A stretch of 64,000 bases of DNA. Origin: Tetracentron sinense (Eukaryota > Streptophyta > Magnoliopsida > Trochodendrales > Trochodendraceae). Position numbers and translations under genes: made by a program. The notes beneath the pieces were generated by a model. That model was not told the DNA's origin and made no database searches. It saw only the letters and a list, made by a program, of their open reading frames with translations. Positions 1 through 64,000 of the stretch are shown one piece after another (the first letter of the stretch is position 1; each line of letters opens with the position of its first letter). The DNA lies in NCBI GenBank assembly GCA_015143295.1, contig CM026551.1, forward strand, positions 44,380,034-44,444,033. The letters are read 5' to 3'.

Positions 1-228
1 CGTAAGCGGGTTGGTGAACCTCATGAACAATATCTTGTGTCGTTTGTATTTGCATCTCTCTAACTCTTCTCTTTACTTTCTTGTTTGAATTAATTAAGTA
101 GAATTGCATAAATTTATTTATTTTTTTAGTTGAAATTCCGCTTAGGGAAGTAAAAAGAATTTTAATTTGTCATAGACCCTATTGAGCCCCCCCCCCCCCC
201 TCCTCTAGGGTCCAAACCTTGGGCAACA
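1..228 (+). mobile_element. 3' end of a large LTR (same family as 24174-30228)
   Basis: This is the right-hand end of a long terminal repeat that runs off the left edge of the window. It matches the last 230 bp of the solo LTR ending at 30228. Shared blocks include the 'cgaacctc/tgaacctc' start, 'catctctctaactcttctc', 'gttgaaattccgctta', a poly-C run and the terminal 'gggcaaca'. It lies in intron 14 of the ABCC gene. Whether it is a solo LTR or part of a longer element cannot be seen. The family is probably Copia; this is inference from the style of the LTR end. It is a fossil copy. Confidence 0.75.
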
Positions 229-1955
229 ATAATATCTATTAGAAAACAAATTAATGTACTCTGACATGATTTATAGTCATATTATCAACTACGTTATAAT
301 GTTATTAATTTAAGTCATGAAGTGTAAAAAGTAAAATAAATTTGGAAAATAAATAAAAACTACAACCAAGCTAGTAGACTCGTGGAATCGTGATATATGC
401 TCTTCTCATTTATTGAACTCTTATTATCAACTATATAGCATCTTTAAAATGATATAGCTATAAAAATAAAATAATTGTTAACAACATAAGTATAAACGCT
501 AGATCTAATCTTTAAATAAATTTAACTCTTGTGGATACAAATACGACTATACGAGTAACCCTCATGTAATATTTGAGTATTTGTAGTTGCAGATGTCATT
601 TGAGTTTATTTGCTCATATTGCATGACTATTGGATGTTTCAAACAACTGCTAATGTAGTTTTTGTTGTAAGGTTATCATATATGCCTGTCAGCGAGTACT
701 TTTCCTGCATAAACTTGTCTTGTTGCATATGATTTTTCATGGTAGTATATATTATGAGTTTTGGGTGTGTAATCATGCATCTTTTACCATAGCCTGGAAA
801 ACAAGCAAGCAAAACTTTCCACATTTCTCAAAACATCTCCCCAAATTTTCCCAAAAAATGAGATATGTAATGCCAAATCTAAAATTCCTGCAAAAATTCT
901 CCCCAAATTTCCCAATTCTAGTGTTGTGAAATCTCCCATGGGACCAGAAATTTGGAACCTTGCAAGGAAGAATGAGCATTCTTCATGGGTTTGCCGCGTG
1001 ACACCTAAAACGGCATCTTAACGAATACACAACAGTTTGATAAACAACAGCTGTGGCTTTAAAAAAAAATTATAAAATGACCAGTTGCAACATATAAGTC
1101 AACATAAACCATATTTATCAAGAAATACAATCTAAATTGGGAAACAAATTGGAAAGTCCATGCTGACACACTCAATTAAGCTCCTAAAGGTGTGTTCCTG
1201 CACCAGCACAAAATCTTACACTTTTTAGTCAATGTTTCAATGAAGCTTGCAATCCACCAGCTATGCTTGTCACATCTAATAAGTGCAATAACAAGCAGCT
1301 TGGCAGCAGGAGGAAACCAAAAGTGATGGTCTACTGCATGTATGTTCACACTGGAAGTTCGGTAGGAAACCATCCAGGAGAAGTTATGAACTCCAGCAAA
1401 GCTGGCCAAAGTTTAGAAGTAGCACTGCACTTACATTTTTGAGTATGCCATGTCACCTTATTCAAGCTAGCACTACTAAAATTACATTGGCAGTTTGGAA
1501 GACAAAACCCTGTAAGTTACCACTCCAGCAAAACTTGCCAGTTTTTTTAGGAGTTGCATGATGAAACAATATTACATTATTTGCTTGGATCACATGATCT
1601 AATCGAAGCTAGCTCCATAACTTGTAAATGAAGAAATCCATGAGTATCACTAACACATCGTGGAAAGCATTGATTTGCTAAATTTTATCTGTTAAGTTAG
1701 ACCACACAAAGTAGAAGAATGACAAACAAAAACTTTCCGTAAAGCGATAGAAAATTTGATATCCCAAAGGATTTTTCCCATTAGTGCTGATGAATAATAT
1801 ATAATAATTCTCACCTGGAGTAGAGATATAAGGAGGTTACTAGTCTACTAACCACAACAAATACCTAATCTACCCAACTGCAATAACTCCAAATGTATGA
1901 TGGTCTCAAGAATGTATGATACAACATAGGCATAAGAGGAGAAAAAAGACAGCAC
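229..1955. other. Intron 14 of the ABCC gene, visible part
   Basis: AT-rich sequence downstream of the exon 14 donor (GT at 1955-1954, minus strand). I looked for the next expected ABCC exon, which in the family encodes a VNANVSLxRLEE-type stretch just after the first transmembrane domain, and did not find it. The intron therefore continues past base 1. Apart from the LTR tail at 1-228 I see no recognisable element. Confidence 0.7.
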
Positions 1956-2123
1956 CTGAGTTATCAAATTAGGAAGCATGAACAAAGGAAACCGTAGCAC
2001 TGCAAACAGTGAAAGCGATGTAAATGCCCTCGCAGGTGTCAAATCCCCTCCAAGCAATGTGAACATTCCAAATGAAATCACCGTAACCACAACTGGAATG
2101 CTGTTCAGAATAAAACTGTTGCA
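1956..2123 (-). CDS. ABCC2: ABCC exon 14 (TMD1, last visible helices)
   Basis: Residues 522-577, 56 codons, phase 0 at both ends. It reads [19 protein letters not shown], then [18 protein letters not shown], then [14 protein letters not shown]. This is the near-invariant end of TMD1 ahead of NBD1 in plant ABCC1/2. The acceptor is TTTTGCAG and the donor is CTCAG|GTGCTG. Reading on past the donor gives an unconserved tail, so the exon end is firm. Confidence 0.96.
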
Positions 2124-5100
2124 CTGCAAAACAAGGCCGAGGAAAATAGTAAGGCAAACAATGTTATAGCCCAGGGCAACTATATATTATTTGGAATACA
2201 TGTTCATCACTCTGGATTGTGCTATATGTGGGCTACCTCTTGTGTTGACCATAACCTAAAAACCACTTCATTTATCCAAGCCATCCAACAATAGATTGGT
2301 TTATTTCCAACTTATTTGTCATGAGTTTACTTACTGTACAAATGTTAGGGATACCATCAATTGTTGAAATCTGGACCGAAGAGCATGTATCTTATGGATG
2401 CAGTAGAGAAACTGAGGTCATATCAACATGATTATCAAGGGACATAACATTGTATTCAATAACAGGTCCATCCGTACAATATAAAATCCAGTAACAGTAA
2501 ACATTAATTATTTAATAATAATGATGTGAAGACAACATGGTATTGCGATCTTGGCATATTTAAATTGGAAAAGAAGAAATGGAAAAATTCCATGATTGTG
2601 CTTTGTACCATACCGCTGCTAGTAACTGTGCTTTCCGAAACCATGACAGCTCATCTTTTCGAATGCCTAAAACTTTAGCTTGAAAACTCTCCTCCCATGC
2701 ATAACATCTGAAGCCAGTTTAAGCATTAAAGAATTATAATTATTACTTTCAACTGCCTGGCATTATTTAAAGAACTAAGAAGTAAGAACAATCAAGCACA
2801 TTTTGAAACATACTTCACAGTGTCCATGGCAGCCAAAATTTCATTCATGAGGCCTATTCTCTTGTCAGTACGTTGCAAACCTTCCTTTGCCAGTCTCTGC
2901 ATTTTGCTTATAACGAATGTCTGTTCCCACACAATAATTATAAAAAAGTAGAATTAGCATAAATTGATGACATGGAGCAAAAGAGCAACAATATCCTGAC
3001 ATCTCAAATTATTTTAGCATTCGATGTCAATTCAAACAAAATCAAAACATATCCATCACGTCGAATAAAATTTTGCATTTCTTCAACCAAGGATATTAGA
3101 AGAAAACTGAGGTTGGGGGATAATGAGAAGGTAAGGCCCTCCTTTATCACTTGTATGCATAGCAAAAATCCAAGGGAGTTTGGACCCACCATTTAATGGG
3201 CCTGATTTGAGATCTCTTTCAAAAGACAACCTGATTAGATGACCCTAATATTTTGCTCTCTTGAATTATTTCAAAGAAACTGCTGAATAAAGTACATATA
3301 CATGATAAAATATAGTTTGAAGAAAAACTGTACAATTATAACCGAACTTGTTTATTTAGTTTATTTCTATGTCTAAATACACATTTTATTGATGAAAAAC
3401 TCTGTGGGTAAACAATGTGCTTCAAGAAAATTTTCAAATCAGGGAATTCTTTATTTCTTCAGAAAACTCTGACTCGGTGAGAGAAAATTTCTTTAAGAGG
3501 TATGCATGCAAGTGCAGCATGCCAGCAACAAGTTTAGAGAATCATCAACTGGATCATTCCCATGGTAAAACATTCGGCAGCACAATATATCTACATAGAT
3601 ACACACATGCGCATGTTGATGACCTAAATGTCGCCTAAGCGCCAAAATGAAAACTTCCACACTAGGACCCCTATTGCCTACATCGGGCTCTAGGCGGGTG
3701 CTTATTGAGACATGGTCGCCTAGGTGCAAGGTTTTGAATGTGGGTATTGCAGAGTATGTTGCACCTTAGAAAAAAGATATATTGCGGGATATATTGTTTT
3801 GCGGGCATGGTTTAAAATATCGATACTTATCGACCGATACGAGCCGATACGTATCTTATTTAGAACTACCCGATACACTGGTCCGCTGGAAAAAAAAACT
3901 CCACTGTATCGGGCCAATACAGGCCTGATACACTTGATACGAAGATTTTTCAGTTAAATTTTTTTCTCCTTCTATTTACACTAGGATCCACAATACTAAC
4001 CCAATACAAACAACTTATTTACATAATATATTATTAAGTAAATGATTTAACTTTCATTTACTTTAGATATTAATATGTAAATAAGGTTATCCCCTTGGTT
4101 ATGATGCCCCAGCCCAACCTTACTTATCAAGAACCACTGGTTATGATGCCCTAGCCCAACCCTACTTATCAGGAGCCACTGGTTATGATGCTCAGTCCTA
4201 GTCTTCAACTGACATTTATGGACAAATCACAACTCAGTAGTAGGCATATGTACAAATGTACCTGGGAATGTACCGCACGATGATGACTTGGACACAGTGG
4301 TGTCATCATGTCTGGACCACTTATAAAGTATCACTCTACTCAATTCCTGATCCCATAATGATAGAGTATAAGTCAGCACGAAGCTCAATGTGGTACTGAG
4401 TTTCTATCATGTATGTAATTTGATTTGTGAATACAAGGGTCTATGAATTTTCATATTTTTGAGTTATGAATGCAAGTGAGCTTCTATCACTTGGTTAAGT
4501 AAATATGGTTTGTATTTTCATACATATTTATTAGTGCGCACGCCTTTTTTAACTTATAAATTTGTTAACTCTCATATGTATTATTATAAATGTAGTTGAA
4601 GGTCTTCATTTAGTTTGTTTTTAACTTATATTTGCATTAAAAGAGATTTTCTGCAAGATATCCAAGTTTTTCCTTGCGTATCTAAGCTTTTTTTAGCGTA
4701 TCCTGAATTTTTCCGCCGTATCCAACTGATACGTATCCTATTTTGGACTTATCGATACAGCGACCGATACCGATATTTTGAACCATGTTTGCGGGGAATA
4801 TATCACATGTTGAGGGAAAAATTGAGAAAATATGAATTTTCAATGAAATTAAGTAAATGTTAAAATAGATGTTAACACACATTTGAAAATCAAATTTTTT
4901 TTAAAAAAATGTACATAAGAGACAATGAGAGGGGGGCAAAGATGTGTACTGACAACAATGTATGATGGACTAATATTAATATAACTTACATAAATGTTTC
5001 ATTTATACCTGAATCAATCATAACAATAAAAATAGACAATCAGAGTTTCATACATAATACATCCATGATCTAACCCACTCCCAAAACTACAATCAGAGTC

Positions 5101-5786
5101 TCATGAAGTAAAACTAAAAAAATGAAATTTTGAGTTTCCCCCGATTTCTCTTCCCTAAAATCAGAAATTTGAACTTTGAAATCTAGAGAAAATTAAACAA
5201 ATTGGTGCATTTGCACTAGTTTAAGACTAATGGCATACTAATTATGCAAAACACAACTCTAATACGAAGAAAATTCTTACATTTTAGGGAAATTTCACCA
5301 TGGGTAGATCAAATGGGGTTCACTTCGACTCCGAATGACAAATGTAGATAAATGTGAATACTAAAGTGGGCGAATTTTCAAGAAAATGGAAAAATCACTC
5401 AAATCCCTCAAAACTCCTTCAAAATATCCCAAATCCCTCCTCTTTGATCAATATTTCCCTCTTTTAATAGACTAAGAGATGAAATATCCTTAACTTACAA
5501 AGATATATCAGAAATATAGTACGATATATTGAAAATATCGGACATATATAGAAAATATCAAGGATATTTAGGGATATTTTGTATAAAACAAATACTACAT
5601 GTAAGAGATATTTTGTACCCCCACAATACTGGGGATATATAGGAAATATATTGGACCATGCCTAGGTGCTAAAGCGCTAGTGACAATGTTGGTCGCCCGA
5701 GACGTAAATTTGAATGTTATAAGGGCCCATGAAATGTTTCATTAATAGAAAATAAAAACAAAAAAAGTATCGAGGTTTTGGGGGAA

Positions 5787-5818
<32 letters not shown>

Positions 5819-8800
5819 AATAAACTATCCACTTAATTTTGTTCCATGTTAATTTTGGTTTCATCAATTCTTTATTTTAAAAAATATTTCGATATCTATT
5901 CAGACACACAGGGATTTATTTATTTGGGACCTATTAGGACTTAGGAGTTTATGGTCCAAAAAAAAAGAAAAACTCTTGCATACTTTTTGAAAAAACATTT
6001 GGTGGAAAAAGTGTTTCCTTTTGAAGTGTTGAAATTTTTTAGGTGATTTTTTGAGGCATTGGTATTTGATTGTATGAAGTTGAAAACCTTCGTGGATGGT
6101 TGTGAAGCATGTGAGTTGCTAATTTGTATAAAGTATAATTGAATTAGACCTCTAGTTGAGGTGTTGTTTGTGTTTGAGAGATCTGGCTTATTTACTTGAT
6201 TGGTATTTTAATCTCTAAGTAAGACGTATGTCTGGGATTGGTGGTATAGAGGAACAAACAAGCATGCAGGTCAGTACGCATAGTGCTTCCTTCACTGATA
6301 TTGCCTCTTTTGGGGAATCCTCTATTATACTACCTCAATTTCAACAGTCCTCTAAGGACACCCTTCCAGTCTCCAAAAAGGAACTTGAGCGCTTCAATCA
6401 GTTACTTTCATAGATAGAGTTATCTTCTAGATTCTCCACTTTCGTTGCTCAGACAAGTACTCATGCATCTGCACATCAAGTATCTTCATTAACCTCACAT
6501 TGGATTCCTTGGATCATCGATTCAGGATCCTTAAATCATGTCTGGTACGTCCACACTTTTCTCGTCTTGCAAGTTACAACTCTTGCTCTAGTCCTTTGAG
6601 AGTGAAAATAGTTGATGGCTCCTTTGCATCTGTGACTAGGAAAGGAAATATCCATGTCACCCCTACTATCTCATTGTCATCAGTATTACATGTTCCTAAG
6701 TTTTCTATTAATCTCCTTTCTATTAGCAGTTTAACTAAGCATTTGTGTCGTAATGTAACATTTTTTCCATTTCATTGTGTATTTTAGGATCTAGTGACAC
6801 AATGGCAGATTGGGAGTAGACGTAAAGTGGACGGGCTTTACATTTTGGATCAGGCTTATGCACCTATCTTTTGTGTTTTTCAGTCCCATAGTTCTATTAA
6901 TAAAGACTAGATTTTTCTCTAGCATTGTCGATTGGGTTACTTGTCGTTTCATTCCTTAAAAATTTTGTTTCCTCGTTTGTTTGAGTCTGTCAATTTACAT
7001 AGTTTGTAGTGTGAAACTTGTGAATTGACAAAACATAACCATATTTCATTTTCCCCCAATACTAAAAGAAGTTTATTTCTGTTTGAAATTGTCCATTCAG
7101 ATGTATGGGAACCCTCTCCCACTTTATCTTTGTTTGAATTTCGATATTTTATTTTGTTTATTGATGATTATTCCTGCTACACTTGGTTGTACCTGTTGAA
7201 AACTCGAGATGAGGTGTCCAATACTATTCGCACATTTCACAACACGATCAGAAATCAATTTGACAGGAATGTCAAAATATTTCGCTCTGATTATGGTCAC
7301 GAATACCTTGAAGGATCACTCCGAGCTTGCTTTGTTGAACATAGAATTATTCATCAAAACAGTTGTGTATACATGCCACAACAAAATGAAGTTGTAGAAC
7401 GAAAGAACCGCCATTTGTTTGAGGTTGTTCGAAGTTTGTTATTATAAATGAATGTCAAAACAAAGTTTGGTTTGAGGCAGTGCTTACAGCAGTGTATTTG
7501 ATTAACTGGATGCCCTCCTGGGTTTTGGATTTCAAGTCTCCACATCAGTTATTGCGTCCTGAGAGTCCTTTTAGTATTCCGCTTTGTGTCTTTGGTTGTA
7601 CTTGTTTTCTTTATATCTTGGGTCCAAAGACTCCAAACCGTTCTAAGTTGGATCTTAAGTCCACTAATTGTCTCTTCTTAGGGTATTCTTCTACACAAAA
7701 GGGGTATTTCTTTGATCCCCTAACAGGTTAAAGGTTTATCTTTAAGGATGTTTCTTTCTTTGAGCCGGTTTCATTTTTTCTTGGGGTTCCTCTTTAGGGG
7801 GAGAGTTAGTAAAGAGATACCCCTTCTAATACCCCTCCCAGTTCCTATTTTGGGAGAAATACCCCTTCTAGTACCCTCCCAGTTCCTATTTTGGGAGAAA
7901 CTCATTTAGTTTCGTTGTTATCCTCTTTTGATGACACTAGATAGAAGGAAAATGAGTTGAAGACATACTCAAGACGTTCCAAGGTGGAGCCTCGATTAAC
8001 TGAACAATACTCTCAGCATACCTCTGTGGACCCAGATCCATCTACTTCTCCAGTTGCTCTCAGTCCAGGTAATTCTTCATCTTTACCCAACACTACTGAT
8101 CTTGATGGTCCTATTGCCTTACACAATGGGAAACGCACGTGTACATCCCATCCTATCTCTAACTTCATTTCTTATGAATCTTGTTCTCCATCTATTTGTG
8201 ATTTTGTCTCATCTTTGTCTTTAATATCTATGTCATCTAGAGTCACAGATGCATTATAGCACCCTATGTAGAAGGAAGCAATGTGGAAGGAAATGAATGC
8301 ACTCACAAAAAATAATACATGAGAACTTGTTGATTCTCCTAAGGACAAGAAGCTAATTGGATGCAAGTGGGTTCATACCATAAAATACAAGGCTGATGGT
8401 ATTGTTGATAAATACAAAGCGAGGTTGGTCGCTAAGGGATCCACACAGACCTATGAGATCGATTGAATACAATCAAAATTCTTCTTTCAGTAGCAGCAAA
8501 TTAGTCTTGGCCTCTCTTTCAGCTGGACGTGAAGAACCATTTTCTTTATGGAGATCTCCAAGAAGAAGTTTATATGGCTTTATCTCGTGGGTTTAATGTT
8601 CAGAATCAGAAGGGTAAAGTTTGTTGTCTGAAGAAGGCAATTTATGCCTTAAACAGTCTCCTAGGGCTTGGTTTGAAAGGTTTAGTGGAGTTGTGAAGAA
8701 GTTTGGGTATACTCGATGTCACTCAGATCATACGTTGTTTGTGAAACATTTAGAAAACACAACTACTGCACTTCTAGTGTATGTAAATGATATTGTTGTA

Positions 8801-11800
8801 ACTGGAGATAATCTAGGAGAGATATAGAATCATAAGGATCTTCTGGCTAAAGAGTTTGAGATTAAAAAATTGGGTTTACTCAGGTATTTCCTTAGGATTG
8901 AAGTTGCCCACTCAAGGAAGCACTTCTTAATATCTCAAAGAAAATATATCCTTGATCTGTTTGAAGAAACTGGAAAGTTTGGCTCGAAACCTGTGGCAAC
9001 TCCTATGGAAGCTAATGTTTAGCTTAACTATGAGAGTGACGAGTTGCTTGAAGATATTAGTATGTTCCAAAGATTTGTTGTAGGCTGATTTACTTATATT
9101 GACTCGTCCCGATATTGCTTATGCAGTGAGTGTAATCAGTCAGTTCATGCATAGCCCTAAGACTGTATATCTTGAGGCCGCGGAACTAATTTTGAAACAC
9201 TTAAAGTCTTCACCAAGTTAAGGGTTATTATTTAGACGGAATGGGCACTTGAAAGTAGAGGCGTACACAGATGCTGATTGGGTTGGGTTAGTCACGGATC
9301 GCCTATCTACGTCAGGCTATTGCACCATGGTTGGTGGAAATTTGGTTACCTGGAGAAGTAAGAAGCAGTCTTTGGTAATAGAGCTGCTATTAGCATTGCA
9401 CATAACCCAGTGCAACATGACATGAATAAACATATTGAGGTTGACAGACATTTCATAAGAGAAAAAATAGCTTCAACGATAATTAGTCTTGCCTTCGTAA
9501 GAATAGGAGATCAATTAGTAGATGTTCTTACGAAGGTGGTTGCTTCATCACGTCATCATGGGCTTATTGGCAAACTTGGCGTGTTGGACATTTATGCCCT
9601 GCTTGAGGAGGAGTGTTGTAATAGGCCATATAAATAAGCTCATCTCAGCTTTAATATCTTGTTACTTTATTATGTTTTAGTGTTCATTGTCTTTTATGTA
9701 ATTAAAGACATTTATGTCCTTTCATTTTGTTAGTAATATACTAATATAGAACTAAAGGGATGGAGAAATTAATTTTCCATACCCTATTTCCCTTCCTTCC
9801 TCTCTCCTCTTTCTCTCTTACACAAAACCTAGTTTATTATTCCTAATTTTCTACTGAAACGAATCGTAATTGATCAACCTTACTCCTGTAATTTTTTTAG
9901 ATTTTTTCTTGATAATTTAGTATTTTATTTAATCACGTACTTTAGGGGTTTGTGCTATAAACTGCACTCCCAGATTCCATCAATAGAGATTTAATTAATA
10001 TTTTCATTAAGATTTTCTTTGGATAAAATCATGAATTTTTTTACTGTAGATGTCTTAATTTGTTTTCTTTAAAACCCCACTGGTTTCATCCAATTCCGAG
10101 TTATATTCAATTTAATATGCATTTATTTGTAAGAACGTGTTCGAATCTGGAATTTAGAACCTGCAATACTATAACCCTATTAGATTAAGTATTTTAGGTA
10201 TGAAAGATTATCCTATAAATCCTTGAAAATTTTCTTATATATATGTGAGTTAGCTTTAAAAATTGTGTGATTTTACTGCAATTGGATTTAAACTTAGTTT
10301 ATAATAATTCTTGGACCCAAAACTATTTCTCAGTTTAATGTTTTCAGCATCATTACTTAGGTCTGAAATTATTTTATTTAATGTGATGAGTTTTGAAATG
10401 TTTAATATTTTTCTAGCAAACTTCACTGAGTTGATTTTCTAAAGAAATAATGAATAATGCATTTGGGTTATTCTCATATAAATTCTTGCATTGCATTATT
10501 TTGAAAAGAATGATTTTTTTTATTTAACATTTATCATCACTGTTATGATATTTGATTCGGGTTGATTTTCTATTGGGCTTGTGAAGCTCACTATTAATTT
10601 ATGTTACAAATTGAGCTACTGTGTGTAGTGAGAAGTTGTACTAAGGACAATTAATTTTCTTTTAATTGTTCCGTTGATTGGGATTGATGATTGTAAGGCT
10701 TAATTCGGCCTTATGAGCATTTCATTTTGTTAGTACTATTTTATTGAATTTTCTATGACGGTAATCTAATTGTGATTGTTATTGTTACACATCATATTAT
10801 AGATTGGTTAATATGGTTTGAAATTTGTGATAACAAAATGTGTGATTTTGATTAATGAATGAGTTGAGAACATTAATTTTAATAAAGAATGTAATTAATT
10901 TTCATCATACTCTTTGAGTTCTCAGGCAATGGACGATCCAGGGGTTATGAGTTGGGTTACAGGCCTTTTCCATAAGTCGGGATGTTAGAAAGGGTGTGGA
11001 CAATAGCTGGGATGCCCGGAGTGCATAGGAGGAGACTTTAACATCAAAAGATTCTCTTGTGAGAAAAGACAGGGTAGCAGAATTACATTGAAAATAAGGG
11101 GTTATGCCTATTTCATTGAGAAGAACTTATTGCTTGACCTTCCATGGAATGTTTTATCGTAACGTGGTTGAATAATTGAGAGGTCCATACCAAAGCTGCT
11201 ACAGGATCATCCTCAATTCAACTTAACAATGGGGCATCAGTAGAAAACCAAGTTCATTCAGGTTTGAGTTTATCCACGATGGGTCAAACTCATATTTCAT
11301 GCATAAGGCCCCTATATTTGGAATGTACATACCACGATGGAATAGATGACTGATATTCAAAAGTTCATCGATCATTTCCATCCAAAACAATGCCCCTACA
11401 ATCTACACAAGGGGAACCATCTCAAATGCAACCCACTAACAAGGAAGCAAGAAAATGTCCTGCAAGCACATTGTAGAATGGTCAAATCGGAAACGATCCT
11501 TTCGGATCATGCTTGCAAACCCTATGCATCATCCACAGGCAATGGGATTGGGAACTCCTCGAAAAGTCACTCTTCACTCTCCCTATCCAAGATGTTCTTC
11601 CAAAAAAGAGGACCAAACATGATCTCTCCCTGCTTACGAATTAATGATTAATTATTAGTGGTTTGAAATGAATCAACCTATAAGACATCGAAAATTTCAG
11701 ATAACTTACCAAATCCGTACCATTTGTCTTCCCAGAATCTTACTCCCTTACCATTGACATAAACATCATCAGGATGACTTGCATACTGGAATTCAATGAA

Positions 11801-14800
11801 TTGGGAAGAAAACTGAATTCTTTAGGTCACAAGATATAGATTCCATCCTTTTGAACCTTTTGATAATTCAGTCAAGAAGTTATTCAAGAATAGGATACTG
11901 ATCTTAAATGGCAATGATATGGAGCAACACCAAAAATTACCAGTGAAATAAGCACATCTAATCATGGGAGTTATCAATAAAAAAAACATCTAATCACACG
12001 AAGCTAGATATATAAAGAATTTACTTGATTGGTTGAAATGGAAAAAAATCTCATCAATCCAAAACATAATTCTAACAGCAGGTAATAAGACGAGATCATA
12101 AACTCGGAAAATTTGAGTATAGAAAAAGTGAATCAGAAAATAAAATTCACAAATATAACATAGACACTAAATGGCCACAAGGTCGACAGAAAAAGAAAAA
12201 TAAAGCAAACTGCTTGCAACATGATACCAAATCAAAACCCATCATCCGCACAAATGGAGTGGGGGACCTCATGTACCTGTATGGGGAACATAAGGACTAG
12301 TATCAATGAGCCAAGAAGTGAAGCAACACCTAGTTGCTGGTAAAGAAGAAACATAGCAATGATGATACGAAATGGAGCTGACCATAAACTGTGAAGCTGT
12401 TGGCATATTTGCTGTACAAAGAAAACAAGAAATTAGTTATATATTCAAGTCTACAGAAATATTAGTACTCTACAAATACTAGGAAAATTTCTGAAATTTA
12501 AGAGATATTAGGGGAAATCTACTCAAAGATTGATATTTGACCTTATTCTTTTCTCTTGCTGGTTGAACTTGAACTTGAATGCAGAGAAATATGACTCATA
12601 AAGAAATGATTGACATGTAGATACAATTCCACATCTGAAGTAGTACAATGAGTGTAAAACTTGAAGTATGGTTTTACCAATCTTCTATTAGGATTTTATG
12701 GTACTACTCTGGTTTCAGAATGTTACTATTCTAGACACAGAAGACAAGATTATTTTTCTAATTTTCAATTCCTAACTTCTTTCATGCCACTTCTGATAAC
12801 TAGGATGGTAAAAAAAGAGACAATAATTCTTTTGACTTCATAAGTTAATGTATCTTTATTTCACACCCTTGTTCAATCCATTCACCCTGCCCTTGGCATC
12901 AAGAAGGTACAATGCCACTTGCTGGGCAGTGCTCTGAAAGTTCATTTCCCCTCCTATATTGGGGTATTTGCATAAAGGCAAATATTTGGATCTCCAAGGA
13001 CTAGTCAATTGCAAGAGTATTCGAATCCATGATCTAGTAGATTTCAGAAATCAAAGACTTTCTAATGCAATGGAGGGTTGTATAAAAGGCAAGGTGTTTA
13101 CAGCAAGTAATCAATCTAACATCCCAATTGACAGCCCTAAAAGAGCTCCTCTAAAAGATAAAATAAGGGGAAGAAAATTCTTCAATTGTATTAAAATGGG
13201 CACCTTAGACTATAGTGGACCTCATATAAAAACCATCTAATTTGAATATTTTGTTATTGGGTTGGAATAAAATAATATAAATAATAAATTTTCAACATTA
13301 AAATGGTGTGGAAAAATTTAATCTAATGATATTCGCATAGAGTATACATTGTTGGTTCAAGATTTGTAGAGGCACACTATATTCTATCAATCCTTTATGA
13401 AGAAGGTCCCAATCAAACGATACTTGTTCAAAGTTTACACTGTAGGCTCTAGACAGGTCAATCCCATCACATGATTCACATCCCACATACATAGCCCTCT
13501 TTGACCACTAAATGGACTGTGATGGAAGTGAGTTTCATGGGAAGCGATCTTCCCATCCTGTACATAGCTTTCGTGCAACTATGCTTCAAACTAACAAGTT
13601 TTTGGCTCCCAAATATCCAACTGGCCAATTAAGCTATTAGACATAGTGTTACATCCAATAGAGAAACAATGTTAGCTAGCTTTCCTATTTATTGAAGACC
13701 TCTCTGGCGACGGTTTTTTCTACAAGTTCTTGGATCATATTTCATGTGCTTTTGGGAGAGAACATGATAGCTTGATCTAGTGGGCCACCGACTCCGATAG
13801 ACTCATCAAAATGAGCGGGATGCGACAGAGACTTTTTGTATAGCCTTCTGGCTCTCACCTATTCAATAAACATCTTGTCTCTCTTACCCTAAGGTCGGTT
13901 AATGATAAGGCAGATGTGTAATGTGTTAGCTAGAAAAGAATCTTTGAGGGACTTTTTGTATAGTGAGTCACAATTAATTTTTTCACTTTTTGTGCTTACT
14001 CTCAATCTTTTCTTCCTCTTGTATTATTTCTTTTTTTCCCAGAAATTTTATTGATAACAATTAAAACAGGACAGAGTACTTTGAAAGGATTATATATCAT
14101 CTTTGAGTTTCAGTGGAACTCTGCCAAAGAGAACTCTTACTCTTATGCTATGTTTGGTTGCCGAGAAAATAGGTGAAAATATGGAAAAGAAAAGAAAATT
14201 GTATATTTCTAATACAATTCTTAGCTGTGTTTTGGCTAATTTTCTTTTATTTTCCATGTTTTCACTAATTTTCTCAGCAACCAAACATAGGGTTAAGGAG
14301 TATGGGCTTCTAGCTGCTCATAAGAAGGGTGGAGCATACACTGATTTGGATATTTCATTTACTCACATATTGAGGCACAGCTAATGGGAAAGTCTGTTTT
14401 CTTGTCCCGGAAATTTGTTGCCCTGATGATATTTGATATTCTCATTAGTTTTATTTTCCGAATAAAGCTTTTTATCAAGAAAAGGGAACTGAAGTATAGA
14501 TTCTGTCATGGTCCATATATTTTACATAACTCTCTGGTATTTATTATGCTACATTAGATGTAATGACATCATCACTCTTTCTGAACAGCAAAGAGAAGGG
14601 CAGATGTTCAATTTATTTTTGGAAGTTGCTCACCATTTCATGTACTTTAGCTTGAAATAAGATACAAGCTTTATTACTTCAAAGCCCTATCAAAATATCA
14701 GTTGCATGTCATAGAGTGTAATCAGGTTGATGATTCAACTAAACTGAAGTTAGCTTCCAATAGCATCCTCCTAACATTTATATTTATGTACATGTAACTA

Positions 14801-17800
14801 TGCATGTTTATATTTATCTGCATATGCATATATATTGGCTGAGAAACAGCCTGCTTAAAGTGTAGCATCTATTGTCATCAAGCTGGTTATCAATAGGATC
14901 AGGTATTTGCATATAATATATACACAATAGTAATGAAAGAGCATGCCTGAAGTGCTTCAGCATCTGTGGTCATCAAGTTGGTAATTTTTCCAGATGCGAA
15001 CTTCTTGCGACCCTCGTGTGTTATTCTTAAGGATTTGCGAAATACAGAAGCAACCTGTAATAAAAAAGAGAGCATGTAAACAGGTTGATGCTTTCATAAA
15101 TGGCCATGCATTAATGAACCTCAATTACGGAACTAAATTAAACAAGTACTGATCTAATCTTAAATTATTCCAGAAAAAAAATTTTGATCAACTCTATTGT
15201 ACACCTTTAGTGAGAAACAGAAAATCATAAAAACACCCACACGAACTACGGATGTAGTTTCTTTAATGAACAAAAAGCAAGTTCGAAGAGAATTATGGAA
15301 TATATAATTATGGTGTGATCAAATAGGTTTAACAGAAATTAATAATGTGATAAGTAGTTTGGAGATAACTAAGGCCCCATCAGGTGGACTGTGTTTATGT
15401 CCGTACAGATGGACCCACCATGTAATGGATCCAGCCAATGAGATTTCCACACTAAAAACTGATTTGATCAAACCATAGTAAAAATCCATTCTTGGAATTC
15501 TTTCTGGAATGTTCCGCATATTTCTCATTGAGTATGATGCTATAGTACAGAAAGTTACAATCACCCTACCAGGAGGATTTTTGGCATAGATTGTCTAGGT
15601 CAGAACCATCAAATGTTAGCGCCAACCACCAAACCCACGGCTTCTAAAATGGCCATGCATGGGCTGGTCTAGGCCCAAGCATACTTAAACACTCTGGCCC
15701 ATGCTCGAGTCAGGGCACAATTGGTATGCAGTCAATATTAAGGCCCAAGCAGAACTCGACAATACTTCTGACCTGATGATCTAGGTGACATCCGGCCCAC
15801 AGGCCAAACTTTACTGCCCAACCCAGACCATTGCAGGACTCGGCCTATAACCTTGTCAGGTGGGATCATCTCATTCACAACCCCACCAACCACCCTCCAA
15901 AAAAGAAAAAAAAAAGTGCATCATGTGTGCTGCTAGCTGATTGTATTTGCCTCTGAGTTTTACCCAGCAGGGCCCCTAGATTTCCTTGCACAGTATTAAT
16001 AAAATTAAAAGAGAACATGTTAGGCCACTGCATAAGGCTCCAAGGCTACATGAGATAAACCTAAACAAGCATCACTAACATCTTAAGGCAGGTATATATC
16101 CAAGAGAGAAGAAAATACCAAGGTTGACCTTAGCCGGAAACCAACACGCATCACATTCTGGAAATACTGCGCCTCAAATAGCACCCCCAAAGCCTGGACC
16201 AAAGTAAATCCTTGCGTCAATAAAATAAATTATTAATCCCGAGTGCTGCTCAATATTGACACTATTCTGGATTGGAATAAGGAGAGATTCATAGAAGAAA
16301 TTAGAGTAGAAATTGTCTTCAAAATTCAATCCCACATCTGTGACGCTTAGATGTAGAAAACATTAAAATAAATTTTTTAACATGCACACAGCTATGATCC
16401 CTCAGACAAAGATAACGATTAAATTGATGTTTTAACATATGCAGGCGATGGAATTTATTTTTGTTCACTAGGACATGACTTGCACCCTGCAAGTTCTAAA
16501 TCAATATCTTAGTTACTTTTTCTTTGGATGGGAACAAATAACAAAATTGGATCAATGAAAAAGAAACAGAATGAACAAAGGATGTGGTATAGATTTGTCT
16601 ATATACACCACCTTTGGCTAAGGAATCTGCAATGTTGACTGCATCCCTTATAGAGTGAGAGCCAAGTCTAGACCCATCCCCGCAATAATTCTCTGGTGTG
16701 GTCTATGTCTATCACATTGGCACGTATTCAAGGGTCCATTCCTCACCAAGTTGGCACTGAATAGTGTTCTTAGAGTCCCCACCATCTCCGAATTCCCAGA
16801 GGAGTTATCCTTAGATATTTGACAGCCTTGAAGAAGAGACTTAATGGCAACTCTTTGAGAAGTTTTACCAACATTTCTCAGTTACTAACCTACGTCACAA
16901 CAATAATACTTAGAGATGTTTTTCATTTTAAGTATATAAGTTATGTGTCCACTTCTCAATGCCACCTCTTCACTTTTCAAAATGGCTGATCTTTTGAGTG
17001 AGGGAAGCCAGGCTAACTCACTCCAATGCCTTCTGAGAGGCGGTGCACTTGGGAGCAAGGAAGAATATTGGATATTTCTTGCTTCAATGAAAGCATGGGT
17101 TGTCCTAACAACTTTTAGGTTGTATCTCCTTACCAAGTACTGTATCTACTGTTTCATGAAAGCCTATACAGTTTTTGAGAACTTGATTCGATCAAGCCAA
17201 CTCATTGGCATAGATATGCCATGAATCATAAAAGTATTTAAAATGTTAAAAATCCTATCTTCTGAGTTGAGAACCCCGAGACTGCTGATAACTGCCATAC
17301 AGTATGTACATCATTGTTTTAATATATTTAAAAATTGTCCAAAACTCTTATTACTTTTAATGTATATGTCTGTATATGTGTATGTATGTATCTATAAGTC
17401 TCTTGGTATATAGTACTTGAAGAAGCAGAATCTTGGTGGTCGAAAGACTACATATTTACTGCCGGATTCTCAGAAGCTTAAAGAAGAGATTCATATTTTT
17501 CTCTAGTAAGAAAAGTAAAGAAGACAAGAATTACATCTGGTAATTCTACGACTATATATATATAAATATGAAACTATACATCTCTCAGGATATATTCTTC
17601 GATGAAGCATCATCTTGGTGGTCGAAAGACGACAAACTTTTACTACCTGATTTCCAGGAGCTTAAAGGCTCTCAGGAAAGTTTAATAAAGTCGTGGAATT
17701 GGAATTGTTTAGGACTAGCAGAGTCACCTTGTGATTTACAGGCTACTAACAGATGGTTGGACCTGCCTGAGTCATAAGTCAACTCACGCATTTCCAACCA

Positions 17801-20800
17801 TGCTTTTTCTGCATGAAGATGGAAGTATACAAAATTCGCATTTCAAAAATCAAATCACATACAAAATGAAAAAAAAAGGTTCCACAAAAAAAATATTCCA
17901 AAAAAAAAAAGTAAAATAAAACAGCTTCAGCTGGGTCTCCAAAATCCAAGCTTAAGCATAGTGACCAAATCCGTGTATAATACCCGTATAATTGGTTTAG
18001 AGGGGTCACCGTTTAAAATGGTGTACTTTTGTTGTATTATGTATTATACACGTATTATCGTATAGTACACATATTTTTGTTGTCTTAAACGCATATTCCG
18101 TATTAAATTATTGTTATTAGTTAGTATCATGCTTCCTATTTATTTATAACAATTATTTTTTTCCTGTATTTTTGCCATGTTTTTGCCATATAACACCCAT
18201 ACTTCTCGAACGGATCATTATCATATTATACATGTATCCATACTTGGGGACTATGAGCCCAGGGACTATGTTTTTGTGAACAAGTTAAAGAACTAGAAGA
18301 TAAGAGCTCAAGATCTATATATCTACAAATAGGACAATAATCCTATAACTTAAAGTGTCATATTTACTTGGCTATCTAGATTCATCCTTTTAAAGTGCAT
18401 TATTATAGAACTGCCACCATAGTGCAATATTCCTTTTTAATTTGGTCCTGAAAAAGTAGAACTGAAAGGCAACGAACTAACAGAAAGGAAACAGAGCGCA
18501 TGCTTTCAGCATTCATCGTTCACACACATGGCATGATTTCAGTTTCAAGCATGACAAAGAACATGTTTCTCATGTAATGGATAGTTTCAATACCATCCAA
18601 AGCAGAAAATCTGAGAGCAAAATGTAATACTAAACAAACTTAAAGTAGGAATTGCAACACAGTTTAAGTTGAGCAGAAAAAATAGAAAAAGAGAAAAGAA
18701 AAGAAATGAAAATGAACAGCAGGATTAGAGTCATACCACCCCAGCGAAAATTAAGAAGGCATAAATGTAACCAATCCAAGCCGGATCCCCTTGTTGCATA
18801 GACTGAAGGTGAAGGTAACAAGTTAATTACTAACTTCTACCAGATACATACTATAAAACTAATAAATTAGGTCCAGTAAAAATGAATTGATAACTCCAAA
18901 GGAATTTAAAAACCTAGAGCAGCAGAATTAAATTGATTCAACAGTTCAACATACAAACATTATTTGTATTATGTTAATTCCTAGGGGTTCTCAGCCTTTT
19001 CCTTAATGGAGATCTTGTAGTTTTTATCAATGACTTTCAATTTGAATGTATAAATGGGAAAGATGTTGAACAACCCATCTTGAGCCGTATCACTCTGCCT
19101 TTTATTTTTCTTCTGTCTTCTCCACTCTTCTTCATCCTTTTACTTCTTAATACAATGTTTGAGAGTTATCCAAAGTAGGGTATGAAGATTAAGATTTCAT
19201 GTTACTAACCGAGACTATAAAGTGCTTCCTATAGAACTAGGAGATACATTCCAAAGACCTGAGTGGTGCTCCTTTGAGACTTCTGTGCAAGTCATTAGAT
19301 ACTATCGTAATGGGCCATTTAAATAAGCCCATTACAGCTTTATTATCTATTTACTTTATTATGTCTTGGTGTCTATTGTCTTTTATGTAAGTAAGGGCAT
19401 TTATGTCCTTTCATTTAGTAGTGATAAAAAAGGAGATTTAAAGGGTTTGGAGACATTATTCCAAACCCTATTCCTATCTAATCTTTTCGCTTATCTTCTA
19501 TTCTTCTCTTCTACAAATCCTAGGCATCAAACCCTAATATTCTACTTGATATCAAAGAGGAAGACATGGCCTGCATTCCTTTTTGTTTCCTTCTTTATTT
19601 TTCCATTGACAGTTCATGAACGTGAATAGTATTTTCCCATATGTTAGAAAAAGTTGGGTTTTTAGAGATCTGTATTTTTGAGGAATTGTGATGTTTTTCC
19701 AGGAATTTTTTGAAAAATTCTAGAAAGAGATTTATCCAGTTGTTTAATTTAGGGAAAAAAATCAGTTTTGAATCAAATAATTGGAAGAAATATTAGGGGT
19801 TTTATGCTGATGTTGGTTGATATAAGTTAATGTATTTGGTGATTGAAACTTAATGGAACAAGAATCGTAAAGTTTGGGTGAGTTTTGAAGTTCCTACATC
19901 GTTTTTCTCAAGTTCGCATGCTGACTTTTTTCCTTTTTGGTATGATTGGGCTATGCTACTTGATTGTATGAAGTTGAAAAAGCTAGTGGGAGGTTGTGAA
20001 ATGTGAAGGTTGTTGATTTGTATAAATCAGCATTAATTTAAACCTCTAGTTGAGGCGTTGTTGGTGTTTAAGAGATCCGGCTTATTCACTTAGTTGATTT
20101 TTTTAATCCCTAAGTAAGACGTATATCTGAGATCAGTGGGATGTAGGACAATTCATATAACACAAGTCTTCCCGGGTCTACTCCTTTTGTGGTTCCTTCT
20201 TCCTAAAATCCTAGCATGTTAATCAGTACAGTGAAATTGGATGGAAGAAATTACATAGAATGGTCACGGCCAGAAAAGTACACTCGCCTTGGTTGCTCTA
20301 CTATGCATAGTGCCTCTGCCACTAGTATTGCCTCCCCTAGGGAGTCCTCTATTATGTGATCCCATCTTCAGTAGTCCTCTAAGGACACCCTTCTGGTATC
20401 CAAAGAGGAACTTGAGTGCTCCCGTCAGTTACTTTTTGAGATGGAGTTATCTACTGCATCATCTGCTTCATTTGCTCAACCAGGTACTCATGCATTTGCC
20501 CATCATGTACCTTCATTAATCACACCTAGGATTCCTTGAATCATCAATTTAAGAGCCTCAGATCATGTCTAGTATCTCCTCAATTTTCTAGCATTTACAA
20601 CTCTTGCCCTAGTCCTTTGAGAGTAAACATTGTTGATAGATCCTTTTCCTACATGTCTAGGAAAGGGAACATCAGTGTCACCCCTACTCTCTCATTATCC
20701 TTTGTAATACATGTTATTGGTTTTTCTGCTAACCTTATTTCTGTTAGTAGTTTAACTAAACATCTGTGTTGTAGCGTAACCTTTTTTTCCATCCCATAGT

Positions 20801-23800
20801 GTATTTAAGGATTTAATTACACATCGGAAGATTAGGAGTGGACGTGATGTGGATGGGCTCTACATTTTGGATCAAGCTCCTGCTCTTATCTCCAGTGCTT
20901 TGCAACCCGTAATTCTATTAATAAAAACTAGATTTTTCTCTAGCATCGTTGGTTAGGTCATTTGTCATTTCAATCCTTAAAAATTTTGTTTCTGCATTTG
21001 TTTGATTGACTCTGTCAGTTTACAAAGTTTGCAGCGTGAAACTTGTGAACTGGCAAAACATGATCGTGTTTCTTTTTCTCCCAGTAATAAAAGTTCATTT
21101 ATGTTTGAAATTGTGCATTCAGATGTATGAGACCCTCTCTTGCTTTATCTTGGTTTAGATAACATTTATTATTTTGTTTATTGATGACTATTCTCGCTAC
21201 ACTTAGTTGTACATGTTGAAAACTCGAGATGAGTTGCCTAATACCATGCGCGCCTACCATAACTTGATCAAACTCAATTTGACAAAAATGTTAAAATATT
21301 TCGCTCTGATCGTCATCGTTAATACCTTAAGGGATCACTTAGAACTAACTTTGCTGAGCATAGAATTATTCATCAAAGCAGTTGTGTATTATGCCACAAC
21401 AGAATGGGGTGATAGAACGGAAGAATCAACATTTGCATGAGGTTGTTAGAAACTTGAAACAAATGAAAGTTGAAAAACATTTTGGTCTGATGCAGTACTT
21501 AAAACGACGTATTTGATTAACCAGACGCCTTCCCGAGTTTTGGATTTCAAGTCTCCTCATCAATTATTGCATCTTGAGAGTCCTCATTTTAGTCTTCCAC
21601 TTACTATCTTTGGTTCTTGAGAGTCCTCATTTTAGTCTTCCGCTTAGATCTTTGATTGTACTTGCTTCCTTCATATATTGGGTCCAAATCCTTCCAAGTT
21701 GGATCCTAAGTCCTCCAAATGTCTGTTCTTGAGGTACTCCTCTACATAGGAGGGGTACAAGATGTTTGATCCCTTAAAAGGTAAGAGGTTTGTCTCTAAG
21801 GATGTTTCTTTCTTTGAATAAGTTCCATTTTTTTTTTTGGTGTTCCTCTTTAGGAGGAGAGTGTTAGTGAAGAGATACCCGTTTAAGTTCATGTTTTGGG
21901 AGAAACTCCTTCAGTCTCATTGTTGTCCTCTCTTGATGACACTGGATAGAAGGAAAAGGAGCTGAAGACATACTTAGAAATTCCAAGGTGGAAATGGTTT
22001 AAAATTTTGATACGTATCGGCCGATAAAGGCTGATATTTATCCTGCTTTGAGCTACTCGGTACATTGGTACGCTGAAAAAAAAACTTCTATGTATTGACT
22101 TGTATCAAGCCAATACGGGACCGATACTAGCTCGAGAATCCCGATTTTTTTGTTAGAATTTTCTCTCCTATTTAAATTAGGATCCACAATACAGACCCGA
22201 TACACACAACTTATTTACATAAGATATTATTTAAGTAAATGGTTTTAAATTAATTTTACTTTCATTTGCTTAAGATATTTATAGGTAAATAAAATTATAC
22301 CCCCCAATTTGAATTCAATAAAAATAATCCTAGATCCAAATTCCTTGAGAATAAAAATCAACTTTCTAGTTAAGAACAAAATCCTTTTTTTAGCTCCTTT
22401 TGGGATTAGGTCAAAATTTCAACTCTCAAATGGAAATGTATTTCGCACATTTAAATTTCATATATTCTACTGTATCAAAACATTACCAAAACCCAAGGCA
22501 AAAAAGTTTCATCTTTTAGTCTTCAAAAATATTTTCATCTACAGGGTCAAAGTCAACTAACAGCGTAAAAATTTGGCATAAAAATATTTACATTCAAGCT
22601 AATAATTTATAGTTGTAATTCAATACATTCTTATTTAACTCACTGAATATATGATTTTTTAATATCTAAGCTTATAATTTATAATTGTAATTCAATACAT
22701 TCTTATTTAACTAAATGTAAGGTTTTAATATCTAAACTGTATTTCTTATATTTGGCTAAGTGACTAAGGTTTCTATTTTAATACCTGAATATCAACACGC
22801 ACGCCTTTCTTTAACTTATAAAATTCTTAACTTTCATATATATGGTTATAAACATAATTGGAGACCTTCATTTAGTTTATTTTTAGCATATATTTGCATT
22901 AAAAGAAGTTTTATGCAAGGTATCCAAGTTTTTTCGTGCGTATCCAAGCATTTCTTAGCGTATCCTAATTTTTTCTACTATATCCATCCCATACGTATCA
23001 TGTTTTGGACTTATCGATACGGCACCCGATACCGATATTTTGAACCATGCTTTTATAATAAGGGCCTAATAAACTACAAAACTTAACAAGAATGAGATTT
23101 TCCAAACCCATCGAAGATAACAATCAATTGTGATAATAGAGCTGCTATTAGCATTGCACATATCCTAGTGCAATATGACATGACCAAACATATAGAAGTT
23201 GACAGACATTTCATAAGAGAATAGATAGCATCGAAGATAATTAGTCTTGCCTTTGCTAAAACAGAAGATCATTTAGAAAATGTCTTATGAAGAAGGTTGC
23301 TTCATTACGTCATCATGGGCTTATAGCAAGTTTGGCATACTTGACATTTATGCCTTGCTTAAACGGGAATGTCGTAATGGGCCATGAACATAAGCCCATT
23401 ACAACTTTATTATCTAGTTATTTTATTATGTCTTAGTGTCTATTGTCTTTTATGTAACTAAAGACATTTATGTCATTGCATTTCATTAGTGATAAAATTG
23501 AGATCTAAAGGGTTTGTCAACATTATTCCAAACCCTATTCCTCTCTCATTCTTTCTCTTCTCTTCTACAAACCATAGTTTTTTACTGATACTAAATAATC
23601 AACAAGAGGACATTTTTCTGATTTCAGACTTAAGGAATCATCATCATGGTTGTTGATGGAGAATCTTTTGTTGTGAAGATAAGAAACATGATAAATCCAT
23701 GTCAAATGCCTTATCAGAGAAAAGGATGCGAAGCAATTAGGGTGTTGATAAGTTTCTCGATTAAAAGTAGGAATAAGTTATATGCCCAAAACCATCAAAC

Positions 23801-26800
23801 AAAAAATAGCAAGAGAGATTAAAGAGAAAAAAGAGAATTTTCGACTAGCTGTCCCTATTAGTAGATATGATCTTTCTCCACTTCTCTATTTACCACTAGA
23901 TCCCAATCATGTTCCATCCAAATATATAACAAAAGCAAATAAACAAGAATATTAGAGGAAAGCAATGCATGAAAAACCACAACCTGGGAAGAAAATCACA
24001 TTTGGGAGCTCATTTGTCATGCAAAAGAAGCCGAGATGATTGCCAAAGACTAGACTTCCAACGACATAAGGAGAGACTTTTCGGATCGTATCTGACCTTG
24101 GCATTTTCCATCAATTTCCCATGTCTAACGATCCCTCTTTGTTTGCAGCTTTCTCTAAAACCCAAGTTGGGTCTGTTAGCCTTTAAGTTTTTGACTTAAG
24201 GTAACATCTTTGATTTTGATGATAACACAATAATAGAATGACTGTAGAGACCCAAATTTAATTTCTCGGTATTTGTGTCATTTATATGAACTTCTTAGAA
24301 TATGAGTCTAATTTTAAAATACATGTGTTCCTATGAGAATTAATGTGGAATGCCTAGATGTAATAACTCCTTATATAATAATATAGTAATTGATTTATTA
24401 TTATTATTACTGGTGGGTGGCACATGCGATGCACCTGAGAGAGGGGGGAAGGAGTTAACCACAGTTAATAGGAGTTAAAAGGGACACATGGTAACCTGCA
24501 AGTGCGATTGAACTCTCCTCGAGTTCAATCGTGATTGACTGTGATTCTATTCTTTAAATAGATAGATGAGCAAGGGATAGTTTGGGAATTCAAGTAAAAC
24601 ATTAAATTAAAATTTTATTTTATATAAGGGTAGTTTGGAAATTTAAGAAAAATCAGGCGTAGCCTCTCGCATTATAAGAGTAAAGATTAAATTAAAAGTG
24701 TCGGGTTTACGGGACCATCTCATTGCCTAAAACAAGATTAGTATATTTATTTTATAACTTCTAGGAGTCTAGGGTTCAAACCTTGAGTTCAGAGTATTAA
24801 CCCAAATGTTTTGGAGTTCTCTTTCACCTTCATCCCACTTGATGAGATATTTTGACCTCCAAGAACTTAAAATTGGGACTTGTCTATTAGACAAGAAATT
24901 GTTCCCCTTTGAATGACAAGTTCAACACAAGTTGAATCGTCTAATTCCAATAACCGAGCAAAAGTTACAGCCAAAATACCGAAGAAGGGTTCCGGAGAAA
25001 AAAAAAATACGGGGAGGCGATCGATCGCCCATCAGAGTGATCGATCGCCAAACACTGGAATTTTTCCGGAAAATCGTGATTTTTGACTTTTTTAGCTTCT
25101 CTTGGGTCCCCCAACTCTATAAATACCTCCATAATTCGTGAATTAGGTTTCCAATAGCCTCCTAAATTTTAAATAGAGCTTTCTACGAGATCTAAAGAGG
25201 AGGAAAATATGATTTTCTGAGAGATTCAAAGAGGGAAAAGCCTAGAGATTTCAAGGATTCAACCAAAGAAGAAGGAAAAAGACTTGAAGATCTAGATCGA
25301 GCCTCATTCGCAAGCGTAAGATCGTAGGGAAGCGATCGAGAGAGATAAACGACGAACCTAGTTTTCCAAATCTTGAATATTAACCAAAAAGATGAATTAA
25401 AAGAAAAGGATTTAAGTAAGAACCTAAAGGCAAGATTTATGAATTCTTAATGTTCCTGATTTATTAATTCATGAATCATTAAATTAGGATGTGAAGAACT
25501 ATGTTATATTTTGTTTATGCTTCAATAAGAGGATTAAGAATTTATATTGAATAAATGTGGATATATGAGGAGAATGGGATGAATGAATGGAGTTTGAATG
25601 AAAGATATGAAGGAATTTGAATGATTGAGATGAATTAATTGTGAGATTATGATTATATGTTAGTGTGATTTTGTGATTATAATCCATGAGAATTATAATT
25701 GATAAAATATGTGGTATAATTCCGATATTGATCTCGATTAAAAAGGGGGTTTTGATGTTTAAATTAGATTATGACTTATGTCTATTAAAGTTAAACTGTG
25801 ATTATAGATTGTTAAATTATTGGATATATGAAAGTTGTGTGTTTATTTTATGTTTTTATATGTGATATATATTTGGGTAAAGGAACCTTTGATAAGAGTT
25901 AAGCTTGCCTAGGCCTGGTTAACATAGTGGAATGGGACGCTATGGTGAGATGTCCTACGGCTCTTGATTTTGTCTTATGTATAATTTAACCAAAGGTGTA
26001 TCATTGTGTACTCACTAATGAAAAATATGCACATGTATGAAGAAAAAATTAAGGGCACTAATAAAATTACAAGTAAGACCAAAAGTAAAGTAAGTAAGTA
26101 AGAAAGACACACGAAAACGATAATGCATGTTTGTGTTTTGCACCACCGAATACCATCAAAAGGGCAATAAGTATGTCAAAGTAAGTAATACCGGAAAATA
26201 TACTAAGCCGTTCGTGCCGGATAATGTACGAAGGATGGTATCTTGGTAAAGTAAAGTATAGTAACCCCTTTACATATACGGTAAAGCGGTATTTTAATTT
26301 ATTACCGATGCATGTGGATGTGTTGTTCATAAAACAATAAAGTAAGAAGTATGAAAAGTAAGAAAGTAAGGAAAGAAAGAAAGTAAATGACATAATGTAC
26401 ATATTCGCTTTTCCGCACTCTGATTTATGTATGTAAACTGAAGTATGAAATGCATGTATGTTAATGTTTATTATATTATTTACTATTGTTCGTTATAGAC
26501 GCAAAGTAATTACTCAGCCGATGACTTTGTTGTCGGCAGGTTTGGTTTTGATATCTATGCACCCGGACCGTGGGAAGAAGAGGAATACATATAGGATCCT
26601 GAAGGTGATCATCCCGAATAGGAACGAGTTCTCGATCGATGGCCGTATTATTGAGTTTGCTTTATTAGTAGTAGTTGGATATAATAAGGATTGTAATTTG
26701 AGTTATTCTGGATTTATAGTTATTTTAGTTTGATGGTTTAGAATCATGATGGATGATCAGGATTTTATTATATTTCAATTGCAATTATAGACCATGGATT

Positions 26801-29800
26801 TATTTAAGGGGAAAATACATTTACACCCCCTAAGGTTTGAAGAAAATACACATACACCCCCTCAGTTTTCAAATAATACATTAGGTACCCTTACTTTTTA
26901 AAATAATGGCACTTACACCCCCTCCATCAGTTGACCGTTAGTCAACTCACAGAATTGTTGATGTATGATGATGTCATGTGATTAAATGTATAAACTTCCA
27001 ACTTTGCCCCTTCAATTTTCAGAAAACACTATTCCTACTCCAAAACACTATTTATTTATTATTTAAATATTTGGTTATCACCCATTGAGGTCGGCACGTG
27101 TCCCTTTTGACACCCCTTAACCGTGGTTAAGATTCACCCACCCATCCTTGTTTATTTTTAAACATTAATTCTTTTTTAAAATTAAAAAAAATAATCAAAG
27201 TTTTTTTAATATTAAAAACAGATTTTTAATATCACCCCTTGAGGTCGCCACGTGTCCCTTTTGACACCCCTTAACCATGGTTAAGATTCACCGAACCATC
27301 CTTGTTTTTTTTTAAATATTAATTATTTTTTAAAAAATTAAAAAATATTTAGTTTTTTTAATATTTAAAAAAAAATTAATATAACCCCTTGAGGTTGCCA
27401 CGTGTCCCTTTTGACACCCCTCAAGGGGTGATATTAAAAAACTTTTTTTAATATTAAAAAAACTTTAATTTTTTTTAAAATTTTCAAAAAATAATTAATA
27501 TTAAAGAAAAACAAGGATGGATGGGTGAATCTTAACCATGGTTAAGGGGTGTCAAAAGGGACACGTGACGACCTCAAGGGGTGATATTAAAAAACTGTTT
27601 TTGATATGAAAAAAAACTCAAATTTGTTTTAATTTTAAAAAATGAATTAATATTTAAAAAAAAACCAAAGATGGGTGGATGAATCTTAACCACGGTTAAG
27701 GGGTGTCAAAAGGGACACGTGGCGACCTCAAGGGGTGGTATTAAAAAACTGTTTCTAATATTAAAAAAACCTTAATTTTTTTTAAATTTTCAAAAAAGAA
27801 TTAATATTTTAAAAAAAACCAAGAATGGGTGAATGAATCTTAACCACGGTTAAGGGGTGTTAAAGGGACACATGGCGACCTCAAGGGGTGATATTAAAAC
27901 TCTGTTATTGATATTTAAAAAACTCTAATTTTTTTTAATTTTCAAAAATGAATTAATATTTTAAAAAAAAACCAAGGATGGGTGGGTGAATCTTAACCAC
28001 GGTTAAGGGGTGTCAAAAGGGACACGTGGCGACCTCAAGGGGTGGTATTAAAAAACTGTTTCTAATATTAAAAAAAAATTAATATAAAAAAAAAAACCAA
28101 GAATGGGTGAGTGAATCTTAACCAAGGTTAAGGGGTGTCAAAAGGGACACGTGGTGACCTCAACCTCAAGGGGTGATATTAAAAATCTGTTTTTAATATT
28201 AAAAAAACTAATTTTTTTTTAAAATTTTCAAAAAGAATTAATATTTAAAAATAAACAAGGATGAGTGGGTGAATCTTAACCATGGTTAAGGGGTGTCAAA
28301 AGGGACATGTGGCGACCTCAAGGGGTGATATTAAAAATCTGTTTTTAATATTAAAAAAACTCTGATTATTTTTTTAATTTTCAAAAAGAATTAATATTTA
28401 AAAATAAACAAGGATGGGTGGGTGAATCTTAACCACGGTTAAGGGGTGTCAAAAGGGACACGTGGCGACCTCAGTGGGTGGTAACCAGATTTTTAAATAA
28501 TAAATAAATAGTGATTTGGAGTAAGAATAGTGTTTTCTGAAAATTGAAGGGGCAATGTTGGAAGTTTACACATTTAATCACATGACATCATCATACATCA
28601 GCATTTCTGGAGTTGACTAACAGTCAACTGATGGAGGGGGTGTAAGTGCCATTATTTTAAAAAGTAAGGGTACCTAATGTATTATTTGAAAACTGAGGGG
28701 GTGTATGTGTATTTTCGTCAAACCATAGGGGGTGTAAATGTATTCCCCTTTATTTAATGTTATTAATTGAAGAAATTTTTAGGTTCGTATTTTTAGTATG
28801 CCTTAAATGCTTCTAACAGGATGGTTTGTTAAGTGAGTCATGTGCCAAAATCTCACATTCTCCTAGGTGGAGTTTTGAGGCGTGACAATGGCATTTGTAT
28901 TACTGATATTCTATTGAGTTTAAGTGTAATTCAGCTTATGAAGAGCATTAGCACATCATCGAAGGCAAAAAGATGAAAATAGCAACCAAGTAAGAAAGAT
29001 TCTCCATCAAGCTATAACAAAGCAATTGGATCAAGTTGAGCACATTGAAGATCATGCCCAAAGTCCAAGACGGATCTTGATGCTAAAGAAGAAATCTACT
29101 CAAGATCAAGATTGAAGACTCTCGAGAAGGTTTTATAGTTTATTATTTAGTCTTTGAAAGTACTTAGGATTTATGTAAGAAATCTTCAAAGTTTGGTCGG
29201 TTGAATTGCCCAATACTTAGATTGACCATAGGTGTCTTAAGACCCATTGAATATCAATCTAAGGACCTAAAACATGATAAAAATCTTGTTAAAGATAAGG
29301 TATAAGACCAAAGAAATCATATCCATCATATTGGTTAAGCAAAGATGAGTTTTTTATAGAAATATAAAGGACTCGTCGACGAGTGACATTGTGGTCTCAG
29401 CACTCGTCGACAAGTGGGCTAACGGTAGCTCGGAATTGAATCTGACAGCTTACTTTTCGACAATTGGACAATGCACTGGTGCACTCATCGACGATTGCTT
29501 GCAGGAAACGCCCAACGGCTAGTTTTTAATAGTTCTTTGAGTTCCCAAGATGCCTCCAACGGCTATATTTTTGAAAGGGCTATAAATAGGATTGATTTAT
29601 GAATGAAAAAAAGAACTTCAAAACTTCCAATCATTCAATCCATTCACTCCAGCTAAGATTGCCAAATCTATTAAGTTTACCCTAGAAATCTCAAATCCTA
29701 GTTTTTGAGCTATTCAACTCCTATCTTTGAGGGATTCATAGAGGATCTTAATTGTAATCTATCAGAGAGCATTTCAAGATTGTAAACACTTATTCAAAGT

Positions 29801-32800
29801 TTGTTGAAATCAAGACGTCCGTGGGAGTCTTGTCCGTAAAGACGAAAGCTTTGTAAATGTTTGGTCACTACCCGGAAAGTGGACTAAGTCTAGGAAGAAT
29901 TGTTCCCTAGCAAGGTTTGATCTTCACCTGGAAGAAGATTGACGATTGAGAATAAATCGTGGTGAATCCTCTAACGGGTATAGCTTGAGGCGGGGACGTA
30001 GGCGAGTTGCCGAACCTCGTGAACAACATCGTATGTCATTGTGTTTGCATCTCTCTAACTCTTCTCTTTATCTAATCGTTTTGCATTATTGATAGAATTG
30101 CTAAATCTCTAATTCATTTTCTTGTATATAGTTGAAATTCCGCTTAAGGAATTAGGAAGAATTTTAATTTGCCATAGACCATATCCCCCCCCCCCCCCCC
30201 CCCTCTAGGGTCCAAACCTTGGGCAACAGGGTCAGCATTAAACCTAAGGGTTAATGCTAACTAGAGTTAACAGGACACATGGTCCATATGCGTAAAAGGC
30301 GAAGAGTGTCTAGATTGTGCCGTTGGAAATCCCTAGTGATTGGAGAAAATAAGAGTAATCAGTCAATATCAAACTAGACGGTTTTTTAGATTGATTCGAA
30401 GCCCGTATGGTTGTCAAGGCTAGTAACAAGAGAATGGGATCCACTACGAAGTGACATTGCCCCTATTGCCAGTATGACTATTAGTTTTGAATTTGCTTCC
30501 ATCCAAAAAATGATAATTGGATCAAATGGACAAAAAGAAAACATTTCTTCATTGGAATCTTGACGAGAGGGTTACTGGAGAAAATATGGAATATTAAAAA
30601 ATACATTATATTTAGATAATCTTAGATATTTATTTTAAATCTAGTTAGCTAAGATCTTGTTTAGGTCCCTAGTTTGATTTGGTTTCTAATTTTCTACTTT
30701 GTACTCTATTTAAACCCATTGTGTGTTCTGGTTAATTAATTGAAGCTTTCTCCAAATTAACATGGTATCAAAGCCAACGGTTTGATTCTTGTAAAAACCC
30801 TAATAAACTTTCGTCCTTCCAGGCAGTGTCACTGATGCCTGCCATGACTGAATTTTCTTTTGTTTCCTTTCTTTATTCATGTTAAATTTCTCGTGTTCAT
30901 TTAGTTACATCTACTATTTTCTCATCTTTTTGGCATTTCCTCTCATAGCTTCTTCCCATTGAAGTAAAGGTACATGCTCTCTTATGTGTGAAATCAGATG
31001 TATTAGATGGTGGAAGATCTGTTGCAGCTGTCTGTTATCTCATTGCTGCAATCCACTGAGTGAAGATCCAGTGGACCCACAACTGCCTCATCTGGATGTT
31101 ACCGCCGAAAGCTGCTGAAGGCCCAGAAGTTGTCCTCAAGACCTCATCACTGTTGTTGCTAACCCTTTTACTATTGTTGGTGTAAGCTCTTCCATGTTGT
31201 AGTCACTGTCTTTGACATGCAAAGCTATGCGAAACCGCCATTAATCCCTACCATTTGTAGCCACCAGAACTATCTCCACTCATTAGCTTTGTTCCTAGAA
31301 CGGATGAAGAAAAAATTAGGGTTTATCACACTTTCGTTTAGCCCAGCCGCCCAAGTGGCCCTCTGTTTTATAGAATCATTGAGGTCACATATGGTTGCCT
31401 CGAAAGGCTATTCCTTGGCCTATTGAGGCCACATATGTTTGCCCTAAAGGCTATTTTTTGGCTCATTAAGGCCACTTATGTTTGGCCCATAGTTGCCAGG
31501 AAGCTATGTACAAGGTGGGAAGCTTGTTTCCCAAACTCGCTTCCTACTTTCCTCAAACAGACTCTCTTCTTAGGAAGCTCGCTTCCATCACGTCTCATCT
31601 AGTAGTTAAAGGGAGCTATATGTGTGAAGTGATGTGATAGACCACAATCTATAGCCTAGGGGTAGACTCTAAGCAAGTATTGTCGGTTTAAAACCTAAGA
31701 CACCTACTTTTCTACAAAAATCTCATGTAAGATAAAATCAAAGGTATAACTACCCATAAATAACATAATGGGAATGAGGAACCTATATCTCATTTCTCGC
31801 TTCTCGTTTCCTAACGTTTTTTGAGTCTCGCTTCCTGCTTCTTGCTTTCGCTTTGCTTCTCGTTTTCGCTTCTCACTCTGGTAACTATGGTTTGGCCCAA
31901 GAGGCATATGTTTTGTTGGCCCGCAATGCCCTTATTTTTTTGCCAAAGAGACTCGAATCTTGGCCTATAGAAGCTCAAGCCGTTGCCCTCTAAGGCTCAT
32001 GTATAGACGGTTCTCTTCCATTCAACCAAATGTGGTGGCAAATTAGCAAATGTCTTCAACGTTATATCAATCAGTAACATCTCATGACAGTGCCTTACGA
32101 CGTTGAGCTCACAAAGATTGTTCAATCCTCATGATCTTGAAGGGGAATGTTGGAGAAAATAAGAAGTATTACGGTGTATAGAGATATTTAGTTAGGATGT
32201 GAAGAGACACACACACATATATATATATATGTTAATTAAAGATTCAATAATCTTATATATATTTATTTTGAATATGATTAGATTAGACCTAGTATAAATT
32301 CCTTATCTGATTGGGCTTTTGTTGTTTCTATCTTTGGACTTATCTTGTAATCTATGTAAATCCAATTTGGGATCTAGTTAATTAATTAAAGCTTTCTTCA
32401 AGTTATTACAAGGGTCTACATATCGCCGCTGCTCTTTGTGGAGACATATATCAAACGGTGAACGAAATCTTGTTGGTCATATTCACATGTTCTATATGTA
32501 AGCCCCCAATTTTTACACCTCATCTTAACCATGGTTAATAGCCTTAACCATGGTTAACCTGCCCTTAGCCCTAGGTCCAGCCCTAGACTCTATTCTCACC
32601 CTAGGTTCCACCCTAGGCCTAACCCTAGTTAAAACCCTAAACCTAGCCCTAGCCTAGACCTAGCCCTAGAACCTAACCCTAATCCTTAACTCCGCTTAAA
32701 CCAAGCCTTAGGTCCAGCCCTAGACTCAACCCTACTAGCCCTAGCCTACCCTACCCCTAGCCTTAGCCGAACCCTAATTAAACCCTTTAGCTTGACCCAT

Positions 32801-35800
32801 GGGCCCAAGGCCCAATTCTAGACCCAAAGGACAAAAACCAAAGCCAGACCACCCTGTGGGCCTAAGCATGGGCCTATAAACCTTGGTTGACCGTTGGTGG
32901 GGCCCTCAATCCAAAATTTGAAAATTTCTGAAATGTCACTAATAACATTACCGACATTTCCCATTTTGGCAAAAGCTACAGCCAGACCAAAAGCAAGTGG
33001 TTTGGGCCTGTCTGAGCAAAAAATCCAGAATGGCGATAATCCCTTTAACGCCATTACCATTTCCTTCTTCTAGGGGAATGGAATTACTGTCATTCCAGGA
33101 GAATGCGCAAAACTGGTCCGGCACCTCCCCTGGACCACCTATTGCGCCTTCCCTTGTGTCCTCCACCCCATTTTAGAATTCCTAAACTACCCCAGGTCTT
33201 CCCTAGCCTATAAATACAAACTGTCCCATCGAGTTAAACCCATGCCAAAATAATGTGTAGGAAAGCTCTATAGAAAACCTTAGGAAAAGCTCCACTCTCA
33301 CCTCAAATCTGAAGACCAAATCCTTAGCAGTAGGATCCCAACCCCTTGCTAAAAAGGCCACTCATACGTGGACGATAGCTCCTCCCATTGCTAAAGCTTG
33401 AACCAAGAAACCAGCAAAGGGTAGGCTCCCCTCTTCTTCTTGTTCCCTCTTTGATTTTGGTTTAAGCCCCTGGTCCAATTCCAGGGGCCTCTGGTAGTTA
33501 ATAACTCCAAGGGCAGTGGCCCCTAGCCTTCCTCCTAGGCAAGGGGACCCTGCCTAGGATATAAAAAAAAAACCCTCCCTCCGTGCCTTGTTGGATCTAG
33601 GGTAGTATTGCTAACCCCATGAGCTTCCCAAGGTCTCTTCAAGTCATAAAGAAGGCCCTAGAAGCAACCTGGCCTTTGTCCAAGCGGAGAACCCGTTTTT
33701 TGGGAAAATACCAGAATAGCGTTAAACTCAGTACCGCCATGCTGGACCTTCTCCATTTTAGTGGCTCCAGGCCTCATATGGTGGGCCCCTAATCCATTGC
33801 AGGGCCTGGTCCAGGTCCCCAAGGCCTCCCTTAATCACCCATGACCTCTGTATGCTTACCAAACCAGCTTAACCACGATTAAAATGCCTCAAAAGCAAAA
33901 CTGCCCAGAATGTCAGTAAACAGTTTACCGACATTCTGGATTTTCTGGTTTTCCTGAAAATGACCACTGTGGGCACAATCCAGACCAGGCCCATGACCTA
34001 TGCTAGGTCCCCTTAAAGCTCCCAAGGGTCCAAGGACCCTCTGAGCACCTCCCCTCACCCTAACCACGGCTGCAAAGCCACTGTTCCTGAAAATCAAGTA
34101 ATGGCAGCAATTATTTTACCGCTATTCCCAATCTGTGTGAGATGGGAATTGGCGGTACAATAATTACCGCCAATCCCAATTTCATTAGGACAGGGGCCTT
34201 GCACAAGGCCTAGACTTGATAGGGGCCATTCTAGGCCATGCCATGCCATCTGCACCCACCTCCTACCTGACCAGATCCTTAACTAGGGTTAAATTTAACT
34301 CCGGTTAGTTTTTAACCCTAGTTAGACTATTCTAACTTGGGAAAATTCCTAAAAATTTGAAAAATGCTAAGAGACCAAAAAATCTGATCTTGGCCCTTCT
34401 AACCATGGTTAACTCCACCTTAACTGCGGTTACCCAACTTAGACCATGGTTAAACCCATCCCCTAACCTCCGAGCTAAGACCTTAGCCTCCAGGCTAAAC
34501 CATAGCCACTTCGGTGCACTTGACCACCTCGGTCAACAAGCCTTAGTCTCCAGACTACGCCCTAGTCACCCCGGTGCACACACACACTCCCCTTAACCCC
34601 AGCACGGGTCCATGTGCCAGAACTACGCTCGGTCTGATCTCACCCCGGTGAGTACATAGGCAACCTAACACGGGTTTGACCCTAATCTAGGATTTTTCCC
34701 TTTCTTGGATTAGCATCACTCTGAATACTTAGGCATTTTAATTAACTTTAAACTTAACTTGGCTTATACCTAGGGAGTAGATAACCGTCTTAGACGGGGG
34801 ACCCAGGGTGCCTAACACCTTCCCCGAGACTTGATTGAACCACTTACCCTAACTCTAATCGAGACCATCGGCCTTGATCTAAACCCAAGACCTATCCCCC
34901 AAAATGAATAGGTGGCGACTCTCAGTCAAACCAGTGAGTAAAATCCACGCTCACGCTGTAATTAAAACAAGCTCCTTGTATTTGAACCACCATTTGTTGG
35001 ACAAGATTCTACAACATTCTTATGATCACTCTCCGTTTCTCAACAAAATAGATACATGTTTAAGCATATTATCACTATATATGAATAGCATCACTTACCA
35101 ATATTGGTCGTCTAATAAAATTTTCCTTTTATGCGTCTATCACATAGCATTGCAGAAGCACGTCACCACTTTAGCCATCCCGCCCTATTTCTATGGGCAA
35201 CATCCTCCTTAATCTCCCTAGTCTTATGCATAATTGAGTAGTGATACTACAACTGGTCACTTTTTGGGTATCTCATGGTCATCAATCTTAACATGAATAG
35301 AGTTAAGGCGAAAGTAAAGATTGATGAGCACGAGATACCCCAAAGTGAAGAGTTCAGAATCTCGGCTCAGTTATTCACAAGGATGAAGAGATCGACGAAG
35401 ATTTTGCCGATAGGATTAAAGTAGGGTGGCTAAAATGAAGATGTGCTTTCGGAAATCTATGTGATAGACACATTTCAATCAAACTAAACGGAAAGATTTA
35501 TAAGACAACGATATTATTAGTTATGCTTTATGGAGAAAAATGATGGGCAACCAAGAAGCAACATATTCATAGAATTAGTGTAGCCAAGATGAGAATGTTG
35601 AGATGGATAAGTGGAAAGACTATGCAAAATAAGATCGGAAATGAGTGTATTCGAGAGAATCTTGGAGTAGCCCCAATAGGTGATCGAAGAAGAGAAAGTC
35701 AATTAAGATGGTTCAGCATGTTCAATAAAGACATTGATGGCACCCCTAAGGATTGAGTTGGTGCAGCTTGAAGGCTCTAGAAGGGCAAGTGGAAGGCCAA

Positions 35801-38800
35801 AAATGACATGGACGGAGATAGTACAAAATGATTTGATAGAAGACGATTTGATGACTTTTAATAGTGGATTGAAGAAAATGAATTCATGTTACTGATCTCA
35901 ACTACTTGAAATAATGCACTTATGATGATCATCATGAAGTGGTGATGGTAATATGTTACTACACAATAACTTTCCTAAATCATCCTTCCACGTGAAAGAC
36001 CTACCCTGACTTATAAGGAAGTATATTTGTTATCACATGGCAGAACTTTGTCATACGAAATACATTGAATTTCATTGACTTAAGTCTAGTAACCAAGTAC
36101 AAAATCACCAACACTCTGATGCAGCTTAATTTCAAAGAATCAAAGGATATGTGGACCTATTCATGATCCCACTTTCTATTGTTGCCTAGTTGAGTCTCAT
36201 TAATCTAACTATAATGCGAGCGGATATATTATCACAATTTTTGGTATCTTCAGGGTATAGTACGCATTGATTAAACTTCCACTCGAGTTCCTCCTCGCAG
36301 TTGTGGCTATGCAGTGGATAGGATGTACTCATACTCGTCTATCTACCACCAAGATGGTGCATCTTTTTGGTCACTCTTTCATATCTTGGAAGTGCAAAAA
36401 GAATGTTACTGAGGCCAAATATCGCTCTATGTGCTCTGCAAAATATAAAGCTGCACAGCTCTGCAGCCTACTCAAAGGTCTCAAGTCTGTCTTGAATCTT
36501 GAATCCATTCTATTCTCATGCTGACAAATCAGAGCAATCTATCACCTATTCACCTCAGATCCAGTATTTATGGACTGCACCAGACACATTGAGGTGCACT
36601 GTCTTTTCATTCAAGACATTTTCCTGAAGCTGCCATAACATTACCGCGTGTAGCCTTTGAATGCAGACATCTTCATTACATCCATGACATTTGGATGACA
36701 AAACATACTGGCAAATTGATGCTAGGTGATCCACTGCATCAATTGGGGAGGGGAGGGGGAGTGTAAACAGCATCCACAAGTAACATATAGAGTGCTGCAC
36801 GAGCCATTCCTCCATGTCGTAAGAATAATATTCCCTTGTATCGTTACAGTATTCACCTAAAACCTTGTTTTAAATTCCTAAACTAGCACAATTTTAACTC
36901 TATATTATACCCATTTTGGATATCAATATGACCATAAAATTCACCAACGCTCTCTATGTTGAAATTTGGTTTTCATATCCCCTCTTCTATTTTCTTTCAA
37001 TATGACCATAATATTCACCAACACTCTTAAGTTGAAACTTTGTTTTCGTATCCCCTCTTTCATTTCTTTCCCATGTACATATGTACATGTATTGCATCAA
37101 ATCTATTCCCAATTTACAAAGAAGGGAAATTTATGAGCAAAGAGAAAATAAATTAACAAAATCAGCATGACTGACAGGCAACCATTAACTCATTTTATCA
37201 ATTTCTTAACCATGAGAGATCTTTAAGAGAAAATGAAGAAATTAAGAAAATACAATTATGAATGGTACTACACAAGGCCTCTTTTCAATTATAGATGCTT
37301 AAATTAAAGCATAGGAGATCGACCAAGAATGTCCAATGAAACTGAAGCATGTCAATGTTTGTTTTTCATTTTAGGAAAGCTAAACTTGACTCATGAAAGA
37401 GAATGACAATGTCATGTTTAATGGGTCCCCTTCCAGTTGCTAGTTAGAAGAAATTGTGGGCTCCAAGCCTCCAAACAATCAAACCTTAAATAAAGAAAAG
37501 GGATTATGGAATCAATATATATATACACACACACACATATATAACTCAACATTTACTCAACGAGGTATTAGCAACAACATAACTGACCTGTAAGAGGAGG
37601 TTCAATATAACAGGTCCCACAAACTGGGAAAGATCATTGCCAATCTACAAATTGAGCAAAGGAATAATCATTATGCCAAATAATAAATTTATCAAGCAGG
37701 GAAGTGAACAATTTTATCTATGCAACAGTTGAAATTTGCCTTGTTCATTGAAAATCCTTTCCTGCTACATGGGAATAAGCATAACTTAAGATGTCCAAAA
37801 CAAAATTAAGAAACCATATTTAGGCTGGACAGAAGCTTCACTTACTACGAACGTTCATACACTTGGCTAGCAAGCAAGAAAGAAAATTGCATAATTTTTG
37901 TAACATTACATTCCACAATAAACATTCACCTGACCAAACATCTCCAAGGTAGATTCAAATTGTCAAAGAACTTTATTTTCAGAAAACTATTGTAAGTTAG
38001 ATCCATACTGATAAACATGCAGCAGGAGATGTTGTAAGCCAAAAGCCAATCAAATGATTCAAACTATCCAAACTACACACTTCCAATTCTAGATCACAAC
38101 TACATTTTCTTAAATGACACCAGTACGAAATGGCCAATGAAAATGACACAACTCTGTACCATTAAAATGGTGGCTTGATATTTGACCAATGACATCTCCT
38201 AGGTGGAGCTCACTGAGTGGTTGCATCCCCCTGCCTGTATGCCACATGTACAAGAATGACAATTGTGGACCATTCATAGGGTGTGCCTGATGGAAACCCC
38301 AGAAATCCCATCAAGAAAATGCAGATGTGATAGTTGCACCAAGCAACTTGTCACAAAAACTGCATACACATGGATCTTGTGATTTTAATTCAATGAGATG
38401 GACGAATTTTAAACCAGAATAACATCCAAAGAAAATGTCAGAAGGATGAGCTCATTACCTTGAAGATGCCTCCCCACCAAAACCTACAGACAACATTAGA
38501 AGAAAGTGAAAGTTCAGATAAGATGCACGCATATAAAATGACATAATAGAAACATTTTTACATAGATAAACATTTATTCTGGAAGCTTCATCAATCTTCC
38601 CACACCAGAATGGAAAAAATGAACCGTAAAAACCATTACAAAGTATCATTCCATACCTTCCTCCCAGGCTACGATTTAATGCTCGCAACAGCCATGGCTT
38701 AGACCTTTGAGATTCTTCAAGCCAGCAACTCTGGAACCTACAAGTAGACACCACTATAACTGTGTTACAACTGTGATATACTTGAATTCACAGAGGAACT

Positions 38801-41800
38801 AATGTAAAGGGCAAAAACATGGTGCACACTTGCTATTCAGTGTCTCAGTCTGATCCCATGTATCTAATTTCCAGACATCCTTCTCAGTAATGGGTCTTTT
38901 GTAGCCTTGCTGCATGAGAGGAGTCATCCATCCAAAAAATATATCTACAAGGACAGTGCACCAAAACATCAGTTAATGCAAAGCAGCTCGATCATACATA
39001 TATTTATCTAATGTCATCATCAGGAAGACTGTGAGGATGGGCTTCATGTCGCGTACATGTGGCACACATGCAGCATTGTGGGACCCACCAATGGGCCACA
39101 CTTTGGTCATCTTTGACCAAAAAAAAAAGGACAGACCTGAGGGAATGACCGTATCAAGAAAAGTTTGAAACTGGACTAGTAAGGTATTAGAGAATGCATA
39201 CTTATGATCATCCAATTGGATAGGCTTTTAGGACAGAGATACCTGGATGAAATACATCAAATGGTGGGTCTCAACTCTCAACACCTTGTGTATGAAGAGT
39301 ATGGGTTTTTCATTAACAAACAGTCATAGTCCAGCTGACAGGAAGTTCAGATTTTCTAGTTTTGCAGAAAAATGATGAAAATCTTGCTCAGAAAAAGAAT
39401 ATCCTTAGGAATATTTGAGATCAAAGACATAAGACCTATTAATTACTTACTAGAAAATATGTTGACATGCCTCTCAGGACATATTTCCTCTCCTCCAGGA
39501 AGTTCTTCATACTCTGTGTTGTCCTCGGCCCGGATTGAGGTGTAACCCGGATAAGGCTCCAAATTAGGAATGTAAACCAGCATGAAAATTCCAAACAAAA
39601 CCTACATCGGGTAGTGTCCACATTCAATATTTACTTAACATGTTTTGGAATGAAAATAAAGATAAAATCCAAGGTTTAAATTCTCGGCCAACAGGTGCAT
39701 CTCAGCTGAACTGATCCTGGTCCAGTTCTCGGGCAAGAGTGCAAGACAGCCATATCGGTTTGGTGTGGCAACTAATTCAACATAAACTTTACAGTATTAC
39801 AAGAAGTCTTGGCCACCTTTATCACAGTATTGGCCCTGCCCAAGTTGGATCTCGAGACCATAGTTACCAAGTTGGGGTTCAGGAATTATTCGTCTAGGGA
39901 AAAGTTTGGAAAAATTCAGGAAATTTTGAAAATACATCGGGAAAATGTCGAGCAAAATATGAAAAAAATACAAGATAAGATTACTGATTATGAACATTAT
40001 AAACAAATTTATTTCATATATTAGATTTTTATTCAGACCTTTTTCAAAAAGTCGTTAATTCACAAAATTTGCGGCATTTTGAAAAAGCCGCTATTCTTTC
40101 CAAAAATCGTGAATTAATCGTTCGATGAAAAAGTCGGGTATTTTTAGGGATTTTTTGAAAAAAAAGAGAACTTTGTAAATATGCTCAAGACCAAGTAACA
40201 AGTTACCACATGGAAAACAATCAGATGTAGGACAAAAAATTGATAAAAGATATTATAAACCTCATAACCTTGCAAAGTCAAAAGGAATATAAAAGGAGCA
40301 AACCTGGCAGAAAACTTCACTGATGTACAAATACAGTACAGATCTGCATTGACAAATTATAAGTGTGAGTATATATTGCCCTTCCACATCTATAAACAGG
40401 TATCCTACTCCAAAACTCCTTTTTGTCAATGCCACGTGATTTTTTATGGTTTGTTCTAGATAAGGAGATTCCAGATATTACAAATCTTAAGACTGCCAAT
40501 TTCATCATGGCATATAATATAATATATATATATATATATACACACTTGTAAGAAGTTGATGCAGATTGGAGGGTACGTACTACTCTCAAGGAACCACAAA
40601 AACAAAGATAACATAATGGGAGAAAAGTGGGAAATATAAATCATTGCAGAAAGTTCAGTGATGCCATAATGACACCATAACGGATTCAAACTCTAAAGTG
40701 AGCCCCACTATTTGGTTATGACTTGAGTTGGACCAGTCCCTTCAAGACTTCAAGCATGGTAATAAAACCAGTGTAGCAAGAAGTCGCCTGAGCATCGCCG
40801 AGGCGGTCACCTACTCAATTTTGGACTGTCATCGCCTAGGCGCCTCTTTGGGCCGGCAAAACTCACCTAGACCCCCTAATTGTTAGCCTATTTCACAGTT
40901 TTACACCTTATTTACATATATATATCATTTAAGCACATGATTACGTTCATTTACTTAAGAAATTTATATGTAAATAAGGTTATACCCTCAATTTGAATTC
41001 AATAAAAATTATCTTAGATCCAAATTTCTGAAGAATAAAAAGTCAAATTTTCAATTCAAGAACAAAATCCATTTTTTAGGGATTAGGTCAAAATTTCAAC
41101 TTGTAAATGCTAACTTGCTAAGGTATTTTTCAAATCTTAAAATTTCATAAATTCTACTATATCAAAACATTACTAAAACCTACAAGTCCAATAAAAAAGG
41201 TCTCATATTTTAGTCTTCACAAAAAAAAATTCATCTACAGGGTCAAAAAGTCAACTAACAATTTAGCAGAAAAAGACTTACATTCAAACTTTACAACATT
41301 AAATGTTAATTTGCCTAGATTACTATCAATCCTAGGAGGTTTGAATTTTTATGTGTATATATTAATATTCATATATGTATATTTTAAATATATATATATA
41401 TATATGTAATTATTATTTTTATCGCTTAGGAGTCACCTAGGCAGCGCCTCGCCTAGCCAGGCTTAATTGCCCAGGCATCGCGTAAACGCCTTGACAACAC
41501 TGGATAAATCTTACCAAAATTGTTATGTAATGGTGTTACATAACAGTCTTGGTAGGGTCCAAGCCGTAAAACTCCAAAGAATGTAGGAACCGGCCATTTT
41601 GCGTTCATTGCGTTACTTGTTAATGTATATATGTTTTACACCTCTATTTTTTTTTTATGGATAACGAGAAAATTTTTAAAAAGAGGAAAGAATATACAAA
41701 CGATGCAAGAAACATCGCCCAGAGAGAAACAAAAAAGTCAAGCTAAGATGCTTGACCAGCTATACAGAAAAGCAGTCCAATGGACCTTCTAAGGCTTTAC

Positions 41801-44800
41801 ACTTTAGTGGTGGTATTTATGTCCGCACAATAGTTTTATTAATAAAATAGATAAGAGTAACTAAGGCTTCTTTTCTTCATATTTCTACTTGTTATTAGAG
41901 CGTGGTTTTATTGTAAGCATCTTCAGAGATTACCAGGGACCATAAAAACCAAATGACACCACCAGTCGCTGCTGATTGTACGGCTGGCGTTAGTGGGCAT
42001 ACGGACGTGACACCCCCCCCCCTCCCCTTGGAAAAATTATGTCTAGTAAGAGGGATTTATTTTTGGGATTTATGGTTATTTTTTTAAGAATTTGTTGAGA
42101 GCTTTTTATGGTATTTTGTCCCTCGAAGTGATTCTAAAAAAAAAGCATATTTGCTTAATTTATTGGGTGTGATTTTTTAGAAGTTCCTTGGTGTGTCCAT
42201 TTTAAAATTCTAGTTATTGAAAAAAGTTTAGTGAAATTCTATGAAGACTTGAAATTTGGATCTTGATTTTTTAGGTCATAGTAACAACCTCCAGTTTTTT
42301 GGTTTAGTTGGACTATAAAGTAAATAAATTGTAAAGTCCTATGGTTCAAAGTGTGACTGGTCCATAAAGAATTGAAACATTGTGTGTGGACTGTTTTTGT
42401 ATAAATCAGTCTTGTTTCCTCTTTGTTGGGTGTTGTTTGAGTAATTAGAAAGTTTTGGCCTTGCTTAATTAGTACCTTATTGTTTTGAAAGTGATAGAAT
42501 GTCAAAAATAGTGGTATGGAGGTAAGTTCGTCAGGTACTAGGAGCATAAGGATTCCATCTTTTGGGGTTACTCAGTTAGAGGAACCCTAGTTTGCAGATT
42601 ACAACTGTAAATATGGATGACAGAAACTATTTAGAATAGTCCCAGTCTGCAAAAATGTTTATTGGTAGATAGGGGTAAGCTTGGACATATTAATGGAAGA
42701 GTAATAGAGCCGAGTTCAACAGATGACTCATTTGACGAATAAGAATTGGAAAATCTCACTGTCAAGTCTTGGTTGCTGCATTCTAAAGAGCCCTAGATCT
42801 CCAGGGGTTCCTCTTTCTTACGGCAACCAAGGATATTTGGGACCCAGTAGCTCAAACTTATTCTCAAACACATAATATAGACCTGAATTTATCATTTGCA
42901 TCATGGGATTTCTTACCTCAGGTAGGATGATAACCATTAGCTGACATCTTTGATGGCTTTCAAGGTATGTGGGAGGAGTTTGATCATTATCAGATGCATT
43001 ATCTTGTGTGTGTATCGTTGATAGCGAATAGTATCGCAAGCTTATGGAGCATAATCGAATCTTCAAGTTTTTAGATAGGTTGAACTCGTAGTTTGACATT
43101 CATGGGTTCAAATTTTGAGTAAGGATGAGTTGTCGTCTCTGAGTCTGGTGTATGCTATTGTATAGGTGAGGAAGGCAGATGGATAGACATGCATATCCCT
43201 GTTGGTAGTTCAGAGCGTTCAACATTAGCATCTGCGTCTCAACCTCTAAGAGGAGGCAAGGAGGTATCTAGAAGCACAAAGGTGGAATGAGTTCAGATGA
43301 GAAGGACAAACTGAAGTGTGATCAGTCTGGGATCGAGGCACACCAATGAAACATGTTAGGACTTGGCTGGAAGACCAACCAAATTCACTCATTCTAGATC
43401 ATCTACAGCACATAGCACTTTATCTGCATCTTTCGGACTACTTCCTCTTATTCACCCTTCGCCAATAGAGATTTTGTTCCTCAGGAGGAACTCGAAAGTC
43501 TTCGACGTCTCTTTGCTGGAAGACCAACCAAGTCAACACTGTTCTGCTCATCATGTTCCATCTTTACCCTCTTTTGAGTACTTCTAGATTATCGATTTAG
43601 GGGCTTCCGATCATATGTCTAGTACGTCTTCTTTTTTCTTCACATGATCCATGTTCTAGTAATATTAAAATCAAATTTGTCGATGGATCCCCCTCCTTAG
43701 TTTTAGGAAAAGGAATCATCAGAGTCTCCTTTGTATTCATTTGTTCTCTATTTTAAATATATTCGGATTTTCTACTAATATTCTTTCTGTTAGTAGCATG
43801 ACCAAAACACCAAAGTACAGCATAGCCTTCTTTTCTTGGTATTGTGTGTTTCAGGATCTAAAGACACAACAATGGATTAGGAGTGGTCGTGAAGTTGATG
43901 GACTTTACTTGTTGGATCTGGTTGCAACTTCTCCTAGTGCACTCCAGTCCAATAGTTGTGCTAATAAAGACCAGATTTTGCTTAGCTATTTATCTCTAAC
44001 ATCATTAACTTATGTTTCCTAGTCAGTTTGAATCTGTCAGTTTGCTAAGTTTACAATGTGAAGCGTGTGAACTAACGAAACATTGTCGAGTCTCTTTTTC
44101 ACCTAGTAATAAAAGAAGTCAGTTTTCTTTTGATATAATATATTCTGATGTGTGGGAACCTTCCCCTACTTTGTCTATATCAGGCTTCCCTTATTTCAAT
44201 TCATTAATGGAAGATTGCACTCAGTATACATGGATTTATATTATGAAGACTAGGGATAAAGTACCTCGTATTATTCGTGTTTTCTATAAGATGATCAAGA
44301 CTCAATTTGAAAGAAATATCAAAGTTTTCAGATTTGAAAATGGACGTGAATATTTGGAAGGTCAATTGGAAGCCTATCTCGAAGAACATGGTGTTATTCA
44401 TCAAAATAGTTGTGTTTATAATTCTCAAATAAACGGGATAACAGAGAAAAAAATGACACTTGCTTGAGGTTTGCTAGAAGGCTTCTCCTCCCAATTAAGT
44501 TGAGAAAATATAGTGGTCTAAAACAATGCTCATTGAGACATATCTTATCAACCGTATGTCATCAAGGGGTACTTGAGTTCAAATCACCATATCAGTTGTT
44601 TCCTGATCATCTTGTATTCAGTCCTCATCTCAAGGTTTTTGGGTATACTTTTTTGTTCACATTTTGGGTCTCAATCGCTCTAAACTAGATCGATCTGAAA
44701 TTTGTGAAAGTGCCTATTTCAAGGTTACTCCACCTAGAAAAGGCATAAATGTTTTGATCCAGTAACAGGCAAATGGTTTGTCTTGTTCTTTGAGTTTGTT

Positions 44801-47800
44801 CCTTATTTCTCAGGTGTTTCTCTTCAAGGGGAGAATTGTGGTATTGAAGATGCTAACCTTCCACCTCCATCCCTATTAGATCTTCCTCCATCCTTTGTTT
44901 CCGTTTCTCCATCCTCATCATCTAAGTCTACTAGAGGTGAGAAGGGAGAGATGAAAACCTATTCCATGCACCATAAGTAAAGGCTACATCGTCTGCCATC
45001 TCATCCTACAACTGTGGATTTAGAGCCTACTCCTTTTGCTAAGTCTTCTCCTGTTATTCTTGTTATTCCACATGTTGTTCCCATTGGCTTATGTAAAGGT
45101 AAATGTACATGTACAACACTTCATCCAATTCCCAATTTTGTTTCTTATAATTCATTTTTTCTTCTCTTTGAGGCTTTGTGTCTTCCTTGTCTTTGTATCT
45201 ATTACTTCCAGTTTATTAGAACCTTTAAATCATCCCATGTATGAAAACTAGTCTATACTCCTAAGGAGAAGAAGATAGTAGGTTGTAAGTGGGTATATAC
45301 AATGAAACATAAAACTGATGGGATAGTGGACAGATACAAGGTAAGGCTGGTTGCAAAAGGGTTTACTTGGACTTATGGAGTGAATTTATCTTGACATCTT
45401 CATCAACTTGATGTGAAAAATGCATTTCTACACAGGGAGTTCCAAGAAGAAGTATACATGACTCTTCCCCTTGGAATCTAGGTTCAGGATCAAAATGGAA
45501 GGTTTGCAAATTGAAGAAGGCAATCTATGGGCTAAAACAATCACCTAGAGCCTAATTTGAAAGATTTAGTGGTGCAGTGAAGAGATTTGGCTATGTTCAA
45601 AGTCATGTTGACTATACTTTATCCATAAAGCATTTGGAGTACTACCACAACAATAATTGTTTATGTAGATGATATTGTGATAACAAATGAAAATGCTCAA
45701 GAGGTTCAAAGACTTAAGGTGTTTCTTGAAATCAAAGATCTAGGACCCCTAAAGTACTTCTTTGGAATTGAGGTTGCTACGTCCAAGAAAGACATTTTTA
45801 TTTCCCAAAAGAAGTGTGTGTTGTTATGTGATACAGGAAAACTGGGTGTTAAACTAGTTAATATACCTATTGAGTCCAATCACAAATTTGACAATGGGGG
45901 TGAAGAACCTCTAGATGATGTTGGGATGTTCCAAAGAGTGGTTAGGAAACTGATTTACTTGTCCTTGACACACCCAGATATAACTTATGAGTTAGTGTAA
46001 TTAGTTAGTTTATGCATAAGCCACAGACTATATACCTAGAGGCAGCTGAAAGAGAACTTAAGTATCTCAAGTCTTCTCTTAAGTCTTAATAGGGGTTTGC
46101 TTTTCCGAAAGAATGGACACGTACAAGTTGAAACCCATACAGATGCTAATTAGGCAAGTTTAGTAACAGACAAAAGATCCACATCAGAGTATTTTACTCT
46201 TGTTGGTGGTAACCTAGTCATGTGGAGAAGCATGAAACAAGCGGTTGTAGTAAGATCCAGTGTTGAGGCTGAGTATAGGGCAATCTCACATGGTACATTG
46301 GGAGTTGTTGTGGATCAAGATCCTTATGACAGAGCTTAGATTCCCAATTCAGTCAGAGATGAGGTTGTATTGTAAAAACAAAGCATCCACTAGTATTGCA
46401 TATAATCTTGTACAACACATAACAAAGCTTATTGAGGTTGGCAGACACTTCATTTATGAGAAGGTGACAACTAAGATTATTAGTTTCCTGTTTGTTAAGA
46501 CAGAGGATCAGCTGGTTGACATACTCACAAAGGTAATGGCATATAACTGACATCGCTACATTATAGAAAAGTTGTGAATGTTCGATATCTATCCCTAGCT
46601 TGAGGGGGAGTTTTGTTATGGGCCTAAATCATCAAGCCCATCGTTTAGTATGTTACTTATTAGTGTGTAATGCTTTACACCTTAGTGGGGGTATTTTTGT
46701 CCACACAACAGTTTTATTACTAAAATAGATAGAGTGTATCTACATTGGATAACTCATTCTCTTTCCTAGACAAAAACATATGAATTCTTCTTCTTTTGCA
46801 CAAGCAACTACAGTTTTTTTCTTCATATTTCTACTATAATAATGGTCATTTATTCCAAAAAAAAAATTAATAATAATAGTTGTCGCTTATTCAAAAAAGG
46901 ACTACAAAAAATAACCTCCAAAATGCAAGGGCCATTATAACAGTTGCGGCCATAGTAACAAATTCGGGGGTTCGGGAATAACTCGGCGAGGGTCCAGTTC
47001 AGAAAAGATCGGCAAAATTCAACGAAGTTGGGATAACTTCGGGAAATAACTTTTTTTTAATAATTATAAAGAGAAAGTAAGATGATATAAACCATAGTTA
47101 CCAAGTCAGAGTTGGAGAATTATTCGTCTAGGGAGAATTTCATACAACATCAGTAAAATTCAAAAATTGCGAAAATAAATCAAGAAAAATTGAGAAAAAG
47201 ATGAAAGTATATTACTTAGGATTACTAAATATGAAAATATAAATAAACATATTTCATATGTTAGATATTTATTCGGCGGCTTTTCAAATGTCGTGAATAA
47301 TTCGTGTTTAATTCATAAAATTCACAACTTCTTGAAAAAGTCACAAACAGTTCGTAAATTAATCAATCGACAAAAAAGTTGGGTGTTATTCGGGATATTT
47401 CGAAAAATTCGAAGAACTTTGTTACTATGGTTTCAGACTTTCAGCAGGGTCCTTTATGTACGCCGAAGCCGTTATTTTAATCTTTGCCTTCAAGTGAGCA
47501 AGATGGATGTGAACCACTTATACTTTGACCAGTACCCCATCACTACAACGGTTATAGCTATGTCGCCTTTTCCCATTTTTTTTTGTTAATTTCTTATTTA
47601 GAAATATAATCTAATATAATATATATCTGAAATTTAAATAAAATATAACCAAAGATAATAGGGTAAATTACATTGACCTCCTCTGAGGTTGGTGAAATTT
47701 CATAAACCTCCCCCTCTTGTTTCTGAAATTACACTACCCTCCACTGTCAGGCTTGTCAGGTTAACACCATTAAAGGAGGATACTCCTTTACAATCTTACC

Positions 47801-49007
47801 CTCCAAGAAAGGGGAAATCATGAGGAAAAGTTTCTGAAAAAGAATTGCTCTTTTAGTTCCAACTTCTTCAACCTCTGTCCAAGAGTTGAGAAGAATCTCT
47901 TCTGAGTGATTCGAAGAACAAATCCATTAATTCAAATCAGCAACATCATCTCCAGTTTTTCTTTCACTCTTCCTCTCACATTTACGATTTTGAGCAGCCT
48001 TTACAATAGCAGTCTCTCTTTCTCTTGCGAGCATCCTCACAAAAGTTTCCTTGCACAGCAGCTCCTATCTTCTGTAGCAAAAGCAGCGCAACAACAGCCA
48101 ACACCTCCATCATCCTTCAGATCTGCACAACGAAACCAGCACCTTCTTCATATTTGAAAACGAAGCAGAACATTCTTGATATCATCAAATCAACAGATGC
48201 GGACAGGAAACGCAGCAGCAGACGTGCTCTTCATAGGAGCAGCCGCAGACAAACTCCCTCACCTGATTCACACAGCAGTAATCTTGTCTTCCTTCATGGC
48301 ACTAACTGACCTTGCCACCATGAACATATCACAAGCAAGAGTAGAAGGCAGCCCCTTCATTCTCCCTGCCCTCTTCCATCTTCATGACGCAGGTGAACAT
48401 TTCGGATTTTGTTTCTTAATTGATCCATAGTTTTTGGTCCTAGTAGTTAAAGGGGGCTCTACAAGCCACCACGTGTCCCTTTTAACACCCACGTCCCACT
48501 ATGATTAAGATTCACTCACCCTAGGGTTAATCCATCTTAACTTGATTTTTAGAAGAAAAAAATAACCATAGGTTGATTATGCATGACCACAATCAAGGGG
48601 ACACTACAAGCAGCCACGTGTCCCTTTCATCACCCACTATCTGTGGTTAAGATTCACTCACCCCTAGGATTCATCCATCTAACCTTGGTTTTAAGAAGAA
48701 AAAAACCTTGGTTTTTAAATATTTATATATGTATTAACCTTAAGTTGATACTATTAACCTTGGAATATATATTAACCTTAAGTTTATACTTACCAAACCT
48801 AATTATCATTTATTTCATTGTATTAGTTGACTTTGTCTTTAAAAGGGTAATTTAGAATTTTAAAATGTCTAAATAATGACATCATCAAAGTCCATCTATG
48901 TAAGTAACGGCAAAATAACAAAAGGGGGTATTTGTTATAGACAATTGAAGTTGAGGGGAGGGCAATGTAATTTTAGAAACAAGAGGGGAGGTTTCTGAAA
49001 TTTCACC

Positions 49008-49038
<31 letters not shown>

Positions 49039-52000
49039 AAGATAATATTATTATGACGACTGTTATGACAAATACAAAGGAAATAATAGCATTTTCATTC
49101 AAGCATACAATTTTGTGTTTGACAGATATGACTGTTACACCAGCATCATAATGCCCATAAAAACCATGGTGCATATCAACAAATCTTTTTCTTTCCAATG
49201 AATTTTTTTCCAAATGGCCCTTGAATGGATTGAGGCATTTATAGTCATCTTTTACTCAATTGTATATTGGAACAAAAGAGTATAATATTGTTTTATGCAA
49301 TAAATTTGAGAACACTCTTAATTGAAATTGAATTATTGCTTCAAAAGTAAACAAATGTTTCAGCAATCCAATCCTATTATCTTCCGATCCTGGTTATCCC
49401 ATACTTTTTCATTCATTAATTTCTCAACAAAGACGAGTGTTGGGCCTTTAGTAAGTTATGAACATAAGAAGATTAAAAGAATAACAGTTACCTAGTCATC
49501 TTTAACCAGTGAAATACTAAACCTAATGAATGAGAGGAGAACTCGCCTGTTATAATACTCCTTCACTGACAGAACGAGATTAAGCATGACAGCCTCCCCT
49601 ACCAGAACATAAAGGACCGCAAATCGGACATACCACCGCAACTCACGGATGTAGATTTTAGTTTCAACACCAATCATGACCAGCATAGAGCACCAAGCAA
49701 GAGCCTCAATAATCAAAGAAACCATCTGTAAAAGAAAAGAGAAGTAATTTTTCATAAGAATGAAACAAATTCAACATACAATTTAGTAAGCCAGAGCTTC
49801 AGGATATAATACCGTAGGCCTGCCAATATACAAGATTTTCAAGTACTGGATCGAATTCAGGAGATTGAAGTGGTTCAATGGTTCAGTGTTGTACTGTTTT
49901 GCAAATTTTAATGGTGGAATTAGGAATTATGGTCATATTATTAGGCCGTTTTGGTCTTTTTAAACAAGACGCTGGGACAATGTTAGTGTGTAACGGTAAC
50001 CTAAGGAAAGCAAATCTTCTATTAGGTACCTAACACCAATTTTGATGTTAGATCCCACCATCTTCAATAACAAAGTTCACAGTGCAAGTGTTCTAAAAAT
50101 TAAGATGAGACTAAACTACCCTTCTTTTCATGTTTTTCCAAACCTTCCCCATGTGGCGCATTGTTATTAGAGATAGTAGAATTGAACACCAAAACAGGTG
50201 TTAGGATCCTAATAGAAGATTTTCTCTCGTAACATAGCCCAAAAATGAAAAGTTACAAAAATATTCATATTAATGCAAAATTTACTAACATACCCCTAGA
50301 ACCAAATTAATACAAGTACCCCTGACTTTACTAAGAATGAGTCTCATTTTATTCATTTTTATTTAAATTATTTTCTAATAAAGTCAGTCTGTTCCGAAAT
50401 CAAACTAGCCTTTTAATTGGTTAAATAGTGTTAAACCAATCATAAGGTTACATGTGGCAGTCAAGAGTCAACTCTTGTGAAAATTTAGGGTTTATTGGAA
50501 ACCATTATGGAGGCTGTAATCTAATTACCATCATCCTTTTTTTTCAACTGTAAAAATTATAGGATAAATTGCTAAATGCTTTATTGGAAACTGCTGCCTT
50601 TTAATTTAAATTGATTTTAAAGGTGGTGGTAGTTATTCTACCGCTAACCTTGTTTTCAGATGATTTTGAAATGTCAGTAATACAATTACCGATACTATGT
50701 GTTTTGCCTAAATGCCAGGGGGGAGGTAATTGTATTAGCGGCATCTTCAATTTCTACGAAATTCAAACTTACAAGATAAAAATAACAACTCTCTAGTTCT
50801 CTCACCGTTCTATAAAACCCAATCTTGGTCTGAAAGAAAGAAAGGGAAAAAACTTTTCACACTTAATCTCTTCGAGAACCCTTTCTTTAAACTCCTCTCT
50901 TTTCTCTTATTTACTCCCTCTAGATAATTTTAGTAGATACAAAGCCATTCTTTTGGAGATTATTTCAAATATTAAGTTGATATTTTTGGAGGATCATTTA
51001 AGCTTTTAAGTTGTAATTACTCTTTGAATTTGGTTTTTCTTCACCTTTTTTGCTTGAACTATAGTGTAGAAAGCATGTTTAGGAATTGAATTTGTTTATG
51101 TGGTTGAATCAATGTAGTCAAAATTTCAACTAGGCTACACCTAGGCCACCGCCTCGCCTAGCCAGGACCCCTATCGCCTAGAGGCCCTAGACCATAATCT
51201 AGGCAAGCACTCAGTAAATCTTAGATACTATAACATAATGTATACAGAAAAAGTAAATTTTGGTCGCCTAGGGCATCGCCTAAGCAACGCTGATAGAACC
51301 CCATATTACCGAGGCATCGCTTGGATGCTTTGACTACACTGGACTAAATGAAAACATACATAGAATTTCTTGTTATTACTCACATGTGATTGGTTTTATT
51401 CGTTTTCCAAATTCTCTATCTACCCTCTAATTCCTCTATCTTTTTGTAGGAATTAAAACTGTAATTCTGGTTTTTTAAGGGGTTGGGGACGAGTTTTGCA
51501 TTGGTTTGACGCACATAAATATGTTTGCCAGAGATGGGGATAAAATTTGGGAAATTTTCAATGTTTGTTTACTTTGTGAATCTACTCGATGGACTTAGTA
51601 CGGCTCAAAAATTGATCATTAAGTATCTGAACCTAATTTGGGTCCCTAAACTTAATGGACTAGATTGATCTTCGGTCGAGAATTGAGATAAGCCCAACTG
51701 TTGGATTACCTGGTTTGACTTTTTTCAATAACGGTGGATGATCATGCCTTTCTAAAATGATATATCTGAATGAAATGAATTCGGATAGAGAAGTGTTTGC
51801 TTAGAATTCGCTCCATTGATAGCCCTAGCGGTAGGCATAGTAATAAAGTTCTCCGATTTTTTCAAAAGTCCGAATAATACAGGACCTTTTCATCAAATGA
51901 TTAATGCCCAAACTATGCACAAGTTTTTGAAAAAAATCATGACTTATTTAAAAAGTTGCAAATTTCACGAATTATTCGCCACTTTTTGAAAAAATCCTAA

Positions 52001-52976
52001 ACAAATATCTAATGTATGAGATATGTTTGTTTATAATTTAATAATTAGTGATCGTATTTAATATTTTTCCCGATGTTTTAATGATTTATTTTTTATTTTT
52101 CCTTTTAAAAAATTCAAAAAAAAAATCTCAATCGAACTCCGACTTGATAACCTATGGTTGGTATCATGTTACTTCCTCTTTATAATTATAATATTTAAAT
52201 TTTTATTGTTTCCATTTTTTCCTGAAGTTTTCCCAACTTTGCTCAATTTTACCAATTTTTCTTAACTAGATCCCCGCCAAATTATTCCTAAACCCCAACT
52301 TTGTTACTTTGACGGCAAGTGGACAAGTAAAACCTTAAAGGAGAAAAAACATGCTCATCAAACCACACATAATTACTAGAACTATTAGCAAAAAAAATTT
52401 AATGAATTAATTTCTATCAAAAAAGAAAAGAAAATAAGATGATTGTGTCACACATATGCACATTTAAACCACATTAATATAAAAATTAAAATTAGCACTG
52501 TTCAGTTTTGAATTATGTTATAAATGGATATGCTTAGATTTGATAGAGATGTGCAATGTCTATGAGGCAGAGAAACCATGACACAAGCTATTACAACAAA
52601 AACTATGACATAAGCTATTAAAACAAAACTACAGAGAAAAATTCACCTCAAAGGGTGCAATGTCAGTCTGTCCATCCAGATTCAAGGATGAAATCCCCAT
52701 GACCAATTTGTACAAAGGTTCAGCAGTACAATAACCAGCCAACAGCCCCAACATATAGTTGTAGTAATTGGAGCTCAAACAGAACTTCTTGATTGTAAAA
52801 TCCTTTTTAATCCGCCATGTACGGTAAATACACAAGCCCAGAAGAGCCAAATGAGAGATTGAAACCACCAAAGTGTCAATCCCGCAGGGTGTGTAAGCGC
52901 CAAAGGCATTGTCCACTGTTGCCCAGACCCCATTCTCCACAGGCCGACAATACCAAACGAGTGCCTTAAAAGCCAT
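1956..52976 (-). CDS. ABCC2: ABC transporter C family member (ABCC1/ABCC2-like), 5' part, 14 exons
   Basis: Host gene, cut by the left edge. Coding exons (minus strand): 52976-52647, 49725-49507, 39601-39451, 38944-38830, 38737-38657, 38483-38459, 37644-37588, 18802-18737, 16193-16119, 15054-14947, 12411-12277, 2920-2814, 2707-2614, 2123-1956; 1,731 nt, 577 codons, all phases consistent. The product starts [10 protein letters not shown] and contains [115 protein letters not shown] and [18 protein letters not shown]. All are hallmarks of plant full-size ABCC (MRP) transporters. Known role of the clade: ATP-driven vacuolar import of glutathione and glucuronide conjugates, phytochelatin-metal complexes and ABA-glucosyl ester at the tonoplast. 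Seen part: TMD0, L0 and most of TMD1. NBD1, TMD2 and NBD2 lie outside the window. The symbol is by clade only; ABCC1 and ABCC2 cannot be separated here. Confidence 0.95.
2614..2707 (-). CDS. ABCC2: ABCC exon 13 (cytoplasmic loop of TMD1)
   Basis: Completes codon 490 and encodes residues 491-521: [18 protein letters not shown] followed by [13 protein letters not shown]. The CYAWE motif and the [11 protein letters not shown] stretch are strongly conserved in the family. Acceptor CTTCAG|ATG and donor GCG|GTATGG. The intron to exon 12 is only 106 bp, in sharp contrast to the kilobase introns elsewhere. Confidence 0.95.
2814..2920 (-). CDS. ABCC2: ABCC exon 12 (TMD1 coupling region)
   Basis: Residues 455-489 plus two bases of codon 490. 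It reads [20 protein letters not shown] then [16 protein letters not shown], the loop that contacts NBD1 in this family. Acceptor GGAACAG|ACATTC; donor GTGAA|GTATGT. Small substitutions (TFV for TVI, RLAKE for KLTKE) are ordinary divergence. It lies just 3' of the 9.4-kb intron 11. Confidence 0.95.
3727..5660. mobile_element. Outer non-autonomous hAT element with a nested hAT copy
   Basis: Bounded by an exact 8-bp target duplication CCTAGGTG at 3719-3726 and 5661-5668, the length made by hAT transposases. The ends are weakly inverted: CAAGGTTTT on the left and, read inwards from the right, CATGGTCCAATAT. The interior is AT-rich and rich in 'gatatat' words; no transposase frame is seen. A second hAT copy at 3806-4787 sits inside it. 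The flanks on both sides ('cgcctaagcgcc', 'ctaaagcgctagtg') resemble the GCCTAGGCG-rich hAT family also found at 40769 and 51110, so a third outer layer is possible. Confidence 0.7.
3806..4787. mobile_element. Nested non-autonomous hAT element, 982 bp
   Basis: Terminal inverted repeats CATGGTTTAAAATATCGATA and, from the other end, CATGGTTCAAAATATCGGTA, with an exact 8-bp target duplication TTTGCGGG at 3798-3805 and 4788-4795. Subterminal parts are dense in GATACG/CGATAC words. The interior holds a short repeat ('ttatgatgcccagcccaacc' type, about 4095-4195). No transposase is encoded, so it needed help in trans. A diverged sister copy lies at 21994-23049. Confidence 0.85.
5795..5820. repeat. 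(CT)n microsatellite
   Basis: A run of about 13 uninterrupted CT dinucleotides lies just outside the left side of the Copia relic, in intron 11. It carries no other signal. Confidence 0.9.
5880..9855 (+). mobile_element. Ty1/Copia retrotransposon fossil (copy 1)
   Basis: Plus-strand Copia element in intron 11. In order it shows a leader closely matching that of the copy at 19303, a gag-protease region, an integrase part ([21 protein letters not shown]), the GCxCF- and [11 protein letters not shown]-type integrase tail, a reverse transcriptase part ([25 protein letters not shown]), an RNase H part, a purine-rich tract near 9603 and a 3' LTR at about 9614-9855. A matching 5' LTR is not seen, so the left boundary is approximate. 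The element is broken by well over ten changes and is an old fossil. Confidence 0.85.
9856..10925. other. Intron 11 spacer, no recognisable feature
   Basis: AT-rich intron sequence of about 1.1 kb between the Copia fossil and the L1 relic. I found no terminal repeats, coding similarity or tandem array in it. Confidence 0.5.
10990..11170 (+). mobile_element. L1-type LINE relic, endonuclease part
   Basis: The plus strand reads [20 protein letters not shown], then later [12 protein letters not shown]. This fits the GDFNxxR block and following region of the apurinic endonuclease domain in plant L1 ORF2 proteins. The frame ends at a stop after LPWNVLS and no long coding stretch follows, so it is a short decayed piece. 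It may extend right to about 11650, where a 101-codon frame shows no clear similarity. Confidence 0.65.
12277..12411 (-). CDS. ABCC2: ABCC exon 11 (TMD1)
   Basis: Residues 410-454, 45 codons, phase 0. It reads [20 protein letters not shown], then [15 protein letters not shown], then [10 protein letters not shown]: a hydrophobic helix pair of TMD1 with the conserved LWSAPFR. Acceptor TTTGTACAG and donor ATACAG|GTACAT. It sits 3' of the GC-donor intron 10. Confidence 0.96.
13690..14050 (+). mobile_element. L1-type LINE relic, RNase H / 3' end
   Basis: The plus strand carries SVNDKADV and [11 protein letters not shown] in adjacent frames. This matches the VPRxxNxxAD-LAR end of the RNase H domain at the tail of many plant L1 ORF2 proteins. 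It is followed by a T-rich stretch and 'ccagaaattttattgataac', as is usual before their 3' tails. Several frame changes break it. It lies in intron 10. Confidence 0.6.
14148..14290. mobile_element. Near-palindromic MITE, 143 bp
   Basis: The left half CTATGTTTGGTTGCCGAGAA pairs with the right half, which read from its end is CTATGTTTGGTTGCTGAGAA. The two arms stay complementary for about 55 bp each around a short loop, so the RNA could fold into a long hairpin. No coding capacity. A clear target duplication is not visible, so the superfamily is left open. It lies in intron 10. Confidence 0.8.
14947..15054 (-). CDS. ABCC2: ABCC exon 10 (TMD1 intracellular loop)
   Basis: Residues 374-409, 36 codons, phase 0. 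It reads [20 protein letters not shown] then [16 protein letters not shown], a highly conserved loop. Acceptor TTACAG|GTTGC. The donor is CTTCAG|GCATGC, a GC rather than GT. The family residues LQ end the exon and QIC open the next one, so the GC donor is needed by homology. Confidence 0.94.
16119..16193 (-). CDS. ABCC2: ABCC exon 9 (TMD1)
   Basis: Residues 349-373, 25 codons, phase 0: [15 protein letters not shown] then [22 protein letters not shown] is a signature of this ABCC clade. Acceptor TGGTCCAG|GCT and donor TTG|GTATTT. Confidence 0.95.
16560..16870 (-). mobile_element. Probable L1 LINE relic, RNase H tail
   Basis: On the minus strand one frame reads [20 protein letters not shown], resembling the VxRxxNxxADSLAKxGV end of plant L1 RNase H domains. 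No intact frame surrounds it. It lies in intron 8. The call rests on this one motif, so confidence is modest. Confidence 0.5.
17410..17720 (+). mobile_element. Copia retrotransposon relic (integrase C-terminal part), duplicated
   Basis: Contains [15 protein letters not shown] and, about 150 bp earlier, a second related SWWSKD-type stretch. This fits the FDExxSWW block near the end of the Copia integrase region. Only a short piece is present, in intron 8, with no LTR seen. It is a broken fossil. Confidence 0.6.
18737..18802 (-). CDS. ABCC2: ABCC exon 8 (TMD1)
   Basis: Residues 327-348, 22 codons, phase 0: [22 protein letters not shown]. The [14 protein letters not shown] block is typical of ABCC1/2. 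Acceptor CCTTCAG|TCT and donor GTG|GTATGA. It lies directly 3' of the 18.8-kb intron 7, the longest in the window. Confidence 0.95.
19303..23587 (+). mobile_element. Ty1/Copia retrotransposon fossil (copy 2) with both LTRs
   Basis: 5' LTR about 19303-19546 and 3' LTR about 23343-23587, both starting near 'cgtaatgggcca' and ending 'ttctact/tttact'. A primer-binding-like TGATATCAAAG follows the 5' LTR. Exact 5-bp target duplication GATAC at 19298-19302 and 23588-23592. The leader and pol parts resemble the copy at 5880-9855, so both are one family. The LTRs differ at many sites, so the insertion is old. A hAT element is nested inside. Coding parts are broken by many changes. Confidence 0.88.
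21994..23049. mobile_element. Non-autonomous hAT element nested in Copia copy 2
   Basis: Sister of the 3806-4787 element. Starts AATGGTTTAAAATTTTGATA and ends with the complement of CATGGTTCAAAATATCGGTA, with GATACG words at both ends, shared interior blocks ('tatttgcattaaaagaa', 'tccaagttttt') and no transposase. No clean 8-bp target duplication is visible, so this junction has been altered since insertion. Confidence 0.8.
26808..28748. mobile_element. Mutator-like foldback element with a CACGTG-rich internal array
   Basis: Exact 9-bp target duplication TTTATTTAA at 26799-26807 and 28749-28757, the length typical of Mutator-like elements. The terminal inverted repeats start GGGGAAAATACATTTACACC and GGGGAATACATTTACACC and stay recognisable for about 280 bp each. 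The centre (about 27080-28480) is an array of ten units of about 130-160 bp: three in one orientation, seven in the other, switching near 27420. No transposase is encoded. It is the innermost layer of the nest in intron 7. Confidence 0.9.
27080..28480. repeat. Ten-unit array of a G-box / TTAACC-GGTTAA module
   Basis: Each unit holds CCACGTGTCCCTTTTGACAC, then CCCCTTAACC, a GGTTAAGATTCACCCACCC-like stretch, and an A/T-rich spacer. Exact CACGTG occurs at 27095, 27249, 27399, 27562, 27716, 28023, 28148 and 28459; two units have CACATG (27869) and CATGTG (28316). Units 1-3 read left to right, units 4-10 the other way. The head-to-head switch means the array can fold back on itself. Confidence 0.9.
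30573..32410 (+). mobile_element. Short non-autonomous LTR retrotransposon (LARD/TRIM-like)
   Basis: 5' LTR about 30573-30762 and 3' LTR about 32148-32410, both starting near TGGAGAAAATA and ending ACA, with an exact 5-bp target duplication AGGGT at 30568-30572 and 32411-32415. The primer-binding site TGGTATCAAAGCC follows the 5' LTR and a purine tract AGGGGAATG precedes the 3' LTR. The 1.4-kb interior shows no gag or pol similarity, so it probably moved with proteins from a Copia relative. A hAT MITE is inserted in the interior. Fossil copy. Confidence 0.85.
31498..31889. mobile_element. hAT-type MITE, 392 bp, inside the short LTR element
   Basis: Terminal inverted repeats CATAGTTGCCAG and, from the other end, CATAGTTACCAG, with an exact 8-bp target duplication GTTTGGCC at 31490-31497 and 31890-31897. 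Subterminal parts are inverted repeats of GGAAGCGAG-like words ('cgcttcctac', 'ctcgcttcctgc'). No coding capacity. The CATAGTTACCA end is shared with the MITEs near 39861, 47095 and 51838. Confidence 0.88.
32497..34960 (+). mobile_element. Gypsy-style LTR with telomere-like CCCTA words
   Basis: Starts TGTAAGCCCCCAATTTTTAC and ends somewhere after 'ggtggcgactctcagtc' near 34915-34960, a form known from Tat/Ogre-type LTR ends. Contains many degenerate AACCCTAG words (32590-32770), TATAAATA at 33209-33216, and several 'accgccatt'-type inverted words. The start matches the truncated LTR at 61652. The right end is not fixed and no target duplication was found. It is a fossil; whether more of the element was once attached is not visible. 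Confidence 0.65.
35259..35353. repeat. Inverted repeat at the start of the LINE relic
   Basis: The arm at 35259-35289 ('cactttttgggtatctcatg' onwards) is nearly the reverse complement of the arm at 35324-35353 ('gattgatgagcacgagatac' onwards), with about 35 bp between. The right arm is in the sense orientation of the LINE reading frame ([12 protein letters not shown]), so the left arm looks like a small inverted duplication. Confidence 0.7.
35290..35950 (+). mobile_element. RTE-type LINE relic, reverse transcriptase C-terminal part
   Basis: Reads, across several frames, [90 protein letters not shown]. This is the well-known C-terminal part of plant RTE LINE polyproteins, usually annotated as RNA-directed DNA polymerase. 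Stops and frame changes are present (for example a stop after MLYGEK). The 5' part is absent, as usual for LINEs. Repeated ATGATCATCATGA-like words close the 3' end. Confidence 0.82.
36200..36830 (+). mobile_element. Copia relic: RNase H part and start of 3' LTR
   Basis: Contains [52 protein letters not shown] and [12 protein letters not shown], which follow the order of a Copia RNase H domain. A purine tract GGGGAGGGGAGGGGGAG ends at 36762 and TGTAAACAGCATCC starts a probable LTR at 36763. Its family differs from the other Copia copies here. Broken fossil. Confidence 0.7.
37588..37644 (-). CDS. ABCC2: ABCC exon 7 (TMD1 entry)
   Basis: Residues 308-326, 19 codons, phase 0: [19 protein letters not shown]. 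The IGNDxSQFVGP block is invariant in plant ABCC1/2. Acceptor TTTGTAG|ATT and donor CAG|GTCAGT, which opens the 18.8-kb intron 7. Confidence 0.96.
38459..38483 (-). CDS. ABCC2: ABCC exon 6, 25-nt microexon
   Basis: Completes an Arg codon (residue 299) and encodes FWWGGIFK, residues 300-307. The conserved family run GGRFWWGGFxKIGND needs exactly these residues between exons 5 and 7. Acceptor TCTGTAG|GTT and donor AAG|GTAATG. At 25 nt it depends on strong flanking splice signals. Confidence 0.94.
38657..38737 (-). CDS. ABCC2: ABCC exon 5 (linker into TMD1)
   Basis: Residues 272 (completed) to 298: [20 protein letters not shown] then NRSLGG. [15 protein letters not shown] is typical of the clade just before TMD1. 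Acceptor TTGTAG|GTTCC and donor GGAAG|GTATGG, phase 2. Confidence 0.95.
38830..38944 (-). CDS. ABCC2: ABCC exon 4 (L0 linker)
   Basis: Residues 234 (completed) to 271: [20 protein letters not shown] then [17 protein letters not shown]. This is the conserved block of the L0/TMD1 junction. Acceptor CTTGTAG|ATA and donor AGCAA|GTGTGC. Confidence 0.95.
39451..39601 (-). CDS. ABCC2: ABCC exon 3 (end of TMD0, L0)
   Basis: Residues 184-233: [50 protein letters not shown]. PNLxPYPGY and PGGExICPERH are family marks. Acceptor GATGTAG|GTT and donor TTTTCTA|GTAAGT. An in-frame TAG directly before the exon fixes the acceptor. Confidence 0.95.
39855..40180. mobile_element. CATAGTTACC-type MITE copy
   Basis: Starts 'ccatagttaccaagttgggg' and ends 'gaactttgta', with inner inverted words such as 'attattcgtctaggg' and 'gtgaattaatcgttcgat'. 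It matches the copies at 47092-47432 and, in the other orientation, at 51838-52160. Subterminal TTCACAAAATTTGCGG and CATTTTGAAAAAGCCGC form internal hairpins. No target duplication is clear. It lies in intron 2. Confidence 0.65.
40769..41502. mobile_element. Non-autonomous hAT element with GCCTAGGCG-rich ends
   Basis: Starts CAGTGTAGCAAGAAGTCGCC and, read from the right end, CAGTGTTGTCAAGGCGTTTA. Flanks AATAAAAC and GATAAATC agree at six of eight positions, a weathered 8-bp duplication. Ends are rich in GCCTAGGCG and CGCCTCGCC words, the middle is AT-rich, and no transposase is present. A short relative lies at 51110-51341, and GCCTAGGTG flanks around 3719 and 5661 suggest another copy there. 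Confidence 0.75.
41582..46835 (+). mobile_element. Ty1/Copia retrotransposon fossil (copy 3)
   Basis: 5' LTR about 41582-41889 (start approximate), interrupted by a LINE tail; primer-site-like TGTTATTAGAGC follows. 3' LTR about 46614-46835 after the purine tract TTGAGGGGGAG. In order: gag region, an integrase part ([19 protein letters not shown]), reverse transcriptase part ([33 protein letters not shown]) and RNase H part ([11 protein letters not shown]). It is in intron 2 on the strand opposite to the gene. Broken by more than ten changes; LTR divergence suggests an old insertion. Confidence 0.85.
41649..41790 (-). mobile_element. 5'-truncated LINE tail in the Copia 5' LTR
   Basis: On the minus strand it ends 'tttctcgttatccat' followed by a short A run, after 'tctttcctctttttaa'. 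This form is common at the 3' ends of plant L1 LINEs. It splits the LTR between 'ttttacacc' (about 41635) and 'ctttacac' (about 41796), which act as an imperfect target duplication. Only about 140 bp remain and no coding part is visible. Confidence 0.6.
46945..47440. mobile_element. CATAGTTACC-type MITE, probably two overlapping pieces
   Basis: The inner unit at 47092-47432 starts AAACCATAGTTACCAAGT and, from the other end, AAACCATAGTAACAAAGT, with mirrored words such as 'aattattcgtctaggg' and 'cgtgaataattcgtg' inside. A further partial end, CATAGTAACAAATTCGGGG, begins near 46949. This looks like a copy with extra outer sequence, or two copies side by side. It lies in intron 2, 220 bp from the Mutator element. 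Confidence 0.65.
47661..49038. mobile_element. Mutator-like element with gene-like interior (Pack-MULE candidate)
   Basis: Exact 9-bp target duplication AAGATAATA at 47652-47660 and 49039-49047. Terminal inverted repeats start GGGTAAATTACATTGACCTC and GGGTAAATTACACTGACCTC and run for about 90 bp. No transposase. The interior at about 47890-48395 is richer in G+C than its surroundings and codon-like. One frame reads [53 protein letters not shown] and then meets GCAG|GTGAAC, like an exon end. I do not recognise the source gene. Two copies of the CACGTGTCCCTTT module follow at 48470 and 48615. It lies in intron 2. Confidence 0.85.
49507..49725 (-). CDS. ABCC2: ABCC exon 2 (TMD0)
   Basis: Residues 111-183, 73 codons, phase 0: [73 protein letters not shown]. 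Acceptor TTTACAG|ATG. For the donor, CTG|GTTAAA at 49506 is the only choice that keeps phase 0 and the family length up to VLFG of exon 3. AG|GTTTAG and TAG|GTAACT nearby do not fit. The last 15 residues are less like other ABCC proteins than the rest. Confidence 0.9.
50005..50228. mobile_element. Mutator-type MITE, 224 bp
   Basis: Left end GGAAAGCAAATCTTCTATTA and, from the right end, GAGAGAAAATCTTCTATTAG. Both arms continue into GGWNCCTAACACC and stay complementary for about 45 bp. The flanks GTAACCTAA and GTAACATAG agree at seven of nine positions, fitting a worn 9-bp Mutator duplication. It lies in intron 1. Confidence 0.75.
50240..51105. other. Intron 1 spacer with possible LTR remnant
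   Basis: Words such as 'ttaccgatac', 'ctaccgctaacc' and 'attagcggcat' around 50635-50745, and a TATA-like 'ctataaaaccc' near 50812, recall the LTRs at 32497 and 61652. No ends or target duplication could be placed, so the assignment is weak. Confidence 0.35.
51110..51341. mobile_element. Short GCCTAGGCG-type hAT MITE
   Basis: Starts 'caatgtagtcaaaat' and, from the right, CAGTGTAGTCAAAGCATCC, with GCCTAGGCC and CGCCTCGCC words inside. It is 232 bp and is related to the element at 40769-41502. Flanks GGTTGAAT and GACTAAAT agree only in part. It lies in intron 1. Confidence 0.65.
51838..52320. mobile_element. CATAGTTACC-type MITE pieces, inverted relative to the others
   Basis: Starts 'catagtaataaagttctccg' and runs to 'cgacttgataacctatgg' near 52156, the reverse of the 47092-47432 copy. 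A further partial end, 'cccaactttgttactttg', follows near 52300, mirroring the extra outer piece at 46949. The shared outer piece suggests that the longer form is the true element. It lies in intron 1. Confidence 0.6.
52647..52976 (-). CDS. ABCC2: ABCC exon 1, start codon and TMD0
   Basis: Residues 1-110. The ATG at 52976 gives [19 protein letters not shown], aligning with the MGFxxxxWYCxPVxNGVW start of known ABCC1/2 proteins. An upstream in-frame ATG at 52997 would add seven residues (MLEKCLK) not found in the family, so 52976 is preferred. It continues [56 protein letters not shown]. The last residues are FE before the donor GAG|GTGAAT. It holds the first helices of TMD0; no cleavable signal peptide is expected. 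Confidence 0.95.
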
Positions 52977-53006
52977 CTTCAAACACTTCTCTAGCAAGAA
53001 TCTCTA
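52977..53006 (-). other. 5' UTR part of exon 1 (inferred)
   Basis: Upstream of the ATG the minus strand has GTGTTTTTAG|TAGAG, a plausible acceptor ending at 53007. About 30 nt of leader would then precede the start codon. It pairs with a good donor GGAG|GTATTG at 53498/53497, giving an intron of about 490 bp within the 5' UTR. This is inference from splice signals alone. Confidence 0.45.
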
Positions 53007-53497
53007 CTAAAAACACATTCCCCACTATTCTTCTTCCTCTTTTTCCTGATAGAGTTACTGGGTGGTTGATAATCAAGGTCTCATCCAAGACAGTTGCAGT
53101 TTACAAATTCCCACAGCAAAACACCATTAAATTCCCACGGGAAGCTATTCCTGCAGCAAGGAAACTATATTTTTTTCAAAAATACCTTCTTAATTAAGAA
53201 TAGTAGGGCTTATAGATTCCACTGGAGTAATCTGACGAACAAAAAACCCAGGAAAAAAAAAAAGAAGACCACAAAGCTAAAACCCTAGAAAAATAGGGGA
53301 AATGGAAGAAAAATCAGAGAAATGAGTTCTGCAATAATCAACATACAGAAATCTGTTTTGAATTCGGAAATCAACCCAACCATGTCAAAGATTGAAAAAT
53401 TTTATATATTGCAGAAAGAGAAAGAACAGATCATGAGAAAATCTGTAAAATAAACAACAACAAAAAATAGCAGCAGCAAGAACAACAAGAGCAATAC

Positions 53498-53825
53498 CTC
53501 CAAATCTCGTTTTTTCTAACTTTTCAGATCAATCAGAGATTTAGAAGAAAATCCATGAAGAAAAGATGACCATACAGTTGCAGAGACAAATCTCATCGCC
53601 TTTTCCGAGCTCTGATAACGAATCCTATCGTTTCTTTCTACTCCTTTTCTTGTGGAAAGAGGAGAATCGGACAAACCTTTTGGCGAGCGTCACTGCTTAC
53701 GATCTGCAGTACAAGAAAAAGGCAAAAAGAAAATATGATTTGAAAAATGATTCCAGTAATCACTTTCTGATTACAGTAAAAATCATTTCAGGGAATGAGA
53801 ATCGGTGAAAATCGGACGCGCTTTT
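53498..53825 (-). promoter_or_regulatory. Putative first (non-coding) leader exon and transcription start region
   Basis: Minus-strand sequence upstream of the inferred 5' UTR intron, with pyrimidine-rich tracts typical of plant leaders. No clear TATA box is seen. A CCAAT-type ATTGGTC (53-54 kb side, near 54030) lies upstream. The start point is a guess; the exon end at 53498 rests on its donor consensus. Confidence 0.4.
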
Positions 53826-54288
53826 AACTTTCTATTTTCGAATCTGTTTCTTTCTACTGGGAACCAACCACGTTTCAAAGGTAGCTAGCTAAGAAAAAAA
53901 CGTGTGGTCTGTATTTCACGCGTATACCATGCGGTTGAGGAAAAGAATCAATGCAAAAGAATATGAAAAGTTTTGTCGCCATATGTCAGCAGCCTGCTGT
54001 TTAGAGATGGCACACAGATTTCCTGTGTGACCAATCCAAAACGCGCCACCTAACATTTAGGGTGTGTTTTTAAAAAAAAAATTATTTAGGTCGGTTGAAT
54101 ATGTGTGCTGACACTTGCACAGAAGATTTGTACCATCGCACATTTGAATATTGAGTTGTTAAAAACGCTTTGGTGGAAGTCTTTTTTGTCACCTGTTTTC
54201 AATTTCCTTGCTGTTGCGGGTTCTTTCTTTTTTAGTCCCCTGTTTGTACTTAATTAATTTGCTGCGCATATGTAAATTGACTTTATTA

Positions 54289-54708
54289 GAGCATTCCTAG
54301 CAGCCTCACCAAATTTCACTCACCAAAATAGCCAAAATTCACAAAAAGTGATTTTGGTGAGCCACTTTTTTAAATCACTCCCAGGAGCCTCATCATTTTA
54401 ACTGAAAAAAGAGGAGAGAAAAGCAATATTTTATTGTTTGTGTGGGACCAAAGAAAGGAAAGGAGAGAGAGAAATCTTATTTTATTATTTGTGTGGGACC
54501 AAAGAAAGGAAAAGAAAGAGAGAAATCTTATTTTATTGTTTGTGTGGGACCCAGGGTGAGAAAAATTTAACTTTGGTGAGTCTACAGTACTCACCAAACC
54601 GATTTTGTTATTCTCTGAGGCTGCTGGGAATCATTTTAACATGTTTTTAGTGTTTTGCCTCACCAAAATAACCAAAAAGTTATTTTGATGAGGCTGCTAG
54701 GAATGCTC
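54289..54708. mobile_element. PIF/Harbinger (Tourist-like) MITE, 420 bp
   Basis: Terminal inverted repeats GAGCATTCCTAGCAGCCTCA at both ends (one difference within the first 22), with the 3-bp target duplication TTA at 54286-54288 and 54709-54711. No transposase. Near the middle a 52-bp unit (TGTGTGGGACCAAAGAAAGG and neighbours) is present about 2.5 times, which lengthens the element. It lies about 450 bp upstream of the inferred transcript start of the ABCC gene. Confidence 0.88.
54428..54560. repeat. 52-bp tandem repeat inside the MITE
   Basis: Units begin 'ttttattgtttgtgtgggac' at about 54429, 54481 and 54533. The first two are complete and differ at a few bases; the third breaks off after the GGGACC. 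The duplication post-dates the element's birth or marks a lineage-specific version. Confidence 0.85.
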
Positions 54709-54759
54709 TTACAAACGCTTTTGTTAAATATCTTTTTGTAAAAGTTTGTTTGCAATTCA

Positions 54760-55700
54760 TTAGATATGGTTGCAAGGGTAAAATCTGCTTTATGGTCGGA
54801 TTGTACATTCTATCCACTCAGCCAATTTCCGTAATTGGGCTCATCGCGAGCTCGGACCACGAGCTCTGATTTATCAAATTGATCATGGCAAAAGTCAATG
54901 CATACACTTGTGGAATAGGCAGCAACAAGACACTACGCCGAACTAATCACTAGCTAGGGCAGATGACATGTCTTCCGACCACGGGATGGGACTTTGATTA
55001 TGAACTCCGACCTAATTAGCCAAACCTGACAACACTTGGTATTTTGCTTGCCATCCTGAGTTGTTGAGCTGACCACCAGCTTGGGGATCCAACCACTCGA
55101 CCTGGTCATTAGCTCAGTCATCCTAAGTTGCTCGAATTGTAGTGTTATCACTCAGAGATATCACATTGGTCTTTGTACCAGATCGTAGTACAATCCTAAC
55201 AAGCAAGAATCATAAATTGTTAACCTAATCCTAAAAGACAGAAGACTTCCAACCCACTGCCATGTGTCCAGACTTGTACAATCACTATCCAATTCCGTAT
55301 AGCAGTTGATTGAAATGACAATTGACCAACCCTACTAACAGAGTAAGCAGAGACAGAGGACATTGTCTAGTGACGAGACTTTTCCACCAAACTAGAAAAG
55401 GGCTTGAGCTTACACTGAGGGGCGACCTTCTTTTTCATTTGGCTCGCTGGTTCTAGGAAGATTCTAACTTAATCATCGGAGCATATTTGCAGGTCGGATG
55501 ATCACCGCATCCAAAAGAATGGAAGTGATTCAACCAACAAGCGACAGACAAGTGTTCTAGATGTACTAGATCGGGTATTTTACGCCCCATAATAGTTTGT
55601 GATGACCCTACTCTTAGCCAAAAAAAACACTTGTCTGTTACAAAAAGCAACTGGCTCACCAACTCCGTCATTGTTTAATAGAAATCCCTAACCAATTGCT
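54760..55700. mobile_element. Possible LTR remnant, intergenic
   Basis: Text such as 'gagctcggaccacgagctctg', 'tgggactttgattatgaactccgacc' and, near 55458, 'ttctaacttaatcatcggagcat' resembles LTR and leader sequence of some plant Gypsy or TRIM families, where a 'cttgagcatcggag' stretch is common. No ends or target duplication were found. No gene is seen here. Confidence 0.4.
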
Positions 55701-55758
55701 TTGCAACCGGTTAAGGCAATGACACATGATGCTTTTTGGCTAAGAGTAGGGCTATCAT
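55601..55758. repeat. Inverted repeat, 24-bp arms
   Basis: Arm GATGACCCTACTCTTAGCCA at 55601 and its reverse complement (one difference) ending near 55757, with a loop of about 107 bp. It may be a small decayed MITE, although no target duplication was found. Confidence 0.65.
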
Positions 55759-55940
55759 GCCTCAATTTGTAATATATGTAGGTCGCGTTTGGTTTCATCA
55801 CTGGAGTCAGCTATTTTGGATACTAGCCACCGCTTGCTCTAAGATGATGAAGACGGATAGATGCACCTAACTCATTTTAAGGGAACAGTCCAATTAGATA
55901 TAATTTTTTTAAATGAGATAAAGAGAGTGTTTTTGAAAAT

Positions 55941-56035
55941 ATGGATTTCTATGTGTTTTGACTTGTAGTTGCACAACGGATATTAAATATGGATTTCTAT
56001 GTGTTTTGACTAGTAGTTGCACATCGGATATTAAC
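55941..56035. repeat. Tandem duplication of a 47-bp unit
   Basis: 'atggatttctatgtgttttg' through 'cggatatta' occurs twice in a row, with two or three differences. It is a local tandem duplication with no coding sense. Confidence 0.8.
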
Positions 56036-56289
56036 TAAAGTCTTTGCAAGTATAAGTATATCATTACATGAAATCGTCTCATCGCTCACGGTTTTTATCT
56101 GTAAATGTAGGTCATTGATCACGGTTATAGCACAAGGAATATATCGTAACCTTTCGACGCATGATCGTAAGTTGTATCAAATATCACGATTATTTAGCAG
56201 TGATTGTATACGTAAATTAACTGAGATTATACATTCAAAATACGATCATTTCAAGTAAAAGATCACGAGTTTTAAACATCATCCTTCAT

Positions 56290-56710
56290 GCAACACCTTC
56301 CACTTGTAGCTCCTGACAACCACTTCTATTGCGCCCCAAAAATCCCACCATGGTCATAATGGGACCTTGGGTCGTGACAGTGCTTAAACATGCTTCATTT
56401 CATAGCACACAAGGCAATACTAATCACTAATCTATAAAAATGACGATAATAAAATTTCGATAATTACAAACCATCCTGTGTTAACATAAACTCACCAAAT
56501 GATAACATATTCGAATACTCAATGTAAATGTATAATCTAAGCAACATCAAATCTAAATGAGACAAATATCTAAAATATCTATTACAATCATTTAATGAAA
56601 CAAGGTTAGTAATAGGGAATCGGTCGAGGTCCCTCACTCCCTTGGTAAAGGGATCACCTTCTTCCTCTTCTACGTACGGCTCAACCCAAGGCTCAGCAAT
56701 TGGCTCTTGC
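56290..56710 (-). mobile_element. Gypsy-type LTR fragment, minus strand
   Basis: The minus strand has a GAGGAAGAAGGTGATCCC stretch like one in the LTR at 24243 (near 26575-26610), and a GTCACGACCCAAGG / CCTTGGGTCGTGAC near-palindrome at about 56360-56380 as seen at LTR ends. The LTR beginning at 56711 abuts it. Fossil fragment, boundaries uncertain. Confidence 0.45.
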
Positions 56711-59590
56711 TGTAACAACCCGAAATTTTAATATAATAATTTTTTGGGTTTATTGGTCCTTAATTGAGATAAATGTACTAAAATTAATTACCACTAGATC
56801 AGTGTTTGATAAATTTGTGGGAATTGGGTTTTCGTTTGGGATTGTGTTATCACAGGTCAAATTCAGTATTTTTCTTCGAAAATCATCTCCAATGTGCCGG
56901 TCGGCTAGATGGACGATTACCTGTCATGTCGACTCCATCGCCCATCGATTAGCGAGACCGCGGTGCGTTTTGTACCCGAAATACAAAAAAATTGTGAGTT
57001 TTGAGATTTGGATCGATACTCAATATTTACCGATTGTCCAAATAGAAATCTTCGAAACTCACACATCGCGTGTCGGTCGGCCGTCTAGACGAACACATGT
57101 CGTCTCGGCTATTTATCAACTCCAACCAGGAAACTATCACGTGTTTAGTGTCCAAAATCAGGAAATTTGTCAGTTTTGCAGTTTTCTTTCGGATTTACTT
57201 TTTATAGTCAAAACTCGATATTTTTTCTCGAAATTTGCATAACATGTGTCAGTCTGCCTCTAGTACGGTCACCTGTCATTTAGGCACCATCACGCATCGT
57301 CTCGCGAAGTTACGGGGTCCCATTCGTGAGAAATCGGAAACCGCAAGTTTTGGGTCAAATGGTCAAAGAGTAAAACAAGGTTGACATCATCGCGATGACA
57401 TCACTCATTACATCACCTAGTGGGACACCTCACCCCCTTTTACCACTATATAAAGGGTTCCCTTTCCCCTCATTCTTCTCACGTCTAAAGAACACCCCCA
57501 CACCCTCTGCATGTGATTTTAGAGAGAGATAGAATGTGAGTTAGAGAGAGAAGGTGAAGAAAGTTAGAAAGAGAAGGGAGAAGTTAGAGAGAGAGAAGGG
57601 TTACCTTGGGGTTTGTCGATGTTCCGGACGCAACCGCACTGTCTATTTCACTCCCCGGAGCCTCGATTTGCATGTAGAGAGAGGGTAGAGAGATAAAGTA
57701 GAGAGTAGAAGAAGAGAAGGTCTACTCTAAGGCTTTTTCAACGTCCCAAACGCATTGGCGACGTTCATTAACCATCTGGGGCTTCTTTATGCGCATAGGA
57801 GGTAAAACTCATTTCCTTCTCATCTATTTCCCCCTATTTAGACTATATTTCTATGTGTAATAGTTTGATTTTTTATGGTGTGGATGAAAAGGGTCAGAGG
57901 CCCGGAATTGTGATGTATGAGATGTGTGTTGATTGAGTAGAGGGGCGTGGTCCTCTAGTTTGGGCTTGTTAGCACAAATTTTTGGCTCACATGAAATGAT
58001 TTGTGATGGAATATGGATGAAAAATAGTCAGAGACCCGATATATGATGTATGGAAGGGATGAGAAAGTGTGAAAAATGAGCAGAGGTACGTAGACCTTAG
58101 TTTTGGGCTAAACTACTCAAAATTTAGGCTCGACGCTCGATCGTGCGAACAATTGGTGTATGATTGTTATTTTGAAATGATTGTAATGGTTTGGAATGTC
58201 TTGGAATGAGTGTATGGGTGATGGATGGTTTGGATGATGAAATCCATGCATGAAAAAGGGTTGTGAGACCCTGTGTAAACTCAGATATGGGTGAATGGGG
58301 TGAAATGGATCATCAATGATTGGAATTAAAAAGGAAATGATTTCACAGAGATAAATATATTATATTTGATTGATAAATTACTGGGGATGAATAGATATCA
58401 TGGTGGTATCGGACGTCATGATAACAAGGTTTTTCGATGGTAACGGATTCTGAAATGGATAATAAGTCTACGGACTCTAAGTTGGATTGGGTCTACGGAC
58501 TCAGGAATGTATTTTAGTTTCCGAACTCAATGATGTTATCTTGAAGAGGCATTGACCTGTGTCGGCAGGTATGCCTCCAACAGAAACTGTGATGATATAT
58601 GATGGTTGTCTTGAGGGATGATGTTCTGTAGGGGCAAGTATACCCAATAGAGGTTAGATTAAGTGTTGTACTGTCAGAGGTGTCATTCCCGACAGGATTG
58701 ATGTCAGGTGTTGTACCTGATAGGATTTGATGTCAAAGTGTTGTGCCTGACAGGATTTGATGTCAAAGTGTTTCGCTTGACATGAGTACTGTCAAATGTG
58801 TTTTGTCTGACATGGTTATATTAGCAGAGGTGTTCCTAGTAGTCAGGTGTTTTCTAGTGGTCAAATGTCTTTTGTTAGTCAGAGGTTCCTCCCTGGCATG
58901 TCAAATGAGTTTATTTTCCTGATAGGTCGGACGAGTTTTCTAGCTATCAAATGTTTATCCTGGCGATCAGATGGTTATCAGATGTGTTGTCTGGCAATGG
59001 TGTTATGTCTGGTAGAGTGATATGTCAGATGTGTTCCTGATAAACAAGTGTTTCCTAGTGGTCAAGTGTTTCCTGTTAGTCAGAGGTGCGTCCCTGGCAT
59101 ATTAGATGAGTTTCTTTTCATGGCAGGTCGGATGGGTTAATTTCCTGGCTATCAGATGTGTATCATGGCGATCAGATTTGTATGCCGACAATCAAATGTG
59201 TATCCTGGCGATTTGAGGTGTTTCCTGAAAAATGTGGTTGTGTGAGCCGGTGTTCTCACAGTGGAAAAATATTAAGTGATATGTCGGAGGTGTTGTTTCT
59301 GGCAGAGTGTGATATATCAGATGTGTGGTTCATAACAGTGATATGTCAGAGGTGTTGTTCCTGGCAGTCATTGGTTGAAGGCTCGGGTTTTGTGTGGAAT
59401 ATACAAATTTAAGGTTAATTGGGTTGGCATACCCAAAGATTGGTCGTAATCGGGAGAAGTTCCGATTGGTTGATAATTGAGTCTGTGGACTCAGGGATAA
59501 AGGTTGTACACGAGCGAAGGCCCAGTCAATCGAGTTTGTGGACTCAAGGATAGAGTGTGAGGTTATCTAAAATGGTAACCTAGTGTTGTG
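56711..59590 (+). mobile_element. Gypsy-type LTR fragment with internal minisatellite
   Basis: Starts TGTAACAACCCGAAATTTTA, a common start for plant Gypsy LTRs, and has CTATATAAAG at 57447-57456 followed by GA-rich leader-like sequence. From about 58550 to 59380 it is made of degenerate units with GTCAGRTGT and TCCTGGCRAT words. The right end is not defined, and no second LTR or coding region is seen in the window. Fossil. Confidence 0.6.
58550..59380. repeat. Degenerate minisatellite, about 30-bp period
   Basis: At 58690-58800 successive units read GTCAGGTGTTGTACCTGATA, GTCAAAGTGTTGTGCCTGAC and GTCAAAGTGTTTCGCTTGAC, each followed by 'ggatttgat' or similar, with a period of 29-30 bp. Further right the units vary more (TCAGAGGTGTT, CTGGCGATCAGATG). 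It lies inside the LTR at 56711 and is not CRISPR-like, since the spacers are as repetitive as the repeats. Confidence 0.75.
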
Positions 59591-59881
59591 GACAATGATT
59601 GGATGAACTAGATAATGAATACCGAGGAAATAAATTCGAGTCTCTACATTTATTAGCTTGGTTGCAATACAACTGGAAAGAGAGAAAAAGAACTCTATGT
59701 TATGGATGTTTACATAACAAATTTTTACATATTTTTTCATGTACAAATAAGATGAGAGATTTATCAAATAAAAAAGAAATAAATTCTTTATTAAATATTT
59801 ACATAAGAAATTATTTGATGTTTACATAAACTCTTTATTCGATGTTTACATGAACAAATTGTACATAAATTCCCAGAGGGG

Positions 59882-61290
59882 TGAAAATGGAGTTTCAGAA
59901 AGAACTCCATGTTATCGAGGGGAAATAAATGCATCAATTATAATGTTAGAATCCCAAACTCCAGATCCCAGTTTGGGAAGAACTTATTTGATTTTCTGGG
60001 ACTAGGGGTGTAAACGAGCCAAGCTAAGCCGAGCTGGACATTGTTTAGGCTCGACTCATTGCTTGTTTAGACTTTCTCTGGCTCAGCTCAGTTCGAGCTC
60101 TAGAAGACAAGCTCGAGCTCGAGCTCGAGCTCGGCTCATCTACAAATAATCATGCTCGAGCTCGGCTCGTTTCGGCTCGATAACTCATCTTGACCTATTT
60201 TACACATTTTTCTCTGCAGTTCATGTTTCTTCTTTTTACCTCTTGATCCACTTTGGGGATTTGTAATAATGTTATGCTACTGATGCAGCTGTTATCTACC
60301 GAAAGTGTTGAACATAACAAAGTTGCAACTGAGGAAAAATAAAACATTAACAAACTTTGGAATTTGAAAGAGTGGTGTGTTTGTGGGGATGATAGTGAAT
60401 AGTCGAGCATCAATAGGGATGGTGGTGAACAGTAGCGCAACGATGGTGTGGTGGGAAGGCAACAAGCATTGAGCAACAACAGTTACAAAGTTAACAACGG
60501 TGTAGTGGCAGGGACGACATTAAACAAAGGTGTAGTGGATGGCATCGACGGTGGTAAATAGTGCTTTAGAGGAGATATGAAAGAAGAGGGAGAAAGAGAT
60601 GAGACACTAGGGTTTTGTCTCAAGTGAAATAGTAAATTACTCTTTATAGAAGAAACATTATAAAAAATATTTCTTTATGTTTCTTAGACCTTTTAGAAAT
60701 ATTATTCTTGTTAAGGGTAATAACGTCTACAAAATCTATAATGTAAATATACATGTTTTGAAGGGTATTATGGTAAAAATAATTGAGCCGAGCTGAGCCG
60801 AGCCGAGCCGAGCCGAACTGAGCCTACTACTATTCATGTTCGACTCATTAATGTTTTGAGCTCACTTTTGAGGCTTGGCTTAGCTCAACGAGTCTAATAA
60901 ATATGCTCAAGCTCAATTCATTTAGTGTTGAGTCGAGCCAACCCTACCTGGGATCGGATAATTCTAGATCAAGCTCTTCAACCTTCTCCTTCTTCATTTG
61001 AACCCAACATGCTCAAAAATTAATATTTAGATGCTTTCAACACGAGTTTGACCAAGGAAAAATAAAAAAGAGATCTTATGAGTTGCTTCTCATAGAAGAG
61101 ACTTTGCCTCATCTTCTCTTCTTCTTTCTTGCATGAGTCGAATTTCCCTGCCAAAAGACAAAAATTAGGGAATTGAATTTCAAAATGCCATTCTCATCTA
61201 AGAACATGTACCCATTCTCCTCCAAACATAAATATTGGAGTTGAAAATGGAGTTTCAGAAAGAACTTCATGTTATGGAGGGGAAATAAAA
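59882..61290. repeat. Direct repeats of about 49 bp around the hAT element
   Basis: 'gaaaatggagtttcagaaag' through 'ggggaaataaa' is found at 59882-59930 and again at 61242-61290 with about three differences. A weaker third piece lies near 61330 and a fourth near 59680. Spacing is 1.36 kb, larger than the hAT element between them. Either an older local duplication or the ends of an unrecognised element. Confidence 0.6.
60003..60946. mobile_element. Non-autonomous hAT element with GAGCCGAGC repeats
   Basis: Starts TAGGGGTGTAAACGAGCC and, from the right end, TAGGGTTGGCTCGACTC. Flanks TCTGGGAC and CCTGGGAT agree at six of eight positions. Subterminal arrays of GAGCTC and GAGCCGAGCC units (60100-60180 and 60785-60830) are diagnostic of a widespread plant hAT group. 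No transposase. Confidence 0.8.
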
Positions 61291-61651
61291 CAACTATTAT
61301 ATGTTTTACAAATTTATAATCTGTTATTCCTTATTATGGAGAGGAAATAAATACATTCAATATCCAAGATGAAAAATAAAAATATAAAAGGATAACAATC
61401 AGCGAAGAACTGCATCAAGAAAAACAAAGGGGAATTTTTTTGTTTGTTAATAAATTAGGATATGTAGGCAGGAACTACAATCACTGTTTCTATAAAACCA
61501 TAATAAAATATCAATAAACAATTAAGGTTCTTTTTGAATCGTGATTGTAAATCTAATAAAATTTAATTATAACTTTTTTTAAATTCATGACATCGCAATT
61601 ACGGTTTTAGTAAAAACACGGCTGAATATATAATCGTGATGGGATTACACT

Positions 61652-62560
61652 TGTAAGCAACTAATTTTTACACCCTGCCTTTAACCATGTATAACACTTT
61701 TTAACCATTGTTATCCCCAGCTGAGCCCCTGTCAAGCCCTAAACCCTAGGTCTAACCCTAGGACAAACCCTAACCCTAGGTAAACCCTGGTCTAAACCCT
61801 GGTCAAACCCTAGTTGAGCCCTAGGTCTAACCCTAGGACAAACCCTAACCCCAGGTAAACCCTAGTTCAAACCCTGATCAAACCCTAGGTAAACCCTGGT
61901 CCAAACCCTAGTCAAACCCTAGTTAAACCCTATGACAAACCCTAACCTTAGGTAAACCCTGGTCAACCCTAGGTAAACCCTAGTCTAACCCTAGGTGAAC
62001 TCTAATTCAGCCCTAAGGCCCAAAAATCCTCAAATCCGAAGCCTAGAAACCTCTGTGGGCCCAAACAGGGGCCCCTAAGCCTTTAGAGCCCAATATAGTG
62101 CGGCCCACATGTTTTTTTTGAAAATTTAAATAATGGCGGTAATAACTTTACCGTCATTACCAAAAATAGCAAAGTGAGCAGTGAATTAGGCCAATCGTGT
62201 GAAGGTTGGGCCTGGTTTAGCAAAAAATTGGCAATGGCGGTAGAGTTTCTACCGCCATTCCTAGTTTAGGCTAAACCAGGAATAGCGGTAAAAACTTTAC
62301 CGTCATTCCTGTTTCTCTGTAAATTCGCGTACTGGCACCCCCCTGGACCACTGTGCTCCGCCCCCCTGGGGTTCTCAACTCCTCTGATATCCCTAGAATG
62401 CCCTAGGGTCTCCCTCCTCCTCTATAAAAGATTCCCCCAATCCTTAGTTCCAATCATTCCTCAATACCCATACCAAACCCCTGTTGGAGTTCGGCCAGCC
62501 CACTCCTAAGCCTCTCAGGCCTTTGCCCTCGCCTGAGATCACCCCTAGTGCATCCCAGCA
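61652..62560 (+). mobile_element. Gypsy-style LTR with telomere-like words, cut by another LTR
   Basis: Starts TGTAAGCAACTAATTTTTAC, like the LTR at 32497. From 61735 to 62020 it is packed with CCCTAGGTAAACCCT-type words. Then come 'aatggcggtaataac'-type inverted words and CTATAAAAG near 62421. It stops abruptly at 62560, where the next LTR begins. Fossil. Confidence 0.65.
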
Positions 62561-64000
62561 TGTAGAACCCCGAATTTATTATTCTTAGTACCTATTATGT
62601 TTATTAAATTCTATGGAAAACTGTGCTTAATTTTAATGTGTTTAAGCTTGCAAATTTAATGCTAAAAAGTGTTGGTTTTAAAACCCAAATAAAACACTTA
62701 ATTTAAATCATTTTAAAGGTTTAATTGCATGAAAAGGGAGATAATCAAAAAGTAACAAAAGAGTTAAAAAAATATATAAAAAAATCGGCGCCTTGGCAGA
62801 TCGATCACCCACCAATGGCGATCGATCACCCTTGGCGGCGACTGATCGTCCAAAACGCCGTTTTGAGGCCTCTTTGGCGCGTTTTTCAGACTTATGGAGT
62901 CCCTAGGGCTCCCAACACTATAAATACCCCTTATACTTGTGGGTTGAGAGTTTCTAAAACTTGTTAGACCTAAAAGAGAGTGAGAGAATGGGGTTTTGAG
63001 AAATCCAAGAGAAGGGATCAAAGGTTTTGCAAGGAAGAAGGGTGAAAAAGCTTAGATTCGCTTAATTTGTAAGCATTTGATCGTAGGGAAGCGATCGTGA
63101 GAGGTAAATATGACTTCTTCCTATCAATATAGGGATTTTTGATATAAATACTATGAAAGAGATAGATCTAAGGCAAGAACAAACAAAGATCAAGCATGCT
63201 TATGATGTTTTATACCAGGATTTTCTTATGGAAAATATATATGATGACTTTGTGATGTTTTAAATCATGTTTTTCTCTTGGAAAATTTATATTTGATGTT
63301 AGAGAGTTTTAAATCATGATTTTCTTATGGAAAGTATATATGATGTATAGAAAGTGATTTGAGTGGTGATTTCTTTGTGAAAAATTATTATGTGAGACCT
63401 GTTCTTCATGATTTTTAACTTTATATCAACAAGGGGAAATAGAATAATGTTGTAGTGTATAAATGATGAAGAATGGATGAAGGGGATGATGGTTGTAATT
63501 GATGAAACTAATATGAACTTGCTTTGAGATTATGATGTGTGATAAAAATAGGGTTCTGTGAGAATTATTTGATTAAAATTATACATTGAAAATTTAAACA
63601 CGATAATTAAAATTGTCCTTTATTTTATTATTGAAAACTTGAGAATTCTATGTTTCATGGGGATTGTTTATGAGAAATTCTACATATTTTAAATTAATGC
63701 ATGATCTACAATCATCATTATTGCACTCACACTGATTCACGGAATTAAATATGAACAAGCATGAAAATAAACAAGATGATAAGTATTATGCAAGTACACA
63801 AGGACACGAGCATGATGTATGATTGAGTTTTACAATGACCGAGTACCCACAAGCCTATGATCAAGGCAAGACCAGCCGTATACATCGGCAAATGTGTAGA
63901 CAAGCCGTATACACCGGATAATATATAGACAAGCCGTATGCATCGGATAATGTGTAGACAAGCTATATGCACCGGATAATGTGTAAACCGTGTGGTACCT
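62561..64000 (+). mobile_element. Gypsy-type LTR, relative of 24243-28887, runs off the right edge
   Basis: Starts TGTAGAACCCCGAATTTATT. It carries GATCGATCACCC repeats at about 62799-62830, TATAAATA at 62919-62926 and GATCGTAGGGAAGCGATCG near 63079, all matched by similar blocks in the LTR at 24243. At its right end a 29-bp unit (ACAAGCCGTATACACCGGAT) is repeated about three times (63897-63983). It lies inside the LTR at 61652. Fossil; only its left part is visible. Confidence 0.7.

Follow-up and report, generated by a model that had tools for sequence, protein, structure and literature searches.

A two-block G-box module of an intronic Mutator-like foldback element in Tetracentron sinense is retained between two diverged transposon families

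The window, a 64-kb stretch of the Tetracentron sinense genome analyzed over its full length and in whose coordinates all positions are given here, contains part of an ABCC2-like gene on the minus strand. An Arabidopsis ABCC1/2-like query aligns with fourteen stretches that follow one another in order, starting at 52976 and ending at 1947. For two of the gene's exons the best match is a solved chain entitled ABC transporter C family member 2, which we take to be the Arabidopsis protein. ABCC1 and ABCC2 pump ABA-glucosyl ester into the vacuole. A scan of the 64-kb window gave no ABC signature motif because the window covers only the first half of this minus-strand gene. A transposable element at 26808-28748 sits in an 18.8-kb intron between 37588 and 18808, bounded on the minus strand by an upstream exon match at 37588..37644 (about exon 7) and a downstream one at 18734..18808 (about exon 8); 8.8 kb and 8.0 kb separate it from these exons on either side. 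The initial annotation had placed this insertion in intron 7 of an ABCC gene, and the flanking ABCC2-like exon matches agree with that placement, the number seven holding only if a weak match (E 0.18) at 38509-38456 represents an exon.

Three further blocks in ABCC introns are of copia type. The first spans 3.8-9.8 kb, with Pfam Pol_BBD and rve at 6.4-7.4 kb; the second, at 19.3-23.6 kb, shares the intron with the element and is recognized by DNA similarity, its three frames being without Pfam hits; the third spans 40.9-46.2 kb and has Pfam rve plus a sub-cut-off RVT_2 at 44.0-46.0 kb. A reading of the three as tandem ABCC duplicates was rejected, as two are copia-type retrotransposon sequence by Pfam and the third by DNA similarity, and they therefore cannot serve as unoccupied counterparts of the insertion site. 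The stretch at 61733-62015 is a degenerate tandem array of telomere-like, AAACCCTAGG-type units.

The 1,941-bp element at 26808-28748 is a copy of a non-autonomous Mutator-like foldback transposon, as its ends, arms and target duplications indicate and its genome relatives bear out. It is flanked by two copies of TTTATTTAA (26799..26807 and 28749..28757) that match at 9 of 9 positions, begins with GGGGAAAATACATTTACACCCCC at 26808 and finishes with the inverted copy of that terminus, ending GTATTCCCC, at 28748. The left terminal inverted repeat runs on the plus strand up to the first module (26808..27092) and the right one on the minus strand from past the last module (28467..28748). Aligned against each other, the inverted arms are 98% identical over 135 nt and 90% over the next 268 nt, or 92% over 635 bp in a single alignment. 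The 9-bp target duplication and the long inverted ends had both been described in the initial annotation and are found as described; they are features of Mutator-like elements (MULEs), whose target duplications measure 8-11 bp and typically 9 bp, and the arms are composed of repeated units, ten modules in all with three on the minus strand followed by seven on the plus strand, as in a foldback element.

Each module consists of two blocks, GTGAATCTTAACC (the partner block) and GGACACGTGGC (the G-box block), usually 21 bp apart, and the repeat spacing is mostly 150-154 bp, with 125 and 158 bp also seen among the seven plus-strand units. On the minus strand lie module 1 (27093..27137, G-box block at 27093), which reads GGACACGTGCC, one base off GGACACGTGGC; module 2 (27247..27291, block at 27247), with an exact GGACACGTGGCG; and module 3 (27397..27407, block at 27397), an exact GGACACGTGGC trimmed to the G-box part, without the first block, at the junction near 27.42 kb where the two inverted arrays join. 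On the plus strand, GGACACGTGGCG is exact in module 5 (27679..27723, block at 27713), module 7 (27986..28030, block at 28020) and module 10 (28422..28466, block at 28456); module 4 (27525..27569, block at 27559) has GGACACGTGAC and module 8 (28111..28155, block at 28145) has GGACACGTGGT, while the G-box reads CACATG in module 6 (27833..27876, block at 27866) and CATGTG in module 9 (28269..28313, block at 28303). Exact CACGTG is thus present in eight of the ten modules, the two variants being without the CpG. When the element was shuffled 500 times with dinucleotides preserved, CACGTG appeared 0.08 times on average and never more than twice; in the whole window 14 CACGTG were seen against 3.4 expected. 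GGACACGTGGC is exact in 5 of the 10 modules and GGACACGTGGCG in 4.

Against this shuffled background, the ten internal units with eight exact G-boxes previously reported stand. Other parts of that description hold less completely. The context GCCACGTGTCCC, given as fixed, is exact in five of the eight CACGTG modules, and the remaining three differ from it by one flanking base. TTAACC-GGTTAA palindromes, in the form TTAACC-NN-GGTTAA, do occur nine times, but the third module has none. The TTGAC cores also exist, as 14 TTGAC/GTCAA strings, but their reading as W-boxes is weak: the W-box rule is TTGAC[C/T], and only four of the strings fit it, all in the terminal repeats and none in the modules, where nine strings read TTGACA; one further string reads TTGACG. 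A lone decayed module, GTTAAAAGGGACACATGGT, lies near 24.48 kb (24455-24502) in the intron that holds the element; it is a remnant, and no inverted repeat was found around it in 23.9-25.2 kb.

To place the element in a family, we searched the 1.16-Gb genome that contains the window. With the element as query, a first look returned 9,240 candidates; the 40 that were scored yielded 211 aligned pieces, with several to a copy, and the closest other copy among these 40 is 90% identical over positions 1-1936. The genome has 1,252 instances of the 23-bp end at two mismatches or fewer, compared with 0 for the reversed string. The 40 copies were fetched with their flanks and both ends could be placed in 29, of which 13 have a perfect 9-bp target duplication (0.14 expected when flanks are swapped between copies) and 22 have one with at most one mismatch (mean 0.72 with swapped flanks). 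Two pairs, L043/L055 and L060/L061, share the same target duplication and are apparently duplicated insertions, so that the 40 copies are not fully independent. These ends and duplications support a large family of Mutator type, and the recurrence of 9-bp duplications across genome copies upholds the Mutator-like foldback identity first proposed for the element. Among 15 aligned copies the window copy has 22 of 1,709 private non-CpG differences, the fourth lowest number, which gives its relative age only.

A second Mutator-like element, W2, occupies 47661..49038, within the second intron of this ABCC gene and 0.5 kb from exon 2, between target duplications of AAGATAATA (47652-47660 and 49039-49047). 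Over 74-75 bp its ends share about 72% identity with those of the 26808-28748 element, and it carries the two-block module twice, one copy being exact. A genome search with W2 gave 206 aligned pieces in 40 scored candidates. When the majority letters of 415 family-1 units were compared with those of 30 family-2 units (L079-L086, window copies included), the two profiles agreed at 13 of 13 positions of GTGAATCTTAACC and at 11 of 11 of GGACACGTGGC, the latter agreement being partly built in because the family-2 units were gathered by an anchor containing the G-box block. The partner block lay outside this anchor, and the second family itself was noticed through its module match. The spacer between the blocks agrees at only 16 of 21 positions, and the flanks at 15 of 33, 10 of 20 and 20 of 40. 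Two transposon families of this genome, though diverged, have kept both blocks.

The blocks are abundant well beyond these copies. The 11-mer GGACACGTGGC occurs 9,318 times in the genome, compared with 67 for the reversed string, and the 13-mer GTGAATCTTAACC 37,934 times, compared with 36; the two lie within 8-38 bp of each other in 1,980 cases (0 in the control), and the spacing is exactly 21 bp in 84 of 100 listed pairs. On average this corresponds to one exact G-box block per 125 kb and one exact partner block per 31 kb, although the blocks cluster within elements, and the 64-kb window has 6 and 8 of them, five and most, respectively, inside the 26808-28748 element. From 100 listed GGACACGTGGC sites on contig 1 we sampled eight, spaced about evenly along the list. 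Five have the partner block beside them, allowing one mismatch, and three do not; of these three, two (L089 and L093) have other matches in the genome, the third being L092. GTGAATCTTAACC is about four times commoner genome-wide than the exact G-box block, and it may therefore also ride on repeats whose G-box is missing or no longer has the CpG.

We used the CpG within the G-box as a measure of whether the motif is kept. An anchor search recovered 418 units, 407 of them in the 40 genome copies (another anchor gave the 415 compared above, window copy included), and 376 of the 407 were scored, 31 with more than six mismatches being dropped. The G-box CpG is intact in 290 of 376 units, whereas the GGCGACC CpG is intact in 205 and the palindrome CpG in 211, differences of 0.23 and 0.21 (bootstrap intervals over elements 0.14-0.31 and 0.15-0.28), although this is not a clean test because of the ancestry that copies have in common, the duplicated insertions among them and an uncontrolled deamination context. 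In 4,029 pairs of units drawn from different elements and matched to within one difference over 61 other core columns, the G-box CpG differs in 37%, versus 57% and 47% for the other two CpGs. Private transitions at the G-box CpG, in contrast, number 8 in 285 cells compared with 4 in 272 and 4 in 242 at the other CpGs, and the 15 aligned copies show no sign that the G-box is protected in single copies. Private loss is not lower at the G-box, and any constraint must therefore have acted among ancestors only. These counts are most simply read as a G-box that was important to the line of source copies and would have been free to decay in single insertions.

The resemblance of the G-box block to an ABA-responsive element (ABRE) is real at the level of sequence. 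The ABRE/G-box core CACGTGGC is present in the form used in ABF probes, and the same sequence as GGACACGTGGCG has reportedly been used to isolate Arabidopsis ABF factors. For IbABF4, an ABA-responsive bZIP factor of sweetpotato, a gel-shift probe has been described that was specifically bound in vitro and is printed as GGGACACGTGGC twice plus a third, differing repeat (PMC6531819). GGACACGTGGCG, exact in four of the ten modules, is contained in this probe, as expected if the G-boxes are of ABRE type as the initial annotation had claimed. An exact-string search of an open-access paper collection with both blocks and their complements or extensions gave five papers; one has the ABF4 probe, and the other four seem, from their titles, to be unrelated.

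Taken with the retention of both blocks, this match leads us to favor, tentatively and at slightly less than an even chance, a reading in which the module is a tandem landing platform that serves the transposon, most likely for a host G-box/ABRE bZIP (or bHLH) factor. The module would recruit a DNA-binding protein to the transposon ends, and a host G-box factor is the favored binder because the match to the host site is exact. Once bound, such a factor might hold source-copy ends in an open or transcribable state, or might time mobilization to stress. After insertion, ordinary copies would escape this constraint and decay by CpG loss, as may have happened in two of the ten G-boxes here, and the copy in ABCC intron 7 would probably be a bystander.

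VANDAL elements of Arabidopsis, a Mutator-like group, offer a different binder. They carry tandem non-coding arrays of a short motif, as does the element here, and VANC, an anti-silencing protein that the transposon itself encodes, binds the VANDAL motifs (PMC5735166); the VANC-bound arrays drive hypomethylation (PMC5735166; PMC10398659). VANDAL/VANC is the closest working analogue, and the main rival reading is therefore that the module is bound by a protein that the transposon encodes, either Mutator transposase or a VANC-like anti-silencing factor, the ABRE match being coincidental or secondary. The tandem arrangement of the modules in a Mutator-like element fits this idea, which we regard as possible but on the unlikely side. 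VANC targets are described as varying considerably between related elements (PMC5735166), whereas the blocks here are identical between the profiles of two families whose ends share about 72% identity, and the match to the ABRE probe is exact. The element further differs from VANDAL in its motif and its long terminal repeats. The three VANC motifs given in the same source (YAGTATTAY, AGTTGTCC and AGTTGTAC; PMC5735166) have 0 occurrences on either strand of the 26808-28748 element. Finally, we examined 30 MULE transposase loci, from 150 matches scored and 1,282 first-look candidates, and GGACACGTGGC, allowing one mismatch, was found within 1.5 kb of the transposase domain at none of them. The partner block occurs once each, with one mismatch and lacking its surrounding context, at four of the 30 loci that are near-identical copies of a single sequence, and we read this as chance.

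Neutral amplification, in which a unit that happens to contain a G-box was expanded by unequal exchange and spread by transposition without any role for the motif, is in our view improbable. The tandem and inverted units and the 125-158 bp spacing of the seven plus-strand ones do resemble products of unequal exchange, and private CpG losses are not fewer at the G-box. Such a process, however, sits poorly with family profiles that differ in spacer and flanks yet agree fully in both blocks, and with a G-box CpG that is kept oftener than the two other CpGs of the unit.

The initial annotation had suggested that the insertion brought a special ABA- or stress-responsive array to the ABCC gene. ABRE-grade sites are indeed present, and vacuolar uptake of ABA-glucosyl ester by ABC transporters is mentioned in the literature (PMC6345954), but a role as an enhancer of this gene appears very improbable: the element is 8.0 and 8.8 kb from the exons on its two sides, its intron also contains a copia-related block, the same gene carries W2 in intron 2, and G-boxes in single copies, whose CpG loss is not lower, have no sign of protection. 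The 11-mer occurs more than nine thousand times in the genome (9,318) and therefore looks like transposon equipment, not something special to the ABCC gene; none of the findings singles this gene out. Least credible of all is a hairpin formed by the inverted arms in the ABCC pre-mRNA that would give rise to small RNAs and silence the family in trans, since for all the arms' length and identity (about 635 bp at 92%), their intronic position and the many related copies, excision of an 18.8-kb intron need not give a stable hairpin.

If the landing-platform reading is extended, several Mutator-like families might share the two-block module under transposon-level selection and hijack the host ABA/G-box bZIP machinery, scattering thousands of perfect ABREs, tying transposon activity to drought signaling and titrating or rewiring factors genome-wide; we consider this broader proposal unlikely as it stands. 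Parts of the system have counterparts elsewhere. Nematode Tm1 foldback elements have composite inverted arms, internal repeats and 9-bp target duplications as seen here, and plant FARE and Tnr8 are named with foldback or Mutator-like foldback transposons as close systems; the motif in this kin is ~14 bp, whereas here a ~154-bp unit has a two-block module that ends in an ABRE-grade G-box. E2F sites in Brassicaceae, in a review's account of Henaff et al. 2014, were amplified by DNA transposons including Mutator-like MITEs, a comparable spread of many copies of one transcription-factor site (PMC12595863); in contrast, the site here, a G-box/ABRE of bZIP type, stands in tandem arrays and is paired with a partner block at nearly constant spacing. 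Tomato Rider is likewise a transposon whose control region includes an ABRE-like element, and it is induced by ABA, but it is an LTR retrotransposon with an ABRE-like plus a CE3 element and its ABA response is experimental, whereas our case is made from sequence (PMC6762207). That plant transposons spread transcription-factor sites is already known (PMC12595863). An ABA-response element within a two-block module that diverged Mutator-like families retain, its G-box block present more than nine thousand times in one genome, would offer a clear system in which to ask whether transposons adopt host stress-factor sites to their own advantage. Repeat copies will swamp ABRE motif scans in this species, and an ABRE array near a gene is no evidence of ABA control.

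We also looked for an autonomous partner of the family. The element's terminal repeat was found within 1.5 kb at 0 of the 30 MULE transposase loci, and no transposase with the family's ends was found among them and their 1.5-kb flanks. One sampled G-box site gives a weak lead: of 27 places in the genome that match a 103-bp stretch around the L093 G-box, four, at 74-75% identity, lie near MULE transposase domains and may point to such a partner. The matching stretch is 3.4 kb from the transposase domain at L027, L029 and a locus on contig C12, and 6.3 kb away on the other side at L030; three of these four loci (L027, L029 and L030) are near-identical to one another. L027, L028, L029, L030 and L034 are 98.7-99.3% identical in ten pairwise alignments and, with open frames of 825-829 aa at L027, L029, L030 and L034 and of 657 aa at L028, represent a group of transposase loci that was probably active recently.
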